Below, one piece after another: positions 1 to 64,000 of a stretch of DNA of 64,000 bases. Position numbers and translations under genes: made by a program. The DNA lies in NCBI GenBank assembly GCA_001898625.1, contig MKUP01000032.1:1-64000 (forward strand). Reading direction: 5' to 3'. The stretch is from Burkholderiales bacterium 67-32. Lineage in GTDB: Bacteria; Pseudomonadota; Gammaproteobacteria; Burkholderiales; Burkholderiaceae_B. The notes beneath the pieces are model-generated. The model made no database searches, was not told the DNA's origin, and saw nothing but the letters and a program-made list of their open reading frames with translations. Within the stretch, counting starts at the first letter, position 1, and every line of letters starts with the position of its first letter.

Positions 1-1
1 T

Positions 2-97
<96 letters not shown>

Positions 98-106
98 TGC
101 GCGCGG

Positions 107-128
107 CCGCGCCGCCCGTGCGGCGCGG
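107..128 (+). terminator. GC-only hairpin between eno and ftsB
   Basis: A perfect 9-bp stem (CCGCGCCGC paired with GCGGCGCGG) with a 4-base loop lies 9 bases after the eno stop and 17 bases before the ftsB start. No T-tract follows, so it may be a 3'-end-stabilising or partial attenuation structure for eno rather than a full intrinsic terminator. Confidence 0.4.
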
Positions 129-145
129 TCCACGGAAGAGCCTCC

Positions 146-478
146 ATGCGCCTGCTCACGCTGATAATCGCCTTGCTGCTGGTGATGATCCAGTACCCGC
201 TCTGGCTGGGCAAGGGCGGTTGGTTGCGTACTTGGGAACTCGAGCGCCAGCTCGACGCCCAGCGGCATACCAATGACGAGCTGCGCACGCGCAACGTCGC
301 GCTGGACGCCGAAGTGCGCGACTTGAAGAGCGGGACCGACGCCATCGAGGAGCGGGCCCGCTACGAACTCGGCATGCTGCGCCAGAACGAGGCCTTCGTG
401 CAGATCGTCGACACCCCGCCGGCCGGCACCGTGCCGGCCGGTGCAGCCCCGCCGGCGGCCGCTCCCCGCTCGCGTTGA
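146..478 (+). CDS. ftsB: Cell division protein FtsB (DivIC family)
   Basis: A 110-residue bitopic membrane protein of the divisome. FtsB links early and late division proteins through its complex with FtsL and FtsQ in the inner membrane. A short cytoplasmic start is followed by one membrane helix at about residues 3-19. A charged coiled coil at about 28-65 (heptad-like ELERQLDAQ and NDELRTRN) follows, and then the ARYELGMLR segment typical of the DivIC/FtsB family. The tail is rich in Ala and Pro. The ATG has a purine-rich stretch (GGAAGAG) just upstream. It sits directly behind eno, as in related genomes. Confidence 0.93.
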
Positions 479-486
479 CGCCGAGC

Positions 487-1203
487 CTAGGGACCCAGCA
501 GGTCCCGGTTCCTGCCATGCTCGCGCGCCGCCGACTGCATCGGCATGGCGATCTCGCGACGTATCACCAGCAGGCCCGCCGCGCGGGCCTGTTTCACGTA
601 ATCATCGGTTTCCGAAGCGTTCGCCAACGACCGCAGCAGGGTACGCATGCCCGGCAGATAGGGGGCGTGCAGATAAGTCAGCCTCAGCACCAGCGTATTG
701 GCGTCGAACAGCGTCTGGCCCGAGCGTGGGCCGATGCCGTCGCGATAGCGCGGAAGATAGACCGTGTCGTGGTGCAGACGCTGGTAGTCGTAGTCGAGTT
801 CGCGTGGTCCGGCCGAACCGTGACGAGCAACGGAAAAATCATGGAAGCTGGCGGAAGCCGGACTGAGCTGCTCGATGCGCGCCATGCGCAGGCCGTGGGT
901 AGCGGACCACGCGCGGAGACGTTCCTGCACCGCTCGCGCCAGCGCGGCGGGGTCGGGGCGGGCTCCCACGCCCAGGGCCGGGGCCAGCGCGCGCTCGAAT
1001 GCCTGGACCATGACTGATGGGTCGGCGCCCGTGACTGTACCGACGCGGGCCGCTTCGAACAGGGCGTAACCGGCCGCTTGCCGTGTCAGCATCCAGCGGC
1101 AGGCCTCGAGCGTCGCGAAGCCCAGGAAGAGCAGCGGCAGTGCGATGACGGTGAATTCCGCCATGGCGGCACCGGCCGAGGGATGGGGAAGACGGGGTCT
1201 CAT
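487..1203 (-). CDS. TadE-like pseudopilin
   Basis: About 238 residues if begun at the ATG at 1203 (MRPRLPHP); a longer frame reaches 1251. Near the N-terminus it has a single hydrophobic segment beginning AMAEFTVIALPLLFLGF. The small residue followed by a glutamate and a helix is the TadE/TadF pseudopilin signature (processing before an E+5-like glutamate). The rest is an unrecognised extracytoplasmic domain. TadE proteins are minor pseudopilins of Flp/Tad pili, but no other tad gene is nearby, so this copy is isolated and its partner machinery is unknown. Start and role are uncertain. Confidence 0.6.
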   Translation of the reverse strand: MRPRLPHPSAGAAMAEFTVIALPLLFLGFATLEACRWMLTRQAAGYALFEAARVGTVTGADPSVMVQAFERALAPALGVGARPDPAALARAVQERLRAWSATHGLRMARIEQLSPASASFHDFSVARHGSAGPRELDYDYQRLHHDTVYLPRYRDGIGPRSGQTLFDANTLVLRLTYLHAPYLPGMRTLLRSLANASETDDYVKQARAAGLLVIRREIAMPMQSAAREHGRNRDLLGP

Positions 1204-1302
1204 GTCATGGTCCGCGAACGAGCAGCCCCCAGCTTGCAGCCCGGTTGGCAAGGCGTCGATTGTGGCGAATACGTTTCCGCATGCCGGCGATCGCCGCGCG
1301 GA

Positions 1303-2235
1303 TCAGCGTTCGCGATGCACGTGGCTCTCCAGGTTCAGTTCCAGCACCTGTCGCCGCAGCCACTGGTTGGCGGGGTCGACGTGGTTGCGGCTGTGCCAGA
1401 ACTGGCGGACGTTGATCGGCGGGACGGCGAAAGGAAGCCGGGAATAGCCGATTTCACCCGCGCCGCACAATGACAGCGCGATCACGCTGGAAACCGTCAC
1501 GATGAATGACGAGTCCCGGAGAATTTCCGAGAGCACCAGATAGCTGGGTACTTCTAGCGCGACGTCGCGCATCAGCCCCTGCCTGGCCAGTAGTTGGTCG
1601 ATGAATTCGTCGGTCTTGCTGGAGGAGACCACCAGATGGCGCCCGGCCAGGTACTCCTCCTGTGTCAGGGCCTGCCGGTCGCGGGGCCGGAATTTCCGGC
1701 CGGCCACGCATACATGATGATCGTTGAAGAGGCCTTGTTGGTAGAACCCCGTCTGCAGTTCGTGCAGGTGGCCGATGGCCAGGTCAGCGTCGCCGCTTTC
1801 CAGCAGCATCCGGTATTCGCTGCGCTGGACCTTGCCCACCCGTAGCGAGACATGGGGAGCCAACTCGTTCAGGCGCACGGACAGCCTTGGCAGGACCAGG
1901 AATTGGGATATGTCGGACATCAATAGTGTGAACGACCGATCCGAGCTGCGCGGATTGAACTGATCGGGATGTGCGAGGCGATTCTTGATGGTGTCCAGCG
2001 CCGGCAGGATGGCCTGCGCCAGCGCCTGCGCGCACGGAGTGGGGACCATGCCGCCGCCGGCTCGGACGAAAAGCGGATCGCCGCACTGTTTCCTGAGCCG
2101 CTTGAGCATGTTGCTCATAGTGGCTTGGCCGACGTTCAGGCGGCTGCCGGCGCGAGTGACATGGCGTTCGAGCCAGAGCGCCTCGAATGCCAGCAGAAGA
2201 TTGAGATCGAAATCACTACTATTCATAGGGAACAT
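1303..2235 (-). CDS. LysR-family transcriptional regulator
   Basis: 310 residues with an N-terminal winged helix-turn-helix (about residues 6-65, with LLLAFEALWLERHVTRAG and the recognition segment QATMSNMLKRLRKQ) and a C-terminal effector-binding domain. Its family binds T-N11-A sites and is usually divergently transcribed from its target. Here the divergent neighbour is a TauD-like dioxygenase followed by a Bug receptor, so it probably controls that pair in response to an unidentified acid. An in-frame ATG at 2226 is an equally possible start; neither has a clear ribosome binding site. Confidence 0.88.
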   Translation of the reverse strand: MFPMNSSDFDLNLLLAFEALWLERHVTRAGSRLNVGQATMSNMLKRLRKQCGDPLFVRAGGGMVPTPCAQALAQAILPALDTIKNRLAHPDQFNPRSSDRSFTLLMSDISQFLVLPRLSVRLNELAPHVSLRVGKVQRSEYRMLLESGDADLAIGHLHELQTGFYQQGLFNDHHVCVAGRKFRPRDRQALTQEEYLAGRHLVVSSSKTDEFIDQLLARQGLMRDVALEVPSYLVLSEILRDSSFIVTVSSVIALSLCGAGEIGYSRLPFAVPPINVRQFWHSRNHVDPANQWLRRQVLELNLESHVHRER

Positions 2236-2339
2236 AATTTACATGTCAGGACCTGGATCGACAAGCCGTTGCCAGCCTCCGTATCGTTCTGCCCTGACGC
2301 CGGGTATCCGTCCTGGCCACGACATGAAAGGAAGGCTGT

Positions 2340-3176
2340 ATGAGATTCGAAGTCAGACCGATCCGCGTGGAGTTCGGCGCAGAACTCGAAGGGTTCGATG
2401 TCCGTGATCTAGACGAGCAAGACGTCCGGAAACTGGTCGACGTACTAGCGGACAGAGGGGTGGTCGTCGCCAGGAATCAGCGCCTGGCGCCGGACGAGTT
2501 CGTTGCGTTGATGCGCCGCCTCGGGCCCCTGGAGTACAGCGTCAGGGACGAATTCCACCTGCCGGAGAATCCCGACGTCTATGTGATCTCCAACATCATG
2601 GAGAACGGCAAGTACATCGGGAATCCCTTCGACGGCTTCGGTTGGCATACCGACATGAATTTCTGCGAACGGCCCACCGCGTATACGGCGCTATACGGCC
2701 TGGAGGTACCCGAGGAAGGGGCCGACACCCGGTTTTGCAGTGCCTTTCGTGCCTATGACCTCTTGCCGGAGGAAAGACAGGCCTTCCTGCGAGGCATCCA
2801 GGTCCGGCACAGCCACGACATGCTGCATGCCACGCGCCGGAATGCTCCGCCCCTGACTGCCGAGCAACGGGCCCGGGCCCCCGACGTGGTGCATCCCCTC
2901 GTGCGGACACACCCGCATAGCGGTCGCAGGTGCGTCTATCTCGGACCCAAATGCGCCGTGCCGCTGGGCATGGCGGAAGAAGAGGGGATACGCCTCTTGG
3001 ATGAATTGCTGGCGCTGGCGACCGATCCCGGGCACGTGTATTCCCATCGATGGCGGGTCCGTGACTTGGTCATCTGGGACAATCGCGGCATGCTTCACTG
3101 CGCCACGGAATACGATCGGCAGAAGTACCGGCGTCTGCTGCACCGCGTGACGGTAGGCGGCGAGCGGCCTTTCTGA
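2340..3176 (+). CDS. TauD/TfdA-family Fe(II)/2-oxoglutarate dioxygenase
   Basis: 278 residues. The family hydroxylates small substrates (taurine, 2,4-D and others) using 2-oxoglutarate, O2 and ferrous iron. The iron triad is visible as H-x-D in GFGWHTDMNF (about residue 102) and the distal His in RGMLHCATEYD (about 251). The 2-oxoglutarate-binding Arg follows in RLLHRVTV. The stop overlaps the first possible start of a Bug receptor (TGATG), so the two form an operon, with a LysR gene divergent upstream. The substrate cannot be read from sequence; import of a carboxylate followed by its oxidation is an inference. Confidence 0.85.
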   Translation: MRFEVRPIRVEFGAELEGFDVRDLDEQDVRKLVDVLADRGVVVARNQRLAPDEFVALMRRLGPLEYSVRDEFHLPENPDVYVISNIMENGKYIGNPFDGFGWHTDMNFCERPTAYTALYGLEVPEEGADTRFCSAFRAYDLLPEERQAFLRGIQVRHSHDMLHATRRNAPPLTAEQRARAPDVVHPLVRTHPHSGRRCVYLGPKCAVPLGMAEEEGIRLLDELLALATDPGHVYSHRWRVRDLVIWDNRGMLHCATEYDRQKYRRLLHRVTVGGERPF

Positions 3177-3190
3177 TGGAGCGCAATGCC

Positions 3191-4162
3191 ATGACGACGA
3201 TACGAATCCTGCGATGTCTTTTCCTCGTGGCGGCGGTCTGTTGTGCCGGCTATGCCGCGGCGCAATCCTATCCCGCCAGGCCCATACGCCTGGTCGTTCC
3301 CTATCCCCCCGGCGGACCGACCGATGTAGTGGGCAGGCTGGTGGCCGCCGGGTTGCAGGAGAAGCTGCGCCAGACCGTGGTGGTGGAGAACCGCCCCGGC
3401 GCCGCTTCCAACATCGGCGCGGAATATGTGGCGGACGCCGCTCCCGATGGCTATACCGTGCTCTTCGGAACGAACGTGACCTTTGCCGTGAATCCGCACC
3501 TGTATGCCGGCCTGCGCTTCAATGCAGCCAGGGATTTCGCACCCATCGCACCGGTGGCGCACACGCCGACCGTTCTGGTCGTGAACATGGGGCTTCCGGT
3601 CAGGAGCGTGGCTGAACTCGTGGCCTATGCGCGCGCGCATCCGGGCAAGCTGAAATACGGCTCCTTCGGCAATGGCACTATCGGTCACCTGGCGGGGGTG
3701 CAGCTTGCCGCGTTGGCGGGCATCGATATCCTGCACATTCCCTACAAGGGGTCCGCGCAGGCCAACACCGATTTGATCGGCGGCCATATCGACATGGTGT
3801 TCGATACGATCGTCACCGGGCTACCCAACGCGAAGGCGGGCAAGGTCCGGGTGCTGGCCGTGACGAGCGCCGGTCGCTCCCCGATCGCCCCAGACCTGCC
3901 CAGCCTGTCCGAGACCGTACCGGGCTACGAACAATCGGGCTGGTATGGCGTGGTGGCGCCGAAAGGGACACCGACAGGCATCCTCGACATACTGCACGAG
4001 GCGGTACAGGGCGTAGTGGCGCAGCCCGAGGTGCGAGCCCGGCTGCAGTCATTGGGCACGACTCCGATGCTGCTTGGAAGAGACGCGTTTGCCGCCTTTA
4101 TCCAGGAGGAGGCGGCCAGGTCCGGGCAGATGATCCACCGTTTCGGCGTGCGTCCGGATTAG
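3191..4162 (+). CDS. Bug-family periplasmic solute receptor (TctC-like)
   Basis: A secreted receptor of the tripartite tricarboxylate transporter family, over-represented in Bordetella relatives. A cleavable signal peptide (RILRCLFLVAAVCCAGYAAAQ) is followed by the family opening YPARPIRLVVPYPPGG and later ENRPGAASNIG. Full-length mature domain of about 300 residues. I prefer the ATG at 3191, which has GGAG 9 bases upstream; the ATG at 3176 overlaps the stop of the dioxygenase. No TctA/TctB membrane subunits are nearby, so it must share a permease or act as an orphan sensor. Confidence 0.88.
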   Translation: MTTIRILRCLFLVAAVCCAGYAAAQSYPARPIRLVVPYPPGGPTDVVGRLVAAGLQEKLRQTVVVENRPGAASNIGAEYVADAAPDGYTVLFGTNVTFAVNPHLYAGLRFNAARDFAPIAPVAHTPTVLVVNMGLPVRSVAELVAYARAHPGKLKYGSFGNGTIGHLAGVQLAALAGIDILHIPYKGSAQANTDLIGGHIDMVFDTIVTGLPNAKAGKVRVLAVTSAGRSPIAPDLPSLSETVPGYEQSGWYGVVAPKGTPTGILDILHEAVQGVVAQPEVRARLQSLGTTPMLLGRDAFAAFIQEEAARSGQMIHRFGVRPD

Positions 4163-4183
4163 GCCCGTGGGAGGAGGACCGCG

Positions 4184-5110
4184 TCAGTGCCGCGCTTCGC
4201 TCTGGTGCCGCACCTTGGCCGACGCGTTCGCGAACAGCTCCGCGCAATCGACCGGGTCGAACTCGAAGCTTTTCACGCAGTAATCGCAATTGATCTGGAC
4301 GCGTCCCTGTTCGGCCAGGATGTCGTCGATTTCTTCCCTGCCCAGGCGCAGCAGCACGTCGGCCACCTTTTCGCGCGAGCAGGTGCAGCGGTAGGACACG
4401 GCGGTCGGTTCGAAGGTCCGCAGGGTTTCCTGCCAGTACAGGCGCCGGATCAGCGCGTCGGGCGTCAGCGTGAGCAATTCCTCGGACTTGATCGTCTCGG
4501 CCAGGATCTGGGCGCGCTCCCAGGTGTCGTCCGCGACCGAGGCGGGCTCGGACGTCGTCTTGCCGCCGTGGCGAGGCAGTTGTTGCAGCAGCACGCCGGC
4601 GGCGCAGCCGGTGTCGGCGGCGAGCCAGATGCGCGTCTGCAGTTGTTCGGAAGCCAGCATGTAGTGCTCCAGCGCCTGGGCCACCGATTCACCCTGCAGG
4701 GCGACGATGCCCTGGTAGGGCTGTTGGCCGGGCAGGCGGTCCTGCGGATCCAGCACCACCGAGAAGCGGCCGCCGCCGTGGGGGTTCAGCAGGCTCTGGA
4801 AGGTGCCGTCGTCGGGCACCGCGTGGCCTTCGCGCAGCTTGACCGTTGCCCGCATGCCCAGGTCGGCGTGGCATTCCACGACGATCAGGCCGATGGGGCC
4901 ATCGCCCTGCAATTGCAGCACCACGGTGCCGTTGAACTTGATGTTGGCGGCCAGCAGCGCACTGGCCGCGACGAGTTCGCCGAGCAGCTTCTGGACGGCG
5001 GACGGATAGTCGTGCCGCGCCTGGATTTCCTTCCAGGTTTCACGGATGGACACGACTTCGGCCCGGACCGTCTGGTCCTCGAACAGGTATTTCTGGAGTT
5101 GATCGGACAA
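4184..5110 (-). CDS. hslO: Redox-regulated chaperone Hsp33
   Basis: 308 residues, normal length. Hsp33 is a cytosolic holdase activated by oxidative unfolding when its C-terminal cysteines lose zinc. The four zinc ligands are present as C-x-C at 242/244 and C-x-x-C at 275/278. The body matches the family (LVAASALLAANIKFNG). The start is a TTG preceded by GAGGAAG seven bases upstream, an unusual start choice. It is convergent with the Bug gene and divergent from the DUF455 gene. Confidence 0.95.
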   Translation of the reverse strand: MSDQLQKYLFEDQTVRAEVVSIRETWKEIQARHDYPSAVQKLLGELVAASALLAANIKFNGTVVLQLQGDGPIGLIVVECHADLGMRATVKLREGHAVPDDGTFQSLLNPHGGGRFSVVLDPQDRLPGQQPYQGIVALQGESVAQALEHYMLASEQLQTRIWLAADTGCAAGVLLQQLPRHGGKTTSEPASVADDTWERAQILAETIKSEELLTLTPDALIRRLYWQETLRTFEPTAVSYRCTCSREKVADVLLRLGREEIDDILAEQGRVQINCDYCVKSFEFDPVDCAELFANASAKVRHQSEARH

Positions 5111-5169
5111 GAAGACTTCCTCGGAAAAAATGGGCGGCTGCGGCGGGCGCCTGGACCGGCCATTCTACA

Positions 5170-6006
5170 ATGCACCCCATGAGTGCTGAATTGGAACTGC
5201 GGCAGGCCGCCTGTGCGCTGCTGGTCCTGGATGACCCGGCTGGGAAGGCCGCCGGTACCCGCGAACTGGCGGCCATGTCTGTATATGTGGACGCGGGCCG
5301 CGTCTTGCAAGAGCCCGATGGGGTCCCGGGCCGCCCGGCCAAGCCGCCGCTGGTGTCACCGCGCGACGTGCCGGGGCGGGGCGTGGCCTCGGTCCAGGCG
5401 CGGGCGGCGCTGCTGCACGCGCTGGCCCACATCGAGTTCAACGCGATCAACCTGGCGCTGGACGCGGTCTGGCGTTTTGCGGACATGCCCCAGGACTACT
5501 ATCGGGACTGGCTCAAGGTAGCCGGCGAGGAAGCCCTGCATTTCACCCTGCTGGCGGAGCACCTGCGCGTTCTGGGCCACGCCTACGGCGATTTTCCCGC
5601 CCACGACGGGCTGTGGCAGATGGCCGAGCGGACCCGGCTCGACGCGCTGGCCCGGATGGCGCTGGTGCCGCGTACGCTGGAGGCGCGGGGCCTGGACGTC
5701 AGCCCGGCGATACGCGCCAAGCTGGCGGGCGCGGGGGACGCGGCGGCGGCCGGCATCCTGGACATCATCCTGCGCGACGAGATCGGCCACGTGGCCATCG
5801 GCAATCGCTGGTACCGGTACCTGTGCGAGCGCGAGGGCGTGGATCCTGTCGAGCACTATGCGGTGCTGGCCCGGCGCTACGACGCGCCAGGCCAGTTCGG
5901 TCCGTTCAATTTCCCCGCCCGCCGGGCGGCGGGCTTTACGGAAGCGGAGCTGCGCTCGCTGGAGCAGTCGGCCATTTCCGGCCGCGATCGTCCTCGATCT
6001 GCCTGA
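5170..6006 (+). CDS. DUF455 family ferritin-like protein
   Basis: 278 residues of the DUF455 family, a ferritin-like four-helix fold with predicted di-metal site. Metal-ligand-type motifs are visible: AHIEFNAINLALD, then AGEEALHFTLL, and near the end RDEIGHVAIGNRWY, giving the repeated E-x-x-H pattern of di-iron helices. The biochemical role of the family is not firmly known; tRNA- or membrane-modifying oxidation has been suggested for relatives but nothing here decides it. Its last 71 bases overlap the 3' end of the convergent acyl-CoA synthetase gene. Confidence 0.8.
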   Translation: MHPMSAELELRQAACALLVLDDPAGKAAGTRELAAMSVYVDAGRVLQEPDGVPGRPAKPPLVSPRDVPGRGVASVQARAALLHALAHIEFNAINLALDAVWRFADMPQDYYRDWLKVAGEEALHFTLLAEHLRVLGHAYGDFPAHDGLWQMAERTRLDALARMALVPRTLEARGLDVSPAIRAKLAGAGDAAAAGILDIILRDEIGHVAIGNRWYRYLCEREGVDPVEHYAVLARRYDAPGQFGPFNFPARRAAGFTEAELRSLEQSAISGRDRPRSA

Positions 6007-7624
6007 GCGCCTGGCGCCGGATCTTGCCCGACGGGGTCAGCGGCAGGGCCTCGACGAACTCGATGTCCTTGGGGGCGCCGTTCTGGCCGAGCTGGGCGCA
6101 GGCGTGCGACAGCAGGGCCTCCCGCAGGGCCGCCTCGCGTCCGGCCTTGTCCTGTTCCGGCACGGCCAGGGCGACGACATAGGCCTTGATGCCGCTGCCA
6201 TCAGGCGTCGGCACGACCACCGCATCGGCCACCTCGGGGTGCTGGGTCAGGCAGTCCTCGATCGGCCCGGGCGCCACCAGGCGGCTGCCGAGCTGGAACA
6301 TTTCGTCCAGGCGCCCCACGTACCAGAGGTAGCCGTCGGCATCCTGCCGGGCGAGATCGCCCGTGCGATGCCAGGTGCCGCTGACCGGCCGCCCGGTTTC
6401 CTCGCCCCGCCAGTAGCCGGCGAAGAACGAGGGATCGGGATGGCCGTGGATGTCGTAGCGGTTGACGGCGATTTCGCCATGTTCGCCGGTGGCGACCGGC
6501 CGGCCCAGGGCATCGACGATGGCGATCTGGTGGCCGGGGTAGGGCTTGCCCAGGCTGCCCGCCCGGGCGGGCCATTTCTGGCTGCTCTGGCCGATGACGG
6601 TGCCGATCTCGACCTGGCTGAAGGTCTCGTTGGGTTCGACCCCCAGCGCGGTCTTGCACTGCTCGAACAGCGCCGCGCCCAGCGAGGTATCCGTGGCCGT
6701 GATGGCGCGCAGGGCCAGCCGGTGGCGCTCGGCGGGCCGGGGCACGGCCTTGAGCAGCCGGCGCAGGTCGCGGGTGGTCAGCGCGACGTTGGTGACGCGG
6801 TAGCGTTCCAGCATGGCGAACGTCGCTGCGGGATTCGGTGGCTGGCGCATGGCCACAATGGGTTGGCCGAAATACAGGCCAGGCAGCACCGCGCCGAACA
6901 GGCCGTGGGGGCTGCCCCATTCGGAGGCCGTCCACAGGACGTCGGCGGGCTGGGGGAACCAGTTCTGGGCGGCCACGAAGCCGGGCAGGTTGCCGATCAG
7001 GGTGGCGTGGGGCAGGACCACGCCCTTGGGCACGCTGCCCGCGCCTGCCGTATAGAGCAGCAGCGCGGGGTCGGAGGCCGAGGTGGGGTGCATGTCGAAG
7101 GCACTTTCCTGGCGGGCGAGCAGCGTGCGCCAGGAAAGGACCCGCTCGTCGTCCAGGTCGATGCCGACCGTCTGGCGCAGCAGGGGACAGTGCTCGGTGG
7201 CCGGCAGCAGGGCCGCCGCGGCGGTGCCGTCGACGATGGCGATCCGGGCTTCGCTGTCGCGCAGCCGCTGTTCGTAGGTCTGGGCGTTCAGCGCGACCGA
7301 CAGCGGGACGGTGATGGCGCCCATCTGGTAGACGGCGATATGGGCGACGATGGCTTCGGGACGCTGGGGCAGGGCGATCGCGACGCGGTCGCCGCGCTGC
7401 ACGCCCATGCGGCGCAGGCCATTGGAGAAGCGGTTGGCGTATTCGTGCAGGCGGCCATAAGTCCAGACTTCGCGCCGTCCTTCGGCATCTTCGGCGTAGA
7501 TCGCGATGCGGCGGGCATCGGCGCTGGTGACGGTCCAGCGGCGGCAGCAGACATCGGCGATGTTCAGGCGTTGCGGGACCCACCAACGGAACGTGGTGTA
7601 GAGTGCCTGGTACTGGTCTTCCAT
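5936..7624 (-). CDS. AMP-binding acyl-CoA synthetase-like enzyme
   Basis: 562 residues of the ANL superfamily, which activates a carboxylic acid as acyl-AMP and transfers it to CoA. The phosphate-binding loop at residues 191-201 (YTAGAGSVPKG) is atypical: the usual Ser/Thr-Gly-Thr-Thr-Gly is degenerate though the PKG end is kept. Also visible are GTWHRTGDLARQDADGY (hinge region) and the C-terminal lysine motif LPLTPSGKIRR. The closest general type is the medium-chain or benzoate-CoA ligase group. GGAGGG precedes the ATG. Substrate unknown. Confidence 0.82.
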   Translation of the reverse strand: MEDQYQALYTTFRWWVPQRLNIADVCCRRWTVTSADARRIAIYAEDAEGRREVWTYGRLHEYANRFSNGLRRMGVQRGDRVAIALPQRPEAIVAHIAVYQMGAITVPLSVALNAQTYEQRLRDSEARIAIVDGTAAAALLPATEHCPLLRQTVGIDLDDERVLSWRTLLARQESAFDMHPTSASDPALLLYTAGAGSVPKGVVLPHATLIGNLPGFVAAQNWFPQPADVLWTASEWGSPHGLFGAVLPGLYFGQPIVAMRQPPNPAATFAMLERYRVTNVALTTRDLRRLLKAVPRPAERHRLALRAITATDTSLGAALFEQCKTALGVEPNETFSQVEIGTVIGQSSQKWPARAGSLGKPYPGHQIAIVDALGRPVATGEHGEIAVNRYDIHGHPDPSFFAGYWRGEETGRPVSGTWHRTGDLARQDADGYLWYVGRLDEMFQLGSRLVAPGPIEDCLTQHPEVADAVVVPTPDGSGIKAYVVALAVPEQDKAGREAALREALLSHACAQLGQNGAPKDIEFVEALPLTPSGKIRRQALRQIEDDRGRKWPTAPASAAPLP

Positions 7625-7811
7625 AACCCTCCGCTGGATTCAGGATCTGGTCCGGCCAGGTCGGCGGACGGGGTTCGCTGCGTTATATAGCAATCATTAC
7701 TGACCTGACCGATAACCGCAATGGCTTTGGTGCTCGCGGCACGAGGGCAAGGTGCCCCGCCGGCCCCGTTTTTCCGCGGGTTTTCCTCCAATTTCCCCTA
7801 ATTGTCGATAA

Positions 7812-8744
7812 ATGATCATGTACGAGCCGTTTGTAGCCCCGCGATCGGAGTATCTGGATGTTCGGGGTTTGCGTCACCATTTTCGTCATTGGGGCGACAG
7901 CGGCGCGCCGGTGCTGCTGGCGCTTCACGGTTGGATGGATTCGTCGGCTTCGTTCCAGTTCGTGGCCGACCGGCTGGCGGGTGATTTCCATGTGGTGGCG
8001 CCGGACTGGCGCGGCTTCGGCAGGACGCAGTGGGGCGGGGGCGATTGCTACGAGGTCGGCGAATACCTGGGTGACCTGGACGCGTTCTGCCGTCATCTGT
8101 CGCCTTCTTCCCCTGTTTTGCTGTTAGGGCACAGCATGGGCGGCAACATGGCCATGCTGTATGCAGGCGTACGCCCCGAACGTGTGGCGGCGGTGGTCAA
8201 CCTGGAAGGGATGGGGCTGTCGGCGCAGCCGGCCGATGCGGCGCCAGGCCGGCTGCGCCAATGGATGGACCAGATCGTGGCCGGCGCGCGGCTGGGCGAC
8301 TACGACAGCCTCGACGCCTATGCGCAGCGCCTGATGCGGGACAATTCCAGGCTGGACGCCGCGAAGGCGTTGTTCCTGGCCCGCGAGAACGGCTGCGCCG
8401 AAGGAGAGCGGTGGCGGCTGCGCGCCGACCCCGTCCACAAGATCGTCAATCGTGTCCTTTACCGGCTGGAAGAGGTGCTGGCCTGCTGGCGCGAGATCAC
8501 GGCGCCGGTGCTGTGGGTGGAGGCGGCCGACAGCGCCGTCCGCAGCCGGGCATTGGCGGAGCCGGGCTACGAGGACAGGCTGGCCTGCGTTGCTTCGCTG
8601 CAACGGGCGATGGTCGCCGATGCCGGCCACATGCTGCACCAGGATCGTCCGGCCGAGGTGGCGCAACTCGTAGCAGATTTCCTGGCACGGGTGGCGCCGG
8701 TGCCGGGTGGCCGTCCTACAATGGGAACATGGAATCCGTCCTGA
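7812..8744 (+). CDS. Alpha/beta hydrolase
   Basis: 310 residues of the alpha/beta-hydrolase fold. The nucleophile elbow is GHSMGG (Ser108), the oxyanion region is LALHGWMDSSASF, and the catalytic His lies in DAGHMLHQD near the C-terminus. Asp comes from the strand VLWVEAADS. No signal peptide, so cytosolic. It overlaps the next gene (PHP phosphoesterase) by 16 bases, implying co-transcription. Substrate unknown; esterase or lactonase activity is possible. Confidence 0.82.
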   Translation: MIMYEPFVAPRSEYLDVRGLRHHFRHWGDSGAPVLLALHGWMDSSASFQFVADRLAGDFHVVAPDWRGFGRTQWGGGDCYEVGEYLGDLDAFCRHLSPSSPVLLLGHSMGGNMAMLYAGVRPERVAAVVNLEGMGLSAQPADAAPGRLRQWMDQIVAGARLGDYDSLDAYAQRLMRDNSRLDAAKALFLARENGCAEGERWRLRADPVHKIVNRVLYRLEEVLACWREITAPVLWVEAADSAVRSRALAEPGYEDRLACVASLQRAMVADAGHMLHQDRPAEVAQLVADFLARVAPVPGGRPTMGTWNPS

Positions 8745-9571
8745 ACGTCGATCTGCACTGCCACTCCCAGGTGTCGGACGGCATGCTGCCGCCCGCCGAA
8801 CTGGCGGCGCGCGCGCGCCGCAATGGCGTCGACGTACTGGCGCTGACCGACCACGACGAGATCGGCGGCCTGCACGAGGCCGCGGTGGCCTCGCGGGAAC
8901 TGGGCATGCGTTTCGTGCCGGGGGTGGAAATATCGGTCACCTGGGCCGGCGAAACGGTTCACATCGTGGGTCTGCGTGTCGATCCCGACGACGCGGTGCT
9001 GGTCGAGGGGCTGCGCGACACCCGCTCCGGCCGCGAGCGCCGGGCCCGCGAAATGGCGGCGCAACTGGCGGCGGTCGGCATTCCGGACGCGTTCGAAGGA
9101 GCACTGCTCCACGTCGGCAATCCGCAGCTCATCAGCCGCACGCACTTCGCGCGCTTCCTGGTCGAGCGCGGCGTGTGCAAGGACGTGGGCGAGGTCTTCC
9201 AGAACTACCTGGTGGAGGGCAAGCCCGGCTACGTACCCATGCGCTGGGCCACGCTGCCCGATGCCGTGGAATGGATACGGGGCGCCGGCGGCGTGGCCGC
9301 CATCGCCCATCCGGGCCGTTATCCCTACACGCCGCTGCAGTTCCACGCGCTGTACGATGAATTCCTGCAACTGGGCGGGCGAGGCATCGAGGTCGTCACG
9401 GGCAGCCATACGCCCGATCAATACCGCGAATATGCCGAGGTCGCCACCCGCTACGGTTTCCTGGCTTCGCGCGGCTCGGACTTCCACGGCCCCGAGGAAA
9501 GCCGGGTCGACCTGGGCTGCCTGCCTCCCTTGCCCGCGCAGCTGACGCCTATCTGGCACGACTGGTTTTGA
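8729..9571 (+). CDS. PHP-domain phosphoesterase (RNase AM / nucleoside bisphosphate phosphatase type)
   Basis: 280 residues. PHP-domain metal site residues are visible as DLHCHSQVSDG, the LTDHDEIGG motif and PGVEIS, then AIAHPGRYP and SRGSDFHGP. This is the YciV/TrpH group. Characterised members remove phosphate from 3',5'-nucleoside bisphosphates and trim 5' ends of RNA (RNase AM). The start is inside the 3' end of the hydrolase gene. greB follows immediately, so hydrolase, PHP protein and greB probably share a transcript. Confidence 0.87.
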   Translation: MESVLNVDLHCHSQVSDGMLPPAELAARARRNGVDVLALTDHDEIGGLHEAAVASRELGMRFVPGVEISVTWAGETVHIVGLRVDPDDAVLVEGLRDTRSGRERRAREMAAQLAAVGIPDAFEGALLHVGNPQLISRTHFARFLVERGVCKDVGEVFQNYLVEGKPGYVPMRWATLPDAVEWIRGAGGVAAIAHPGRYPYTPLQFHALYDEFLQLGGRGIEVVTGSHTPDQYREYAEVATRYGFLASRGSDFHGPEESRVDLGCLPPLPAQLTPIWHDWF

Positions 9572-9576
9572 GTTTC

Positions 9577-10140
9577 ATGAACAAGGCTTTTGTCAAAGAA
9601 TCCGAGGGCCAGGACGACGACGACCTGCCCGAGCACCTGGCCCTGCCGGCAGGCGTGCGCAACTACATGACGCCCGACGGCTATGCGCGCCTGCGCGGCG
9701 AACTGGTCCACCTGATGAACGTGGAGCGGCCGTCGGTGGTCCAGATCGTGTCGTGGGCCGCCTCCAATGGCGACCGTTCCGAGAACGGCGACTACTTGTA
9801 CGGCAAGAAGCGCCTGCGCGAGATCGACCGCCGCATGCGCTTCCTGACGCGCCGCCTGGATATCGCCGAAGTGGTGGATACCTCCGCCCAGCCCAATCGC
9901 GACCAGGTGTTCTTCGGCGCCACGGTCACCTACATGGACCGTGCCGGCGCGGAACATACCGTGACCATCGTGGGTGTGGACGAGGCCGAGCCGCTGCAAG
10001 GCCGGATCAGCTGGATCTCGCCCGTGGCGCGCGCCCTGATCAAGGCGCGCGAGGGCGACACGGTCATGCTGCGCACCCCGGCGGGCGTGGATGAACTGGA
10101 AATCCTGGAAGTGGGCTACCCGGACCCGGCGCCGCAGTAG
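9577..10140 (+). CDS. greB: Transcript cleavage factor GreB
   Basis: 187 residues from the ATG at 9577; a TTG at 9568 overlapping the previous stop is an alternative. GreB enters the RNA polymerase secondary channel and stimulates cleavage of backtracked RNA. The coiled-coil tip acidic residues are in GDRSENGDYLYGKKRLREIDRR, and the FKBP-like C-terminal domain has SPVARALIKAREGD. The N-terminal extension of about 30 residues with a DDDD patch is common in this lineage. It is convergent with spoT. Confidence 0.95.
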   Translation: MNKAFVKESEGQDDDDLPEHLALPAGVRNYMTPDGYARLRGELVHLMNVERPSVVQIVSWAASNGDRSENGDYLYGKKRLREIDRRMRFLTRRLDIAEVVDTSAQPNRDQVFFGATVTYMDRAGAEHTVTIVGVDEAEPLQGRISWISPVARALIKAREGDTVMLRTPAGVDELEILEVGYPDPAPQ

Positions 10141-10148
10141 CGGGCCGG

Positions 10149-12407
10149 TCAGCCCTTGACGCGGATGATGCGCTGGACCTGGGGCACGCGCCGCAGGTGG
10201 CGAATGACCTGAGCCAGGTGCTGCCGGCTCTCGACCTGGATGGTGAAGTGCACCGCCACGGTGGACGAGGCCTCGTCCTGCATGGAGACGTGGGTGATGT
10301 TGGCGTCGGAGGCCGAGATCTCGGCCGCCACGCGGCCCAGCACGCCGCGCTCCTGGCGCAGCACCACGTCGATGCGCACGGTGAAATGGCGCGAGGTCTG
10401 GTCGTCCCAGGCCACGTCCAGCCAGCGTTCCGGTTCACGGGCGCGTTGGCGCCGGGCGTTGGGGCAGTCTTCGGTATGAACCACCAGGCCATGGCCCAGG
10501 CGCACGTAGGCGACGATGGCATCCCCGGGGATGGGGGTGCAGCAGGGCGCCAGTTGCACCGCCAGGCCTTCGTTGCCCTGGATGCGTATGGGCGTGGCCG
10601 TGCCCTGTTCCGTGTAGCGTTCCACCTGTTCGGCGGTGGTCGAGATGGGGTCGCCTTCGGGCATGAAGCGGCGCGCGACCACCGCCGCGAGCCGCTTGCC
10701 CAGCCCGATGTCGGCCAGGATTTCGTCGCGCGAGCGCGCGCCGCTGCCGCGCGCCAGCTTGTCCCAGATCGGGTCCGTGCTGTCCGGCATCGGCATGTTC
10801 ATGGACTTGAGCGCCTGGCCCAGCAGGCGTTCGCCGAAGCTGACGGACTCCTCGTACTTGACCGTGCGCAGGTAGTGGCGGATTTCCGAGCGCGCCTTGC
10901 CGGTGCGCACGAAGTTCAGCCACTGGGCATTGGGACGGGAATGCTCGGCGGTGACGATCTCGACCGCGTCGCCGCTCTTGAGCTCGGTGCGCAGCGGCAC
11001 GAATTCGCTGTTGACCTTGGCGGCTACCGTCTGGTTGCCGACGTCGGTGTGGATGCTGTAGGCGAAGTCGATGGGCGTGGCGCCGCGCGGCAGCGAGATG
11101 ATCTTGCCGCGGGGCGTGAAGACGTAGACCGCATCGGGGAACAGGTCGACCTTCACGTGCTCCAGGAACTCGCTGCTGTCCCCGGTCTGGCGCTGGATGT
11201 CGAGCAGCGACTGCAGCCACTGGTGAGTGCGCTTCTGCAGGTCGTTCAGGTCGACGTCGGAAGTCTTGTACAGCCAGTGCGCCGCCACGCCGCTCTCGGC
11301 CACCTGGTTCATGTCGCGCGTGCGGATCTGGAACTCCACTGGCGTTCCGTAGGGGCCCACCAGCGTCGTGTGCAACGACTGGTAGCCGTTGACCTTGGGG
11401 ATGGCGATGTAGTCCTTGAACTTGCCGGGCACCGGCCGGAACAACTGGTGCAGCGTGCCCAGCGCCAGGTAGCACTCGGGCTGCGAATTGACCACGATGC
11501 GAAAGCCGTAGATGTCCAGCACTTCCGAGAACGATTTCTTCTGTTCCAGCATCTTGGTGTAGATGCCGTACAGGTTCTTCTCGCGGCCATTGACCTCGGC
11601 CTCGATGCCGGCGGCCGGCAGCGCGGCGCGCACGGCCTCCTGGATCTTGCCCACCAGCTCGCGGCGGTTGCCGCGCGCGGCCAGCACCGCCTTGCGCAGC
11701 ACCATGTAGCGGTGGTGGTACATCGCCTCGAAGCAGAGTTCCTGCAGTTCGCGGTAGATGATGTTCAGCCCCAGGCGGTGGGCGATGGGCGAATAGATCT
11801 CGAGCGTTTCCCGCGCCACGCGGCGGCGCTTCTCGTGGCTGACGGCGCCCAGCGTGCGCATGTTGTGCAGCCGGTCGGCCAGCTTGATCAGGATGACGCG
11901 CACGTCGCGCGCCATGGCCAGCAGCATCTTGCGGAAGCTCTCGGCCTGTTGCTCGGCCTTGCTGGCGAACTCCAGCCGGTCCAGCTTGGACAGGCCGTCG
12001 ACCAGTTCGGCGACCTCGGTGCCGAAGCGTTCGATCAACTCCTGCTTGGTGACGCCCTGGTCTTCCATGACGTCGTGGAGCAGGGCGGCCATCAGCGCCG
12101 CCGCGTCCAGTTTCCAGGCGGCGCAGATTTCGGTGACGGCGATGGGGTGCGAAATGTACGGCTCGCCACTGGCGCGGAACTGGCCCAGGTGCGCTTCGTC
12201 GGAGAAACGATAGGCTTCGCGCACCCGGCGGACGTCCTCCGGGCTGAGATACTGCGAAATGGTTTCGGCCAGCGGGGCGAACGAGACGCCGGCGGCGGCC
12301 GGCGCGGGACTGGCTGAGGCGAGCGCCTGGGAACCGGCGGCGGCAGCAACTGCTATCGGTGTTCCGGAAGTACTCCCGGAACGCGAGGAAGAAACTGGAA
12401 ATCCCAT
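10149..12407 (-). CDS. spoT: Bifunctional (p)ppGpp synthetase/hydrolase SpoT
   Basis: 752 residues. The domain order is an Ala-rich start, the HD hydrolase domain (HDVMEDQ at 111-117), and the RelA/SpoT synthetase domain (LYGIYTKM, LDIYGFRIVV). The TGS domain (VYVFTPRGKIISLPRGATP) follows, then a C-terminal ACT domain. The GKFKDYIA loop is the Arg/Lys-x-Lys-Asp type found in bifunctional enzymes rather than the acidic RelA type. It controls the stringent response and ppGpp removal. It lies downstream of gmk and rpoZ, the conserved gmk-rpoZ-spoT order. Confidence 0.96.
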   Translation of the reverse strand: MGFPVSSSRSGSTSGTPIAVAAAAGSQALASASPAPAAAGVSFAPLAETISQYLSPEDVRRVREAYRFSDEAHLGQFRASGEPYISHPIAVTEICAAWKLDAAALMAALLHDVMEDQGVTKQELIERFGTEVAELVDGLSKLDRLEFASKAEQQAESFRKMLLAMARDVRVILIKLADRLHNMRTLGAVSHEKRRRVARETLEIYSPIAHRLGLNIIYRELQELCFEAMYHHRYMVLRKAVLAARGNRRELVGKIQEAVRAALPAAGIEAEVNGREKNLYGIYTKMLEQKKSFSEVLDIYGFRIVVNSQPECYLALGTLHQLFRPVPGKFKDYIAIPKVNGYQSLHTTLVGPYGTPVEFQIRTRDMNQVAESGVAAHWLYKTSDVDLNDLQKRTHQWLQSLLDIQRQTGDSSEFLEHVKVDLFPDAVYVFTPRGKIISLPRGATPIDFAYSIHTDVGNQTVAAKVNSEFVPLRTELKSGDAVEIVTAEHSRPNAQWLNFVRTGKARSEIRHYLRTVKYEESVSFGERLLGQALKSMNMPMPDSTDPIWDKLARGSGARSRDEILADIGLGKRLAAVVARRFMPEGDPISTTAEQVERYTEQGTATPIRIQGNEGLAVQLAPCCTPIPGDAIVAYVRLGHGLVVHTEDCPNARRQRAREPERWLDVAWDDQTSRHFTVRIDVVLRQERGVLGRVAAEISASDANITHVSMQDEASSTVAVHFTIQVESRQHLAQVIRHLRRVPQVQRIIRVKG

Positions 12408-12500
12408 GGTCGCCTCAGGAGGAGCGCCCCCGGGGGGACCGGGCCGCTCCAGGCATCGCCGGCCTGTGTGCCGGCGGCAAGACCGTCATGGTCTTGGAAA

Positions 12501-12704
12501 TCAGGTGGGGACCTTTTTCAGCATTTCCACCCCGGTCACGCCGGAAGCGACCTCGCGCAGCGCGGTAACGGTCGGCTTGTCCTTGCTATCGAGCTTGGGG
12601 GCATGGCCCTGGGCCAGTTGCCGGGCGCGATAGGTCGCCACGAGGGTCAGTTTGAACCGGTTCGGAATTTGCTTCAAGCAGTCTTCTACGGTGATACGTG
12701 CCAT
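12501..12704 (-). CDS. rpoZ: RNA polymerase omega subunit
   Basis: 67 residues beginning [17 protein letters not shown], the canonical omega start; the frame extends further upstream but family length and the GGACCCTC-type purine context of the ATG favour 12704. Omega helps fold and assemble the beta-prime subunit and forms part of the ppGpp site 1. Contains the conserved [13 protein letters not shown] segment. It lies between gmk and spoT on the same strand. A GCCGGC-loop-GCCGGC hairpin sits between rpoZ and spoT at 12458-12475. Confidence 0.96.
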
Positions 12705-12739
12705 GAGGGTCCCTGAAAGCTGTGCGTACTGGACGCGAG

Positions 12740-13381
12740 TCAAAGCGGTGCGGAAGTTTGCGGAATGCCCAGTTGCGAAAACAGGCTGGCATGCCGGGCC
12801 GCCTGAGAACGAAAACGCAGCCTGGCGGCGGTAACGATCGTCGTCATGTCGGCCAAGGCTGCGCTAAAGTCTTGATTAATAATAACATATTCGAATTCGG
12901 GAGCATGCGCGAACTCGCCCCCCGCCGCCAGCAGCCGCCGCGCGATCACATGGGACTCGTCCTGGCCGCGTTCGTGCAGCCGGGTTTCCAGGGCTTCGAT
13001 GGACGGCGGAAGGATGAAGATGCCGATGGCTTCAGGGAATTTGGAGCGCACCTGACGGGCTCCCTGCCAATCGATTTCCAGCAGGACGTCGTTGCCGGCC
13101 TCGGTCTGGCGCTGAATCCAGCTGCGCGGCGTACCGTAGAAATTCCCGTGCACCTCGGCCCATTCGAGCAGGTCGTCCTCGCGCTGCATCTTCTCGAAGG
13201 CGGGGACGGTGACGAAGTGGTATTCCTTGCCGTCGGTTTCACCCGGACGGGGCGGGCGCGTGGTGCAGGAAATCGACAAGCGGATTTCAGGTCTGGCCTT
13301 GAGCAGGGCGTTGACCAGGCTGGACTTGCCGGCGCCGCTGGGTGCGACGACCATGAAGACGTTACCGGCGCGTGGAGGCAT
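12740..13381 (-). CDS. gmk: Guanylate kinase
   Basis: 213 residues; phosphorylates GMP to GDP with ATP. The P-loop APSGAGKSS is near residue 13, the GMP-binding segment is [13 protein letters not shown], and EYHFV and the lid region follow. First gene of the gmk-rpoZ-spoT block. In many bacteria yicC is directly upstream of gmk; here yicC is at 56.9 kb, so this neighbourhood has been interrupted or rearranged. Confidence 0.96.
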
Positions 13382-13479
13382 GAATCAGAGCGGCAAACAA
13401 AAAAATATTATATCCCCCCGTTTACCGAGTGACGCAAGAACGCGCTGCCCAGCACCGAGACACCCCCGCGCAGACCCAG

Positions 13480-13532
13480 GATGCGGTGGATCCGGCTCCG
13501 CCGGTCCACCCGCATCGCCCCCCTGGGGGGGC
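13480..13532. repeat. REP-like intergenic palindrome with C/G-run stem
   Basis: A long imperfect palindrome at 13480-13516 (GATGCGGTGGATCCGGC arm, TCC loop, near-matching return arm) is followed at once by a second stem of C-run and G-run (13517-13532). It lies between the gmk start and the MlaC stop. Such double palindromes are common intergenic REP-type repeats in Burkholderiales; it may also end MlaC transcription. I recognise the style, not a named family. Confidence 0.5.
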
Positions 13533-13537
13533 GCGCG

Positions 13538-14230
13538 TCAGCGCGTAGGGGGGGTATTCATTTTTTGATTATTGGTTTGCAGGGCCTTGATGATGGCGTC
13601 CACGCCGCCTTGCGAGCCGATGGAGGCGAACTGGTCACGGTAATTCTGGATGAACCAGACGCCCAGGACGTTCAAGTCGTAGATCTTCCAGCCCTGGGCG
13701 CTTTTCTCTAGCCGGTAGTCGACGGGGATGGGGTCGCGCTGGCCGTCGCTGACCGTAGTGCGCACGACGACGTCGGTGGCGCCGGGTTCGGCGCGGAAGG
13801 GGCGCATGTCGACGCGGGCCTGCGGGGTGATGGTGGAGACCGAGCCGCCGTAGGTGCGCACCAGCATGTTGCGGAATTCCTTCACGAGCGCCGTGCGCTG
13901 CTCGGGCGTGGCCTGGCGCCAATAGCGGCCCACCGCCAGCCGGGTGGTCTTCTCGAAGTCCACGTAGGGCAGGATGAGTTCGTCGACGGCCTGGTTGATT
14001 TTCTCGGGCGAGCCGGATTTCAGTTCCTGGTCCTTGCGGATGCGCTCCAGCACGTTGTTGGCCGCCTTCTGGATGATCACGTTGGGCGGATCCTGCGGGT
14101 CGGGCGCCTGCGCGCGGGCCTGGCCGGCGGCGAAGAAGGCGAGGGCCAGCGCGGTGGCCCAGCAGGCGAGCCAGGCCAGGCGGTGGCGGGTCGGGGCGAG
14201 GGCTTGGAGGGCGAGGCGCGAGTCGAGCAT
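13538..14230 (-). CDS. MlaC-like phospholipid-binding periplasmic protein
   Basis: About 230 residues from the ATG at 14230 (GGGAG is upstream); a longer frame to 14353 lacks a good start. A signal peptide (AWLACWATALALAFFAAGQARAQ) precedes the Tgt2/MlaC domain: PYVDFEKTTRLAVGRYWRQA, LVKEFRNMLVRTYG and the NLPVDYRL-like strands. MlaC ferries phospholipids between outer and inner membrane for the MlaFEDB complex. No mlaF/E/D genes adjoin it, so it is an orphan paralogue or serves a distant complex. Confidence 0.85.
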   Translation of the reverse strand: MLDSRLALQALAPTRHRLAWLACWATALALAFFAAGQARAQAPDPQDPPNVIIQKAANNVLERIRKDQELKSGSPEKINQAVDELILPYVDFEKTTRLAVGRYWRQATPEQRTALVKEFRNMLVRTYGGSVSTITPQARVDMRPFRAEPGATDVVVRTTVSDGQRDPIPVDYRLEKSAQGWKIYDLNVLGVWFIQNYRDQFASIGSQGGVDAIIKALQTNNQKMNTPPTR

Positions 14231-14406
14231 GGGATCTCCCTGGACGGACGGCGAACGGAGGCCGCCGGTATGTATTGGAGGGTACATCACGCCCGGTGTT
14301 CCGGACGACTGAAACAGAATGCTGCAAAAACCGGACCGGGCCGATGGCGGCACCTCGCTGTGCTATGTTTTCCGATCATTCCCTTCCCCCTCTCGCGGAT
14401 TGCGCC

Positions 14407-16263
14407 ATGACCTCGACTTCCCCCCCCGCCATACGGCTCGTCAAGCGCTACGACGTGCGCGATTTCTTCCGGAAGCCGGAACGTTCCAGCTATCGCATTT
14501 CGCCCGACGGCCGCCACCTGGCCTTCCTGGCGCCGGCCCAGGGCCGGCAGAACGTGCACGTGCAGGCGCTGGACGAACAAGGCGTTCCCACCGGCCCGGC
14601 GCGGGCCCTGACCGGCGAGGCCGAACGGGACGTGGGCGGATTCTTCTGGAAGGGGCCGGGCCACATCCTGTACATCAAGGATTTCGGCGGCGACGAGAAC
14701 TTCCATCTGCTGTCGGTGCCGCTGGACGGCACGTCCGAGCCGACCGACCTCACGCCCTATGACGGCGTGCGCGCCGACGTGGTGGACGACCTGATCGACG
14801 ACGACGCCCACGTGCTGCTGTCCCACAACCGGCGGGACCCACAGGTGTTCGACGTGTTCCGCGTCGAAGTGGCCACCGGCAGGGAAGAACTGATCGCGCA
14901 GAACCCCGGCAACATCACCGGCTGGGCCACCGACCACGACGGCCGGCTGCGGCTGGCGGTGGCCACGGACGGGGTCAACAACACCTTGCTCTACCGCGAC
15001 AGCGAGGCCGAGGAATTCCGTCCCATCCTGACCACGGATTTCAAGGAAACCGTCGCGCCGCTGTTCTTCACGTTCGACAACAGGCGCATCTACGTCAGCT
15101 CCAACCGCGGCCGCGACAAGGCCGCGCTGTTCGAATTCGACCCGCATACCGCCCGCGAAGGCGCGCTGATATTCGAGCACCCCGAGGTCGACGTCTCGGG
15201 GCTGGCCTATTCGAACCAGCGCAAGGTGCTGACCGAGATCGGCTACGTGACCTGGAAGGCGCAGCGCCAGGTGCTGGATCCGGCCACCGCCGAGATCTAC
15301 GCCGACCTGGAAAGCCAGCTGCGCGGCTACGAGATCGCGCTGCAAAGCGAGACGCGGGACGAGACCCGCTTCGTCGTGGCGGCCTACAACGACCGCACGC
15401 AGGGCGCGCGCTACCTGTACGACGCCGCCTCGCGCAAGCTGACCAAGCTGGGCGAGATCCAGCCGTGGCTGTTGGAACGCGACATGGCACCGATGAAACC
15501 GGTGCGCTACACCGCGCGCGACGGCCTGAAGATCGACGGCTACCTGACGCTGCCCGTGGGCGTGACGCCGCGCAAGCTGCCGGTCATCATCCATCCCCAT
15601 GGCGGGCCGTGGGCGCGCGATACCTGGGGCTACAACCCCGAGGTGCAGTTCCTGGCCAATCGCGGCTATGCCGTGCTGCAGATGAATTTCCGGGGATCCA
15701 CCGGCTACGGGCGCAAGTTCTGGGAAGCGTCGTTCAGGCAGTGGGGCCGGGCCATGCAGGACGACATCACCGATGGCGTCGAATGGCTCAAGCGCGAGGG
15801 CATCGCCGATCCGGCGCGCATCGCCATCTATGGCGGCAGCTACGGCGGCTACGCCACGCTGGCCGGCATCGCGTTCACGCCGGACCTGTACGCCGCGGCC
15901 GTGGACTACGTGGGGGTGTCGAACCTGTTCACGTTCATGGACACGATCCCGCCCTACTGGAAGCCTTTCCTGGACTCCATGCACGAGATGGTCGGCGATC
16001 CGGAGCGGGACAAGGACATGCTGCACGCGGCGTCGCCGGTCTTCTTCGTCGATCGGATCAAGGCGCCGCTGTTCGTCGCCCAGGGGGCGAAGGACCCGCG
16101 GGTCAACAAGGACGAGAGCGACCAGATCGTGGCCGCCTTGCGCGCGCGCGGTGTGGAGGTCGAGTACATGGTCAAGGACAACGAAGGGCACGGCTTTCAC
16201 AACGAAGAGAACCAGTTCGAGTTCTACGCTGCGATGGAAGCGTTCCTGGCCAAGTACCTGTAA
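14407..16263 (+). CDS. S9-family serine peptidase (prolyl oligopeptidase-like)
   Basis: 618 residues from the ATG at 14407 (MTSTSPPAIRLVKRYDV); earlier ATGs in frame lie in non-family sequence. The N-terminal beta-propeller has WD40-like repeats (ISPDGRHLAFLAP). The C-terminal alpha/beta-hydrolase domain carries the Ser nucleophile in YGGSYGGYATLAG, Asp in QGAKDPRVNKDES and His in DNEGHGF, a complete triad. No signal peptide, so cytosolic. Such enzymes degrade short or acylated peptides. It is divergent from the MlaC gene and convergent with the DsbA-like gene. Confidence 0.9.
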   Translation: MTSTSPPAIRLVKRYDVRDFFRKPERSSYRISPDGRHLAFLAPAQGRQNVHVQALDEQGVPTGPARALTGEAERDVGGFFWKGPGHILYIKDFGGDENFHLLSVPLDGTSEPTDLTPYDGVRADVVDDLIDDDAHVLLSHNRRDPQVFDVFRVEVATGREELIAQNPGNITGWATDHDGRLRLAVATDGVNNTLLYRDSEAEEFRPILTTDFKETVAPLFFTFDNRRIYVSSNRGRDKAALFEFDPHTAREGALIFEHPEVDVSGLAYSNQRKVLTEIGYVTWKAQRQVLDPATAEIYADLESQLRGYEIALQSETRDETRFVVAAYNDRTQGARYLYDAASRKLTKLGEIQPWLLERDMAPMKPVRYTARDGLKIDGYLTLPVGVTPRKLPVIIHPHGGPWARDTWGYNPEVQFLANRGYAVLQMNFRGSTGYGRKFWEASFRQWGRAMQDDITDGVEWLKREGIADPARIAIYGGSYGGYATLAGIAFTPDLYAAAVDYVGVSNLFTFMDTIPPYWKPFLDSMHEMVGDPERDKDMLHAASPVFFVDRIKAPLFVAQGAKDPRVNKDESDQIVAALRARGVEVEYMVKDNEGHGFHNEENQFEFYAAMEAFLAKYL

Positions 16264-16267
16264 GGCC

Positions 16268-16909
16268 CTAGTCCAGCAATTCCGCCAGCGCGGCGCGCCA
16301 CTCGTCGACGTGGCCCAGGTAGCGGCCGGTGTCCAGCACCCGGTAGCGGCCGTTGCGTTCCAGCGCGAAGGTCGGGAAGCCCTGGCCGCCGGCATGGGCG
16401 AGCAGGGCGCGGCTTTTGGCGATGTGGTCGCGCGTCGGCTGGCCTTCCCGCGCGGCATAGGCGGCTTCGAAGGCCGGCCGGTCCAAGCCGATGTCGGCCG
16501 CCATCTCGGCCAGCACCCCGGCATCGGCGATGCGCCGGCCTTCCACGTAATGGGCGCGTTGCAGGCGGGCCAGCAGGTCGAGGTCGCGTCCTTCTCCGCC
16601 CGCGTCGAGCGCGGCCAGGATGGCGGTGATGGGCGGTTCGGAATCGAACACCGCGTCGTGGTCGCGCAGCAGGCCGTCGAAATAGGCTTGCCCGAAAGGC
16701 TGGCCGGTCATGGCGGCGATGCGGCGGTCATGGGGCATGACGTAGTTGCGCAGCCGGTCGGTCACGGGCTGGCGATTGCTGCCGGCCATCATGCCGCCGC
16801 CGTGCGCGGTCACGGGCAGCAGCCCGCGGGCCGCCGCCAGCAACGGGGCCGAGGCATAACACCAGCCGCAGAAGGGATCGTAGATATAGTGAAGCCTGGT
16901 CGTTTCCAT
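16268..16909 (-). CDS. DsbA-family thioredoxin-fold protein (FrnE-like)
   Basis: About 214 residues from the ATG at 16909 (METTRLHYIYDP). The N-terminal active site is CGWC at residues 14-17, as in FrnE/DsbA-type cytosolic oxidoreductases and 2-hydroxychromene-2-carboxylate isomerase relatives. No signal peptide with this start, so probably cytoplasmic. A conserved cis-proline-type loop (GQGFPTFALE) is near the end. It is divergent from a LysR gene across an AT-rich 108-bp region, its likely regulator. Confidence 0.82.
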   Translation of the reverse strand: METTRLHYIYDPFCGWCYASAPLLAAARGLLPVTAHGGGMMAGSNRQPVTDRLRNYVMPHDRRIAAMTGQPFGQAYFDGLLRDHDAVFDSEPPITAILAALDAGGEGRDLDLLARLQRAHYVEGRRIADAGVLAEMAADIGLDRPAFEAAYAAREGQPTRDHIAKSRALLAHAGGQGFPTFALERNGRYRVLDTGRYLGHVDEWRAALAELLD

Positions 16910-17017
16910 GATGGGGGCCAATGGCGTCGGGATTTTGTCAGGTGTCAGGATAATTACAAAAAACGATAGTAAAAACCGTAGAATCAAGAATTATTTGTTG
17001 CTGGAACCGGTCAGGTC

Positions 17018-17980
17018 ATGGACAGACTCAGCGCAATGCGCGTATTCGTCGAGGTAGTGGACCGGGGCAGCCAGTCCGCCGCGGCCGAGGCGCTGGAACT
17101 GTCGCGGCCGGCCGTGTCACGCTATCTGGCCGAGCTTGAGGAATGGGTGGGCGCCCGGCTGTTGCACCGGACCACGCGCCGGCTGAGCCTGACGCCGCCC
17201 GGCGCCGAGATGCTTGCCCGCTGCCGCCAGATGCTGGAACTCGAGGGCGACATGCGCGCCGCCGTGTCCAGCCCGGACAGCGCGCCGCGCGGCGTACTGC
17301 GCGTGACGGCCAGTACGTCCTTCGGGCAGGCCCATCTTGCGCCGGCCATCGTCGATTACACCCGCCGGTATCCCGACGTGGCGGTGGACATGGTCATGGC
17401 CGACCGCACCGTCAATCTGGTCGACGAACGCATCGACCTCGCGCTGCGCGTCACCAACGACCTCGATCCCAACCTGATCGCGCGCCGGCTGGCGGCATGC
17501 CGGTCGGTGCTGTGCGCCTCGCCCGGCTACCTGAGCCAGCACGGCGTACCGGGCAGGCTGGAGGAACTCGGCCTGCACAATTGCCTGACCCATTCGTATA
17601 CCGGCAAGAGCCTGTGGCATTTCGTCCGCGCCGGCGCGCCGGTGTCGGTCGCGGTGGGCGGAAACATCAGCTCCAACGAAGCCACCACGCTGGTCGAGGC
17701 GACGGTGTGCGGAGCCGGGATCGCGATGCTGCCGACCTATGCCGTGGGCGAGCTGGTGCGCGCGGAACGCCTGCGGGTGTTGCTGCCCGAGACGCCGCCG
17801 CGCGACATGACCCTGTACGGCGTCTACACCTCGCGCAAGCACATGCCGCCCACGCTGCGCACGCTGCTCGATTTCCTCGCGCAGCGTTTCTCGGACCCGC
17901 CGGCCTGGGATACCGAACTGCAGGACACGCTGGCCGCGCAGGCCGCGCGCGGCCTGCGCGGCGTAGACCATCACCAGTAG
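17018..17980 (+). CDS. LysR-family transcriptional regulator
   Basis: 320 residues with N-terminal winged HTH (MRVFVEVVDRGSQSAAAEAL, then SRPAVSRYLAELEEWVG) and the effector domain of the DsdC/PecT-like subgroup that often controls oxidative or efflux functions. It is divergent from the DsbA-like gene with AT-rich spacer DNA between them. Its last 10 bases overlap the convergent ugd 3' end. Confidence 0.88.
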   Translation: MDRLSAMRVFVEVVDRGSQSAAAEALELSRPAVSRYLAELEEWVGARLLHRTTRRLSLTPPGAEMLARCRQMLELEGDMRAAVSSPDSAPRGVLRVTASTSFGQAHLAPAIVDYTRRYPDVAVDMVMADRTVNLVDERIDLALRVTNDLDPNLIARRLAACRSVLCASPGYLSQHGVPGRLEELGLHNCLTHSYTGKSLWHFVRAGAPVSVAVGGNISSNEATTLVEATVCGAGIAMLPTYAVGELVRAERLRVLLPETPPRDMTLYGVYTSRKHMPPTLRTLLDFLAQRFSDPPAWDTELQDTLAAQAARGLRGVDHHQ

Positions 17981-19353
17981 CCGGTCGTGACCGCGGGGGT
18001 GTCCGTGTCCTCCCGTCCCGGGCGGGCGTGGCGGCCGCCGCGGCCGATGCCGTAATAGGCCAGGCCGCAGCTTTCCACGTACTCGGGGTCGTACAGGTTG
18101 CGGCCGTCGAAGATCGCGCGGGACTTGAGCTGGCCGGCCAGCCCTCGGAAATCGGGCGACTTGAACTCGCGCCATTCGGTCACCACCGCCAGCACGTCGG
18201 CGCCTTCGCAGGCCGCCCGCGCGCTGGGGACGATGACCAGGCCGGGATGATCGACGGCGCGGCGCGCGTTCTCGGCAGCGACCGGATCGTACGCGCGCAC
18301 GGTCGCGCCGTCGGCCACCAGTTCGCGCACCAGCGCGAGGCTGGGCGCCTCGCGTATGTCGTCGGTGTTGGGTTTGAAGGCCAGGCCCCACAGCGCGATG
18401 CAGCGGCCTTGCAGCGACGGGCCGAGGTGCTGGCGTATCTTCGCCGCCATGACGCGCTTCTGTTCCTCGTTCACCCGCTGCACGCTGTCGAGCAGCGGCG
18501 TGGATTCGCCGTGGTCGGCCGCCAGCCGGGCCAGCGCCTGGATGTCCTTGGGAAAGCACGAGCCGCCGTAGCCCACGCCCGCGTATAGAAAGTGGTGGCC
18601 GATGCGCGGGTCGGCGCCGGCGCCGTGGCGCACGGCCTCGATGTCCGCGCCCACCTTCTCGGCGATCCTGGCCAGCTCGTTCATCAGCGAGATGCGCGTG
18701 GCCAGCATGACGTTGGATGCGTACTTGGTGAACTCGGCCGAGCGCACGTCGGTGTGGATCAGGCGGTCGCGGTTGCGGTTGTAGGGCGAGTACAGCGCCG
18801 CCATCAGCCGCAGCGCGCGAGCGTCCTCGGTGCCGATGACGATGCGATCGGGGCGCTGGAAGTCGTCGACCGCGCTGCCTTCCTTCAGGAACTCCGGATT
18901 GGAGACGATGGAGACGCGCCATGCGGCGCCGCGCTCGCGCAGGGTGTGCTCGATCAGGGCTTGCACGCGGTGGCACGTGCCGACCGGCACGGTCGATTTC
19001 ACGACGACCACCATGTCGCGCGGGATCGATCGGCCCAGTTCGGCGCTGGCCTCGAGCACGTGGCCCAGGTCCGCCGAGCCGTCTTCGTCGGCCGGCGTGC
19101 CGACCGCGATGAAGACGATCTCCGCATCGCGCAGCGCGGCGGGCAGGTCATCGGTGAAAGCCAGGCGCCCGGCCTGCGCGTTGTGCGCGGCCATGTCGGC
19201 CAGCCCGGGTTCGAAGAAGGGGACGCCGCCTTCCCGCAGCACGCGCAGGCGTTCGGCATTGCGTTCGACGCAGACGACGCGGTTGCCCACGTCGGCCAGG
19301 CAGGCCCCGGTAACCAGGCCGACGTAGCCGGCCCCTATGATCGCGAGATTCAT
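17971..19353 (-). CDS. ugd: UDP-glucose 6-dehydrogenase
   Basis: About 460 residues from the ATG at 19353 (MNLAIIGAGYVGLVTG). It oxidises UDP-glucose to UDP-glucuronate with NAD+ for capsule, LPS or exopolysaccharide. The N-terminal Rossmann motif GAGYVGLVTG, the central KYASNVMLATRISLMNE, and the catalytic cysteine motif GYGGSCFPKD are all present. The tail after the C-terminal UDP-binding domain is rich in Gly/Arg. It is a single gene with no polysaccharide cluster around it. Confidence 0.94.
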   Translation of the reverse strand: MNLAIIGAGYVGLVTGACLADVGNRVVCVERNAERLRVLREGGVPFFEPGLADMAAHNAQAGRLAFTDDLPAALRDAEIVFIAVGTPADEDGSADLGHVLEASAELGRSIPRDMVVVVKSTVPVGTCHRVQALIEHTLRERGAAWRVSIVSNPEFLKEGSAVDDFQRPDRIVIGTEDARALRLMAALYSPYNRNRDRLIHTDVRSAEFTKYASNVMLATRISLMNELARIAEKVGADIEAVRHGAGADPRIGHHFLYAGVGYGGSCFPKDIQALARLAADHGESTPLLDSVQRVNEEQKRVMAAKIRQHLGPSLQGRCIALWGLAFKPNTDDIREAPSLALVRELVADGATVRAYDPVAAENARRAVDHPGLVIVPSARAACEGADVLAVVTEWREFKSPDFRGLAGQLKSRAIFDGRNLYDPEYVESCGLAYYGIGRGGRHARPGREDTDTPAVTTGYW

Positions 19354-19427
19354 GCCCCGATTTATATCGGGCGCGCATTGCAATCTGCTGACAGAGGCTT
19401 GTCATGCCCCCGCAACACAAGGGCTTG

Positions 19428-20498
19428 CTAGCGGCTGCGCTGGAACCAGAGCATGGACAGCACGCAGGCCAGGGTCAGCAGGACGACCGCGGCCGCGCTC
19501 AGCAGGGCGCTGAGTTCTGTTTCCTTGCGCTCCATCGAGAACTTGGCGTTGAGGTTGCGGTACACCGAACTCAGGTCCGCCTCGGAACTGGCCAGGAAGT
19601 ACTCGCCCCCTGTCATCTGCGCGACCGTGCGCAGCGTGGGCTCGTCCAGCCGGGCGAAGAACGACCAGCCCTCGTCGCCGATGGGCGCGCCCTGCTGGGT
19701 GCCGAAGCCCACGGTGTAGACGCGCACGCCCCGCTCGGCGGCCATGCGCGCGGCATCCAGCGGATCCGGGCCCGTGGTGCGCCGGCCGTCGCTCAGCAGG
19801 ATGATGGTGCCCGAGGTGTATGAACCCGGCAGCACGGGTTGCAGTTCCTTCTGCTTCTTCTTCGCCGCCTCGGCGGCGCCCGCCTGGTCGAGCGGGATGG
19901 CGCGCCGTCCCGCTCGGATGGAGGGGGTTTCGAAGATGACCGATTCGAGGTCGATGCCGTCGTCGGGGAACAGCATGGACAAGGCCAGGATCAGCCCGCT
20001 GCCGGTGGCGGTGGCGCGCTGCAGCTGGAAGCGATCGATGGCTTCGATCATGTCCTGGCGGTTGTCGGTAGGCGTCTGCACGACCGCGGCGGTGCCGGCG
20101 AACGAGACGATGCCCAGCCGCACGTTGGACGGCAGTTCGGAGATGAAGCGCTTGGCCGCCATTTGCGCGGCCACCAACCGGTTGGGGGCGATGTCGGCGG
20201 CCTGCATGCTGCGCGAGACGTCCACCGCCAGGACCACGGTGAGGCTGTCCGAGGGCAGGGTGACGGTGGCGGTCGGACGCGCGCACGCCAGCAGCGCCGC
20301 CGACATCGCCAGCAGGAACAGCAGCGGCGGAATGTGGCGTCGCAGCCGTTGGCCAGGGCCGATGGCGACCTTGGCGAGGCTCAGGCTGGCATAGCGGATG
20401 GCCGCCTTCTTGCGGCGGGCAAGCGCGTACAGGTAGAGGGCTACGAGCAGGGGAACGAGGAGCTGCAGCCAGAGCAGATCGGGCCAGAGAAACCGCAT
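19428..20498 (-). CDS. VWA-domain membrane protein (BatA/BatB-like)
   Basis: About 356 residues from the ATG at 20498 (AAGGAG is just upstream). Two N-terminal membrane segments (FLWPDLLWLQLLVPLLVALYL and IPPLLFLLAMSAALL) precede a von Willebrand A domain with the MIDAS motif DVSRS, and a final membrane helix. Partner of MoxR/DUF58 proteins of the Bat type. It is paralogous to the VWA protein at 23775-24827, and points away from that cluster. The charged KKKQKEL loop sits in an insert within the VWA domain. Confidence 0.85.
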   Translation of the reverse strand: MRFLWPDLLWLQLLVPLLVALYLYALARRKKAAIRYASLSLAKVAIGPGQRLRRHIPPLLFLLAMSAALLACARPTATVTLPSDSLTVVLAVDVSRSMQAADIAPNRLVAAQMAAKRFISELPSNVRLGIVSFAGTAAVVQTPTDNRQDMIEAIDRFQLQRATATGSGLILALSMLFPDDGIDLESVIFETPSIRAGRRAIPLDQAGAAEAAKKKQKELQPVLPGSYTSGTIILLSDGRRTTGPDPLDAARMAAERGVRVYTVGFGTQQGAPIGDEGWSFFARLDEPTLRTVAQMTGGEYFLASSEADLSSVYRNLNAKFSMERKETELSALLSAAAVVLLTLACVLSMLWFQRSR

Positions 20499-20737
20499 GA
20501 GTGCTCCTTGGCGCGCGGGAGTGTGTAACGTTGTCTTTAGTATGCCCACGAACCCTTGCGGCGGTAAAGGTATCTGCCCATGGTCGTCGTTTAAGTGTTA
20601 CCTTATTTTGGCCGGGCCCTCGTTCGATTGAACCGGGGGCGGTCCGGGTTGTCAGCCCTGAATACCCCAAGGGATTCCGGGCCGCGCCCTGGACGCGCGA
20701 CCGCATTCCGTGAAGAACGCCAAGCTGGACGGTAGTG

Positions 20738-21751
20738 ATGAAACGGGTTGCCCTATACAGCAGGACCGCCAGGCCCCCTTCGGTCGATGCCGCGCCGAAG
20801 GCCGAGGCCGATGCCGCGCGCCGTCCGGGATGGCCCAGACGCCTCCGGGACTGGACGGCCAGACACCGCTCCGCCTTTTTCGGCCTGGCCCTGCTCGCCG
20901 TCGCGGGCGGCCTGGTTTTCGTTTTGTTGCAACCTCAACAACGGCAGCTGACCCAGGACGACATCGATTCCGCGGTCCTGCATACCCTGCAGAACAAGAC
21001 GATGCCCTCGCGGCCGGCCAAGGCGGCCGAGGCCGTGCGCCAGTCGGTGGTGCAGATACGCGGCTACGGCGACGAGGGAGAAGCGGACGACGACGGTGCC
21101 AGGAAGGCCAAGCCGGCCGCGCCTCCCGCCAAGCCCAAGGCGGGCGGCAAGTCCAAGGGCAAGGGCAAGGACAGGCAGACGGCCAGGAACGAGGAAGGCA
21201 ACGCGCCCAGGCATGAAGGCAGCATAGGCTCGGGCGTGGTCATCGTCGACAGCGGCGTGATCCTGACCAATTTCCATGTCATCTCCGGTTCCAAACGCCT
21301 GAAGGTCACCTTCTTCGATGGCTACGAGGCCGATGCCGACGTGGTCGCCATCCAGCCGGACAAGGACCTGGCCGTGATCCGCGCCAAGTCCGTGCCCGAC
21401 GACCTGCCCGCTGCCACGCTGGGGTCCAGCCTGGACCTCGCGCCGGGCGACGAGGTCGTGGCGGTGGGGTTTCCATTCGGCATCGGGCCGTCGGTATCGT
21501 CGGGCGTGGTCTCGGGCCTGAACCGCGAGTTCGTCTCGGCCGAAGGGCGGCACGTGCTGACGCGGCTGATCCAGTTCGATGCCGCGGCCAACCCGGGCAA
21601 CTCCGGCGGGCCGCTGGTGAACATGAACGGCGAGGTCGTCGGCATCGTCACCGCGATCCTCAATCCGACCAATGCCGGCACCTTCGTCGGCATCGGTTTC
21701 GCCACCACGATAGAAAGCGCCGGCAGCGCGGTCGGCATGCCTCCCTTCTGA
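20738..21751 (+). CDS. S1C-type trypsin-like serine protease, membrane-anchored
   Basis: 337 residues from the ATG at 20738 (a GTG lies one codon before). One membrane helix at about 47-65 follows a cytoplasmic tail. A Lys/Pro/Gly-rich linker (AKPAAPPAKPKAGGKSKGKG) leads to a trypsin-like domain with a complete triad: His in LTNFHVIS, Asp in DKDLAVIR, Ser in NPGNSGGPL. It has no PDZ domain, unlike DegP/DegS. It is 20 bases upstream of moxR on the same strand and may act as a periplasmic protease of the MoxR/VWA system. Confidence 0.88.
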   Translation: MKRVALYSRTARPPSVDAAPKAEADAARRPGWPRRLRDWTARHRSAFFGLALLAVAGGLVFVLLQPQQRQLTQDDIDSAVLHTLQNKTMPSRPAKAAEAVRQSVVQIRGYGDEGEADDDGARKAKPAAPPAKPKAGGKSKGKGKDRQTARNEEGNAPRHEGSIGSGVVIVDSGVILTNFHVISGSKRLKVTFFDGYEADADVVAIQPDKDLAVIRAKSVPDDLPAATLGSSLDLAPGDEVVAVGFPFGIGPSVSSGVVSGLNREFVSAEGRHVLTRLIQFDAAANPGNSGGPLVNMNGEVVGIVTAILNPTNAGTFVGIGFATTIESAGSAVGMPPF

Positions 21752-21771
21752 CTCTTCACGACAGGACGCCT

Positions 21772-22762
<991 letters not shown>

Positions 22763-22788
<26 letters not shown>

Positions 22789-23758
22789 GCGGCCGGCCGA
22801 GCCGGCCAACGATGCGGCGGCCGCGCCGGCTCCGCCCAGGGCCGACGCCGAGGAACTGCTGCGCCGCCTGGAGTGGACCGTCATCCGTCGGCTGGACGGC
22901 GCGCTGCAGGGCGACTATCGCACCTTGTTCCGTGGCTTCGGCCTGGACCTGGCGGACCTGCGCGAATACCAGGCCGGCGACGACGTGCGCCACATCGACT
23001 GGAACGTCACGGCGCGCCTGCAATCGCCGCACGTGCGCGAATTCCAGGAGGACCGCGAGGTATCCGCGTGGTTCCTGCTGGACCTGTCGGGTTCGGTCGA
23101 TTTCGGGTCGGCCGGGGTGCGCAAGCGGGCGGTGCTGACCAGCTTCGTGGCCGTGCTGGCGCGGCTGCTGACGCGCTACGGCAACCGCGTGGGCGCGGTC
23201 CTGTACGGCGGCCAGGGCGAGGGCGCGATTCCCGCCCGCACCGGCCGGCGCCACGTGCTGCACGTGCTGGATCGCATCGGCGCGCTGCGGGCCGACGGCA
23301 AGTCGGGCGAGACGCGGCTGGGCGACCTGCTGGAGCGTTCGTTGTCGGCCATCGGCAGGCGCTCGGTAGTGTTCGTGGTCTCGGACTTCATCAGCGCCCC
23401 GGGCTGGGAGCAGACCCTGGGCGTGCTGGCCCAGCGCCACGAGGTCGTCGCGGTGCGCCTGTACGATCCGCTGGAGCAGGCCTTGCCCGACCTGGGCCTG
23501 GTGGTGCTGCAGGATGCCGAGACCGGTGAACAGCTTTTCGTCGACACCCACGACCCGGGCTTCCGGCGGCGCTTCGCCGCCGCCGCCGCGGAGCGCGAGA
23601 CGGCGCTGCGCAAGGCCCTGGCCGAGGCGGGCGTCGATTGCCTGGAACTCGCCACCGACGAGCGGCTGGACCAGGCGCTGCTGCATTTCATGCGGCTGCG
23701 CCGCCGGCGCAGCCAGCTCGTGGGTGGACTGAACGGGCCCTGGGCCCGAGATATCTGA
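22763..23758 (+). CDS. DUF58 domain protein of the MoxR-VWA cluster
   Basis: 331 residues of the DUF58 family. The signature GLDLADLREYQAGDDVRHIDWNVTAR is present, followed by the VWA-like FLLDLSGSVDFG metal site variant. It is cytosolic and links MoxR to the membrane VWA protein in related clusters. Overlaps moxR by 26 bases and is followed by the VWA gene 16 bases on. Confidence 0.9.
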
Positions 23759-23774
23759 ACCGGGAAGCATCTTC

Positions 23775-24827
23775 ATGGAGAACCTGCCCGCCTTGAGTTT
23801 CCTGTGGCCCAAGATGCTGTGGCTGCTGGTGCTGATACCGCCGCTGGCGTTCTGCTACTGGCGGCTGGACCGCCTGCGCCGCGGCATGGCCCTGCGCTAT
23901 CCCGCGCTGGACGTCGTGGGCGCCAGCGCCCGGCCGTCCCGGCTGCGCCGGATCCTGCCGCCGCTGTTGATGTTGCTCGGGCTATGCTCGCTCATCGTCG
24001 CGATGGCCCGCCCGCAGGCGCTGATGATGCTGCCGTCGCGGCTGGAGACCGTGGTGCTGGCCATGGACATGTCGGGCAGCATGCGGGCCGACGACATCAA
24101 GCCCACCCGCATCTATGCGGCCCAGCGGGCCGCCAAGGAGTTCGTCGACGGCCAGCCCGCCAACGTCAGCGTGTCGGTGGTCGCGGTGGCCGGCGCTGCG
24201 GCGGTGGTGCAGTCGCCCACGCGCAAGCGCGAGGACGTGATCGCCGCCATCGAGCGCCTGGAGCCCCAGCGCGGCACGGCGCTCGGCAGCGGCCTGATCA
24301 TCGCGCTGGCAACGGTGCTGCCCAATGCGGGCATCGACGTCGAGCGCTTTCTGGACGGCGGCAGCGCCCGGGGCCCGGCCGCCGCAGACCTGTCGGCGGC
24401 GGGGCGGGGCGACGCGGCGGTCCCGGGCTCGTATCCGTCGGGCGCCATCGTGCTGCTGTCCGACGGCCAGAACAACACGGGGCCCGATGCGCTGAAGGCG
24501 GCCGAGGTCGCCGCGGGCCACGGCGTGCGGATATTCACCGTGGGGATCGGGACGCCCGAGGGCACGACGCTGACGACCGACGGCTGGTCCATGCGCGTGC
24601 GGCTGGACGAGGACGTGCTCAAGAAGGTGGCCGACATGACCGGCGCGCAGTATTTCCAGGCCCAGGACGCGGGCGAACTCCGGAAGGTGTATCGCTCGCT
24701 CAGCGCCCGGCTGGCGTTCGACAAGCGCGACGTGGTCGAGATCACGGCGCTGTTCACCGCGCTGGGCGCCTTGCTGGCGGTGCTGTCGGGGCTGCTGTCG
24801 CTGTGGTGGTACGGCCGGGTGCAATAG
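23775..24827 (+). CDS. VWA-domain membrane protein (BatA-like)
   Basis: 350 residues. N-terminal membrane segments (FLWPKMLWLLVLIPPLAFCYW and ILPPLLMLLGLCSLIVAMARP) are followed by a von Willebrand A domain with MIDAS DMSGSM, and a C-terminal membrane helix. Third member of the moxR-DUF58-VWA operon. Closely similar in layout to the VWA protein encoded at 19428-20498, with the same insertion before the SGxIVLLSDG strand. Confidence 0.9.
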   Translation: MENLPALSFLWPKMLWLLVLIPPLAFCYWRLDRLRRGMALRYPALDVVGASARPSRLRRILPPLLMLLGLCSLIVAMARPQALMMLPSRLETVVLAMDMSGSMRADDIKPTRIYAAQRAAKEFVDGQPANVSVSVVAVAGAAAVVQSPTRKREDVIAAIERLEPQRGTALGSGLIIALATVLPNAGIDVERFLDGGSARGPAAADLSAAGRGDAAVPGSYPSGAIVLLSDGQNNTGPDALKAAEVAAGHGVRIFTVGIGTPEGTTLTTDGWSMRVRLDEDVLKKVADMTGAQYFQAQDAGELRKVYRSLSARLAFDKRDVVEITALFTALGALLAVLSGLLSLWWYGRVQ

Positions 24828-24908
24828 GCGCGGCAGGGGCGCGGTGTCATGACCACGTCATGTCCGTGTAGCAAAAAGAGGTGTTGGCCCGACCTTTCCA
24901 AGCGCCCC

Positions 24909-25829
24909 ATGAGCTACCAGCCGATTTCCGACCACGAAGAACTGATGCACCGCATCCACCGCGACCTGATCGACAGCTACGACGAAGAGCTGGAGATCGA
25001 ATTCGAGGACCGCGAGTGGGACGCCGAGGGCCAGCCGGCCCGGGTGGAAGAGGACCGCGACGCGCGGCGACGCTACTTCCGCGAGCTGTTCCGGCTCCAG
25101 GCCGAACTCGTCAAGCTGCAGGACTGGGTCGTGCATACCCGCCACAAGGTCGTCATCATCTTCGAGGGCCGCGACGCGGCGGGGAAGGGCGGCGTGATCA
25201 AGCGCATCACCCAGCGCCTGAATCCCCGCGTGTGCCGCGTGGCAGCGCTGCCCGCGCCCAACGACCGCGAACGCACGCAGTGGTATTTCCAGCGCTACGT
25301 GCCGCACCTGCCCGCCGCGGGCGAGATCGTGCTGTTCGACCGCAGCTGGTACAACCGCGCCGGCGTCGAGCGGGTGATGGGCTTCTGCAACGACGACGAA
25401 TACGAGGAATTCTTCCGCTCGGTGCCCGAGTTCGAAAGAATGCTGGTCCGCTCGGGCATACAACTGGTCAAGTACTGGTTCTCGATCACCGACGACGAGC
25501 AGCACCTGCGCTTTCTGGGCCGCATCCACGATCCGCTGAAGCAGTGGAAGCTCAGCCCCATGGACCTGGAGTCGCGCCGGCGCTGGGAGGACTACACGCG
25601 TGCGAAAGAGATCATGCTCGAGCGCACGCACATCGACGAGGCGCCGTGGTGGGTGGTGCAGGCCGTGGATAAGAAGAAGGCCCGGCTCAACTGCATCGAC
25701 CACCTGCTCAGTCTGGTTCCCTATCACGACACCCCCCATTCCCACATCGACCTGCCCCAGCGTGTGCGGCACGAGGACTACATCCGGCTGCCGGTGCCGG
25801 ACAACATGATGGTGCCCGAGCGCTACTGA
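24909..25829 (+). CDS. ppk2: Polyphosphate kinase 2
   Basis: 306 residues from the ATG at 24909 (MSYQPISDHEELMHR). PPK2 uses polyphosphate to phosphorylate nucleotides. Walker A is FEGRDAAGKGG, the Walker B region is IVLFDRSWYNRAGVERVMGF, and the lid has KYWFSITDDEQ. Length matches single-domain PPK2. It lies downstream of the MoxR cluster but 81 bases away. The alternative upstream start at 24849 adds a Cys-rich leader unlike the family. Confidence 0.92.
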   Translation: MSYQPISDHEELMHRIHRDLIDSYDEELEIEFEDREWDAEGQPARVEEDRDARRRYFRELFRLQAELVKLQDWVVHTRHKVVIIFEGRDAAGKGGVIKRITQRLNPRVCRVAALPAPNDRERTQWYFQRYVPHLPAAGEIVLFDRSWYNRAGVERVMGFCNDDEYEEFFRSVPEFERMLVRSGIQLVKYWFSITDDEQHLRFLGRIHDPLKQWKLSPMDLESRRRWEDYTRAKEIMLERTHIDEAPWWVVQAVDKKKARLNCIDHLLSLVPYHDTPHSHIDLPQRVRHEDYIRLPVPDNMMVPERY

Positions 25830-25880
25830 GCGGCGGCGCGCGGTTCGCGCTATCCTGGCCTTGGCGGCCCCTTGGGGCCG

Positions 25881-26219
25881 ATGGATGCCAAGGCCATGGA
25901 CAAGAACAATTTCCTGAAGATGATTGCCGCCGGCCGCGACAGCGCGCTGCTGCGGTTCACGCTGGGCAACCTCTACCTCGAAGAGGACGATGCCGCCGCG
26001 GCCGCCGAACACCTGCGGCGCGCGGTCGACCTGGATGCCGGCTATGCCGCCGCGTGGAAGCAACTCGGCAAGGCGCTGCTGGCGCTGGGGCGCGAGGACG
26101 AGGCACGCGCCGCCTGGGGCGACGGCATCGCGGCGGCGTCCGCCAAGGGTAGCGTGCAGGCGGTCAAGGAAATGCAGGTGCAGTTGCGGCGGCTGGACAA
26201 GAAGCGGCAGCCTTCCTGA
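25881..26219 (+). CDS. TPR repeat protein, small
   Basis: 112 residues from the ATG at 25881; ATG at 25896 (MDKNNFLKM) is an alternative with a closer AAGG. Two tetratricopeptide repeats are readable: LRFTLGNLYLEEDDAAAAAEHLRRAVDLD and AAWKQLGKALLALGREDEARAAW. TPRs mediate protein binding. It follows ppk2 with a 51-bp gap. No catalytic motif. Confidence 0.75.
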   Translation: MDAKAMDKNNFLKMIAAGRDSALLRFTLGNLYLEEDDAAAAAEHLRRAVDLDAGYAAAWKQLGKALLALGREDEARAAWGDGIAAASAKGSVQAVKEMQVQLRRLDKKRQPS

Positions 26220-26243
26220 GGCGTCTTCCAGCAGGAGCGGGCG

Positions 26244-27170
26244 CTAGGCCGGTGCGTCGTTCAGCCGTGCGAGTTGCCACAGGGACTCCGCGGCCGGCGC
26301 CATGTCGACATGCTGCCGGTACAGGCGGATCTCGGTGGCGACCTGCCACGAGGCATCGCCGGCCTCGACCAGCCGTCCATGGGCCAATGCCGGCGCCGCC
26401 AGGCTGCGCGGCAGCCAGGCCACACCCCGGCCTTCCAGGGCCAGGGCTTCCAGCAGCAGGGCATGCGGCGCGGTGAACACCGGGTGCAGCCGCGGGTCGC
26501 GCGCCGCGGCGCCCAGGCCGGCGCGCAGGATGCGGCCCAGGCCCGAGGCTTCGGCGTAGGCCAGCAGCGGGATGGGCCCATCCTGTCGCAGGTGATGGCG
26601 GGGAGAGCCCGAGGGCGTGGGGGCGCAGACGGGAACCAGCACATCGTCCGCCAGCCGCAGCACCGGACAAGCGGCCTCGTCCAGCCGGCCGGGCAACGCG
26701 GGGTGGGCGTGGCACAGCAGGAACTGGACCTTGCGCTGGAGCATCAGTTCCTCGCAGGCGGCCGTGCCGTCGGACATCATCTCCACCGCGCCCAGTTGCA
26801 GGCTGGTTTCCAGGCGCGCCAGCCATCCGGGCAGGAAAGACAGCGATAGGGCATGCGTGACCGCGATGCGCAGGCTGGCCACGCTCTGGTCATGCGCCAT
26901 GCGGGCCTTGATGCGGGCGGCCACCAGCCGGGCCAGCACGTCCTCGACCAGGGGCAGCAGGCGCCGGCCGGCGGGGGTGAGCGTGGCCGGGTGCGCGCCG
27001 CGGTCGATCAAGTCGGCGCCCACCCATTCCTCCAGCGCGCGAATGTGCCGGCTGAACGCCGGCTGCGCGATGGCGCGGGCCTCGGCCGCGCGCGAGAAGT
27101 TGCCGCTGTCGGCCAGCGCGACGAAATCTTCCAGCCATTCCAGGTCCAGGGGGCGATTGTCCGGTCCCAT
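26244..27170 (-). CDS. LysR-family transcriptional regulator
   Basis: 308 residues from the ATG at 27170 (MGPDNRPLDLEWLEDF). HTH residues 10-60 include ALADSGNFSRAAEARAIAQPAFSRHIRALEEWVG; the C-terminal effector domain follows. It is divergent from a DapA-like gene 70 bases away and is the likely activator of the DapA-like/Bug/SDR operon. The convergent TPR gene ends 24 bases from its stop. Confidence 0.88.
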   Translation of the reverse strand: MGPDNRPLDLEWLEDFVALADSGNFSRAAEARAIAQPAFSRHIRALEEWVGADLIDRGAHPATLTPAGRRLLPLVEDVLARLVAARIKARMAHDQSVASLRIAVTHALSLSFLPGWLARLETSLQLGAVEMMSDGTAACEELMLQRKVQFLLCHAHPALPGRLDEAACPVLRLADDVLVPVCAPTPSGSPRHHLRQDGPIPLLAYAEASGLGRILRAGLGAAARDPRLHPVFTAPHALLLEALALEGRGVAWLPRSLAAPALAHGRLVEAGDASWQVATEIRLYRQHVDMAPAAESLWQLARLNDAPA

Positions 27171-27240
27171 CGTGGGGTCTCGTCTCCGCGATAGTTGTAT
27201 GCATTTCGAGTATTGGACGCCACGCGGGCGGCCGGCAATG

Positions 27241-28215
27241 ATGGATTCTACCCACCGCAGCCTCATGGAGACCCGCTTGCCTTCCATCGCCAATTATCGC
27301 GGCATCATCCCCGCCATTGCCTGCCCCTTCACCCCGGATCACCGCATCGACGAACCCGTCCTGCGCAAGCTGGCCTCCTGGCTGGCCGGGCACGAGGGGG
27401 TCGTGGCGGTCATGACCAACGGCCATACCGGCGAGGTCTTCTCGCTGACCCCCGCGGAGCGGGCCGCCGTGACCCGCATCGTCGCCGACGAACTGCGCGG
27501 TCGGCTGCCGGTGATCTCGTCCATCGTCTGCGAAGGCCTGTCCGAGGCCGCCGAGCACGCGCGCGCCGCCGTCGAGGCAGGCGCGGCCGGGCTGGACGTG
27601 ATGCCGCCCCACCACTGGCTGCGCTTCGGCTTCACGTCCGGCCACGCCTTGCAGTATTTCGACGCCATCCACCGCGCGGCGCCGGGCGCCGACCTGGTCT
27701 GCCACGTGTATCCCGCCTGGACGCGCGCGGCGTATTCCTCGGCCCTGCTGGCCGACCTCGCCCGGCTGCCGTACGTGCAGGCCTTCAAGGTCGGGCAGCG
27801 CGACATGAACAAGTATGCGCGCGACATCCAGGCCATCCGCGACGTCGACGCCGGGAAGGCCATCCTGACCTGCCACGACGAATATCTGCTGGCTTCCATG
27901 GTGCAGGGCGTGGACGGTGCGCTGGTGGGCTTCGCCACCTTCATTCCGCAACTGATCGGCGATCTGTGGCGGGCGGTGCAGGAAGGCGACCTGAAGCGCG
28001 CCCAGCGGATCCAGGCCGTCATCACGCCGCTCAAGGATGCCGTGTACGGCGGCGGCGAACCCACCGGCGAGGCCCACGCCCGCATGAAGGCCGGCATGTA
28101 CCTGGCCGGCGTGCTGGACGACGCCACCGTCCGTCCGCCCACCGAGGCGCCCGATGCCAGGGAAATGGCGGCATTGCGCGCGGCGGTGGAGCAGGCCGGA
28201 CTGCTGCGGCGCTGA
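27241..28215 (+). CDS. Dihydrodipicolinate synthase/N-acetylneuraminate lyase family enzyme
   Basis: About 324 residues. Class I aldolase family forming a Schiff base with a lysine. The catalytic Lys is in QAFKVGQRD and the partner Tyr in HVYPAW; the pyruvate-binding motif region is TNGHTGEVFSLTP. Reaction not determined: DHDPS-type proteins outside lysine synthesis include sugar-acid dehydratases and aldolases. ATGs at 27238, 27241 and 27265 are possible starts. It is followed by a Bug receptor, implying uptake of the same acid. Confidence 0.82.
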   Translation: MDSTHRSLMETRLPSIANYRGIIPAIACPFTPDHRIDEPVLRKLASWLAGHEGVVAVMTNGHTGEVFSLTPAERAAVTRIVADELRGRLPVISSIVCEGLSEAAEHARAAVEAGAAGLDVMPPHHWLRFGFTSGHALQYFDAIHRAAPGADLVCHVYPAWTRAAYSSALLADLARLPYVQAFKVGQRDMNKYARDIQAIRDVDAGKAILTCHDEYLLASMVQGVDGALVGFATFIPQLIGDLWRAVQEGDLKRAQRIQAVITPLKDAVYGGGEPTGEAHARMKAGMYLAGVLDDATVRPPTEAPDAREMAALRAAVEQAGLLRR

Positions 28216-28254
28216 TCTGATTACAACCAGACATAGAACAAGACGGAGACAAAC

Positions 28255-29220
28255 ATGCAACGCAGACCCTTCTTTGCCGCCGGGCTGGCGGCCGCGGCCC
28301 TGTGCGTGGCCGGTGCCGTATCGGCACAGCCGTATCCCGCCCGCGAGGTGCGCATCATCATCCCGTTCCCGCCCGGCGGCACGCTGGACACGGTGGGGCG
28401 GCAACTGGCTCAGCGCCTGAGCGAGCAGACCGGCCACGCCTTCGTCGTGGAGAACCGGGCCGGCGGCAATGGCATGATCGGAGCCGCCGCCGTGGCCAAG
28501 GCGACGCCCGACGGCTACACGCTGATGTTCAACGCGTCGACGGTGACCACCACGCCGATGACCATGAAGGTCGCGCCGTTCGATATGGAAAAGGATTTCC
28601 AGCCGATCTCGCTGGTGGCCCAGGCGCCCCTGTCGGTGGCGGTGAACAAGTCGCTGCCGTTCAACGACATCAAGGGCCTGCTCGACTACGCCAGGCAGAA
28701 TCCGGGCAAGCTCAGCTTCGCGGTCGGCTCCACCGGATCGGCCGGCCAGCTCGCCACCGAACTACTGCGGCGGGCGGGGCAGATGAACTATCTGATCGTG
28801 CCGTACAAGGGATCCGCGCCGGCCTACCAGGACCTGGTGGGCGGACAGATTTCCGGTTTCATCGATCCCATCCTGGGGGCCATGTCCTACCACAAGGGCG
28901 GCATGCTCAAGATCCTGGCGGTCACGTCGCGGTCGCGCGTGCCCACGTTGCCCGACGTACCCACCGTGGGCGAGACCGTGCCGGGCTACGAGTTCTACAG
29001 TTGGTATGGCCTGTGGGGTCCGGCCAAGCTGCCCATGGACATCGCCCACAAGCTCAACGCCGAGGTCAACAAGGCGCTGGAGGCCGGCATGCGCGAGAAG
29101 CTGGAGCAACAGGGGCTGGTGCTGAAAGCGGGTTCCATCGAGGACTTCGCGCGCTTCCAGCAGGAAGACATGGCGCGGTCGAAGCAGATCATCGTCGAGG
29201 GCAACATCCGTGCGGAATGA
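28255..29220 (+). CDS. Bug-family periplasmic solute receptor
   Basis: 321 residues. Signal peptide FFAAGLAAAALCVAGAVSAQ is followed by the Bug opening YPAREVRIIIPFPPGGTLD and ENRAGGNGMIG. Forms an operon with the upstream DapA-like gene (40-bp gap) and overlaps the SDR start by 11 bases. As with the other Bug in the window, no TctAB membrane subunits are near. Confidence 0.9.
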   Translation: MQRRPFFAAGLAAAALCVAGAVSAQPYPAREVRIIIPFPPGGTLDTVGRQLAQRLSEQTGHAFVVENRAGGNGMIGAAAVAKATPDGYTLMFNASTVTTTPMTMKVAPFDMEKDFQPISLVAQAPLSVAVNKSLPFNDIKGLLDYARQNPGKLSFAVGSTGSAGQLATELLRRAGQMNYLIVPYKGSAPAYQDLVGGQISGFIDPILGAMSYHKGGMLKILAVTSRSRVPTLPDVPTVGETVPGYEFYSWYGLWGPAKLPMDIAHKLNAEVNKALEAGMREKLEQQGLVLKAGSIEDFARFQQEDMARSKQIIVEGNIRAE

Positions 29221-29905
29221 ACGCTTCGCTGTCGTGACGGGCAGCAGCGCCGGCATCGGCCGCGCGGTGGCGGCCGCGCTGCTGGAGCAGGGTTGGCAGG
29301 TGGTCGGGCTGGACCGCGCGGCGGCGACCCTGGATCATCCGTGCTTCGAAGGCCGATCGGTCGACCTGGAGCAGGCCGATGCCATTGCCGAAGCGCTGCC
29401 CGGCCTGCTGGACTGCGATGCGTTGGTCCACGCGGCGGGCATCATGCGGACGGCGCCGCTGGGCAGCCTGGACGGCGTTGCCTTCGAGCTGATGTGGCGG
29501 CTGCACGTGGCCGCGGCCAGCCAGCTCGCCGACGGCATGGTACCGGCCATGGCCGCGCGCGGCCGGGGCCGGGTGGTACTGATCGGCAGCCGTGTTTCCC
29601 GCGGCATGGCCGGACGCAGCCAATATGCCGCGGTCAAGGCGGCCCTGGTGGCCATGGGACGCAGTTGGGCGGCCGAGGTGGCGGCACGGGGTGTGACGGT
29701 GAACGTGGTGTCGCCCGCGGCCACGCGCACGGCCATGCTGGACGACCCCGGCCGCGCCGCCAGCGCGCCGCGCCTGCCGCCCCGGGGCCGTCTGATCGAG
29801 CCGGCCGAGGTGGCGGCGCTGGTGGGCTTCCTGCTGTCGGATGCCGCCGCGGCCATCACCGGGCAGGACATCCAGGTCTGCGGGGGCGCGTCGCTGTCGG
29901 GGTGA
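29210..29905 (+). CDS. Short-chain dehydrogenase/reductase
   Basis: 231 residues, begun at a GTG inside the stop of the Bug gene. Rossmann motif TGSSAGIGRAV, NAG-equivalent HAAGIM, catalytic Tyr/Lys in QYAAVKAAL, and the Ser in LIGSRVS. SDRs oxidise or reduce hydroxyl/keto groups using NAD(P). Third gene of the LysR-controlled operon: aldolase/dehydratase, receptor and SDR suggest degradation of a hydroxy acid, inferred only from context. Confidence 0.88.
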   Translation: MRNERFAVVTGSSAGIGRAVAAALLEQGWQVVGLDRAAATLDHPCFEGRSVDLEQADAIAEALPGLLDCDALVHAAGIMRTAPLGSLDGVAFELMWRLHVAAASQLADGMVPAMAARGRGRVVLIGSRVSRGMAGRSQYAAVKAALVAMGRSWAAEVAARGVTVNVVSPAATRTAMLDDPGRAASAPRLPPRGRLIEPAEVAALVGFLLSDAAAAITGQDIQVCGGASLSG

Positions 29906-29917
29906 GCGCGAAGGCTG

Positions 29918-31600
29918 TCACGGGTGCGGAGCCAGCGCGGGCATGACCGGAATGGGCGGCGCGAAGGCCGGCCGCGCGCCGCGTGCCTCCCGCGATGAGG
30001 AAAAGAGCGTCGCCGCACCGGGGTCTTTCCCGGATAGGCCGGGCGCCATCCCGCTCGCGTTCAGCAATTGCCGCGCATAGGCCGTGCGCGGTCGTTCGAA
30101 CAGGGTATCGGCCGCGGCGTGCTCCACCACCCGTCCTTGCCTGAGGACGAGGACTTCGTCGGCCAGCGATCGCATCACCGCCAGGTCGTGGCCGATGAAC
30201 AGCAGGGTCAGCCCGTGGGCCTCGCGCAGGCGCGCGAGCAGATCCAGGATCTGGTTGCGCACCGTGGCATCCAGGGCCGACACCGGTTCGTCGCAGACCA
30301 GGACGCGCGGCCGCATCGCCAGGGCGCGCGCGATGACTACGCGCTGGCGCTGCCCGCCCGAAAGCTGATGCGGAAAGCGCGCCAGCATGTCGCCGGCCAG
30401 GCCGACCTCTTCGAGCATGGCGGCGCAGCGGTGCGCCAGGGCTTCGCGCGGCGTGGCGGGTTCGGCCGCCAGTTGTGCCTCGGACAAGGCCTGCAACAGC
30501 GTGCGCCGGGGATTGAGGCTGCCCGAGGTGTCCTGGAAGATGTATTGGCAGGCGCGGGCGTAGCGGATGCGCTGGCGCCGGTCCGCCGGATCCATGCCGC
30601 ACACGCGCACGCTGCCGGCGGCGGGCGGCACCAGGCCCAGCAGGGCTCGGGCAAGGGTGCTCTTGCCCGAGCCGGACTCGCCGGCAATGCCCAGCGTGGC
30701 GCCTTCGCGCAGCCGCAGGTCCACGCCCTGCAAGACGCGATGACGGGAACGGGCATGGCCGTAGTCCACGCACAGGTCCTGGGCGTGGACGATGTCCTCG
30801 CTTGCGCGCCGCGCGGCGGCGAACCGGGGCAGGGCGCGATGCGTGTGCGCCGCCACCAGCGAGCGCGTGTAGTCGTGCCGGGGAGCGTGCAGCATGACGC
30901 CGGCGTCCCCCTCTTCCAGCAGCGATCCATGGCGCATGACGGCGATGCGGTCGGCCATCGCCGCCACGACGTCCAGGTCGTGCGAGATGAACAGCATGGC
31001 CATGCCCCGCCTGCGCCGCACGTCCCGCAGCAGGGCCAGTACCTGCGCCTGCGTCGTGACGTCCAGCGCGGTGGTGGGTTCGTCGGCGATCAGCAGTGTG
31101 GGTTCGCCGGCCAGGACCATCGCGATCATCGCGCGCTGCTGCTGGCCGCCCGATAGTTCGAAGGGCCGGCGGTCCAGCATGCGAACCGGGTCCGGCAAGC
31201 CGACCTCGTGCAGCAGCTCGGCCGCGCGGGTCTGGCGTTCGCGCCGATCGCGGCCCGCCGGCATGGTCTCCACGATCTGCGCGCCCAGGGTCATCAGCGG
31301 GTTGAGCGCGCTCATGGGATCCTGGAATACGATGCCGATCTGGCGGCCCCGCACCGTGCGCCATGCCGCCGGGTCCAATGCGGTGAGCTCCCGGCCGCGC
31401 AGGCGGATGCTGCCGGCTACATGCGGATGGCCGGGGGCGAGCCCCAGCACGGCCAGCGCGGTCATCGATTTGCCGCTGCCCGATTCGCCGATCAGCCCGA
31501 GGGTCTCGCCGTCGCGGATGTCGAGCGAGACGTCGCGCACGACCGGGGTGTCGCCGTAGCTCAGCGTCAGGTTCTGGATGGAAAGAAGAGGCGCTTGCAT
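29918..31600 (-). CDS. Oligopeptide-type ABC transporter, fused double ATPase (DppD-DppF-like)
   Basis: 560 residues with two ABC ATPase cassettes in one chain. Walker A GESGSGKS occurs near residue 41 and again near 318; signature motifs are LSGGQQQR and LSGGQRQR; Walker B LLIADEPTTALD and VLVCDEPVSALD. C-terminal tail has no domain. It energises the permease pair downstream in a peptide/nickel/opine-type importer. Confidence 0.92.
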   Translation of the reverse strand: MQAPLLSIQNLTLSYGDTPVVRDVSLDIRDGETLGLIGESGSGKSMTALAVLGLAPGHPHVAGSIRLRGRELTALDPAAWRTVRGRQIGIVFQDPMSALNPLMTLGAQIVETMPAGRDRRERQTRAAELLHEVGLPDPVRMLDRRPFELSGGQQQRAMIAMVLAGEPTLLIADEPTTALDVTTQAQVLALLRDVRRRRGMAMLFISHDLDVVAAMADRIAVMRHGSLLEEGDAGVMLHAPRHDYTRSLVAAHTHRALPRFAAARRASEDIVHAQDLCVDYGHARSRHRVLQGVDLRLREGATLGIAGESGSGKSTLARALLGLVPPAAGSVRVCGMDPADRRQRIRYARACQYIFQDTSGSLNPRRTLLQALSEAQLAAEPATPREALAHRCAAMLEEVGLAGDMLARFPHQLSGGQRQRVVIARALAMRPRVLVCDEPVSALDATVRNQILDLLARLREAHGLTLLFIGHDLAVMRSLADEVLVLRQGRVVEHAAADTLFERPRTAYARQLLNASGMAPGLSGKDPGAATLFSSSREARGARPAFAPPIPVMPALAPHP

Positions 31601-31622
31601 GGGAGTTCCGTTCAGATGCGGG

Positions 31623-32543
31623 CTAGGCCTGGCGACGCGCCGTGCGCGGATCGGCCCAGCGGTGCAGGAGGGTCGTGGCGACGTTGACCACGACCACGGA
31701 GGTGGCGAGCAGCATGACCGCCGCCTGGATGACGGGATAGTCGCGGCCGCGGATGGCGTCCAGCGTCAGGCTGCCCAGCCCGGGGAGGCCGAACAGCGCC
31801 TCCATGGTCAGCGTCCCGCCTATCAGTCCGCCCAGGATGACGCCGGCCAGCGCGATGACGACCGACAGCGAGTTGGGCAGGATGTGCCGCCAGGCGATGC
31901 GCCAGGGCGACAAGCCCTTGGCGTGCGCGGTGCGGATGAAGCCGGCCCTGGCCGTTTCGCGCAATTCCTCGTGCAGCGGCTTGGCGATCTGGCCGGCGAT
32001 GTCCAGGCCCAGGATCAGGACCGGCAGCAGCATCTGACCGCGTATGGGCAGCCAGCCCAGCCAGATGGAAAACGCCAGTATCCCCAGTACGCCGGTACAG
32101 AAGGTGGGGACGGCGATGGACCAGACGTTCAGGCTTTCGATCGCCGCGGCCGCCGGGCTGCGCGGCGCGGCCAGCGCCAGCACGGCCAGGCCCATGCCCA
32201 GCGCCAGGCCCGCCAGCAGGCTGGCGCCGGCCAGTTTCAGGCTGGCGGGCAGGGCGTGGACCAGCATGTCGGCGACGGGCGTGCCGAAGCGCATGGACAG
32301 GCCCAGGTCGCCGCGGAGCGCGGCCCGGGTCCACAGGCCGAATTGCGTGGATAGGCCATCGTCCAGACCGAGGTCGGCGCGCATGGCGGCCAGCGACTGG
32401 GTGTCGTAGTCGCCGCGCGCCGCGTAGAAGTCGATGACATCGCCCGGTACCGCCCGCACCAGCAGGAAGATGGCGAACGAGATCACCACGATGTTGAGCA
32501 GTTGCCGGAGGAGCTGGAGGGCGGAGGAAGAGAGCAGGGGCAT
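31623..32543 (-). CDS. ABC transporter permease, DppB type
   Basis: 306 residues, about six membrane helices. N-terminal helix NIVVISFAIFLLVRAVPGDVI and the EAA-loop region RTAHAKGLSPWRIAWRHILPNS identify the first permease of dipeptide-type ABC importers. It lies between the fused ATPase and the second permease, all on the minus strand. Confidence 0.92.
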   Translation of the reverse strand: MPLLSSSALQLLRQLLNIVVISFAIFLLVRAVPGDVIDFYAARGDYDTQSLAAMRADLGLDDGLSTQFGLWTRAALRGDLGLSMRFGTPVADMLVHALPASLKLAGASLLAGLALGMGLAVLALAAPRSPAAAAIESLNVWSIAVPTFCTGVLGILAFSIWLGWLPIRGQMLLPVLILGLDIAGQIAKPLHEELRETARAGFIRTAHAKGLSPWRIAWRHILPNSLSVVIALAGVILGGLIGGTLTMEALFGLPGLGSLTLDAIRGRDYPVIQAAVMLLATSVVVVNVATTLLHRWADPRTARRQA

Positions 32544-32561
32544 GGTGGTTCGCAGCGGAGG

Positions 32562-33371
32562 TCAGGCGCGGGCGCCCAGCGGGTCGAAGCGGTCGCGCAG
32601 GCGGTTGCCGAGCACGGACAGCGACAGCGTGGTCAGGGCCAGGGCCAGCACGGGCAGCAGCAGCGAGGCCGGCGCCTGCTCGGCATACGAGACCGCCGTC
32701 GCGATGATGCGGCCCCAGGTCGGCACGTCCGGCGAGACGCCCAGGCCGAAGAAGCTGAGCACCGATTCGGTGACGATGGCCCGGGGCACGACGATGGCCA
32801 CCTGTGTGAGCAGCGCGCCGGCGGCATTGGGCAGGACATGGCGCCAGGCGATGGCGGCCGGCGCGATGCCGAGCACGCGCGCGGCGGCCACGTAGCCGGA
32901 GGCCATTTCCCGTTCGTACACGGCGCGCGCGACATAGCCAAAAAGCGGCATGAACGCGATGCCCACGGCCAGGATGACCGATAGGGTGCCCACGCCCAGC
33001 GACACCATGAGCGCCAGCGACAGCAGGATGGGCGGCAGCGTGCGGATCATGTCGAAGGCGGCGTAGACGGCGCCCCGCGCTGGTCCGCCGGCCACGCATC
33101 CCATGAGGCCGAGTCCGGCGCCGCCCAGCAGGGCGATGCCCGCCGAGCAGACGGCCACCAGCAGTGTCAGGCGGGTGCCGGCCACGAGCCGGGCCAGGAT
33201 GTCGCGCCCGAAGCTGTCGGTGCCCAGCCAGTGGCCGGGGCCGGGCGGCAGGTTGCGGGCCAGCAGGTCCTGGTGGTAGGGGTCCAGGCCGGGCAGCAGC
33301 GGCCCGATCGCGGCGGCCGTCAGGGCCACCGCCAGCAGGACCCAGGGAGCCAGGCGGCGGAACGTGCTCAT
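32562..33371 (-). CDS. ABC transporter permease, DppC type
   Basis: 269 residues. N-terminal helix WVLLAVALTAAAIGPLLPGLDPY, then the conserved GTDSFGRDILARLVAGTRLTL of DppC proteins, and the EAA loop AARVLGIAPAAIAWRHVLPNA. Its start overlaps the stop of the solute-binding protein gene by 4 bases, so the two are translationally coupled. Confidence 0.92.
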   Translation of the reverse strand: MSTFRRLAPWVLLAVALTAAAIGPLLPGLDPYHQDLLARNLPPGPGHWLGTDSFGRDILARLVAGTRLTLLVAVCSAGIALLGGAGLGLMGCVAGGPARGAVYAAFDMIRTLPPILLSLALMVSLGVGTLSVILAVGIAFMPLFGYVARAVYEREMASGYVAAARVLGIAPAAIAWRHVLPNAAGALLTQVAIVVPRAIVTESVLSFFGLGVSPDVPTWGRIIATAVSYAEQAPASLLLPVLALALTTLSLSVLGNRLRDRFDPLGARA

Positions 33372-34900
33372 GCCGCCAGCCAGGTCCGCGCCAGTCCGCC
33401 GTCGACGCGGTTCTGGCTCCAGGTGTATCCCGTCTCGTAGCCGCGCACCTTGGGCGCCACGCCGATGGCGTCGGCCGCGTGGCCCAGCCCCAGGGTGTAG
33501 CGCTTGTCCATGACATGCTTCCAGGCCTGGAGATAGCCTTCGCGGGCCTTCTGCGCGCTGGGCGAAGAGACCGCGGCATTGATCAGCGCGTCGAGCTCCT
33601 TGTCCTGGATGCCGCCCCACAGCATGGGGCTGGGGCCGTCGGACAGCAGCCGCGCATAGCGCAGGTAGACATCGGCGCGGGGGCCGGAGTGGAAAGGCGC
33701 GAGATCCCAGTCGTATTGTCCGAGCAGACGCTGCGCGCCGATGTCGTCGAGCGCCTGGTGATCGATCTTGAACCCGAGCTGGCGCACCATCTGCACGGCG
33801 ACCTGCGCGTAGTCGGATTGCCAGGAGACCACTTTCAGCGTTTCCCGGGACGGATCCACGCCGGCGTTCTTGAGCAGCTCGCGCGCGCGGGCCAGATCGG
33901 GCTTGGCGTGGGGGTCCCGCTGCTCCAGTTCGCGGTCCCAGAAATAGGTGTTCGGGCGCACGGGCTGGTCGCTGACGACGGCGGTCTTCACCACGAACTT
34001 CATGTAGGCCTGCTTGTCGACGGCCAGCGAGATCGCCTCGCGCACACGGGCATCCTGGAGCAGCGGGCGGGGTTTGCGGTTGTTGAAGGACAGGAAGTAC
34101 CAGGCCGTGTCCTTGAGGAATTGGATGCCCATGCGGTCCTTCGCCAGGCTGTCGAGCTTGTCGTTGCCGACGTAGGCCAGGTGCAGGTCGCCCGCGCGTA
34201 GCGACAGGCTGTTGTCGCGGTCGCCGCGCAGGTCGAACTCCACGGCGTCGAGATAGGGCAGGCCCGCTTGCCAGTACTGGTCGAAGGCCGGCGCCTGGAA
34301 GCTGACGTCCGGCTGCCAGGTGCCGAACTTGAAGGGACCGGTGCCGATGGGGCGGCGGATGGTCTCGTTCCAGCCTTCCGATTCGGGGGCGACGATCCAC
34401 AGTTCGGACAGCAGGTTCAGGAAAGGCGCATGGGCGTTGGCAAGTTCCACGCGCAGGACGTCGGGCGAGGGCGTCTCGATGTTGCGGGCCAGCTTCATCG
34501 CGCCGGTCAGCCAGCCGCCCTTGACCTTGTCGCGCACCCGCTCGAAGTTCGCCTTGACGTCGGCGGAAGTCATCGCGCGGCCGTTGTGGAAGCGTACGTT
34601 CTTGCGCAGGTGGAATGTGTAGGTCCGGCCGTCCGCCGAGGAGTCGATGCGTTCGGCCAGAAAGGGGCGCACCGTGCCGTCGTCGCCGATGCTGGTCAGC
34701 GTTTCGGCATAGACCTGTTGCACGGCGATGGAGCCGGCATGGCGGTGCGGGTCGGCGGTGTCCAGGCCCAGCAGCGCCACCTTCAGCGTGCCGCCGCGGC
34801 GCGGAGTGGGGGCATTCTGGGCGTGCAGCAGGCCGGGCATGGCAAGGGGGCCGGCGGTGGCGCTCATGGCGAGCAGTTTGAGCAGATCACGTCTTTGCAT
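33368..34900 (-). CDS. ABC transporter substrate-binding protein (SBP family 5)
   Basis: 510 residues from the ATG at 34900. The Tat-like signal (QRRDLLKLLAMSATAG, with paired Arg) leads to an extracellular family-5 solute-binding fold with EEGRTYTFHLRKNVRFHNG and the RPIGTGPFKF segment. It is the first gene of the importer operon and defines its ligand, which may be a peptide, opine or phosphorus compound since phosphatase-superfamily genes are adjacent. Confidence 0.9.
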   Translation of the reverse strand: MQRRDLLKLLAMSATAGPLAMPGLLHAQNAPTPRRGGTLKVALLGLDTADPHRHAGSIAVQQVYAETLTSIGDDGTVRPFLAERIDSSADGRTYTFHLRKNVRFHNGRAMTSADVKANFERVRDKVKGGWLTGAMKLARNIETPSPDVLRVELANAHAPFLNLLSELWIVAPESEGWNETIRRPIGTGPFKFGTWQPDVSFQAPAFDQYWQAGLPYLDAVEFDLRGDRDNSLSLRAGDLHLAYVGNDKLDSLAKDRMGIQFLKDTAWYFLSFNNRKPRPLLQDARVREAISLAVDKQAYMKFVVKTAVVSDQPVRPNTYFWDRELEQRDPHAKPDLARARELLKNAGVDPSRETLKVVSWQSDYAQVAVQMVRQLGFKIDHQALDDIGAQRLLGQYDWDLAPFHSGPRADVYLRYARLLSDGPSPMLWGGIQDKELDALINAAVSSPSAQKAREGYLQAWKHVMDKRYTLGLGHAADAIGVAPKVRGYETGYTWSQNRVDGGLARTWLAA

Positions 34901-34931
34901 GGCGAAGTCCTGTGTAGGGAAGCGGGCGCGC

Positions 34932-36221
34932 TCAGGCGGCCTCGGCAGGGAGAGGAAGGGGCGTGCCGTCCATGTCGCCATGGGGCAGGCCCAGGTGGCG
35001 CAGCATGGTGGGCGCGTAGTCGATCAGGGAAACCGGATGCGGGTGGATGCGGCCGTCCGCGTAGCCGCCGCCCTCGACGATGAGGAAGGGCGATTGCTCG
35101 AAGCCGCCGAGACCGCCGTGCTGGCCGTGGCCGTCGTAGGACTTGCCCTCGGCCGGATCGGTCGCGATCCAGGTGCTGCCGCGCACGCCATGGGCGTTGG
35201 CGTCATCCGCGTGCCGCATTGCGACGGCGATGGTGCAGGTGATCGTGCCGGCGGGCAGGCCCAGATTGGACAGTGCTTCGCCATGGAACACGGCGCCGCA
35301 CCAGGGCTGGCGCGCGAGATGTTCGAGCAGGGCCGGCACGCGGTCGCGCGCGGCCGCCGAGACGCCGACGATACAGGCGCTGCCGTTGGGGGCGACGACG
35401 ACATCGCGGCTGCCTGCCGCGGCCTTCAGGCCGGCGGCCACCAGGTTCTGTCCGACGTCGATTTCGCCCACCACGGTTTCCATGCCGTGGTCGGAGCCCA
35501 CCATCACCAGGGTGTCCTGTCCCGCTTCGCGCAGCGCGGCCACCGTGCGCAGCACGCGCGCCACGCAGGCGTCGGCGTGGCCGATGGCCGCCAGGTGGGC
35601 GGGTGAGCCGAGCGCGTGGGCATGGCCCGTGTGGTCGGGCTCGGACAGCCACAGGGTGGCGACGGCCGGCGCGTCGGGCGCCTGGAGGCGCGCGCAGAAG
35701 CGTTCGGTCATGGCCGCGTCGCCCTGGGCGCCGGAGGCGATTTCCAGGCCGCGTGCGCCGGTATAGGGCACGCCGCCGGGGCCGTACGAGCCGGCGCGGT
35801 GATAGACCTCGCCATGCCCGTCCGGGTCGTGGAAGTAGGCCGCGCCCGCCGAAACGTTGGACATGATGCATGCGCCGCCGTGGGCGGACACGTGCTCGGC
35901 CAGCGTGGGCACGTGCAAGGTGCGTCCGGTGAGGGCGCGCAGGCGTTCCCGGAACGCCGGATCTCCCACCGAATGGCAGCGCAGTCCGCCGGGTTCTTCC
36001 AGCAGCATGGTGTTGCCCAGCAGTCCGTGCCTGGCCGGCAGGCATCCGGTGGCGATGCTACTGGAGCTGGTGCGGGTGGTAGAGGGAAAGACCCCGCGTA
36101 CGTTGGCGTACCAGTGGCCTTTCGCCGCCAGGCGGGCCAGCGTTGGAGCGGTCGCCTCGTTGATCAGATCCCTGCGCAGGCTGTCGCAGATGATCAATAT
36201 GCATCGCTTGTTTGATTCCAT
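34932..36221 (-). CDS. Alkaline phosphatase-superfamily phosphodiesterase (type I)
   Basis: 429 residues. Metal sites and nucleophile are visible: ILIICDSLRRD (first Asp), PSTTRTSSSSIATG (Thr nucleophile), SEPDHTGHAH (Asp/His), VGSDHGM (Asp/His) and DGHGQHGGL. This is the type I phosphodiesterase/nucleotide pyrophosphatase group. No signal peptide. It starts the transport operon, 31 bases upstream of the solute-binding protein gene. Probably hydrolyses a phosphoester or phosphonate-related compound. Confidence 0.85.
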   Translation of the reverse strand: MESNKRCILIICDSLRRDLINEATAPTLARLAAKGHWYANVRGVFPSTTRTSSSSIATGCLPARHGLLGNTMLLEEPGGLRCHSVGDPAFRERLRALTGRTLHVPTLAEHVSAHGGACIMSNVSAGAAYFHDPDGHGEVYHRAGSYGPGGVPYTGARGLEIASGAQGDAAMTERFCARLQAPDAPAVATLWLSEPDHTGHAHALGSPAHLAAIGHADACVARVLRTVAALREAGQDTLVMVGSDHGMETVVGEIDVGQNLVAAGLKAAAGSRDVVVAPNGSACIVGVSAAARDRVPALLEHLARQPWCGAVFHGEALSNLGLPAGTITCTIAVAMRHADDANAHGVRGSTWIATDPAEGKSYDGHGQHGGLGGFEQSPFLIVEGGGYADGRIHPHPVSLIDYAPTMLRHLGLPHGDMDGTPLPLPAEAA

Positions 36222-36308
36222 AGTGGAAATGATAATTTCCCCGTGTTTATTTTTTATTACAAGCGGATTTTTATTTTATTATAAGTTATTGATTTAAAAG
36301 AAAAATAA

Positions 36309-36341
36309 GGCCATTCTCGATAATGGTTATCGAGAATGGCC
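36309..36341 (-). terminator. Intrinsic terminator after phnA-like gene
   Basis: A perfect 15-bp inverted repeat (GGCCATTCTCGATAA with its complement) and TGG loop. On the minus strand it is followed by a T-rich tract (complement of AAAAGAAAAATAA). It lies 67 bases downstream of the phnA-like stop and upstream of the phosphodiesterase gene, so the two phosphatase-superfamily genes have separate transcripts. Confidence 0.85.
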
Positions 36342-36407
36342 AGATAATATATTCATTAATAATTCGAATAATTTTCCGAGTGTTCCGTTAATCCTTTCTT
36401 CCGGGTT

Positions 36408-37649
36408 TCAGCGGTCAGTCACGCCATTGAGCGCGAAGTCGAAAATATCGAAATTGCGCAGTCCGCCCGCCGCCGCGCGCGCGGCGTAGTCGGGTTTGAG
36501 CGGGTGTGACAGCAGAAAGGGCACGCGCTGTTCCGAGAACCCCCCGTGCGAGCGCAAGGGGTGATCGCCCACGGTCGACAAGTCGTGTTCGGCGCCGCGC
36601 GATCCCAGTACGAAGCTTTCCTCCGACACCACCACGAAATCCGCCTCGCGATCCAGAGGCAGGCCCAGCAGCGCGGCCGCCTGCGCGCCGTCATATACCT
36701 CGAGCACACCGGGCAGGGCGGCCGAGGCAAGCATCATCGCTTCGATCGTCGAGGCATCGCGGGCGTAAACGCGCACGAACGAACCCAACGCGCCGTGGTG
36801 GCGCACGAAGGGATCGGCGATCGGGCAGATCACGCGCGCGCTGCCGGCGCCGAACCGCTGCTCGAGTTCGTCTTGCAGGAAGATCACATTGGGCTGCCCG
36901 CTGGCATCGCTCTTGGACGACATGCCATGGTCCGCCACGCAGCCGACCACCGCGCCTTCGTCCACCAACGCGCGCAGGCGCTGGTCCACGGCGGACAGGA
37001 AGGCGTCCGATTCCGGCGTGCCGGGCGCGTGCTTGTGCTGCACATAGTCCGACAGCGACAGGTACAGCAGACGAGCCCGCCCCTGGCGCAGCAGCGCGAG
37101 GCCGGCGTCCAGCACGTACAGCGACAGATCGCCCGAGTACATGTCGGGAGCGGGGCGGCCCACCAGCGTTTCGACGTCGGCGATGCCATGCTCGGCTTCA
37201 GCGCAGTCCGCGGCCTTTTCCGAGGAAAAGCAGATGCCCCGCATGTTGTGCCCCAGGATGCGGCGCAGTTTGTCCTTGGCGGTGATCGCCGCCGTCGGGA
37301 CGTCCGCCTGCGACATCAGGCCCAGCAGGGTCTCTCCGCGCAGCAGCGTGGCGTCCGTCACCATGATTTCGCGGCCGGTCTCGCGGTCCAGGTAGTAGTT
37401 GCCGCCTATGCCGTGGACCGCCGGCGAAACACCGGTCACGATGGAAACGTTGTTCGGGTTGGTGAAGGAAGGCATGACGCAGTCGGCCACGCCGCCATGG
37501 CCCCGCCGGTGGAAATCGGCAATGGTCGGGCAGACGCCGTCGGCGATGCCGCGCGTGATGTATTCGGGGTCGCAGCCGTCGATGCAGATCACGACGGTGG
37601 GGCGGGCGGGCAGGCTGTACTGGCGGCCGTGCAACGAGATGGATGGCAT
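36408..37649 (-). CDS. phnA: Phosphonoacetate hydrolase (PhnA-type)
   Basis: 413 residues of the alkaline phosphatase superfamily in the phosphonoacetate hydrolase branch. It cleaves the C-P bond of phosphonoacetate to acetate and phosphate. Metal ligands and nucleophile appear as CIDGCDPEYI (Asp), PSFTNPNNVSIVTG (Thr nucleophile), YLSLSDYVQHKHAPG (Asp/His), CVADHGMSSKS (Asp/His) and a late His in LRSHGGFSEQ. No signal peptide, so cytosolic. A LysR gene is divergent upstream, as with phnR beside phnA in Pseudomonas. The AT-rich gap downstream has a strong terminator. Confidence 0.85.
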   Translation of the reverse strand: MPSISLHGRQYSLPARPTVVICIDGCDPEYITRGIADGVCPTIADFHRRGHGGVADCVMPSFTNPNNVSIVTGVSPAVHGIGGNYYLDRETGREIMVTDATLLRGETLLGLMSQADVPTAAITAKDKLRRILGHNMRGICFSSEKAADCAEAEHGIADVETLVGRPAPDMYSGDLSLYVLDAGLALLRQGRARLLYLSLSDYVQHKHAPGTPESDAFLSAVDQRLRALVDEGAVVGCVADHGMSSKSDASGQPNVIFLQDELEQRFGAGSARVICPIADPFVRHHGALGSFVRVYARDASTIEAMMLASAALPGVLEVYDGAQAAALLGLPLDREADFVVVSEESFVLGSRGAEHDLSTVGDHPLRSHGGFSEQRVPFLLSHPLKPDYAARAAAGGLRNFDIFDFALNGVTDR

Positions 37650-37730
37650 GAATCGGCGTTAGGGGTGTATCAGGGAAGCGCCAGCATAGTGTGAGTAAAT
37701 CAACGTTGCTGTGATAGATTTTCCCCTTGG

Positions 37731-37747
37731 TGTGATTTTTATTCACG
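37731..37747. promoter_or_regulatory. LysR-type operator candidate between phnA and LysR genes
   Basis: The segment contains GTGA, 7 bases, TCAC, a perfect interrupted dyad in AT-rich DNA 30 bases upstream of the LysR start. It fits a LysR (T-N11-A) site for the phnA/LysR divergent promoter. A related half-site, GTGAGTAAATC, lies 40 bases to the left at about 37691. Confidence 0.5.
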
Positions 37748-37775
37748 ATTTCGGACGTCAAACTGACATCTAGCC

Positions 37776-38690
37776 ATGGTCGCTTCCCGTATTCCCCCCT
37801 TGCCGGCCCTGCGGGCCTTCCTGGCTGCCTGCCGCGCCGGCAGCTATACCGCCGCGGCCGAGGAACTGGCGGTCACCCATGGCGCGGTCAGCCGGCAGAT
37901 CCAGGTGCTGGAGGAATGGCTGGGCCAGAAACTGTTCGAGCGCACGGGCCAGCGCATGACGCCCACGCCCCATGCCCAGGCCTTCGCGCAGGAGGTCGGC
38001 GTGGCGTTCGAGCGCATCGAAGAGGCCGCGCGCCGCTATGGCCGGGGCAGCGCCTCGATGCTGCTGCGCGTCAGCGCGCCGGCCACCTTCGCGATGCGCT
38101 GGCTGATTCCGCGGCTGCCCGACTTCTATCGCAGGCACCCCGGCACCCTGGTGCAGGTGCAGACTGCCACCACGCAGCAATTGGCGCTGGCCGGCAGCTT
38201 CGACGTGGCCATACGCCGCGGGGCGGTCAGCCATGCGCATTTCTCGGCGATGCCGTTCATGGATGAATGGCACGTGCTGGCCGCGGCGCCGGCGCTGCTC
38301 GAACGCCAGCCGCTGCGCACGCCGGAGGATCTGGCCGGCCACACGCTGCTCGACACCGAGACGCGGCCGGGCCTGTGGCAGCAATGGTTCAACGCCGCGG
38401 GCCATCTGCACGAGCCCCGGTTGCCGCGCCAGCGTTTCGATCACTTCTACGTGACCTACATGGCGCTGATCGACGGACTGGGCATAGGCGTTGTGCCCAT
38501 GCCGACGCTGGCGCACGACGTCGCGGCGGGCCGGCTGGTCCTGCCGCTTCCCGGCATCCGGACCTCGACCAATCGATATGTCAGCCTGACGCCCGCCGGG
38601 GTGCCCAAGACCGCCGTGCATCGCATGTTCGAAACGTGGCTGGCGGAATGCGGCAACCTGGGGAACGACGAAGAGGCCGGGACGCCATAG
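37776..38690 (+). CDS. LysR-family regulator (GcvA-like) beside phnA
   Basis: 304 residues: HTH with AVTHGAVSRQIQVLEEWLG at about residues 30-50, opening PPLPALRAFLAACRAGSY typical of GcvA-like LysR proteins, and a C-terminal ligand domain. It is divergent from the phosphonoacetate hydrolase gene and most likely activates it. A related phnA-phnR arrangement is known from phosphonoacetate degradation. The convergent DUF72 gene ends 18 bases beyond its stop. Confidence 0.88.
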   Translation: MVASRIPPLPALRAFLAACRAGSYTAAAEELAVTHGAVSRQIQVLEEWLGQKLFERTGQRMTPTPHAQAFAQEVGVAFERIEEAARRYGRGSASMLLRVSAPATFAMRWLIPRLPDFYRRHPGTLVQVQTATTQQLALAGSFDVAIRRGAVSHAHFSAMPFMDEWHVLAAAPALLERQPLRTPEDLAGHTLLDTETRPGLWQQWFNAAGHLHEPRLPRQRFDHFYVTYMALIDGLGIGVVPMPTLAHDVAAGRLVLPLPGIRTSTNRYVSLTPAGVPKTAVHRMFETWLAECGNLGNDEEAGTP

Positions 38691-38708
38691 CGGCCACGGC
38701 GGCCGGAG

Positions 38709-39521
38709 TCAGCCCAGCCGCTCGATCAAGGCCATGGCCGCGGCCGGCGCCTTGGGCTTGAAGCCGTTGATCATGTAGACGAACACCTCGCGCGCCCGCT
38801 CGGCCTTGGCGGACGGGGCGGCCAGGCAGGGCAGGTCGGCCGGCGCCTTGCCGCCGGCCCACGCCCGGGCGCGTTCGGCCCAGGCATCGAGATCGGCTGG
38901 CGCATAGCCCAGCTTGCGGTCTTCGCGCGCGCTTTGCAGCCGGACGTAGACGAACGGTGCCGTCACGTCGTGCAGGTGCGGCACGCCGTCCTTGTCCGCC
39001 ACGACCGCCGCCACCTCGTGCCGGCGCAGCAGATCGACGAAGGCCGGTGCCGCGAAGCTCTCGTGCCGGACTTCCACCGCATGGCGCAGCCGCCGGCCCT
39101 CGTATTCCGGGGGCAGCAGCGCCAGGAAGGCGGCGAAGTCCTCGGGGTCGAATTTCTTGGTGGGCGGAAACTGCCAGTTGATGGGGCCGAGCTTGTCCTT
39201 CAGTTCCACGAGGCCGCTGGCCAGGAACTTGTCGATGGAGGGGCCAGCCTCGGCCAGCACGCGGCGATTGGTGGCGAAGCGCGGGCCCTTCAGTGCGAAG
39301 ACGAAATCCTCGGGCGTCTCGTCGTGCCAGCGGGCGAAGCTGGCTGGCTTCTGCGTCCCGTAGAACGTGCCGTTGATCTCGATGGAGGTGACGTGGCGGC
39401 TGGCGTAGTCCAGTTCCCGGCTTTGCACGAGGCCCTCTGGATAAAAGCTGCCGCGCCAGGGTTCGAATACCCAGCCGCCTATGCCCACGCGTATCGGAGA
39501 CATGCCTTTGGCCTTGCTCAT
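38709..39521 (-). CDS. DUF72 family protein
   Basis: About 270 residues from the ATG at 39521, which has GGAG 9 bases upstream; a longer frame exists. The DUF72 fold is a TIM barrel with unknown function. Motifs: GIGGWVFEPWRGSFYP, EINGTFYGTQKPASFARW, FVFALKGPRFAT and the late VYMINGFKPKA. It is divergent from the uracil-DNA-glycosylase-like gene with only 64 bases between starts. Confidence 0.8.
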   Translation of the reverse strand: MSKAKGMSPIRVGIGGWVFEPWRGSFYPEGLVQSRELDYASRHVTSIEINGTFYGTQKPASFARWHDETPEDFVFALKGPRFATNRRVLAEAGPSIDKFLASGLVELKDKLGPINWQFPPTKKFDPEDFAAFLALLPPEYEGRRLRHAVEVRHESFAAPAFVDLLRRHEVAAVVADKDGVPHLHDVTAPFVYVRLQSAREDRKLGYAPADLDAWAERARAWAGGKAPADLPCLAAPSAKAERAREVFVYMINGFKPKAPAAAMALIERLG

Positions 39522-39585
39522 GCGTCGCTTCTCCATCGCACCGGCCGACCCTACAATGCCGTTCCGGTTTTCGTTTCGCCTCGCC

Positions 39586-40176
39586 ATGCCCCTGGACGCC
39601 GAACAACTTGCCGCCTTCCGCCGTCTGGCTGCCGGCCTCGATCGCATCGACGGCGAGGCCTATGCCGCCGCCGGCCGCGATCCGCTCCTGCCTATTCTAG
39701 GTCTGGGGCCTGCCGATGCGCCATTGTGTTTCTTCGGCCGCGATCCGGGCGCGGACGAAGTCCGGCACGGGCAACCCTTCGTGGGCAGCTCCGGCCAGTT
39801 GCTGCGCGCCGAACTGCACCGCCACCTGGCACCGGACGTGCCGTATTCGTTCGACGAAGGCTTGCGCGTTGGCGCGGGTTTCTTCTGGATCAGCACCGTG
39901 CCCTACAAACCCTTGCACAACAAGGCGTGGTCGCCCGCGGTACGGCGGCGTTTCCAGCCGTTGATCCAGCACATGCTGTCGGCGCAGTGGCGCGGCGGCG
40001 ATGTCATCACCCTGGGCAACGAAGCCTTCGAATGGTTCAGCATCGGCCTGGCGGGCGACGAACTGGCCCTGCGCCTGCACCCCTTGCCGCATCCTTCGCC
40101 CGCCAATGCCCGCTGGCGGCCGCATTTCCCCCGGCTGCTCAAAGCCCGGCTGGATGCGCTGCTGCCGTCCGCCTGA
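39586..40176 (+). CDS. Uracil-DNA glycosylase superfamily protein
   Basis: About 196 residues from the ATG at 39586 (ATG at 39556 is possible). Motif 1 region FFGRDPGADEVRHGQPFVGSSG resembles family 4/5 glycosylases (usually GEAPG), and the C-terminal HPSPAN matches motif 2/3. The family removes uracil or other damaged bases from DNA. FeS-cluster cysteines typical of family 4 are not evident, so enzyme activity is not assured. Confidence 0.72.
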   Translation: MPLDAEQLAAFRRLAAGLDRIDGEAYAAAGRDPLLPILGLGPADAPLCFFGRDPGADEVRHGQPFVGSSGQLLRAELHRHLAPDVPYSFDEGLRVGAGFFWISTVPYKPLHNKAWSPAVRRRFQPLIQHMLSAQWRGGDVITLGNEAFEWFSIGLAGDELALRLHPLPHPSPANARWRPHFPRLLKARLDALLPSA

Positions 40177-40189
40177 TGGAGGCCTTGCC

Positions 40190-40468
40190 ATGAACGGACC
40201 CGCCATTTCGATCACCTATTGCACGCAGTGCCTGTGGCTGCTGCGCGCGGCGTGGATGGCGCAGGAACTGCTGTCCACGTTCGGCACGGACCTGGGGCAG
40301 GTCGCGCTGGTGCCGGGCACGGGCGGGGTCTTCCAGATCCGCTACGACGGCGAACTGATCTGGGACCGCAAGGCCGATGGCGGTTTCCCCGATGCGAAGG
40401 TGCTCAAGCAACGGGTGCGTGACCGGTTGGACCCGGGGCGCGACCTCGGGCACGTTGATCGGCCCTAG
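40190..40468 (+). CDS. SelT/SelW/SelH-family thioredoxin-fold protein
   Basis: 92 residues. The CxxC redox motif is in ITYCTQCLWLLRAA, followed by the family GTGGVFQIRYDGELIWDRK and FPDAKVLKQRVRD. Cysteine replaces the selenocysteine found in other members. TGGAGG precedes the ATG, and the gene follows the glycosylase-like gene by 13 bases. It may have a redox role with it. It overlaps the convergent NifQ gene by 4 bases. Confidence 0.82.
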   Translation: MNGPAISITYCTQCLWLLRAAWMAQELLSTFGTDLGQVALVPGTGGVFQIRYDGELIWDRKADGGFPDAKVLKQRVRDRLDPGRDLGHVDRP

Positions 40469-41103
40469 CGCAGACGCTTCGGAAAGCAGCGCGCGTATTC
40501 CTCGCAGCCGGGACAGCCCGGCGCGGGCTGCGGCGTTTCCCCGCGCGTGACCGCCAGATCGTATGCCAGGAATTTCTTCCAGCGCATGTCGCCCGTGTTG
40601 CGCTCGGGCAGCCCCGGGAAGTAGCGATGCAGCGCGCGCGTGACGTCGTCGCGCCCGGCCAGCCCCAGGTCGCGCCACAGATGGTCGGGCCGCAGACAGG
40701 CGTGGGCGATGATCGTCGCCAGGCAGGCGACGTCGGCGGCGGGAAGCGCGGGGTTGCGCCAGGCCTGCATGTGGGCGCGCAGGTTGCCCGTGAACGCGGT
40801 GTCGGCTTCCGGTTGCACCGGCAGCGGGAGAAGGGGGGCACCTGGAAACCAGCGGGCGTACAGCTCCCGTAGCGCTTCCCGCGACAGCCCCAGCAGGGGC
40901 AGTTCCCGCCGGACTTCGCGGGCGGCGAGCAGGCGGGCAAAGAGGCGCGCGTCGAAGGCGTCCGGGTGGGCGGCGAAGGAAGCGAGCTGGGCGGTGCGGG
41001 CGGCGGGATCAGCGTGCTGGGGCAGGGGTGGAGTCCGGTCGAGCAAGGCATTTGCTCCGATGGAAAGGGGCGGAAAGGAAGTCGCGGAGGCGCGCCGTGG
41101 CAT
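40465..41103 (-). CDS. NifQ family protein
   Basis: 212 residues. The C-terminal NifQ signature is RWKKFLAYDL followed by GCPGCEEYARCFPK, with cysteines spaced C-x2-C-x5-C and an earlier one in HACLRPDHLWRDLGL. NifQ delivers molybdenum to nitrogenase cofactor synthesis, but no nif gene is in the window, so another molybdenum or FeS role is likely here. It is the last gene with core-like composition before the toxin-antitoxin operon. Confidence 0.75.
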   Translation of the reverse strand: MPRRASATSFPPLSIGANALLDRTPPLPQHADPAARTAQLASFAAHPDAFDARLFARLLAAREVRRELPLLGLSREALRELYARWFPGAPLLPLPVQPEADTAFTGNLRAHMQAWRNPALPAADVACLATIIAHACLRPDHLWRDLGLAGRDDVTRALHRYFPGLPERNTGDMRWKKFLAYDLAVTRGETPQPAPGCPGCEEYARCFPKRLR

Positions 41104-41143
41104 TAACGGCTAGGCGGTCCGGGGGGCAGTGCTTATGTCGGGG

Positions 41144-41476
41144 TCAGCCGGCTGGGTGGGGTTTGACCTTACCACCCAACGCCAGCGAAGCTCGCAGGGT
41201 ATCGTTGATACGGGTTTGCCAGCCGTCGCCGCTGGCGCGCAAGGCGGCCAGCACGTCGGCATCCAGGCGCAACTTCACTGCTTCTTTCGTCACGGCCTGG
41301 GTGCTGCCCACGGGGCGTCCCCGACGTTTGGCGATCTGCACCGGCGTATGCACCTGGGCGAACTTGCCCGCCTTGGCCTCGGCCAGCGATTCGCGCAGCC
41401 CAGGCAGCGCCTGGCCGGCGTCGGCCTCGATAGCGGCCGCCACTTTGTCCAAGTTCAGCTTTTTCAGGGTCTTCAT
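41144..41476 (-). CDS. BrnA-like antitoxin of a toxin-antitoxin operon
   Basis: 110 residues; the C-terminal half has the BrnA-type RHH sequence VKLRLDADVLAALRASGDGW followed by QTRINDTLRASLALG. N-terminal half is unrecognised and could be the toxin-binding arm. It starts 2 bases after the stop of the RelE-like toxin, so it is the third gene of the operon. Confidence 0.72.
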   Translation of the reverse strand: MKTLKKLNLDKVAAAIEADAGQALPGLRESLAEAKAGKFAQVHTPVQIAKRRGRPVGSTQAVTKEAVKLRLDADVLAALRASGDGWQTRINDTLRASLALGGKVKPHPAG

Positions 41477-41478
41477 GG

Positions 41479-41751
41479 TCAGCTCCGCTTGATGGCCTTG
41501 GCCTTTACGTTGGCGCGCTCGGCCTTGGCGTAAACCATCACCAGCAGCACGATTTCATCATCCACGAGATGGAAGTAGATCACTCTCGCTCCGCCGCGTT
41601 TGCCCATCCCTGGGCGCGACCAGCGAACCTTGCGTGCGCCGTCGGCGCCGGGAAGCACGTCGCCGGCGTCTGGGTTCTCGGCAATCCAGTCAATGAAAGC
41701 GTGGCGCTCGCCTGCGCCCCAGCCGCAATAGTGGACGGCCAGGCGCTTCAT
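41479..41751 (-). CDS. RelE/HigB-like toxin
   Basis: 90 residues. The RelE-fold toxin carries WSRPGMGKRGGARVIYFH and the C-terminal LVMVYAKAERANV (RelE-like beta strands; a HigB-2-type toxin). RelE-like toxins cleave mRNA on ribosomes. It overlaps the upstream XRE gene by 4 bases (ATGA), so it is translationally coupled to it. Confidence 0.75.
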   Translation of the reverse strand: MKRLAVHYCGWGAGERHAFIDWIAENPDAGDVLPGADGARKVRWSRPGMGKRGGARVIYFHLVDDEIVLLVMVYAKAERANVKAKAIKRS

Positions 41752-42059
41752 GTGCTTTTCCGGCGACGGGCCCGCTGCCGCTGGCTGGCTGCTTCGGCTT
41801 TTTCCATCTGGGCGATGGACTGGCGCTTGAGTACGAACAAATCCTCCAGCTCATTGACCAGCCCGAGCGCCTGCTCCGTGCGAACCAGGGTCTCCAGCGA
41901 AGACTGGCCGCTACTTTCCAGCTTGCGCAGTGCGCCCAACGAAAGACCCGCCATCTGCGCCAGCTCGCGCTGGGGCACCCCCTGGGCCAACCGCTGCGCA
42001 CGCACGCGTTGGCCCAGTACTTGAAGTATTTCGCCAGGGGGAGCTAGATTTAATGCCAT
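41748..42059 (-). CDS. XRE-family HTH regulator (antitoxin-like)
   Basis: 103 residues. The HTH is ELAQMAGLSLGALRKLESSG at about residues 32-51; the following SLETLVRTEQALGLV is like HipB/XRE antitoxins. First gene of an XRE-RelE-BrnA operon. An inverted repeat immediately upstream of the start is the probable autoregulatory operator. Whether it is a second antitoxin or only a repressor cannot be decided. Confidence 0.75.
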   Translation of the reverse strand: MALNLAPPGEILQVLGQRVRAQRLAQGVPQRELAQMAGLSLGALRKLESSGQSSLETLVRTEQALGLVNELEDLFVLKRQSIAQMEKAEAASQRQRARRRKST

Positions 42060-42063
42060 TATT

Positions 42064-42079
42064 ATGACTTTTATGTCAT
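42064..42079 (-). promoter_or_regulatory. Operator dyad upstream of the XRE gene
   Basis: ATGAC, six bases, GTCAT forms a perfect 5-bp dyad in AT-rich DNA 5 bases upstream of the XRE start on the minus strand, positioned to overlap the promoter. The likely use is autorepression by the XRE protein. Confidence 0.5.
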
Positions 42080-42466
42080 GAAATCCTATTTAGGAGCCAT
42101 TTAAATGGTCTTTATAGGTCGTGACCAGCACGAGGTACGTTGTATCGCGACTGCCCACAGGGCGGTGGACGGAATCAGCCGCGCCCCATGTGCTCACTCG
42201 ATGTTCTGCACCTGAATATCGATTAATTTTGTGGAAGATCGATATGTGCTTGAGGCTGTTGATTTTGAAAGAGTTTCTCGTACACGTCCTCGGCGAAGTC
42301 ACCAGCCGAATCGCCCCTTAACTTGGGCTTGAATGATACGGCACGGGGAGGGCGGACCCGGTCTTGGACAATCTCAGCGGCGGTGTCTCTCTGGCGTGGC
42401 TGGTCAATGACCGCTGTAGTCGGGCGCGTCGCCTGAACCTTGTGCTTATAGATTTGAGACAGTTGA
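42080..42466. other. Intergenic stretch without recognised gene
   Basis: Between the toxin-antitoxin operon promoter and alpA. It contains no ORF with family features. A minus-strand frame (42223-42573) overlaps alpA and has no recognisable domain. The DNA has mixed composition and is probably the island's left part. Confidence 0.5.
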
Positions 42467-42715
42467 ATGACGACTTGCTTCCAGAAGGCTTCGGCCGCCG
42501 ATCCCCATTTTTCTTCCATCCCAGACTTGCCTCCAACCGGCTTCGTGCGCCAAGCGCATGTGCTCAGCCTCATTCCGATCTCGAGGTCGACGTTGTGGCG
42601 TCAAGTGTCGACAGGCGCATTTCCCGCGCCGGTGAAGCTTTCGCAGAGCATTACAGCGTGGCGGGTTGAGGAGGTGCGGAAGTGGATCGCAGAACGGTGT
42701 GGGGAGGGTCTTTGA
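42467..42715 (+). CDS. AlpA-family excisionase/regulator
   Basis: 82 residues. AlpA HTH: LPPTGFVRQAHVLSLIPISR with STLWRQVSTGAFPAPVKL, followed by TAWRVEEVRKWIAERC. AlpA-type proteins activate excision of P4-like islands and control integrase genes. This is the second mobile-element marker of the island, 13 kb from the integrase. Confidence 0.82.
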   Translation: MTTCFQKASAADPHFSSIPDLPPTGFVRQAHVLSLIPISRSTLWRQVSTGAFPAPVKLSQSITAWRVEEVRKWIAERCGEGL

Positions 42716-42986
42716 TGTAGTTTCGGCTCCCCGCTCCCGCTAGTTCGAGTGCATCACTCTCAGTTGCTGAGACTCGGCAGCGTGGTCAATGTGGGGATTG
42801 TTTGAGCAACCTGGAAAGCCGCTTTGCAGCGAGGCCGTGTGATAACGCGCGAAGCACTGGTCTGGCAGGGGTATCGCTAGCCGCTCAGGCAGTTTTCTCG
42901 GCTTGGTCGCGCCTGCGACCCGTCTCATTGATCTTCGAGGCGACCTCGGGGTGCCATTCACCCCGCAGCGACCGTAGATGGTGCCC

Positions 42987-43274
42987 TCATGCGCCCAGGA
43001 GGCGCATCGCTTTCATGGCCCCCTCGAAGCCCAGGATGCTGAGGACTCGCCTGAAGTTGTACGCCAACACGCTCAGGTTCATCTCGGTCGCCACGTTCTG
43101 GAAGCCTCGGGTCAGGAAGTGCGTCCAACCCATCCAGTGCTTGAGCGTGCCGAAGACGTGCTCAATGGTGCTCTTGCGCACCGTCATGGCGTTGGGCATG
43201 CGGTCCAGCCGTTGCTGGGTCTTGTCCATGACCTCCTCGTGCTCCCATCGCCTGATGCGCCGGTAGAGGACCAT
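42987..43274 (-). pseudogene. IS1182-family transposase, C-terminal remnant
   Basis: The last 95 residues of an IS1182-type transposase: YRRIRRWEHEEVMDKTQQRL, TVRKSTIEHVFGTLKHWMG and NLSVLAYNFRRVLSILG. The N-terminal two-thirds is missing. Upstream, in the same frame, is the stop of the MazG-like gene, so the IS fragment abuts that gene. It is inert by itself. Confidence 0.82.
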
Positions 43275-43286
43275 CGTGCTAGGTCG

Positions 43287-44504
43287 CTACGGATTTGGGG
43301 CCATCTCAACACTGAGGCAGCGTCGATCCAGGTCAGCGGTGACCAAGCCGCCTCGGTGCTCGCGAAGGAAACGAAAGACACGGAAACCCTCAAGTATGGC
43401 CTGCTCCCACATCCAAGGCCTCAAGCTCTCCGCCTCGTAGCCCTTCACCATTTGCCCGATTGTCTTTAGCAGCGCGAAGTCGAGGCTGTCCACGTGTTCG
43501 AAGGCTTCGTAGCGAAGGCCGTGGGAAAACACCCAGTTCGAAAGGCCCTCTTCAGTGATCTTCGCGCGCGCCCCGTCCTGTACCTCGTCAATGTCCGGCC
43601 GGCTGCGCCGACGAACACCCAGCAGGGTCCGCAACACCGGCGACCAGCCAAGGATTCCGGCGAAGGCCAAGTGAAAGACGTCATGGAAGCGGTAGTCGTC
43701 TTCCTCGAAGCTGTTGTCGGTCAACCGATCGCCGATATTGACGTCGTTCATCGACTGATAGGTAAATACTCGCTGCCCCACCTTGAGCTCCTTAAACAGG
43801 ACTCGCATGACGCGTGGAAACTGTTCACTCGGCAGATCCTTGGCGTCCAGCAAGGGGCCCCACTTCCGTTGGATCGGCCATCGATCCATCAGCTTGTCTA
43901 GATTGGCGTGAGCGGCCTCAGCCAAGCTGATATGTGCGTCGGTCGATGCGGACACCAACTGGGAGAGGATGCTGGCCAGGCCGGTCGCCATGGCGTCGGT
44001 TCCGACGATGGACTTGTGGCGCGAGACCAATGTTCCGACTGTCCCCGCGAGGGTGAGGAGACTCTCCTGCACCCGCGGGGGGCTAGCAGGGGCATGAAAC
44101 AGTGATGCCTGAGGCTGGAGGTCTAGCAGCGGACGAACGGCCGCCTCGGGCTCCGGGTATCCGGCCAGAACACCCAGAGACAGGCCGCAGTGGTCCACCA
44201 CGTTCGCTAAGTACCAGAGGACGTCGCCCGTTTCCTCGATCGAGCTAGAGTTGTAGGCGATGTAGGAACTGCGATCCCGCTGCTTTTTCTTCAGCTCGCT
44301 GAGCAGGCTTCCGACCTCACCGAACAGGCCCAGCAGAAGGAACTCGAGCTTCTCGTTGCCCGTCCCGCGGCCGCGGTACGTCTTCACCGCGAAACGCTGG
44401 TACTCGATGAGAGTCAACGGGCGCGCATCCGACGCCTCACCCGTGATTCCATCCAATTCGGACCTCAATCCACTGAGCGTTCGCCTGAGGCTTGGAGTTG
44501 TCAT
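43287..44504 (-). CDS. MazG-like nucleotide pyrophosphohydrolase domain protein
   Basis: 405 residues. The N-terminal MazG-like helical domain has EKLEFLLLGLFGEVGSLLSE (59-70) and SIEETGDVLWYLANVVDH (88-104), with E91-x-x-D94. The canonical second Glu of the first E-x-x-E is a Ser (E63-x-x-S66), with E70 nearby. The C-terminal region from about residue 250 (DDYRFHDVFHLAFAGILGWS) is an uncharacterised extension. MazG family enzymes hydrolyse (d)NTPs to monophosphates. Last gene of a five-gene operon, overlapping the previous gene by 4 bases. Confidence 0.75.
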   Translation of the reverse strand: MTTPSLRRTLSGLRSELDGITGEASDARPLTLIEYQRFAVKTYRGRGTGNEKLEFLLLGLFGEVGSLLSELKKKQRDRSSYIAYNSSSIEETGDVLWYLANVVDHCGLSLGVLAGYPEPEAAVRPLLDLQPQASLFHAPASPPRVQESLLTLAGTVGTLVSRHKSIVGTDAMATGLASILSQLVSASTDAHISLAEAAHANLDKLMDRWPIQRKWGPLLDAKDLPSEQFPRVMRVLFKELKVGQRVFTYQSMNDVNIGDRLTDNSFEEDDYRFHDVFHLAFAGILGWSPVLRTLLGVRRRSRPDIDEVQDGARAKITEEGLSNWVFSHGLRYEAFEHVDSLDFALLKTIGQMVKGYEAESLRPWMWEQAILEGFRVFRFLREHRGGLVTADLDRRCLSVEMAPNP

Positions 44505-45586
44505 TCGTCGAACAGGTCACGGCTTTGTTGATCGGACCGTCTCAAGGCACGGTGTGCGAAGCCTACGCCCGCGTCCTTTGTCAGTCCGGGCAAGAACCCG
44601 CCGCTTCGAAGTTGCCACTTCGGCGGCAGGTAGATCGGCATCGCTTCTGAAGACGGCTTGTATCGGGCCTTGATGCGTGTTCGCGCGCTCGCCAACTCCG
44701 GAAACGCTTCACGACAGTACTTGTCGAGCTCGCAGAACAGTCCTTGGCAGTCGATCGCGTGCAGCGGCCTGCCGAACAGCCCCTCGAAGCGCAGACCCAA
44801 TCGGGTGAACTCATTGCGTTGCCCGTCGACCATCCACCGAATCGCATCCGAGGGGGAGTAGTCCCCCAGGCTGACGAACGCCTTTCGCAGGCCGCGCAGC
44901 GCGCCAGGACCGGCCTGCACGTAATCGTTCTCGTCAAAGCTGACGAGGTCGGAGTAGTTGAGATCGATCGCCGTCTGGTATGCCATGAACGGTCCCATCA
45001 AGGGGAAGCTCTGCAGCAGTGACACCAGAGCCTCAAGGCTGGGTGCATCCAGCGCCCGCTCCGCGCAGGCGTTGTCGACAAACATGTGCCGGAACAGTGC
45101 CACATGATTGCGGTGCTTTTCGTCAAAGCCGAATGCCTTGGTGGCGCACAGGATGAACGCGCCCGTGTAGAGACCGCCCGTCCTGGCCTTCACCTCGTCC
45201 AGCGCTTGCTCGAAGGCACCAGAGTGAAGGTGCTCTAAGCGCGGCGCGCCGCCAAGGATCGCCGACACCTCTCGCCAAGTGCCGATCTTGCTGAAGGTAC
45301 GGAACGCAACCAGCTGGAAGATCCGGTCGAGCGGCGTCGTCATCGCGTCGGTCCCATACGCGACTTCGCCGATCAGGTACTGCGACACCCTGTCCAGCGC
45401 CCGAAACACGTTGCAGAACTTGAATGTTTGCAGGATCGGATCGTCGCTCCACGGCCAGGTCCCGCCGCTCAGACGCGCCTCGAAGGCCGCGTGCCTTCGG
45501 GACGCGAAAGTCCAATACAGGTCAAACACCTCTGGGCGCTTCGTAGGCGCCGTACGACGCACCAGATCGTGCGAGACCCGCCTCAT
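44501..45586 (-). CDS. DNA base hypermodification protein, HMUDK helical-domain type
   Basis: 361 residues. FDLYWTFASRRHAAFEARL and PWSDDPILQTFKFCNVFRAL with DRVSQYLIGEVAYG match the helical domain found in phage 5-hydroxymethyl-dU DNA kinases and stand-alone bacterial relatives annotated as DNA base hypermodification proteins. No P-loop kinase motif is present. Its chemistry is not known for the stand-alone form; nucleotide or base processing is inferred. Overlaps both neighbours by 4 bases, so translationally coupled in the operon. Confidence 0.72.
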   Translation of the reverse strand: MRRVSHDLVRRTAPTKRPEVFDLYWTFASRRHAAFEARLSGGTWPWSDDPILQTFKFCNVFRALDRVSQYLIGEVAYGTDAMTTPLDRIFQLVAFRTFSKIGTWREVSAILGGAPRLEHLHSGAFEQALDEVKARTGGLYTGAFILCATKAFGFDEKHRNHVALFRHMFVDNACAERALDAPSLEALVSLLQSFPLMGPFMAYQTAIDLNYSDLVSFDENDYVQAGPGALRGLRKAFVSLGDYSPSDAIRWMVDGQRNEFTRLGLRFEGLFGRPLHAIDCQGLFCELDKYCREAFPELASARTRIKARYKPSSEAMPIYLPPKWQLRSGGFLPGLTKDAGVGFAHRALRRSDQQSRDLFDE

Positions 45587-46557
45587 GCCTGTCTCAGGAA
45601 CACGCCAGTGCCGTGCAGGTTGAAGTAGCGAGGGTTGTCCGCGAGCTTTCTTGCGGCGATCCGCTCGCCGACGGTGTCGAGGTATCTGCCATGGCCCGCC
45701 CAGTGGTCAAAAATTACGGCTCCACCTACGACAGTTCGCTCAGCCACAACGTTGACGATCGCGGACGCTGACGTGAAGTTGTCCGTGTCTACGAACGACA
45801 GAACGAGGTCCTGGTCGGCAAGCCGACGCACTGTATTGACCACGTCCCCTTCTACGATTTCAACGTTGCGTCCGGAGAACACGGCGCGCACGAGGTCGAC
45901 ATTGAGGAAGACGCAGTCGGGATGGTTGTACATGTCTAGCGGGCTACGCCTAGCAGGAAATCCGCCGAAGGTGTCGAAGCCGTACACCTTCCAGGATGCC
46001 CCCAGTTCTTCGATGAACCGCGACATGAGCATGGTCGTGCCGCCCTTAAACATGCCGAACTCAGCCACGACGCCCGACAGCCCTTGCCGGTGAGCATTGC
46101 GAAGACACTGGTATATGTGCACCAGGCAGTGCGGATAGCCGTTCGCCAGCGACGGAATGAACAGATCCCTGCGGACCCGGTCGAAAATCTCGTCACGAAA
46201 CTCGAAGTGGGCATAGCCGCCAATGAGCAGCCTTGTCGATGCCGGGAGTCGGTCGGCCACAGCCATAAGAAGTGCTTCCTTCCCAGCGTCCTCCGCGATC
46301 ACGACAATGTCAGGGCAGCAACTCGATATCTCGTCTAGAGAGCGGGCGGCCGCGACCGGTTGCAGCGAGAAGATCCCTTCGAGCTTGGCCGCACCCGTGA
46401 CGAAGGCTGGCAGCGCAGCCAGTTCGAAAGCGGCGCTACACCATCCAACGATCGCCACCTTTGCTCCCCCTGACAGGGCAATGATCGCGTCGTTGATTTT
46501 CTCTTTGAGTCGCTCGAGGTCGGCAGGCGGCATCGTCGGTTGGGTGTTCTCGCTCAT
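45583..46557 (-). CDS. TylF/MycF-like SAM-dependent methyltransferase with N-terminal Rossmann-like domain
   Basis: 324 residues. The N-terminal third (KVAIVGWCSAAFELAALPAF) is a Rossmann-like region of unknown ligand. The C-terminal methyltransferase has motif I region GVVAEFGMFKGGTTMLMSRF and KVYGFDTFGGFP, then the metal/substrate segment FVDTDNFTSASAIV. TylF-type enzymes O-methylate small molecules, so the target here may be a nucleotide or modified base. Overlaps both neighbours by 4 bases. Confidence 0.75.
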   Translation of the reverse strand: MSENTQPTMPPADLERLKEKINDAIIALSGGAKVAIVGWCSAAFELAALPAFVTGAAKLEGIFSLQPVAAARSLDEISSCCPDIVVIAEDAGKEALLMAVADRLPASTRLLIGGYAHFEFRDEIFDRVRRDLFIPSLANGYPHCLVHIYQCLRNAHRQGLSGVVAEFGMFKGGTTMLMSRFIEELGASWKVYGFDTFGGFPARRSPLDMYNHPDCVFLNVDLVRAVFSGRNVEIVEGDVVNTVRRLADQDLVLSFVDTDNFTSASAIVNVVAERTVVGGAVIFDHWAGHGRYLDTVGERIAARKLADNPRYFNLHGTGVFLRQA

Positions 46558-47201
46558 ACGAGTCTTTTGAGCGCGGCGGAAAACCGCTTCCCGCCGGACG
46601 CGAAATCGATGGGGTCAGCGATCAGTTCGTTGGGGTGCGCGGCGAGTTGCGGCTCCAGCCACGTGAGCAAGGGCTTGGTCTCCTCATCGATGAACACCCG
46701 GTAGTCCCGCGCGTTCTTGTCATAGCCCATCGCCTTACGCACAGACTGCGGCATCGCGGGGGCCCGGGTGCCGAAGTAGATAAATCGGTCGGAAAGCAAG
46801 ACGCGATTGATACGCGTGTCATGCGTCGTGTTGTCCGGGCACTGCTTGCCCGACACGAGGCTGTGCACCGAGTCTTCCTGCTTCCAGTGAGCACGCGGGC
46901 CATCACGGTGGTAGATGTTGTCTCCCACCAGCTTCTTGTACGAGCCGTTCCGCTTGGGTCGGCGACTGAGGAAAGTTGGGTCGGCCCAGTATTGATCGAA
47001 CGTCATCTCGTGCGTCACGACCATCGCGAAAATGCACCTCAGCGCAGGCGGAAGCTTGGAGCCCGTGAAACCCACGATCCAGTCGCCGGGTTGCGCATGC
47101 TCTCTGATTTTTGGCTTGCAGCAGGCTAGGCTGCAAAGTCCGCCAAAAGGGTTCGGCGCGAAACCGAGGTCGTAGCTGACCGCGTACAGATACGCTTTCA
47201 T
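46554..47201 (-). CDS. Nmad2-type nucleotide-modification-associated protein
   Basis: 215 residues from the ATG at 47201 (MKAYLYAVSYDLGFAPNPFG), with the shared Nmad2 opening, ACCKPKIREHAQPGDWIVG and the later PAMPQSVRK. Nmad domains are linked by comparative genomics to DNA modification clusters; their biochemistry is unknown. It lies 10 bases downstream of a TIR-like gene and overlaps the methyltransferase gene by 4 bases. Confidence 0.78.
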   Translation of the reverse strand: MKAYLYAVSYDLGFAPNPFGGLCSLACCKPKIREHAQPGDWIVGFTGSKLPPALRCIFAMVVTHEMTFDQYWADPTFLSRRPKRNGSYKKLVGDNIYHRDGPRAHWKQEDSVHSLVSGKQCPDNTTHDTRINRVLLSDRFIYFGTRAPAMPQSVRKAMGYDKNARDYRVFIDEETKPLLTWLEPQLAAHPNELIADPIDFASGGKRFSAALKRLV

Positions 47202-47211
47202 CAGATCGACC

Positions 47212-47706
47212 CTAGCAGATGCTGCGCGGCGCAGACCCCATCGGTTCCCGCTCACCACCATCCGGCTTCTCAAACGGTTCCTCGTCGCAGGTACCCTGTA
47301 TAGCGTCGATGATCTTGTCCGAGTTCCAGGCGACCAGTGCGTCGCCGTACTTCTTGAACGGCTCGGGGATGTCGTTCTCAGTCCCGCCGCGCTCGAACAC
47401 ACCGACGATCCGCTTTCCTTTCTCCTTCGCTGTGTTGATCTCCCAATCCACCCACGGGCGCGTATGAGTGTTCTTGCCAATCAACACGACGACCGTCGAC
47501 GCCCAGCTCATCTTCATTCGCAAGAGCCGCTTGATCGCGTGGTCGCTGACTAAGCCCCGGTCCAAGCGCGCCTGGTTCGCCGGCTTGGCCCGGATCGAGC
47601 TGTTCCGAATCTCGTGACCCGCGCGCGCCAGCATGTTCGTCAAGCGCGTGACCTGCGCATCATCCGCGTGATGATGGCTAATGAAGACGTGAGACCGATT
47701 CGCCAT
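47212..47706 (-). CDS. TIR-like protein (ThsB/DUF1863 group)
   Basis: 164 residues. TIR-like fold opening RSHVFISHHHADDAQV, the middle VVVLIGKNTHTRPWVDWEI with Glu89, then KGKRIVGVFERGG. ThsB-type TIR proteins make NAD-derived signal molecules in Thoeris immunity. A strong AGGAGG precedes the ATG. It is the first gene of the five-gene operon, so a TIR sensor may trigger the downstream nucleotide-modifying genes. No ThsA (SIR2-SLOG) is adjacent. Confidence 0.72.
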   Translation of the reverse strand: MANRSHVFISHHHADDAQVTRLTNMLARAGHEIRNSSIRAKPANQARLDRGLVSDHAIKRLLRMKMSWASTVVVLIGKNTHTRPWVDWEINTAKEKGKRIVGVFERGGTENDIPEPFKKYGDALVAWNSDKIIDAIQGTCDEEPFEKPDGGEREPMGSAPRSIC

Positions 47707-48413
47707 ATAGGCCCAACCTCCTAGAAGACGACCACACCGAATGAGAGACAGCTACTCGACGGCTGCCCGGGCTTCCCTGCGAGGCAACATCTTTTCGAGT
47801 TTTCGGAAACAAAGCCAAGCCCGCGCTCTCGATCGTAAAGATAGCACGCGCCGGCACCATGAGTGTTCGGCAAAACTCGTGCAGTTTCCGTTGCCGGGAA
47901 GCTTGAAATGCAGGAGATGACCCGCCTGCACGGCCGATTCCCACGGATTCATCATAAGTTTTGATGATGAGCCGTGACCGAAGTGGCCTGAATCCTGCTG
48001 CTCAGATTCGACGCAATTGCCGCGGGCAAGGGAAATTCACCTTACGCTCCTGCAGTGGCTTCAGATCTACTACCGGCAACTCGCCAATCAGACCACCGCC
48101 GTGGCGGGCTAGCTTAAACCAAACAGCTTCCGCGAAACCGGGGCGATTTAAAATCCATTTTTTCTTGTTCGCAGGAATGGGCGCTTGAAAGAGCTACGAT
48201 CAAGGATGCGCGAATTGCCCTTGCAGCCGAGGAGGCTCCTGCCTCCGATCACAGGCCGAAAAGGCGGTGGCGAGTCGCGCGTGTGCTAGATCCAGCGCCC
48301 ATCGAAAGGTCGAAGAGTCCGAATCGAGCGACGGGGCGCCGTGTACGACCACTGAACGCTTGGTTTGGAATCGAGCAAAAGGCTCGATCCGATCGCAACG
48401 AAGGAGAGTTGAT
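47707..48413. other. 707-bp non-coding gap with possible mobile-element remnant
   Basis: Separates the five-gene operon from the patatin gene. A plus-strand frame ending at 48112 (LTLLQWLQIYYRQLANQTTA) looks like the tail of a lost gene, followed by CTTAAACCAAACAGCTTCC, a style seen near insertion-sequence ends. I cannot name the element. The patatin promoter must lie in the right part. Confidence 0.4.
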
Positions 48414-50903
48414 TTGTCGAACAAACTGGAGCCAGATCAGGGTGCTGCGCACCAACTGCTGACTGAGATGCGTACGCGGATCGCATTGCAGCCCCTTCCC
48501 TATCAGTATGGCGTTGAGGCCCGTGCGCTAGAGAGCCTTTGGGAGTTGTTTGGTCTTGCGCGCGAGGCAATGAAGGCCCACCCGGGCTGCGAGAACTTCG
48601 CTCGCATCGCGACATGCATGCTCAATGTGCATATTCGGCCTGTCACCGCAAAGTGGCACCGCGCGCACAAAGCGGGCGTGCTCGACTCGAGGGACGGGGC
48701 CAATGAGTTCCGAGCAGAGCTCGCGCTCCTACGAAAGAAGCTCACCGAATTCGCTGCGCAGTTCCAAGTGATGGCGTATGGCACCAGTCAGCCTGATGAC
48801 GAAGCGCCGCCGGTTGTCTCTGATGGCGAGATTGACGCGTGCTTCAAATCTATGCAGTACGGCGTGGTGCCTTCAGACGCGCAGGCTCTCGCTGATGCCG
48901 AGGCGATCAACTCGTCCGAAAGGGGCGAAATTGCGGCTCGGCGCCGCATCTATGGAATCCAGAGGGATGAGCGCCAGGACGCGGTCGGACTTGCCCTGTC
49001 AGGGGGAGGCATTCGCTCAGCAACGTTCTGTCTGGGCGTCGTGCAAGTGCTCGCAGAGCGCGGGTTACTCAAGGATGTCGACTACCTGTCTACCGTCTCA
49101 GGAGGTGGCTACGTGGGAAGCTTTATCACCTCCCGGGTGGACGGAGCGGCTGGTGTGGGCTCTCTGGGACAGCCCTTCGGACCAGATACTGATGAAGTGA
49201 GGCACTTGCGACAGAACGCGAAGTATCTCGCGGCCAAGAATTTCGCGGGTCAATGGGGCATGGTGGCTAGCATGGTTGCGGGACTGCTGTTGAACCTGTC
49301 TGGTCCTCTTGCATTGCTGTGCGCGCTCGCCTTGATCACCGCGGCTCGATTCGATGCGAACTGGTTCCTGATCGCCTCCCAGTTGTGCGCAACGGCGAGT
49401 TTCGCTCTTCTTTTCACATATGCAGTGGTGCTGCGGTATGAGGCCGCAGCAAGATGGATCAAGAGAATCTTCGCCTTTTTCCTGGCGTTGTCGGTTGGAT
49501 TTCTCGCAGGATATTGGCTAAGTTTGGCCATCAGCACGCTCGGTTCGATGACTTGGTCGCCCGGCGTCACGGCTGCAGGTGTTGTTGCGATGGTGATTGC
49601 CCCCGGGATAGTCGTAGCGCTCATGAGGCTGCCATCCGTTTCGACCACGCGCAAGGTGATTTCGAACGCGCTGCTGTTTGCGGTCGGTTTGCTATTCCCG
49701 ATTCTTGTTCTGGTCGCTTTTTACGCGCTGCTGCATCTCGCAGTGCTACCACTGGATGTGAGCGCGTCCTTTGGGAACCCGTTGCGGTACATGAGCGGTC
49801 ACACGACCTTAATCATCGCGCTGGTTGTGTTCGCGCTCGTAGCCGTCGTTTTCGTCGACGTCAATCACACTGGGCTTCACCGACTGTACAGGGATCGGTT
49901 GGCAAAGACCTTTATCGATGCTCCTGGGCGAGATCACTTGCCGCTTGAAAGGGTCAATGAGCGCTCAAGAGCGCCCTACCATCTGATCAACGCTACGATC
50001 AATCTATCCTCGAGTGAGAACAGAGCGTTTAGGGACCGCCGCGGCGACTTCTTCCTCATGTCCAAGCACTGGATCGGATCGCGGGCTACGGGATACCGTC
50101 GTACCTCAGAGTGGAAGAATGGACGTACTCCGCTGTATCTTTCGACCGCGATGGCTGTATCCGGCGCGGCAGCATCACCACAAATGGGACTTTTGTCAAA
50201 GCCGGGCTTGGCACCGTTGCTGTCCTTGATGAACGTCCGTCTCAACTATTGGCTCAAGAACCCTGACTACCGATGTACATCCCGGCCTGGCTTCTTGTGC
50301 TTGTTGCGAGAGATGTCTGGGGTGGCCATGTCCGCCACGAGCAACTGGTTCAATCTCTCCGACGGAGGTCACATCGAGAATACGGGCGTGTACGAGTTGC
50401 TGCGACGCCGGTGCAAATTCATCATTTGCGTGGACGGGGAGGCTGACCCCAAATTCATGTTCGCGGGTCAAATGACTCTGGTGCGCCATGCCCAGATTGA
50501 CTTGGGCATCAGGCTTGAGCCAAGGCTCGATGAGATTCGATTTAATCCTGAATCGGGCGTCAGTAGATCGCACATCCATCTGTTGCGAGTGCACTATCCA
50601 GCCCGCCCCGGTGGTCACGCAGCAGAGATTGGCTTGATGCTCTACCTGAAGCTTTCAGTCACCGGTGACGAAGCGGAACTCCTGAAGCGCTATCGAATGC
50701 TCTATCCCGAGTTCCCGCATCAGTCGACAGTCAATCAGTTTTACGATGAAGAGCAGTTCGAGGCATATCGACAACTTGGTGTTCACGTCGCTGAAGGGGC
50801 GTTCTCGCCAGCGCTATTGACATCGGGAACGCACCTCACAAGTGTGAGAGATTGGTTTCGGGACCTGGCCGGCAACCTGCTAGAACCGTCGCACATGAAG
50901 TAG
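48414..50903 (+). CDS. Patatin-like phospholipase with membrane insertion
   Basis: 829 residues from the TTG at 48414, preceded by AAGGAGAG; the frame opens earlier at 48267 but its extra residues look non-coding. Patatin oxyanion loop LALSGGGIRSATF (about 195-207) and nucleophile Ser229 in TVSGGGYVGS. A block of about six membrane helices follows (about 271-486). The catalytic Asp650 is in LSDGGHIENTG. Patatin phospholipases degrade membranes as effectors in CBASS and similar abortive systems. The membrane helices lie inside the catalytic domain. Visible GC is lower than the core's. Confidence 0.85.
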   Translation: MSNKLEPDQGAAHQLLTEMRTRIALQPLPYQYGVEARALESLWELFGLAREAMKAHPGCENFARIATCMLNVHIRPVTAKWHRAHKAGVLDSRDGANEFRAELALLRKKLTEFAAQFQVMAYGTSQPDDEAPPVVSDGEIDACFKSMQYGVVPSDAQALADAEAINSSERGEIAARRRIYGIQRDERQDAVGLALSGGGIRSATFCLGVVQVLAERGLLKDVDYLSTVSGGGYVGSFITSRVDGAAGVGSLGQPFGPDTDEVRHLRQNAKYLAAKNFAGQWGMVASMVAGLLLNLSGPLALLCALALITAARFDANWFLIASQLCATASFALLFTYAVVLRYEAAARWIKRIFAFFLALSVGFLAGYWLSLAISTLGSMTWSPGVTAAGVVAMVIAPGIVVALMRLPSVSTTRKVISNALLFAVGLLFPILVLVAFYALLHLAVLPLDVSASFGNPLRYMSGHTTLIIALVVFALVAVVFVDVNHTGLHRLYRDRLAKTFIDAPGRDHLPLERVNERSRAPYHLINATINLSSSENRAFRDRRGDFFLMSKHWIGSRATGYRRTSEWKNGRTPLYLSTAMAVSGAAASPQMGLLSKPGLAPLLSLMNVRLNYWLKNPDYRCTSRPGFLCLLREMSGVAMSATSNWFNLSDGGHIENTGVYELLRRRCKFIICVDGEADPKFMFAGQMTLVRHAQIDLGIRLEPRLDEIRFNPESGVSRSHIHLLRVHYPARPGGHAAEIGLMLYLKLSVTGDEAELLKRYRMLYPEFPHQSTVNQFYDEEQFEAYRQLGVHVAEGAFSPALLTSGTHLTSVRDWFRDLAGNLLEPSHMK

Positions 50904-50914
50904 TACATCACCCC

Positions 50915-51487
50915 TTACGACGAAGGGCGTAACTTATGCGGACCCGCGCGCCATTGGTCAAACGGCAGGTAGTCTCCGGCATCACGATGAATCCAAAGAG
51001 TCGGTGTTGCACTTAGCATTGTGAAGTCAACATACGGGTAAAGGCCGACAAATTCATGGCCGGCATACCCTTCGGACGGGTTGTCCACAATAGGAAGAAC
51101 AGCCACGTTTCCATTGAATCCATCGAAATACCCAAGTTCCCATGGCATCCAGTTCGAGCGCTTCGCATTGGGCGTGAACAAGTACATCAGAGACGCGGAC
51201 TGGTCCATGCGTTTTCGCAGTTCAGCAGCTGTCTTTGATGTTACGTTCGTACGATCCAGCATTGGATCATCGATCCAATCTACATAGACTCTTTTCTTCG
51301 CATCTTCTAAAAGCAACTTTACGCCGAGCACCAGCTCTTCGTCGACCCGCGCATGTGACAGAAACACGTCGAATGAACCCTCCTTCACAGAAGCGGCTTC
51401 CATTACGAGCGAACGAGCGGTCTTGTTGCGTGCGGAGGTCTGCGCCTTAGCGCGCGTACGAACCTGACTCTCAGTTAACAAAGCCAT
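50915..51487 (-). CDS. TIR-domain protein
   Basis: 190 residues. A basic N-terminal tail precedes the TIR domain: GSFDVFLSHARVDEELV, then SASLMYLFTPNAKRSNWMPWELGYFDG with putative catalytic Glu117. TIR domains hydrolyse or cyclise NAD+ or transmit recognition. It is convergent with the patatin gene (11 bp apart) and divergent from the SLOG-TIR gene across 265 bp. Confidence 0.8.
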   Translation of the reverse strand: MALLTESQVRTRAKAQTSARNKTARSLVMEAASVKEGSFDVFLSHARVDEELVLGVKLLLEDAKKRVYVDWIDDPMLDRTNVTSKTAAELRKRMDQSASLMYLFTPNAKRSNWMPWELGYFDGFNGNVAVLPIVDNPSEGYAGHEFVGLYPYVDFTMLSATPTLWIHRDAGDYLPFDQWRAGPHKLRPSS

Positions 51488-51752
51488 TTACCATCCTCTG
51501 ATGAGAGCTGTTGCGCGAAAGAGCTGCGACGGGGGAATTAAGCATTGGGAGTTACTCCAGGAGCTAGAGCACTATCTCCCTGCGCAAGCCACAGGACATC
51601 TTGCGCGCGCGCAGTGCACATACAGCGAGCCACGTCTCGCCACAGGCCCTACTTCCCCAGGCGGTAGTATAGGCAGTTAAGTTCTTCTATAGCGTCAGCG
51701 TGGACGGACGCTTCGGGCGCTCGCCCCCCATTTTTGGATCAGAGGAGCGGAC

Positions 51753-52817
51753 TTGAAAATTTTCGTCATCGGAGGCCTCCCGTCCGACCGGCTGGAGTCT
51801 TCTTCGGAGGATCAGAAGACACTTGTACGGACGTGTCATGCGCTGGGCAAGGATCTGGCGCGTGCGGGACATGAAATCTTGTTGTGCAGCCCCTTTGAAG
51901 ATTCAGCTGACATCCATGTTCTACGCGGGGCCGCTGAACTCGGATGTGATCTTGACAATAAGGTGCGCTTCTTTTTCATGGATTCGCCGCTTGTCAGAGA
52001 ACGGCTGAATGCGGAAGTGTCCTCGCTTGGGCTCCAAAGCGTGGTTAGAGTGCCCAGTCCACCGCCGCAAACGGAAGATCGACAGGCCCAGCGTTACGCT
52101 TGGCTCCTTTGTCAATTGAATGCAATGGAATCCTGCCAAGTAGTCATTGCGCTGGGAGGCAATCCCAGTGGCGCGGCGAACATGCTTTTGCTGCTCGCCG
52201 ACGGTAAGCAGAAGACAATGCTGCCGCTTCCATTTCTCGGTGGTGCGGCCAAGCTTGCGTTCGATCGCCGTCGATATGAACTCAGAGACCGGCTAGGCGA
52301 AACTATTGAGGAACTTCACGGCGAGGCATGTGTTGCAAAGGCTTCCGATCTGGTAGAGGCCATTACAACACCGAGCGGTGCCGGCGGAGTTTCTGAAACT
52401 GACTCCCCTTTGTTCTTCATAAGCTATGCGCGAGATCGGCAAGGCGAGGCGGACTTTGTAGAAACACTCCTGCGACGCCGAAACCAGCGTGTGTTCCGAG
52501 ATGAGTCGGACTTTGGAGCTGGTCACTCGATCCCTACTCTCATTCGCGAGGCAATCTTCGAAGCAGATGTTTTCGTCGTCCTCTGGTCCTCCGCCTATGC
52601 ATGCAGTCCATGGTGTTTTGACGAGATGGAACTGGCTCTAGACAGGCACGAGGAAGGTAAGCTAAAGCTGTGGATCCTGAGGGTTGACGACACCAGGATC
52701 GTGCCGAAGCGCGCTCGCGACCTACTCTTCTATGATTCTTCCAGCCGCGCGGAGGTGGAAGGCCGGATGCTCCAACTTCTCGCGCAGTACGTTCCTGGAG
52801 GAGGGTTACTCAAGTGA
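51753..52817 (+). CDS. SLOG-TIR fusion protein
   Basis: 354 residues; TTG start with AGAGGAG upstream. N-terminal SLOG-like domain (1-205): MKIFVIGGLPSDRLE, SCQVVIALGGNPSGAANML and the end HGEACVAKASDLVE. C-terminal TIR (about 218-345): PLFFISYARDRQGEADFVE, FRDESDFGAGHS and ACSPWCFDEMELALD with Glu291/293 as catalytic candidates. In ThsA, SLOG senses a TIR-made cyclic ADP-ribose isomer; here the effector is TIR in place of SIR2. Stop overlaps the next start (GTGA). Confidence 0.82.
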   Translation: MKIFVIGGLPSDRLESSSEDQKTLVRTCHALGKDLARAGHEILLCSPFEDSADIHVLRGAAELGCDLDNKVRFFFMDSPLVRERLNAEVSSLGLQSVVRVPSPPPQTEDRQAQRYAWLLCQLNAMESCQVVIALGGNPSGAANMLLLLADGKQKTMLPLPFLGGAAKLAFDRRRYELRDRLGETIEELHGEACVAKASDLVEAITTPSGAGGVSETDSPLFFISYARDRQGEADFVETLLRRRNQRVFRDESDFGAGHSIPTLIREAIFEADVFVVLWSSAYACSPWCFDEMELALDRHEEGKLKLWILRVDDTRIVPKRARDLLFYDSSSRAEVEGRMLQLLAQYVPGGGLLK

Positions 52818-53392
52818 GCTATCAGTTTGGTCTCGGGTCTCTACTCAGAACGCCTCCTAAACGACGGTGCTTCATCTCATACCACCACGCTGACGAACAG
52901 GCTGTTCGCAACTTCATTCAAGTGTTCTCAGTAGCCGGAGAAATCTTCAGCCATCGTGCTTTGGGACTGGAGATGGAACCGGACATCGTAAACAGTCACG
53001 ACACTGATTATGTGATGCGCAGAATACGCGAGCGCTACATGGCCGATACGTCAGTCACGATAGTCATGTTGGGGCAAAGCACTTGGAAACGGCGCTATGT
53101 TGACTGGGAAATTGCAGCCTCATTACGAAATGCACCGAATGCACCCGCCAACGGATTGCTTGGCGTCCACCTTCCAGGCTTCTCCAGAGACCTTCACCAA
53201 TATCCATCCCGGTTCGACGCCAATCTCACACCTCTCGGCTCGGCTCAGGTGGACTGCTATGCGCGATGGATCGACTATCCAGCCAATGACTTCGTTCTTA
53301 CGGAGGCTATCGAGGCCGCCTTCCAGCGGCGACGCACTCACGCACACTGGATCGCCAATTCTGCCCCCCGCTTCGCGTACAACAGGCAGTGA
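52814..53392 (+). CDS. ThsB-like TIR protein (DUF1863 group)
   Basis: 192 residues, GTG start overlapping the SLOG-TIR stop. Opening PPKRRCFISYHHADEQAV, then DTDYVMRRIRERYMADTSVT and WKRRYVDWEIAASLRN with Glu99. Resembles the ThsB family that produces NAD-derived signals upon phage infection. Coupled translation with SLOG-TIR supports one sensor-effector module. A second ThsB-like protein is encoded at 47212-47706, divergent in sequence. Confidence 0.82.
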   Translation: MSYQFGLGSLLRTPPKRRCFISYHHADEQAVRNFIQVFSVAGEIFSHRALGLEMEPDIVNSHDTDYVMRRIRERYMADTSVTIVMLGQSTWKRRYVDWEIAASLRNAPNAPANGLLGVHLPGFSRDLHQYPSRFDANLTPLGSAQVDCYARWIDYPANDFVLTEAIEAAFQRRRTHAHWIANSAPRFAYNRQ

Positions 53393-53408
53393 CTCACCAG
53401 AAAGACCC

Positions 53409-53432
53409 AGATAAACCGATCGTAGTTTATCT
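53409..53432 (+). terminator. Hairpin downstream of the ThsB-like gene
   Basis: AGATAAAC, eight-base loop, GTTTATCT forms a perfect 8-bp inverted repeat 16 bases after the ThsB-like stop. No T-tract follows, so it may be a weak terminator or a regulatory site for the convergent Fic gene. Confidence 0.4.
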
Positions 53433-53568
53433 GCCCGGTCAGGGCGCGGAGCGTATGGTCGCCGCACCACCAACATCCGTGGCACGAATGACAGGTTTCG
53501 AATGCGACAGCCGTTCAGCTTTGAACCTCGACCGACCGCAACCAGTCTGAAGCGGTCCGGAGAGCAGA

Positions 53569-55134
53569 TCAGTCTGGCCGTGGCAAAGGGGTCAGTGCCT
53601 GCCCCCGAGTCAGTTGCGCAATGAAGTCCGTGAACGGCCCGATCTCGCCATAGGAACTGGCGCGCTCCAGAGTCTGCATGTAGCGCTGCCGCTGCTGCAC
53701 CGGGATGATGGTCCAGACATAGCCGCCGGTGACGAGCATGGCGTTCATCAGGAAGCGGGCCAGACGGCCGTTGCCATCCATGTAGGGGTGGATGAAGACG
53801 AACAGGAAATGCCCGAGGATGGCCCGAACGGCGGGGTGCGGTTCGTTCTCGATGAGTTCGAACAGCACGGGCATGCATTCGCGCACGGCTTCCTTGGCGG
53901 GAGGAACATGCAGGGCACCGCGAATGAACACCTGATGGTTGCGCCATCCGGCCAGGTCCGAAGGCTTGAGCAGGCCGGCTTGCACGCTGGGGCTGAAGAG
54001 CGCTAGGTACCACGCGCTGAGCGCCTCGCGCAGGCCTTGAAGCCCGGCTTGTTGCGTTTGCTGTTGCAGCGTCTTGGAGATGAAGTCCTTAACGAGTTTG
54101 TAGGTCTCGAAATATCCCTTGGCGGCCATGGCGTCACGTTGTTGGCGATCAACGCCTTCCGGGTCCCAGGCGCCGTTGCGGATCTTCTCGATCAAGTCCG
54201 CCGTGACGTGATAGCCCTCGATGGACAGCGAGTGATAAGCGTCTGCCACGTAGCGCGCTTCGATGTCCATGAGAACTTGCGCCTCATCGGCGGGCATGGG
54301 GCCGGGTACAGGAAAAGCTGTAATGACCGCTTCGCGCATGGCCTCCCAATTCAAGCGCAGGCGTTGCACGTGAGGAGAAACAGGGCGGCTGGTGAGCAGC
54401 GGCGGTGGCGGCGCATCGAACGGAGAGACTTCTTGAACCGTGTAGCCGGCGCCGCGCATGGTGCCGGTGATGCTGTTCGCAAAGTCGGCCCGGCTCACCG
54501 CGCGAAACGCGCCTGCCAGGCGGCCGGCGATGACGGAGTGGGAGCCGTCGAGCAGTCGCTGCAACAGCGGCGCGGTGTCATCGACCATACCCAGGGCAAT
54601 GCGTGCGGCCAGAGGCTGTTGCACGAAAAACGTCGGCGATACGGCCACGAGTGCATCCGCGAGATTCACAAGACGGATGCCTTGATCCTCCGCATGAGGC
54701 TCGGCGGGCAGGAGTTGGGGCGCTCGATAGAGGAACAAGGAACACCCGTGGGGCAACTGCACCAACTGGTTGTTGCTCGCGACGGACCAGACCTGCAGCT
54801 GCCGGGGGAGGGTGCGCTCGCCCGATCTCAGCAATAGGGAGAGCTCGGGGCCTAGGTGCCAAGCTTCTCCGAAACGAGCGTCACAGTAGCCGGCGACGAA
54901 GTCGCGCATGCCGGCGAACCAGGCGGCGGTGCTGCCTTCGACGCTGCCGGCGGAGAGATCAGGGCGGGCAGGGAGGTACCAGCCCTTGATGACTTCCTGC
55001 AGGTAGCCTGCCTTGCTCAGACGCTCCCGATGGGTGCGCGACAAGGCCGAGCTTTGAACGACGCGTTGGCCGCCGTCCTGTATGGCCTTGAGCTGTTCGA
55101 GAGAGGCTGCAAGCTTTTCGTTGGGCGTCGCCAT
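53569..55134 (-). CDS. AbiEi-like winged helix fused to Fic AMP-transferase domain
   Basis: 521 residues. N-terminal region (about 1-65) with SALSRTHRERLSKAGYLQEV and IKGWYLPARP resembles AbiEi antitoxin winged helices. Central linker, then the Fic domain with HPYMDGNGRLARFLMN (His449, complete HPFx-D-G-N-G-R core) and an inhibitory motif S302LSIEG307 of the [S/T]xxxE[G/N] class. Fic domains transfer AMP to proteins. The fusion couples a DNA-binding antitoxin-type domain to a regulated toxin-type enzyme. It is convergent with the ThsB-like gene. Confidence 0.82.
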   Translation of the reverse strand: MATPNEKLAASLEQLKAIQDGGQRVVQSSALSRTHRERLSKAGYLQEVIKGWYLPARPDLSAGSVEGSTAAWFAGMRDFVAGYCDARFGEAWHLGPELSLLLRSGERTLPRQLQVWSVASNNQLVQLPHGCSLFLYRAPQLLPAEPHAEDQGIRLVNLADALVAVSPTFFVQQPLAARIALGMVDDTAPLLQRLLDGSHSVIAGRLAGAFRAVSRADFANSITGTMRGAGYTVQEVSPFDAPPPPLLTSRPVSPHVQRLRLNWEAMREAVITAFPVPGPMPADEAQVLMDIEARYVADAYHSLSIEGYHVTADLIEKIRNGAWDPEGVDRQQRDAMAAKGYFETYKLVKDFISKTLQQQTQQAGLQGLREALSAWYLALFSPSVQAGLLKPSDLAGWRNHQVFIRGALHVPPAKEAVRECMPVLFELIENEPHPAVRAILGHFLFVFIHPYMDGNGRLARFLMNAMLVTGGYVWTIIPVQQRQRYMQTLERASSYGEIGPFTDFIAQLTRGQALTPLPRPD

Positions 55135-55145
55135 GGTCCGATGGT

Positions 55146-55224
55146 TGCACTAGCATTGCGGTTTATTATTTCACTACTATTGAGTTAAGTCAATGCACTA
55201 CTTTTGCGTCTTTCATGTGCACTA
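55146..55224. repeat. Three TGCACTA heptamers upstream of the Fic gene
   Basis: TGCACTA occurs at 55146-55152, 55194-55200 and 55218-55224, in the same orientation. Starts differ by 48 and 24 bases, a common step of 24. They cover the promoter region of the AbiEi-Fic gene and the third touches the 3' end of the integrase gene. Possible operator repeats for the AbiEi-like domain. Confidence 0.5.
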
Positions 55225-56577
55225 ATTTCCTGTGACCTCCAGTACTTGAGAGGCACTCGATCTCTGTACGGGCGCCGTGCGGGCGGCAGCGTCGCTCGCG
55301 ACATCCAACTGCAGGTCACCGGCTGATGCATGGCTTTGCTCCAGCAAATGCAGGTACCCAGCCCACTTGGTAAGTGCCATCCGGCGCTCCAGCAGGTAGT
55401 CGTATTGGTTGTAGATCCCCTCCACGGACTGCAGCGCGTGGTTCAGCGCTCGCTCAGCGATGTCGGAGGCGATGCCCATGCGCGCCAGGTGGGTCCGGGC
55501 CGTACGCCGCATGTCGTGCACCGTAAAGTGGGCGATCTCCAAGCTCGTCAAGCGCCCCAGCGCGACGTTAAGCGTGTCGGGCGAGACGTGAGGAAAGCGG
55601 TTCTTGACGGGCTTGCCCAGCCGCGACCGCACCCGTCGCCGGGCAGGGAAGAGGTATTCGCTGTTTTCCGAGAACACCATGACCTCCTTCAGCCAACCCA
55701 ATACGACGTCGGGTAGGGGGACGATGATAGGTGCCCGGGTCTTCGTGTCTTCGCTCATCAGCGTCCACTCTGCACGCTCAAGGTTGAAGGCGGATTTCTT
55801 GGCGGACAGCAACTCCATCTTGCGCACGCATAGCGCCAAGAGCAGCCACACTGACAGTTCGTTGATCCGTCCGAAGTTCTCCGTCTCGCGCATTGCCGTG
55901 GCAAGCACCGCCAGTTGATCGCAGTCGAGCCACCGTGTGCGTGGGCGCTCCGTTCCTCCGGCGTCCAGCAGCGTGAAACCTGTCGTGGGATTGTTCAGCC
56001 GGTAGCGCTTGCGGATGGCGAAGTTGAACATCCGGACCATGTACCGAAGCAGATCATTCGCGACGGTCGGGGCTCCCGCCTTCACCGCTCGGTCGAGAAT
56101 GCGCTCGATGTGTTCCGGCTCCACTTGGTCGACCATCAGGTGTCCGATGATGGGATCGACGTAGCGGATGAAAGAGGATTCGATCCGTTCCGGTTTGGCG
56201 TAGTTCGGGACGATGTAGCGCGTGTACCAGACCCTGCGAAGGGCAAGACATGGCCGCTTCCGCTGGTTGACCAGCTTGAAGTGCTGCTTCTCCGCGGCGA
56301 CATCCACGCCTTGCTGAATCTTCGCCCGATTGTTTCGAGCGAGTTCGCGGGCAGCCTGCAGAGAGATGTCCGGGTATCGCCCGAGCGCCTTCTCCTTGCT
56401 CTTGCCCGCGAAGCGGTAACGCAGGATCCAGGATGCCTGGTACTTGCGGGCCGCGGAGGCCGAGGCCACGAAGGTCAGCCCACCTCCGATTCCCTTGTCG
56501 ACCGAACCGGCGCGCAGCCACGCACGCAGGGTCAGGTCGGTCACGCGTTTTACGGCTTCATAGTTCATCACTGACAT
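55222..56577 (-). CDS. Tyrosine recombinase/integrase of the island
   Basis: 451 residues from the ATG at 56577, with AAGGAG 8 bases upstream; the frame can start at 56610. Arm-binding N-terminal DUF4102-type region (ILRYRFAGKSKEKALGRYPD), core region and catalytic motifs: Arg in CVRKMELLSAKK, HDMRRTARTH, LNH and the Tyr in YNQYDYLLERR. P4-type genomic-island integrase, placed beside yicC. With the AlpA protein at 42.5 kb it makes this an integrative island; the att sites were not found. Confidence 0.88.
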   Translation of the reverse strand: MSVMNYEAVKRVTDLTLRAWLRAGSVDKGIGGGLTFVASASAARKYQASWILRYRFAGKSKEKALGRYPDISLQAARELARNNRAKIQQGVDVAAEKQHFKLVNQRKRPCLALRRVWYTRYIVPNYAKPERIESSFIRYVDPIIGHLMVDQVEPEHIERILDRAVKAGAPTVANDLLRYMVRMFNFAIRKRYRLNNPTTGFTLLDAGGTERPRTRWLDCDQLAVLATAMRETENFGRINELSVWLLLALCVRKMELLSAKKSAFNLERAEWTLMSEDTKTRAPIIVPLPDVVLGWLKEVMVFSENSEYLFPARRRVRSRLGKPVKNRFPHVSPDTLNVALGRLTSLEIAHFTVHDMRRTARTHLARMGIASDIAERALNHALQSVEGIYNQYDYLLERRMALTKWAGYLHLLEQSHASAGDLQLDVASDAAARTAPVQRSSASQVLEVTGN

Positions 56578-56680
56578 CACGCAATCTCCTTTCCAAGTGC
56601 TTTGGAACATGGAGTGCGCGCCAGTCAGGCGAACGCGACAAATCGCGTAGAACCAAGCTTGGCGCGGCTCTCCGGGGAGC

Positions 56681-56753
56681 TTGTGGGGGTCGGTGCGGAA
56701 AAACGACAGGGGATCGGGCGCTTAGCCCGAAAAACCCCCACAAACCCCCACAA
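56681..56753. repeat. Inverted and tandem 10-mer repeats near integrase
   Basis: TTGTGGGGGT (56681-56690) is the exact complement of ACCCCCACAA, which is present twice in tandem at 56734-56743 and 56744-56753. A TCGGGC-loop-GCCCGA hairpin lies between at 56714-56730. Repeats of this kind beside an integrase often are arm or excisionase sites. att core not identified. Confidence 0.5.
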
Positions 56754-56859
56754 ACAGCATGCACTGGGGTGAGACGCCGTGCGACGGCCTGAACCTACTT
56801 ACCAACGGGAATCAACGACTTAGGCGGCGGTTTGAGGTGGCATGAGACCACCTGAAAAC

Positions 56860-57780
56860 CTACTCTAAATTTTGCGCCTGTTCCCGCATCTGCTCGATCA
56901 ACAGTTTCAGATCCATCGCCGCCCGCGTCACTTCCAGCCCGCCCGCCTTGGACCCCAGCGTGTTGGCCTCCCGGTTCATTTCCTGGAACAGGAAGTCCAG
57001 CCGCTTGCCGGCACTGCCCTTGTCGGCCTTCTTGCCCGCGCCGCCCTTGCCGATCAACTGCTTGAGCTCGGCCAGGTGCGAATGCAGGCGCGACAGTTCC
57101 TCGGCCACGTCGATGCGCAGGCCGAACAGGGTGGCTTCATGGGCCAGGCGTTCGGACAGTTCCTCGCCGCGGATGTTCTGGAAGCCGCCGGGGAAGGCTG
57201 CCTCGACCGTGTCGCGCAGCTTGCGCGCGAGCCGTTCGCGGTATTCCTGCACGAGTTGGGGCATGCGCTGTTCGACCTCGCCCACGATGGCCGCGACCGA
57301 GTCGGCGCGGTCGGCGATCATGGCGGCCAGGCGTTCGCCTTCGCGGTCGCGCGCTTCCTGCATCTGGGTCAGGGCCTCGCCGGCGGCGCGCAGGGCGGCC
57401 TCGCGCCAGGTGTCTTCCGATTCCTCGGCGGCCTGCACGCCGGGCCAGGACAAGAGTTCGGACAGGCGCGGCGGCTGGACGCCCGGGAGCACGGCCTGGA
57501 CTTTGCGGAACAGCGTGGCGGCCTGTTCCAGGGCGGCGACGTTGATGGATTCGGGGTCGGTGCTGAGGCGGCGCTGGATGGAGGCGCGCACCTCGATCTT
57601 GCCGCGCGCCACGGCCTTGGTCAGCAGCTCGCGCAGCGGCGATTCCAGCGCGCGCAGTTCGTCCGGCATGCGGAAATGGAGGTCGAGGAAGCGGCTGTTG
57701 ACGCTGCGTAGTTCGATGGACACCGAACCGTGGTCGGTGTCGGCGCGCGCGGCGCCGAAAGCGGTCATGCTACGGATCAT
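56860..57780 (-). CDS. yicC: Endoribonuclease YicC
   Basis: 306 residues. YicC/YloC family nucleases cut small RNAs and mRNAs. N-terminal MIRSMTAFGAARA and SRFLDLHFRMP are the family marks, with the late LDFLFQEMNREANTLGSK. It is divergent from rph, as in many proteobacteria. Downstream of its stop is the integrase. The usual gmk partner is at 13 kb instead. Confidence 0.93.
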   Translation of the reverse strand: MIRSMTAFGAARADTDHGSVSIELRSVNSRFLDLHFRMPDELRALESPLRELLTKAVARGKIEVRASIQRRLSTDPESINVAALEQAATLFRKVQAVLPGVQPPRLSELLSWPGVQAAEESEDTWREAALRAAGEALTQMQEARDREGERLAAMIADRADSVAAIVGEVEQRMPQLVQEYRERLARKLRDTVEAAFPGGFQNIRGEELSERLAHEATLFGLRIDVAEELSRLHSHLAELKQLIGKGGAGKKADKGSAGKRLDFLFQEMNREANTLGSKAGGLEVTRAAMDLKLLIEQMREQAQNLE

Positions 57781-57984
57781 GGCGAAGGCCTGTCAGGACG
57801 TGGGCAAGGCCGACGAGCACGGCGACATGGCCGGTGCGTTTGTCGGCATGAGTCAGCATGATAAATCGCACGGGAGGGTTCGTGGGGCCTTGCCCGTACA
57901 ATGTCCGCATCCGGCCGCCGCGGCGCGGCCCATGCGTCCTGGGCGCCGGCGCGCCGGTCCGCCCGCCGATCTGGAGTTTTTTTC

Positions 57985-58740
57985 ATGAGCATTGCCCCTT
58001 CCGCACTCGCCCGGCCGTCCGGCCGCGGCCTGGCCTCGCTGCGTCCCGTTTCCCTGCAACGCGGCTATACCCGCTATGCCGAAGGTTCGGTGCTGGTGAG
58101 CTTTGGCGACACGCAGGTGATCTGTACCGCCAGCGTCGAGGACAAGGTGCCGCCGTTCCTGAAGGGCATGGGGCAGGGCTGGGTCACGGCCGAATACGGC
58201 ATGCTGCCGCGCGCCACGCATACGCGCGGCGGCCGCGAGGCGGCCAAGGGCAAGCAAACCGGCCGTACGCAGGAAATCCAGCGCCTGATCGGCCGCAGCC
58301 TGCGCGCGGTGTTCGACCTGGAAAAACTGGGCGAGCGCACGCTGCACCTGGATTGCGACGTGATCCAGGCCGACGGCGGTACGCGCACGGCCAGCATCAC
58401 CGGGGCCTTCGTCGCGGCCAGCGATGCGATCGCGCTGCTGATGGCGCGCGGCGCCCTGGCCGCCTCGCCCATCCGCGACCACGTGGCCGCGGTATCGGTG
58501 GGCATCTATCAAGGGCAGCCGGTGCTGGACCTGGACTACGCCGAGGATTCGCAGTGCGAGACCGACATGAACGTCGTGATGACGGGCAGCGGCGCCTATG
58601 TGGAAGTCCAGGGCACGGCCGAGGGCGTACCGTTCTCGCGCCAGGAAATGGATGCGTTGCTGGGGCTGGCCGAGGCCGGCATCGCCGATCTCGTGCGCCT
58701 GCAACGCGAGGCGCTGGCGCAGCCGTATCCGGGCCGTTGA
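57985..58740 (+). CDS. rph: Ribonuclease PH
   Basis: 251 residues from the ATG at 57985 (TGGAG upstream); a longer upstream frame has no family match. Trims the 3' end of tRNA precursors by phosphorolysis. [20 protein letters not shown] and the catalytic [18 protein letters not shown] are intact, and so is [12 protein letters not shown]. First gene of the rph-rdgB-hemW run. Confidence 0.95.
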
Positions 58741-58763
58741 TGCCTGGGGGAGCGGAGCGAACG

Positions 58764-59363
58764 ATGGCAAGAAAACTGGTCCTGGCTTCGAACAACGCGG
58801 GCAAGCTGCGCGAGTTCTCGTCGCTGCTGGCGCCGCGCGGTTTCGAACTGGTGCCCCAGGGCAGCCTGGGCGTGCCGGAGGCGGAAGAGCCCCATGTCAC
58901 GTTCATCGAGAACGCGCTGGCCAAGGCTAGGCACGCCAGCCAGCTGACCGGCCTGCCCGCGCTGGCCGACGATTCCGGCGTGTGCGTGACGGCGCTGGGC
59001 GGCGAGCCCGGCGTTTATTCGGCGCGCTACGCGGCGCGCAATGGCGGCGAGAAGTCCGATGCCGCCAACAACGCGCTGGTGGTCGAGCGCCTGCGTGGCG
59101 CGCAGGACCGCCGGGCCTATTACTACGCCGCGCTGGTACTGGTGCGTTCGGCCAACGATCCCCAGCCCTTGATCGGCGAAGGGCTGTGGTGGGGCGAGAT
59201 CATCGAGCAGCCGCGCGGCGGTGGCGGCTTCGGCTACGACCCGCATTTCCTGCTGCCCGGCCTGGGCCGTACCGCGGCCGAGCTGTCCGCCGACGAGAAG
59301 AACCGCATCAGTCACCGCGCCCAGGCGCTGGCGGTGCTGATGAGCAAGCTGGATACGTTCTGA
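58764..59363 (+). CDS. rdgB: dITP/XTP pyrophosphatase RdgB
   Basis: 199 residues from the ATG at 58764 with a GGGGGAGCGGAG upstream. Removes non-canonical purine NTPs (dITP, XTP) from the pool. The signature SNNAGKLREF and FIENALAKARHAS, with GFGYDPHF, are present. Between rph and hemW; hemW starts on its last base. Confidence 0.95.
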   Translation: MARKLVLASNNAGKLREFSSLLAPRGFELVPQGSLGVPEAEEPHVTFIENALAKARHASQLTGLPALADDSGVCVTALGGEPGVYSARYAARNGGEKSDAANNALVVERLRGAQDRRAYYYAALVLVRSANDPQPLIGEGLWWGEIIEQPRGGGGFGYDPHFLLPGLGRTAAELSADEKNRISHRAQALAVLMSKLDTF

Positions 59364-60598
59364 TGGCCCGGTCCATTGCGATCCGGCCGGCGGGGCAGGG
59401 GGCGCCCGCGGCGCGCGCGGCCATGCCGTTCGCGCCCGGCCCCAGCCTGCTGACCAGCCTGCCGCCTCTGTCGGTGTATGTGCACGTGCCCTGGTGCGTG
59501 CGCAAGTGCCCGTATTGCGATTTCAATTCGCACGCGGCGCCCGATGAGTTGCCGGAGGATCGCTACCTGCAGGCGCTGACCGCCGATCTCGACCAGAGCC
59601 TGCCGCAGGTGTGGGGGCGCAAGGTGGTGTCGGTCTTCATCGGTGGCGGAACGCCGAGCCTGTTGTCGGCCGCCACGATGGACGCCATGCTGGCGCTGCT
59701 GCGCTCGCGGCTGCCGCTCCTGCCCGACGCCGAGATCACGATGGAAGCCAACCCCGGCACGGTCGAGGCCGGGCGCTTCGCCGACTTCGCGGCCAGCGGG
59801 GTCAACCGCATTTCGCTGGGCATACAGAGCTTCGACGACGACCGCCTGCGCGCGCTGGGCCGCATCCACGACGGCCGGGCCGCGCGCGAGGCGATCGCCA
59901 TCGCGCAGCGCCACGTCGAACGGGTCAACCTGGACCTGATGTTCGCGCTGCCGGGGCAGACCCTGGACGGCTGTCTGGACGATGTCGAGACCGCGCTGTC
60001 GTTCGGGACGGAACACCTGTCCCTGTACCACCTGACGCTGGAACCGAACACGGTCTTCGCCAAGTACCCGCCGGAACTGCCCGACGACGATACGGCTTTC
60101 GAGATGCAGGACCGGATCGAGGCGCGGCTGGCCGGGGCGGGATACGACCACTACGAGATATCGGCGTACGCGCGGCCCGGCGCCCGCTGCCGCCATAACC
60201 TGAACTACTGGGAGTTCGGCGACTATCTCGGCATCGGCCCGGGCGCCCACGGCAAGCTGTCCTTCCACGATCGCATCCTGCGCGAGGCGCGCGTGCGCAA
60301 TCCCCAGTCCTGGATGGATGCGCTGCTGGACCCGGCGGACGGCGCGACGCACCTGGCGGAATCGCGGCTGGTGGGGCCCGAGGAATTGCCTTTCGAGTTC
60401 ATGCTGAACGCGCTGCGGCTGGCCGATGGCGTGCCGGCGGCCAGCTTCGCCGAACGGACCGGCCTGAACCTGGCCACCATTGCCCGGCCGCTTGCCCGTG
60501 CCGTGGAGCGGGGGCTGCTGGATGAGGATCCGACCCGCATCCGCGCGACGGCGCTGGGCCGGCGCTTCCTGAACGACCTGCAAAGCCTGTTTCTTTGA
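59363..60598 (+). CDS. hemW: Radical SAM heme chaperone HemW
   Basis: 411 residues; ATG overlaps the rdgB stop. The radical SAM cluster motif is in WCVRKCPYCDF (C-x3-C-x2-C), followed by IGGGTPSLL and the C-terminal HemN-like domain. HemW binds and transfers heme, and lacks the extra features of true HemN. Start is upstream of a Pro/Ala-rich leader; the ATG at 59423 (MPFAPG) could instead be used. Confidence 0.92.
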   Translation: MARSIAIRPAGQGAPAARAAMPFAPGPSLLTSLPPLSVYVHVPWCVRKCPYCDFNSHAAPDELPEDRYLQALTADLDQSLPQVWGRKVVSVFIGGGTPSLLSAATMDAMLALLRSRLPLLPDAEITMEANPGTVEAGRFADFAASGVNRISLGIQSFDDDRLRALGRIHDGRAAREAIAIAQRHVERVNLDLMFALPGQTLDGCLDDVETALSFGTEHLSLYHLTLEPNTVFAKYPPELPDDDTAFEMQDRIEARLAGAGYDHYEISAYARPGARCRHNLNYWEFGDYLGIGPGAHGKLSFHDRILREARVRNPQSWMDALLDPADGATHLAESRLVGPEELPFEFMLNALRLADGVPAASFAERTGLNLATIARPLARAVERGLLDEDPTRIRATALGRRFLNDLQSLFL

Positions 60599-60659
60599 TC
60601 TGACGGAAAAGCAGGGCATTGCCCGTAAACGTGCGTGGCGCGCCATTGCGCAGCACATA

Positions 60660-60676
60660 TGCACTTTTATGGTGCA
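60660..60676 (+). promoter_or_regulatory. NtrC binding site 1 upstream of glnA
   Basis: TGCACTTTTATGGTGCA: a TGCAC...GTGCA dyad matching the NtrC consensus. It lies about 175 bases upstream of the sigma-54 promoter of glnA, a normal enhancer distance. Confidence 0.8.
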
Positions 60677-60698
60677 AAATGAGCCTGTTTTCCCTATT

Positions 60699-60715
60699 CG
60701 CACCAATATGGGGAA
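60699..60715 (+). promoter_or_regulatory. NtrC binding site 2, weaker
   Basis: CGCACCAATATGGGGAA: a half-match to the NtrC dyad, with GCACC and GG in register. Its centre is 39 bases from site 1. Two tandem enhancer sites are usual for glnA. Confidence 0.55.
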
Positions 60716-60834
60716 TTCGTCGGTCAGGTTTGCTTCATGGTGGTGCGGGGCCTGACATCTTCGCCTGCCTGCCGATGTGCGAGAATGCCGCGCCGTCCTG
60801 CGCAAGCGGGTCGGAAAGCAGCCCCGGCCAATGT

Positions 60835-60850
60835 TGGCACGGAAACTGCT
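60835..60850 (+). promoter_or_regulatory. Sigma-54 (-24/-12) promoter of glnA
   Basis: TGGCACGGAAACTGCTTT: the GG and GC doublets are 10 bases apart as needed for RpoN, about 115 bases upstream of glnA ATG. With NtrC sites it gives nitrogen-limitation control. Confidence 0.85.
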
Positions 60851-60964
60851 TTATTTGATGCGCAACCGTTCAGCCCAGATCGCTTCCGGTCGCGCTGTAT
60901 GCATTATCGAGAACGCTTGAGCCTCCGGGAGCCGGAGGCGGTTACGAGACTATCAGGAGCCCTA

Positions 60965-62377
60965 ATGGCAACGCCCAAAGACGTCCTCAAGATGATTGCG
61001 GACAACGAGGTCAAGTTCGTTGACTACCGTTTCACCGATACGCGTGGCAAGGAACAGCACGTGACGGTGCCGTCCCACACCGTGGACGATGACAAGTTCG
61101 AAACGGGCCACGCTTTCGACGGCTCCTCGATTGCCGGCTGGAAGGGCATCGAAGCCTCGGACATGCTGCTGATCCCTGAGCCCTCGACCGCCCGCATGGA
61201 TCCGTTCCGCGAGGAATCGACCCTGATCATGACCTGCGACGTGGTCGAGCCTTCCGACATGAAGGGCTATGACCGCGATCCCCGCTCGCTGGCCAAGCGC
61301 GCCGAAGCCTACCTGAAGTCCTCGGGCCTGGGCGACACCGCCTACTTCGGTCCCGAGCCCGAATTCTTCGTGTTCGACGGCGTGACCTGGAACGTCGACA
61401 TGTCCGGCTGCTTCGTCAAGATCAAGTCGGAAGAGGCCTCGTGGTCCACCGGCATCGACTACGACGGCGGCAACCTGGCTCATCGCCCCTCGGTCAAGGG
61501 CGGCTACTTCCCCGTGCCTCCGACCGATTCCTTCCAGGACCTGCGTTCGGAAATGTGCCTGCTGCTCGAACAGCAAGGCGTCGAAGTCGAAGTGCACCAC
61601 CACGAAGTGGCGGGCCCGGGACAGCTGGAAATCGGCACCAAGTTCGGCACGCTGGTGCAGCGCGCCGACTGGAACCAGATCATGAAGTACACGATCTGGA
61701 ACGTGGCCGCCGCCTACGGCAAGACCGCCACCTTCATGCCCAAGCCCGTCGTCGGCGACAACGGCTCTGGCATGCACGTCCACCAGTCCATCTGGAAGGA
61801 TGGCCAGAACCTGTTCGCGGGCAACGGCTACGCCGGCCTGTCCGAATTCGCGCTGTACTACATCGGCGGCATCATCAAGCACGCCCGCGCGCTGAACGCC
61901 ATCACCAACCCTGGCACGAACTCGTACAAGCGCCTGGTTCCGCATTTCGAAGCTCCGGTCAAGCTGGCCTACTCGGCCCGCAACCGCTCGGCCTCGATCC
62001 GCATCCCGTACGTGGCCAACCCGAAGGGCCGCCGCATCGAGACGCGCTTCCCGGATCCGCTGGCCAACCCGTACCTGGCGTTCTCGGCCCTGATGATGGC
62101 CGGCCTGGACGGCGTGATGAACAAGATCCACCCTGGTGATCCGGCCGACAAGAACCTGTACGACCTGCCGCCCGAGGAAGACGCGAAGATCCCGACCGTG
62201 TGCTCGTCGCTCGACCAGGCGCTGGAAGCCCTGGACAAGGACCGCGAGTTCCTGACGCGCGGCGGTGTGTTCAGCAACGCCATGATCGACGCCTACATCA
62301 CGCTGAAGATGGATGAAGTCACGCGTTTCCGCGCCACGACCCACCCCGTCGAATTCGACATGTACTACGGCCTCTGA
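60965..62377 (+). CDS. glnA: Glutamine synthetase, type I
   Basis: 470 residues from the ATG at 60965. Makes glutamine from glutamate and ammonia with ATP. Active site strands [14 protein letters not shown], the [13 protein letters not shown] region, [12 protein letters not shown] and the adenylylation Tyr loop [10 protein letters not shown] are present, so it is regulated by GlnE. The upstream region holds NtrC and sigma-54 sites. Followed by a terminator and glnL, glnG. Confidence 0.97.
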
Positions 62378-62405
62378 TCAGGACCTGATCAGTCGTCAGC
62401 AAGGA

Positions 62406-62433
62406 AAAACGGGGCGTTCGAACGCCCCGTTTT
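62406..62433 (+). terminator. Terminator between glnA and glnL
   Basis: AAAACGGGGCGTTCGAACGCCCCGTTTT is a perfect hairpin followed by T-rich sequence. It ends 8 bases before the glnL start, so the glnL ribosome binding site is in the hairpin's shadow. Read-through may set the lower glnL-glnG level. Confidence 0.9.
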
Positions 62434-62441
62434 CATTGGAC

Positions 62442-63530
62442 ATGACTCATTTGCTTCCAGATCCTTCCTCCTATCCGGTCGACGCCTTCGCCGCGTTCGA
62501 GCTGCTGTCCAGCGCCATCCTCGTCATCGACGACGACGGCCTGATCCGCTATGCCAACGCACCGGCCGAGGACTTGTTCGAAGTCTCGGTGCGGCAGTTG
62601 TACGCGGTCAAGGCCGGCGACCTGTTCCGCGATGGCGAGCAGTTGCGCCAGTCGCTGGAAGAGGCCCGCCAGCACCTGTTCGCCGACAAGCGGCAGATAC
62701 TGGAGATCGATCGCCTGGGGCGCGAGCCGACGCAGGTGTCGGTAACCGTGGTCGCGCTGGACGGCCAGCCGTGGCCGGCGCTGATCGAGCTGCGCGAGAT
62801 CGAGCAGCAACTGAAGGTGGACCGCGAGGAACGCCTGCTGGAACAGGCGCAGGCCAATCGCGAACTGCTGCGCAACCTCGCGCACGAGATCAAGAATCCG
62901 CTGGGCGGGCTGCGCGGCGCGGCGCAATTGCTGGAAGCTGAGTTGTCCGATCCCGCGCTGATCGAATACACCCAGGTCATCATCCAGGAGGCCGACCGCC
63001 TCCAGACCCTGGTGGATCGCCTGCTGGTGCCGCACCGCGCGCCGCGCATCGTCGGCGACGTCAACATCCACGAGGTTTGCGAGCGCGTGCGGTCGCTGGT
63101 GCTGGCCGAGTATCCGAACGGGCTGCGCATCGTGCGCGACTACGACGCGGCGATTCCCGAGTTCCGGGGCGATAAGGCGCAGTTGATCCAGGCCGTCCTG
63201 AACGTGGTGCGCAACGCCGCCGAGGCCCTGTCGCCACGCATCGCGGCCGGCGATGCCGAGATCACGCTGCGCACCCGTGTGGCGCGCCAGGTCACCTTGG
63301 CCAAGCAGCGTTTCAGGCTGGCACTGGAATTGCATGTGATGGACAACGGCCCGGGGATTCCCCCTGAATTGCTGGACCGGATCTTCCATCCGCTGGTGTC
63401 GGGACGTGAGGGCGGCAGCGGACTGGGATTGACCCTGGCTCAGACTTTCGTGCAGCAGCACGAGGGTGTGATCGAATGCGACAGCCGGCCCGGCCTGACC
63501 GATTTCCGCCTGCTGTTGCCCTTACCTTGA
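62442..63530 (+). CDS. glnL: Nitrogen regulation histidine kinase NtrB
   Basis: 362 residues from the ATG at 62442. PAS domain (ILVIDDDGLIRYANAPAEDLFE, about 25-45), H-box RNLAHEIKNPLGGLRGA with phosphoacceptor His, N-box NVVRNAAEAL, G-box DNGPGIP. No membrane helices, so cytosolic as expected. It phosphorylates NtrC under nitrogen limitation. Confidence 0.93.
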   Translation: MTHLLPDPSSYPVDAFAAFELLSSAILVIDDDGLIRYANAPAEDLFEVSVRQLYAVKAGDLFRDGEQLRQSLEEARQHLFADKRQILEIDRLGREPTQVSVTVVALDGQPWPALIELREIEQQLKVDREERLLEQAQANRELLRNLAHEIKNPLGGLRGAAQLLEAELSDPALIEYTQVIIQEADRLQTLVDRLLVPHRAPRIVGDVNIHEVCERVRSLVLAEYPNGLRIVRDYDAAIPEFRGDKAQLIQAVLNVVRNAAEALSPRIAAGDAEITLRTRVARQVTLAKQRFRLALELHVMDNGPGIPPELLDRIFHPLVSGREGGSGLGLTLAQTFVQQHEGVIECDSRPGLTDFRLLLPLP

Positions 63531-63580
63531 TCGAAGAATTGGATGGATTTTTTTTCCCGAGCGTACCTAGGAAGGCAGCG

Positions 63581-64000
63581 ATGAAACCGATCTGGATCGT
63601 AGATGATGACCGTTCGATCCGCTGGGTGCTCGAAAAAGCCTTGGCCCGCGAGAACCTGCCCAGTCGCAGTTTCGGCACGGCGCGCGAGGCCCTGGACGCC
63701 CTGAACGACGACGTGCCCCAGGTGCTGGTGACCGACATCCGGATGCCCGGCGCCGGCGGCATCGAACTGCTGCAGGCGGTCAAGCGGCGCTTTCCGGCGC
63801 TGCCCGTCATCGTCATGACGGCGTATTCCGACCTGGAGAGCGCGGTGTCGGCCTTCCAGGGCGGCGCCTTCGAGTACCTGCCCAAGCCCTTCGACGTGGA
63901 CACCGCGACCGAACTGATCCGCCGCGCCGTCGAGGAAAGCCTGCGCGAGGAGGCCTCGGCCGACGAGACCCTGGTCGGCACGCCCGAGATCCTGGGCCAG
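63581..64000 (+). CDS. glnG: NtrC response regulator, N-terminal part (partial)
   Basis: First 140 residues of the protein; continues past the right edge. Receiver domain with WIVDDDRSIRWVL, phosphoacceptor Asp in VLVTDIRMPGAGG and VIVMTAYSDL, the Lys in YLPKPFD. AAA+ and HTH domains lie outside the window. AGGAAGG precedes the ATG. Activator of glnA through the upstream sites. Confidence 0.95.
   Translation, partial: MKPIWIVDDDRSIRWVLEKALARENLPSRSFGTAREALDALNDDVPQVLVTDIRMPGAGGIELLQAVKRRFPALPVIVMTAYSDLESAVSAFQGGAFEYLPKPFDVDTATELIRRAVEESLREEASADETLVGTPEILGQ

What the first reader, a model, noticed from the sequence alone, without database searches (positions are those of the whole stretch)
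43287..47706. Five-gene TIR/nucleotide-modification operon, possibly a new defence system
Minus-strand order is TIR-like, Nmad2, TylF-like methyltransferase, HMUDK helical-domain protein, MazG-like protein. Four consecutive junctions are 10-base gap, then 4-base, 4-base and 4-base overlaps, so the five genes are one translation unit. Four genes belong to families linked to nucleotide or DNA base modification and one to immune TIR signalling. A DNA hypermodification set joined to a TIR sensor and an NTP pyrophosphatase suggests the cell alters or drains nucleotides on infection, or marks its own DNA. I know of no characterised system with this gene set.
Basis: partly seen in the sequence, partly recalled or inferred. 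Interest (0 to 1): 0.9.

Follow-up and report, generated by a model that had tools for sequence, protein, structure and literature searches.

The report
Mobile TIR and base-enzyme defence operon
A mobile bacterial DNA island carries a conserved set of genes that seems to couple enzymes acting on unusual DNA bases to an immune alarm protein, probably to stop viruses that infect bacteria; the parts are known or predicted, but the combination looks undescribed and untested.

Summary
In detail: five minus-strand genes (ThsB-type TIR, Nmad2, TylF, HMUDK_hel, MazG/MazG_C), junctions +10, -4, -4, -4. It is a real, mobile system, larger than reported. It lies on a ~14.6-kb integrative island at the 3' end of yicC, absent from the four same-genus genomes compared there. 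In 30 TIR-Nmad2 loci from four phyla, each carries one base-acting enzyme, HMUDK_hel (20) or a uracil-DNA-glycosylase-like protein (10), never both in the stretches fetched. Nmad2's model weakly resembles ASCH/EVE base readers. Most likely: an abortive-infection system in which enzymes handling modified pyrimidines, with Nmad2, switch on a TIR whose NAD+-derived signal drives effectors. 'Marks its own DNA' is not supported (no hydroxymethylase found in the genome, no Walker A motif). Prior art: DefensePredictor (PMC13092281) reports a 5hmdU-kinase domain in validated defence and predicts systems with NMAD and MazG-C. The linkage is shown; the mechanism is inference. New variant of a known kind.

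The parts
47212..47706 (-). ThsB-type TIR protein (164 aa), Glu89; core gene
   Evidence: Pfam ThsB_TIR 4.4e-21; PADLOC PDLC00418 ThsB 1.2e-52; PDB ThsB1 9b7d 1.1e-06; Glu aligned in 15 of 15 TIR-type partners
46554..47201 (-). Nmad2 protein (215 aa), core partner of the TIR; predicted ASCH/EVE/YTH-like fold (weak)
   Evidence: Pfam Nmad2 2.2e-66; AlphaFold pLDDT 79.8; Foldseek best ZmASCH E 5.9e-3, prob 0.93, TM 0.34/0.48
45583..46557 (-). TylF-type O-methyltransferase (324 aa)
   Evidence: Pfam TylF 2e-11; PDB CalS11 0.0018; next to HMUDK_hel in 14 of the 15 loci
44501..45586 (-). HMUDK_hel protein (361 aa), no Walker A motif; occupies the slot that UDG-like proteins fill in other loci
   Evidence: Pfam HMUDK_hel 9.8e-90; no Walker A; HMUDK or UDG, never both, in 30 loci
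43287..44504 (-). MazG + MazG_C protein (405 aa)
   Evidence: Pfam MazG_C 1.5e-69, MazG 0.0012 under cut-off; EVGSLLSE/EETGD motif
48267..50903 (+). Patatin-like phospholipase with a long N-terminal region (GTG start uncertain); candidate effector
   Evidence: Pfam Patatin 7.4e-06, 26.7 bits, just under the 27.7-bit cut-off; same family in L005, L009, L018/L071, L019/L070, L034, L097 and, as weaker or partial matches, L098 and L099
50915..51487 (-). Second TIR (TIR7 family of this report)
   Evidence: Pfam TIR_2 8.4e-08; PADLOC PDLC00422 ThsB 1e-62; relatives in L009, L018, L035
51753..52817 (+). TIR protein with an unassigned N-terminal region (working label SLOGTIR; SLOG not shown)
   Evidence: Pfam TIR_2 3.3e-19; relative in Sinorhizobium L018; SLOG test inconclusive
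52814..53392 (+). Second ThsB-type TIR (TIR9 family of this report), overlapping the previous gene by 4 bases
   Evidence: Pfam ThsB_TIR 2.8e-18; relatives in L004, L018, L034, L099, L100
55222..56610 (-). Tyrosine integrase of the island
   Evidence: Pfam Arm-DNA-bind_3 1.7e-14, Phage_integrase 4.1e-14
42467..42715 (+). AlpA-type regulator near the other island end
   Evidence: Pfam Phage_AlpA 5e-10
42196..42214 (.). Left island end, imperfect 19-base repeat (14 of 19 identical to the right end)
   Evidence: Empty-site comparison with same-genus genomes
56862..56880 (.). Right island end, at the 3' end of yicC (56860-57780; gene name recalled)
   Evidence: Empty-site comparison

Best explanation
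The operon is the sensing and enzymatic part of a mobile, TIR-based anti-phage (abortive-infection) system. SHOWN by comparison: (1) a ThsB-type TIR and Nmad2 form a strict gene pair (in 5 of 30 loci the TIR is a diverged one); (2) every such locus carries one base-acting enzyme, HMUDK_hel or a UDG-like protein, often with MazG/MazG_C, TylF or a pyrimidine-hydroxymethylase-like fusion; (3) many loci add larger TIR proteins with SLOG partners and a patatin phospholipase; (4) here the set sits on an integrative island. INFERRED: HMUDK_hel/UDG, TylF and MazG/MazG_C act on hypermodified or hydroxymethylated pyrimidine bases or nucleotides typical of modified-DNA phages. Nmad2, an ASCH/EVE-like domain, binds the resulting base, nucleotide or DNA lesion and switches on the TIR. 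The TIR converts NAD+ into an ADP-ribose-type signal or depletes NAD+. The accessory TIR/SLOG proteins relay the signal, and the patatin phospholipase breaks the membrane, so that the infected cell dies before phage release.
For: 34 of 34 close Nmad2 genes (two of them repeats) have a TIR or diverged TIR within 1.5 kb; 0 of 14 distant ones do; on a tree the label needs 3 changes against 12.3 when shuffled. HMUDK or UDG in 29 of 30 loci and both in none (P of no overlap 7e-7, or 1.1e-4 in the 19 loci found by Nmad2/TIR, ignoring relatedness); the 30th, cut by the record end, has a UDG-family gene across the plasmid origin (Pfam 25.7 bits vs cut-off 24.3). Co-directional runs in relatives: G461 (L100) TIR6-TIR-Nmad2-MazG_C-TIR9-HMUDK; G1026 (L099) TIR-Nmad2-MazG_C-UDG-TIR9-TIR6-SLOG. 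Thoeris type III ThcA/ThcB4 above cut-off beside the cassette in Cupriavidus, Beijerinckia and Sulfitobacter. In the two phage loci looked at (of 423 records with a match), HMUDK_hel homologues lie by thymidylate-synthase genes, in one with two annotated HMC glucosyltransferases. The TS-like gene of one relative (L004) is closest to CMP 5-hydroxymethylase (7.1e-23 vs 1.4e-08 for the best thymidylate synthase). Published parallels: BapA (ASCH fold) works with the 5hmC glycosylase Brig3 in one operon (PMC13160076); TIR products activate SLOG or macro-domain effectors (PMC11204291, PMC12847820 passages); DefensePredictor lists a 5hmdU kinase and a thymidylate synthase among newly validated defence domains (PMC13092281).
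Against: No phage-defence, NADase or base-binding data for this set. The Nmad2 fold match is weak (E 5.9e-3; TM mostly under 0.5), and the HMUDK_hel model has no significant PDB match (best glycosylase 2h56 E 0.46). The window's genome shows no hydroxymethylase, so a substrate would have to come from the phage or elsewhere. The N-terminus of 51753-52817 could not be shown to be SLOG. 11 of 31 HMUDK loci have no Nmad2 in the fetched stretch, and MazG_C-UDG pairs also occur without TIR-Nmad2 (L074, L075), so the enzymes also work without this TIR. In L003, L004 and L007 a Nmad2 is paired with a diverged TIR lacking the catalytic Glu; in 5 of 30 loci (L003, L007, L037, L072, L073) only the diverged type is there. 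Patatin is in 12 of 30 loci and SLOG-type genes in 18. No promoter-like site was found.
Confidence: 0.4

Rival explanations
1. Antiviral nucleotide factory or pool poison: the enzymes make a modified pyrimidine nucleotide (O-methylated, hydroxymethylated) that blocks phage DNA synthesis, or MazG drains nucleotides; the TIR is a second, parallel arm.
For: The hydroxymethylase-like gene of relative L004 is closest to CMP 5-hydroxymethylase (that enzyme's role in making the nucleoside antibiotic mildiomycin is recalled, not from a call); TylF's PDB neighbours include the TDP-rhamnose O-methyltransferase CalS11; a Parabacteroides version carries a radical SAM gene (PADLOC pVip 8.7e-14, but also PqqE 2.8e-23, so generic).
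Against: UDG-like proteins replace HMUDK_hel, which fits base removal rather than synthesis; no hydroxymethylase found in the window or its genome; the TIR-Nmad2 pairing is stricter than the presence of TylF, MazG_C or the hydroxymethylase.
Confidence: 0.2
2. Self-marking: the genes hypermodify host DNA and the TIR-Nmad2 pair kills when it meets unmarked DNA.
For: In the two phage loci looked at, HMUDK_hel homologues lie with thymidylate-synthase and, in one, glucosyltransferase genes.
Against: No hydroxymethylase found in the host genome; no Walker A motif in the five proteins; a UDG-like protein in place of HMUDK_hel would be expected to attack, not make, such bases; the set is mobile and rare (Nmad2 in 1 of 11 genus genomes).
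Confidence: 0.1
3. Bystander genes: several independent defence systems share an island and the linkage is only co-location.
For: The window is a mobile island with a Fic gene, several TIRs and a patatin; modules are rearranged between loci; the base enzymes also occur without TIR-Nmad2.
Against: Strict TIR-Nmad2 pairing, HMUDK/UDG exclusivity, short junctions across lineages, co-directional runs in G461 and G1026.
Confidence: 0.12

Closest known systems
Thoeris (types I, II, IV) and NCBIfam Thoeris type III (ThcA/ThcB4)
   Same: ThsB-type TIR with the catalytic Glu; larger TIR plus SLOG genes next to the cassette in many relatives; ThcA and ThcB4 themselves beside it in three plasmids
   Different: No ThsA hit among the 11 window proteins scanned; window TIRs fall far below the ThcB4 cut-off (24.6 vs 220 bits at best); Nmad2 and base enzymes are not part of Thoeris in the passages read
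Brig1 and Brig3-BapA DNA-glycosylase defence (PMC11078745, PMC13160076; passages and one section read)
   Same: A DNA-glycosylase-type enzyme in the UDG versions of the cassette (10 of 30 loci); ASCH-like partner; operon in a defence island
   Different: The window has HMUDK_hel, not a UDG; a TIR is present; Nmad2 is only weakly ASCH-like and its activity is unknown
DefensePredictor systems (PMC13092281; sections 5 and 8 and passages read)
   Same: A 5hmdU kinase and a thymidylate synthase among validated domains (NMAD and dNMPk in the same figure's key); MazG, MazG-C and NMAD in predicted systems, UDG in the key of that figure
   Different: Gene make-up of each system is in figures and tables I could not see; TIR does not occur in the main text (0 occurrences)
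Phage DNA hypermodification clusters (Aergia, LuckyBarnes)
   Same: HMUDK_hel by TS genes; LuckyBarnes TS matches the relatives' TS fusion at 5e-105; that Yuavirus-type phages carry hypermodified thymidine is recalled
   Different: In the window no TS, no P-loop protein among the five, no polymerase; instead TIR, Nmad2 and MazG_C

Membership tests
Thoeris (any type) | ThsB-type TIR with catalytic Glu | tested here: met
   Pfam ThsB_TIR 4.4e-21, PADLOC ThsB 1.2e-52, Glu89 conserved
Thoeris (any type) | ThsA effector (SIR2-SLOG, TM-macro) next to the TIR | tested here: not met
   No ThsA family hit among the 11 window proteins scanned with PADLOC, 42,987-55,134; rest of the genome not searched
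Thoeris type III (NCBIfam) | ThcA and ThcB4 above cut-off in the window | tested here: not met
   Best ThcB4 score 24.6 bits vs cut-off 220; no ThcA hit among the window proteins scanned. Met in relatives L033, L035, L036
Thoeris (any type) | NAD+-derived messenger and phage defence | not testable with these tools
   Needs biochemistry
Brig-type glycosylase defence | DNA-glycosylase (UDG-type) enzyme | tested here: not met
   Window has HMUDK_hel; no UDG in the window stretch searched, 40,001-57,000; UDG versions exist in 10 of 30 relative loci
Phage-type DNA hypermodification pathway | Pyrimidine hydroxymethylase | tested here: not met
   No match to the relatives' gene in the own genome (the tool warns that an empty answer has no positive control)
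Phage-type DNA hypermodification pathway | P-loop 5hmdU kinase | tested here: not met
   No Walker A in the five proteins; in phage Aergia a P-loop protein is a separate, neighbouring gene
CBASS | CBASS-type phospholipase effector | tested here: not met
   Window patatin has no NCBIfam hit; such lipases occur in L023 and L033
CBASS | CD-NTase | not tested
   No dedicated search; no such hit among the 11 window proteins scanned with PADLOC

The most novel reading that the evidence does not exclude
The enzymes make or release a non-standard pyrimidine base that the TIR uses as co-substrate in a base-exchange reaction with NAD+, giving a bespoke modified-base ADP-ribose messenger read by the accessory TIR/SLOG proteins. 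That would be a custom second messenger that phage signal sponges do not recognise, with HMUDK_hel and UDG as interchangeable base donors.
Probability: 0.1. Interest if true: 0.95.

Novelty: new variant of a known kind. Interest (0 to 1): 0.7.

Why it matters
It would join two defence ideas so far studied apart: enzymes that act on modified phage bases, and TIR alarm signalling. It would give the orphan families Nmad2, HMUDK_hel and MazG_C testable roles, and explain why a uracil-DNA-glycosylase-like protein and HMUDK_hel were never found together beside TIR-Nmad2. It also predicts that modified-DNA phages, which escape restriction, are the targets.

Tried and rejected
Considered and rejected: (a) plain co-location in a defence island (pairing, exclusivity). 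(b) HMUDK_hel as a kinase: no Walker A. (c) Viperin-like radical SAM in Parabacteroides: PADLOC pVip 8.7e-14 but NCBIfam PqqE 2.8e-23 is better, so generic. (d) E. coli relatives: no megablast match. (e) Nmad2 in phage records: no match.

Led nowhere: HMUDK_hel fold search, nothing significant; hhalign for SLOG in the window TIR and for UDG vs HMUDK, probabilities 0.1-3.4 %, with only 2-5 sequences a side (one alignment there held the L018 sequence twice; ThcA vs the SLOG cluster 2 protein, both SLOG by Pfam, also scored only 3.4, so the test had no power); promoter scan, none; papers on Thoeris type III, none found; one search tried the NCBIfam accession next to ThcB4 to see whether it named another Thoeris III part, but it is an unrelated histidine kinase; one search failed because the loci were not read in and was redone.

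Ascertainment and dropped rows: L003-L017 were found with the HMUDK query, so HMUDK counts there are not independent; 19 loci found by Nmad2/TIR are given apart (these include L018, L019 and L023, found by both routes). L012 (near-copy of L011) was dropped; L071 and L070 were merged with L018 and L019. Nmad2 matches weaker than 1e-15 were left out (one, in L018, 4e-04). The Nmad2 profile was built on TIR-paired members, so the score split is partly built in; the tree is the fairer test, and its long branches L032, L064, L065, L106 and L108 are unsure. One search counts the TS fusion in 16 of 30, but L072's match (2e-06) is a metallophosphoesterase by Pfam, so 15 is right. An earlier hand-listed set of junctions covered only some loci and is replaced, whose starts are the nearest in-frame start codons, not proven starts. 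Probabilities ignore relatedness.

Full report
THE OBSERVATION. Pfam assigns all five over cut-off, except that the MazG domain of the last gene is slightly under. The TIR is a ThsB-family protein (PADLOC 1.2e-52), its solved relatives include ThsB1, and Glu89 is the conserved glutamate. An AGGAGG ribosome site precedes the TIR start.

THE ISLAND. Four same-genus genomes have the flanking DNA (85-97% identity in the aligned pieces) without these genes: window 41.07-42.21 kb is followed, within about 40 bases, by 56.85-56.86 kb. The window's ends carry an imperfect 19-base repeat (14 of 19), and the right copy lies at the 3' end of the gene 56860-57780 (yicC by recall); the three empty sites printed carry one such copy each. 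A tyrosine integrase lies at one end and an AlpA-type gene at the other, and G+C per kilobase is 0.54-0.64 inside against mostly 0.63-0.73 outside, with one outside kilobase at 0.59. Nmad2 is present in 1 of 11 genomes of the genus. The cluster therefore came in on a ~14.6-kb integrative island.

RELATIVES. A genome scan with the HMUDK_hel protein gave 15 loci, and tblastn searches of 72,556 plasmids gave 20 records for HMUDK_hel, 15 for Nmad2, 17 for the TIR and 34 for MazG_C. Nmad2 was also sought in samples of the phylum (6 of 398 genomes), the order (12 of 399) and the genus (1 of 11), and HMUDK_hel in the class (4 of 369), each count including the window's own genome. Profiles built here were run over the fetched stretches.

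RESULT 1: TIR-Nmad2 IS THE CORE. All 34 close Nmad2 genes (two are repeats of others) have a TIR or a diverged TIR within 1.5 kb; none of 14 distant Nmad2 genes does. On a maximum-likelihood tree of 46 Nmad2 sequences the label needs 3 changes against 12.3 for shuffled labels, and a single origin is not excluded. Among the 15 plasmid Nmad2 records, 11 have the TIR, 3 have the diverged TIR and 1 has none. In L003, L004 (second pair) and L007 the diverged TIR lacks the glutamate; in 5 of 30 loci only the diverged type is present. In the order sample, 5 of the 12 genomes (window included) carry the paired form and the other 7 carry Nmad2 without a TIR. The nearest Nmad2 start lies -4 to +16 from the TIR stop in the 26 distinct TIR-type pairs.

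RESULT 2: ONE BASE ENZYME PER LOCUS. Of 30 TIR-Nmad2 loci, 20 carry HMUDK_hel, 9 a UDG-like protein, none both, and one neither. That one (L039) was cut at the record's end; across the plasmid origin the record has a uracil-DNA glycosylase, over Pfam's UDG cut-off. The chance of no overlap, before adding L039, is 7e-7 for 30 loci or 1.1e-4 for the 19 found by Nmad2/TIR, ignoring relatedness. The UDG-like proteins are weak but over cut-off in Pfam in the three scanned. HMUDK_hel's model has no significant PDB match; the most probable of the 50 hits shown is a DNA-3-methyladenine glycosidase (2h56, prob 0.75, E 0.46), which I treat only as a hint. Against a strict coupling, 11 of 31 HMUDK loci lack Nmad2 in the stretch fetched, and MazG_C-UDG pairs occur without it (L074, L075).

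RESULT 3: THE SYSTEM IS LARGER THAN FIVE GENES. MazG_C is in 14 of 30 loci, TylF in 14, the TS fusion in 15 (16, less L072), SLOG-type families in 18 (of which L018 and the window count only through the 51753-type protein, whose SLOG nature is not shown), extra TIRs in 20, patatin in 12. In G461 the order is TIR6-TIR-Nmad2-MazG_C-TIR9-HMUDK on one strand, with possible 4-base overlaps at TIR/Nmad2, Nmad2/MazG_C and MazG_C/TIR9; in G1026 it is TIR-Nmad2-MazG_C-UDG-TIR9-TIR6-SLOG, all co-directional, with a partial patatin match farther on. The Sinorhizobium plasmid holds eight of the window's nine families in a different order (patatin, TIR9, TIR7, the 51753-type TIR, TIR, Nmad2, TylF, HMUDK; no MazG_C) plus the TS fusion. 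In Cupriavidus, Beijerinckia and Sulfitobacter the neighbours pass the NCBIfam cut-offs for Thoeris type III ThcA and ThcB4. In the window, a patatin and three TIR genes at 48.3-53.4 kb are the counterparts.

RESULT 4: CHEMISTRY. The TS-like gene of relative L004 is far closer to CMP 5-hydroxymethylase (7.1e-23) than to thymidylate synthase (1.4e-08 at best), and it was not found in the window's genome. In the two phage loci looked at, of 423 records with a match, HMUDK_hel homologues sit with thymidylate-synthase genes (LuckyBarnes: a TS fusion matched at 5e-105 plus two annotated HMC glucosyltransferases; Aergia: TS and a separate P-loop protein). Among 17 distinct TylF loci, 13 carry the near full-length TS fusion and no MazG_C; MazG_C goes with TylF only in the window, L014 and L015, where the TS domain is absent and, in L014 and L015, only the C-terminal part of the fusion remains; L013 has that part alone and no MazG_C in the stretch.

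RESULT 5: NMAD2. An AlphaFold model from 12 sequences (pLDDT 79.8) is least certain at 15-18 and 85-92, in or beside strongly conserved stretches. Its PDB matches are headed by ASCH (ZmASCH), then 2eve (an EVE protein, by recall), YTH and the McrB reader domain, none at E below 0.001. In viral models the best hit is unnamed (8.4e-04); among the ten best, three are named ASCH or EVE proteins and the others are unnamed or uncharacterised. ASCH/EVE-like is therefore likely but not proven.

LITERATURE. DefensePredictor (PMC13092281; sections 5 and 8 and passages read) lists a 5-hydroxymethyluracil kinase and a thymidylate synthase among newly validated defence domains, with NMAD and dNMPk in the figure key, and highlights predicted systems with aGPT-Pplase, MazG, MazG-C and NMAD. 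Brig3-BapA (PMC13160076, a preprint; passages and section 10 read) pairs a 5hmC glycosylase with an ASCH-fold glucosyl hydrolase. Brig1: PMC11078745, passages. Thoeris: PMC11204291 and PMC12847820, passages. TIR/SLOG survey: PMC9503650, passages. PMC13232231: one passage, not used. Burroughs 2015 is not held. No paper describing TIR with Nmad2, or Thoeris type III, came up in the listings; subscription papers are largely outside that library.

HOW IT MOST LIKELY WORKS. See the best explanation: modified-pyrimidine enzymes plus Nmad2 as sensor, TIR as alarm, accessory TIR/SLOG and patatin as output. The gene linkage and exclusivity are shown; every biochemical step is inferred. The patatin and accessory TIRs may be a separate, linked module rather than obligatory partners, since many loci lack them in the stretch fetched.

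VERDICT. A real, conserved, mobile multi-gene system, probably anti-phage; five genes are its core operon here. The self-marking idea is disfavoured. New variant of a known kind: TIR signalling with a base-enzyme sensor cassette.

Noticed in passing
window 42196-56880: A ~14.6-kb integrative island in the 3' end of yicC with imperfect 19-base ends, AlpA and integrase at opposite ends.
   Followed up: yes
window 53569-55134: Fic/DOC-family gene (521 aa) on the island beside the integrase; PADLOC SoFic 3.6e-22.
   Followed up: partly
window 42987-43274: C-terminal fragment of an IS1182-type transposase just downstream of the operon's stop; the Sinorhizobium locus L018 also has an IS1182 transposase downstream.
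   Followed up: no
L003, L004, L007: Nmad2 paired with a diverged, probably inactive TIR lacking the catalytic Glu; L004 has both an active-looking and an inactive-looking pair.
   Followed up: partly
TIR of window 47212-47706 and relatives: Conserved C-terminal tail (PDG...R...) ending in or near a Cys in the TIR-type partners; could hold the TIR inactive or bind Nmad2.
   Followed up: no
L021, L022, L024: Another version: HMUDK_hel + MazG_C with HTH and ImmA/IrrE peptidase genes and ACP or holo-ACP synthase genes (thymidylate-synthase-annotated gene in L021 and L022), without TIR or Nmad2 in the stretch.
   Followed up: no
L074, L075: MazG_C-UDG gene pairs without TIR-Nmad2 in the stretch, next to C1-family peptidase and HTH genes on conjugative plasmids.
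   Followed up: no
L032 (Parabacteroides plasmid): TIR-Nmad2-HMUDK-radical SAM-unknown (521 aa) operon in Bacteroidota near an integrase.
   Followed up: partly
L069 (Klebsiella plasmid): A protein related to the window TIR 51753-52817 (32% identity), upstream of a large unknown protein and two response regulators.
   Followed up: no
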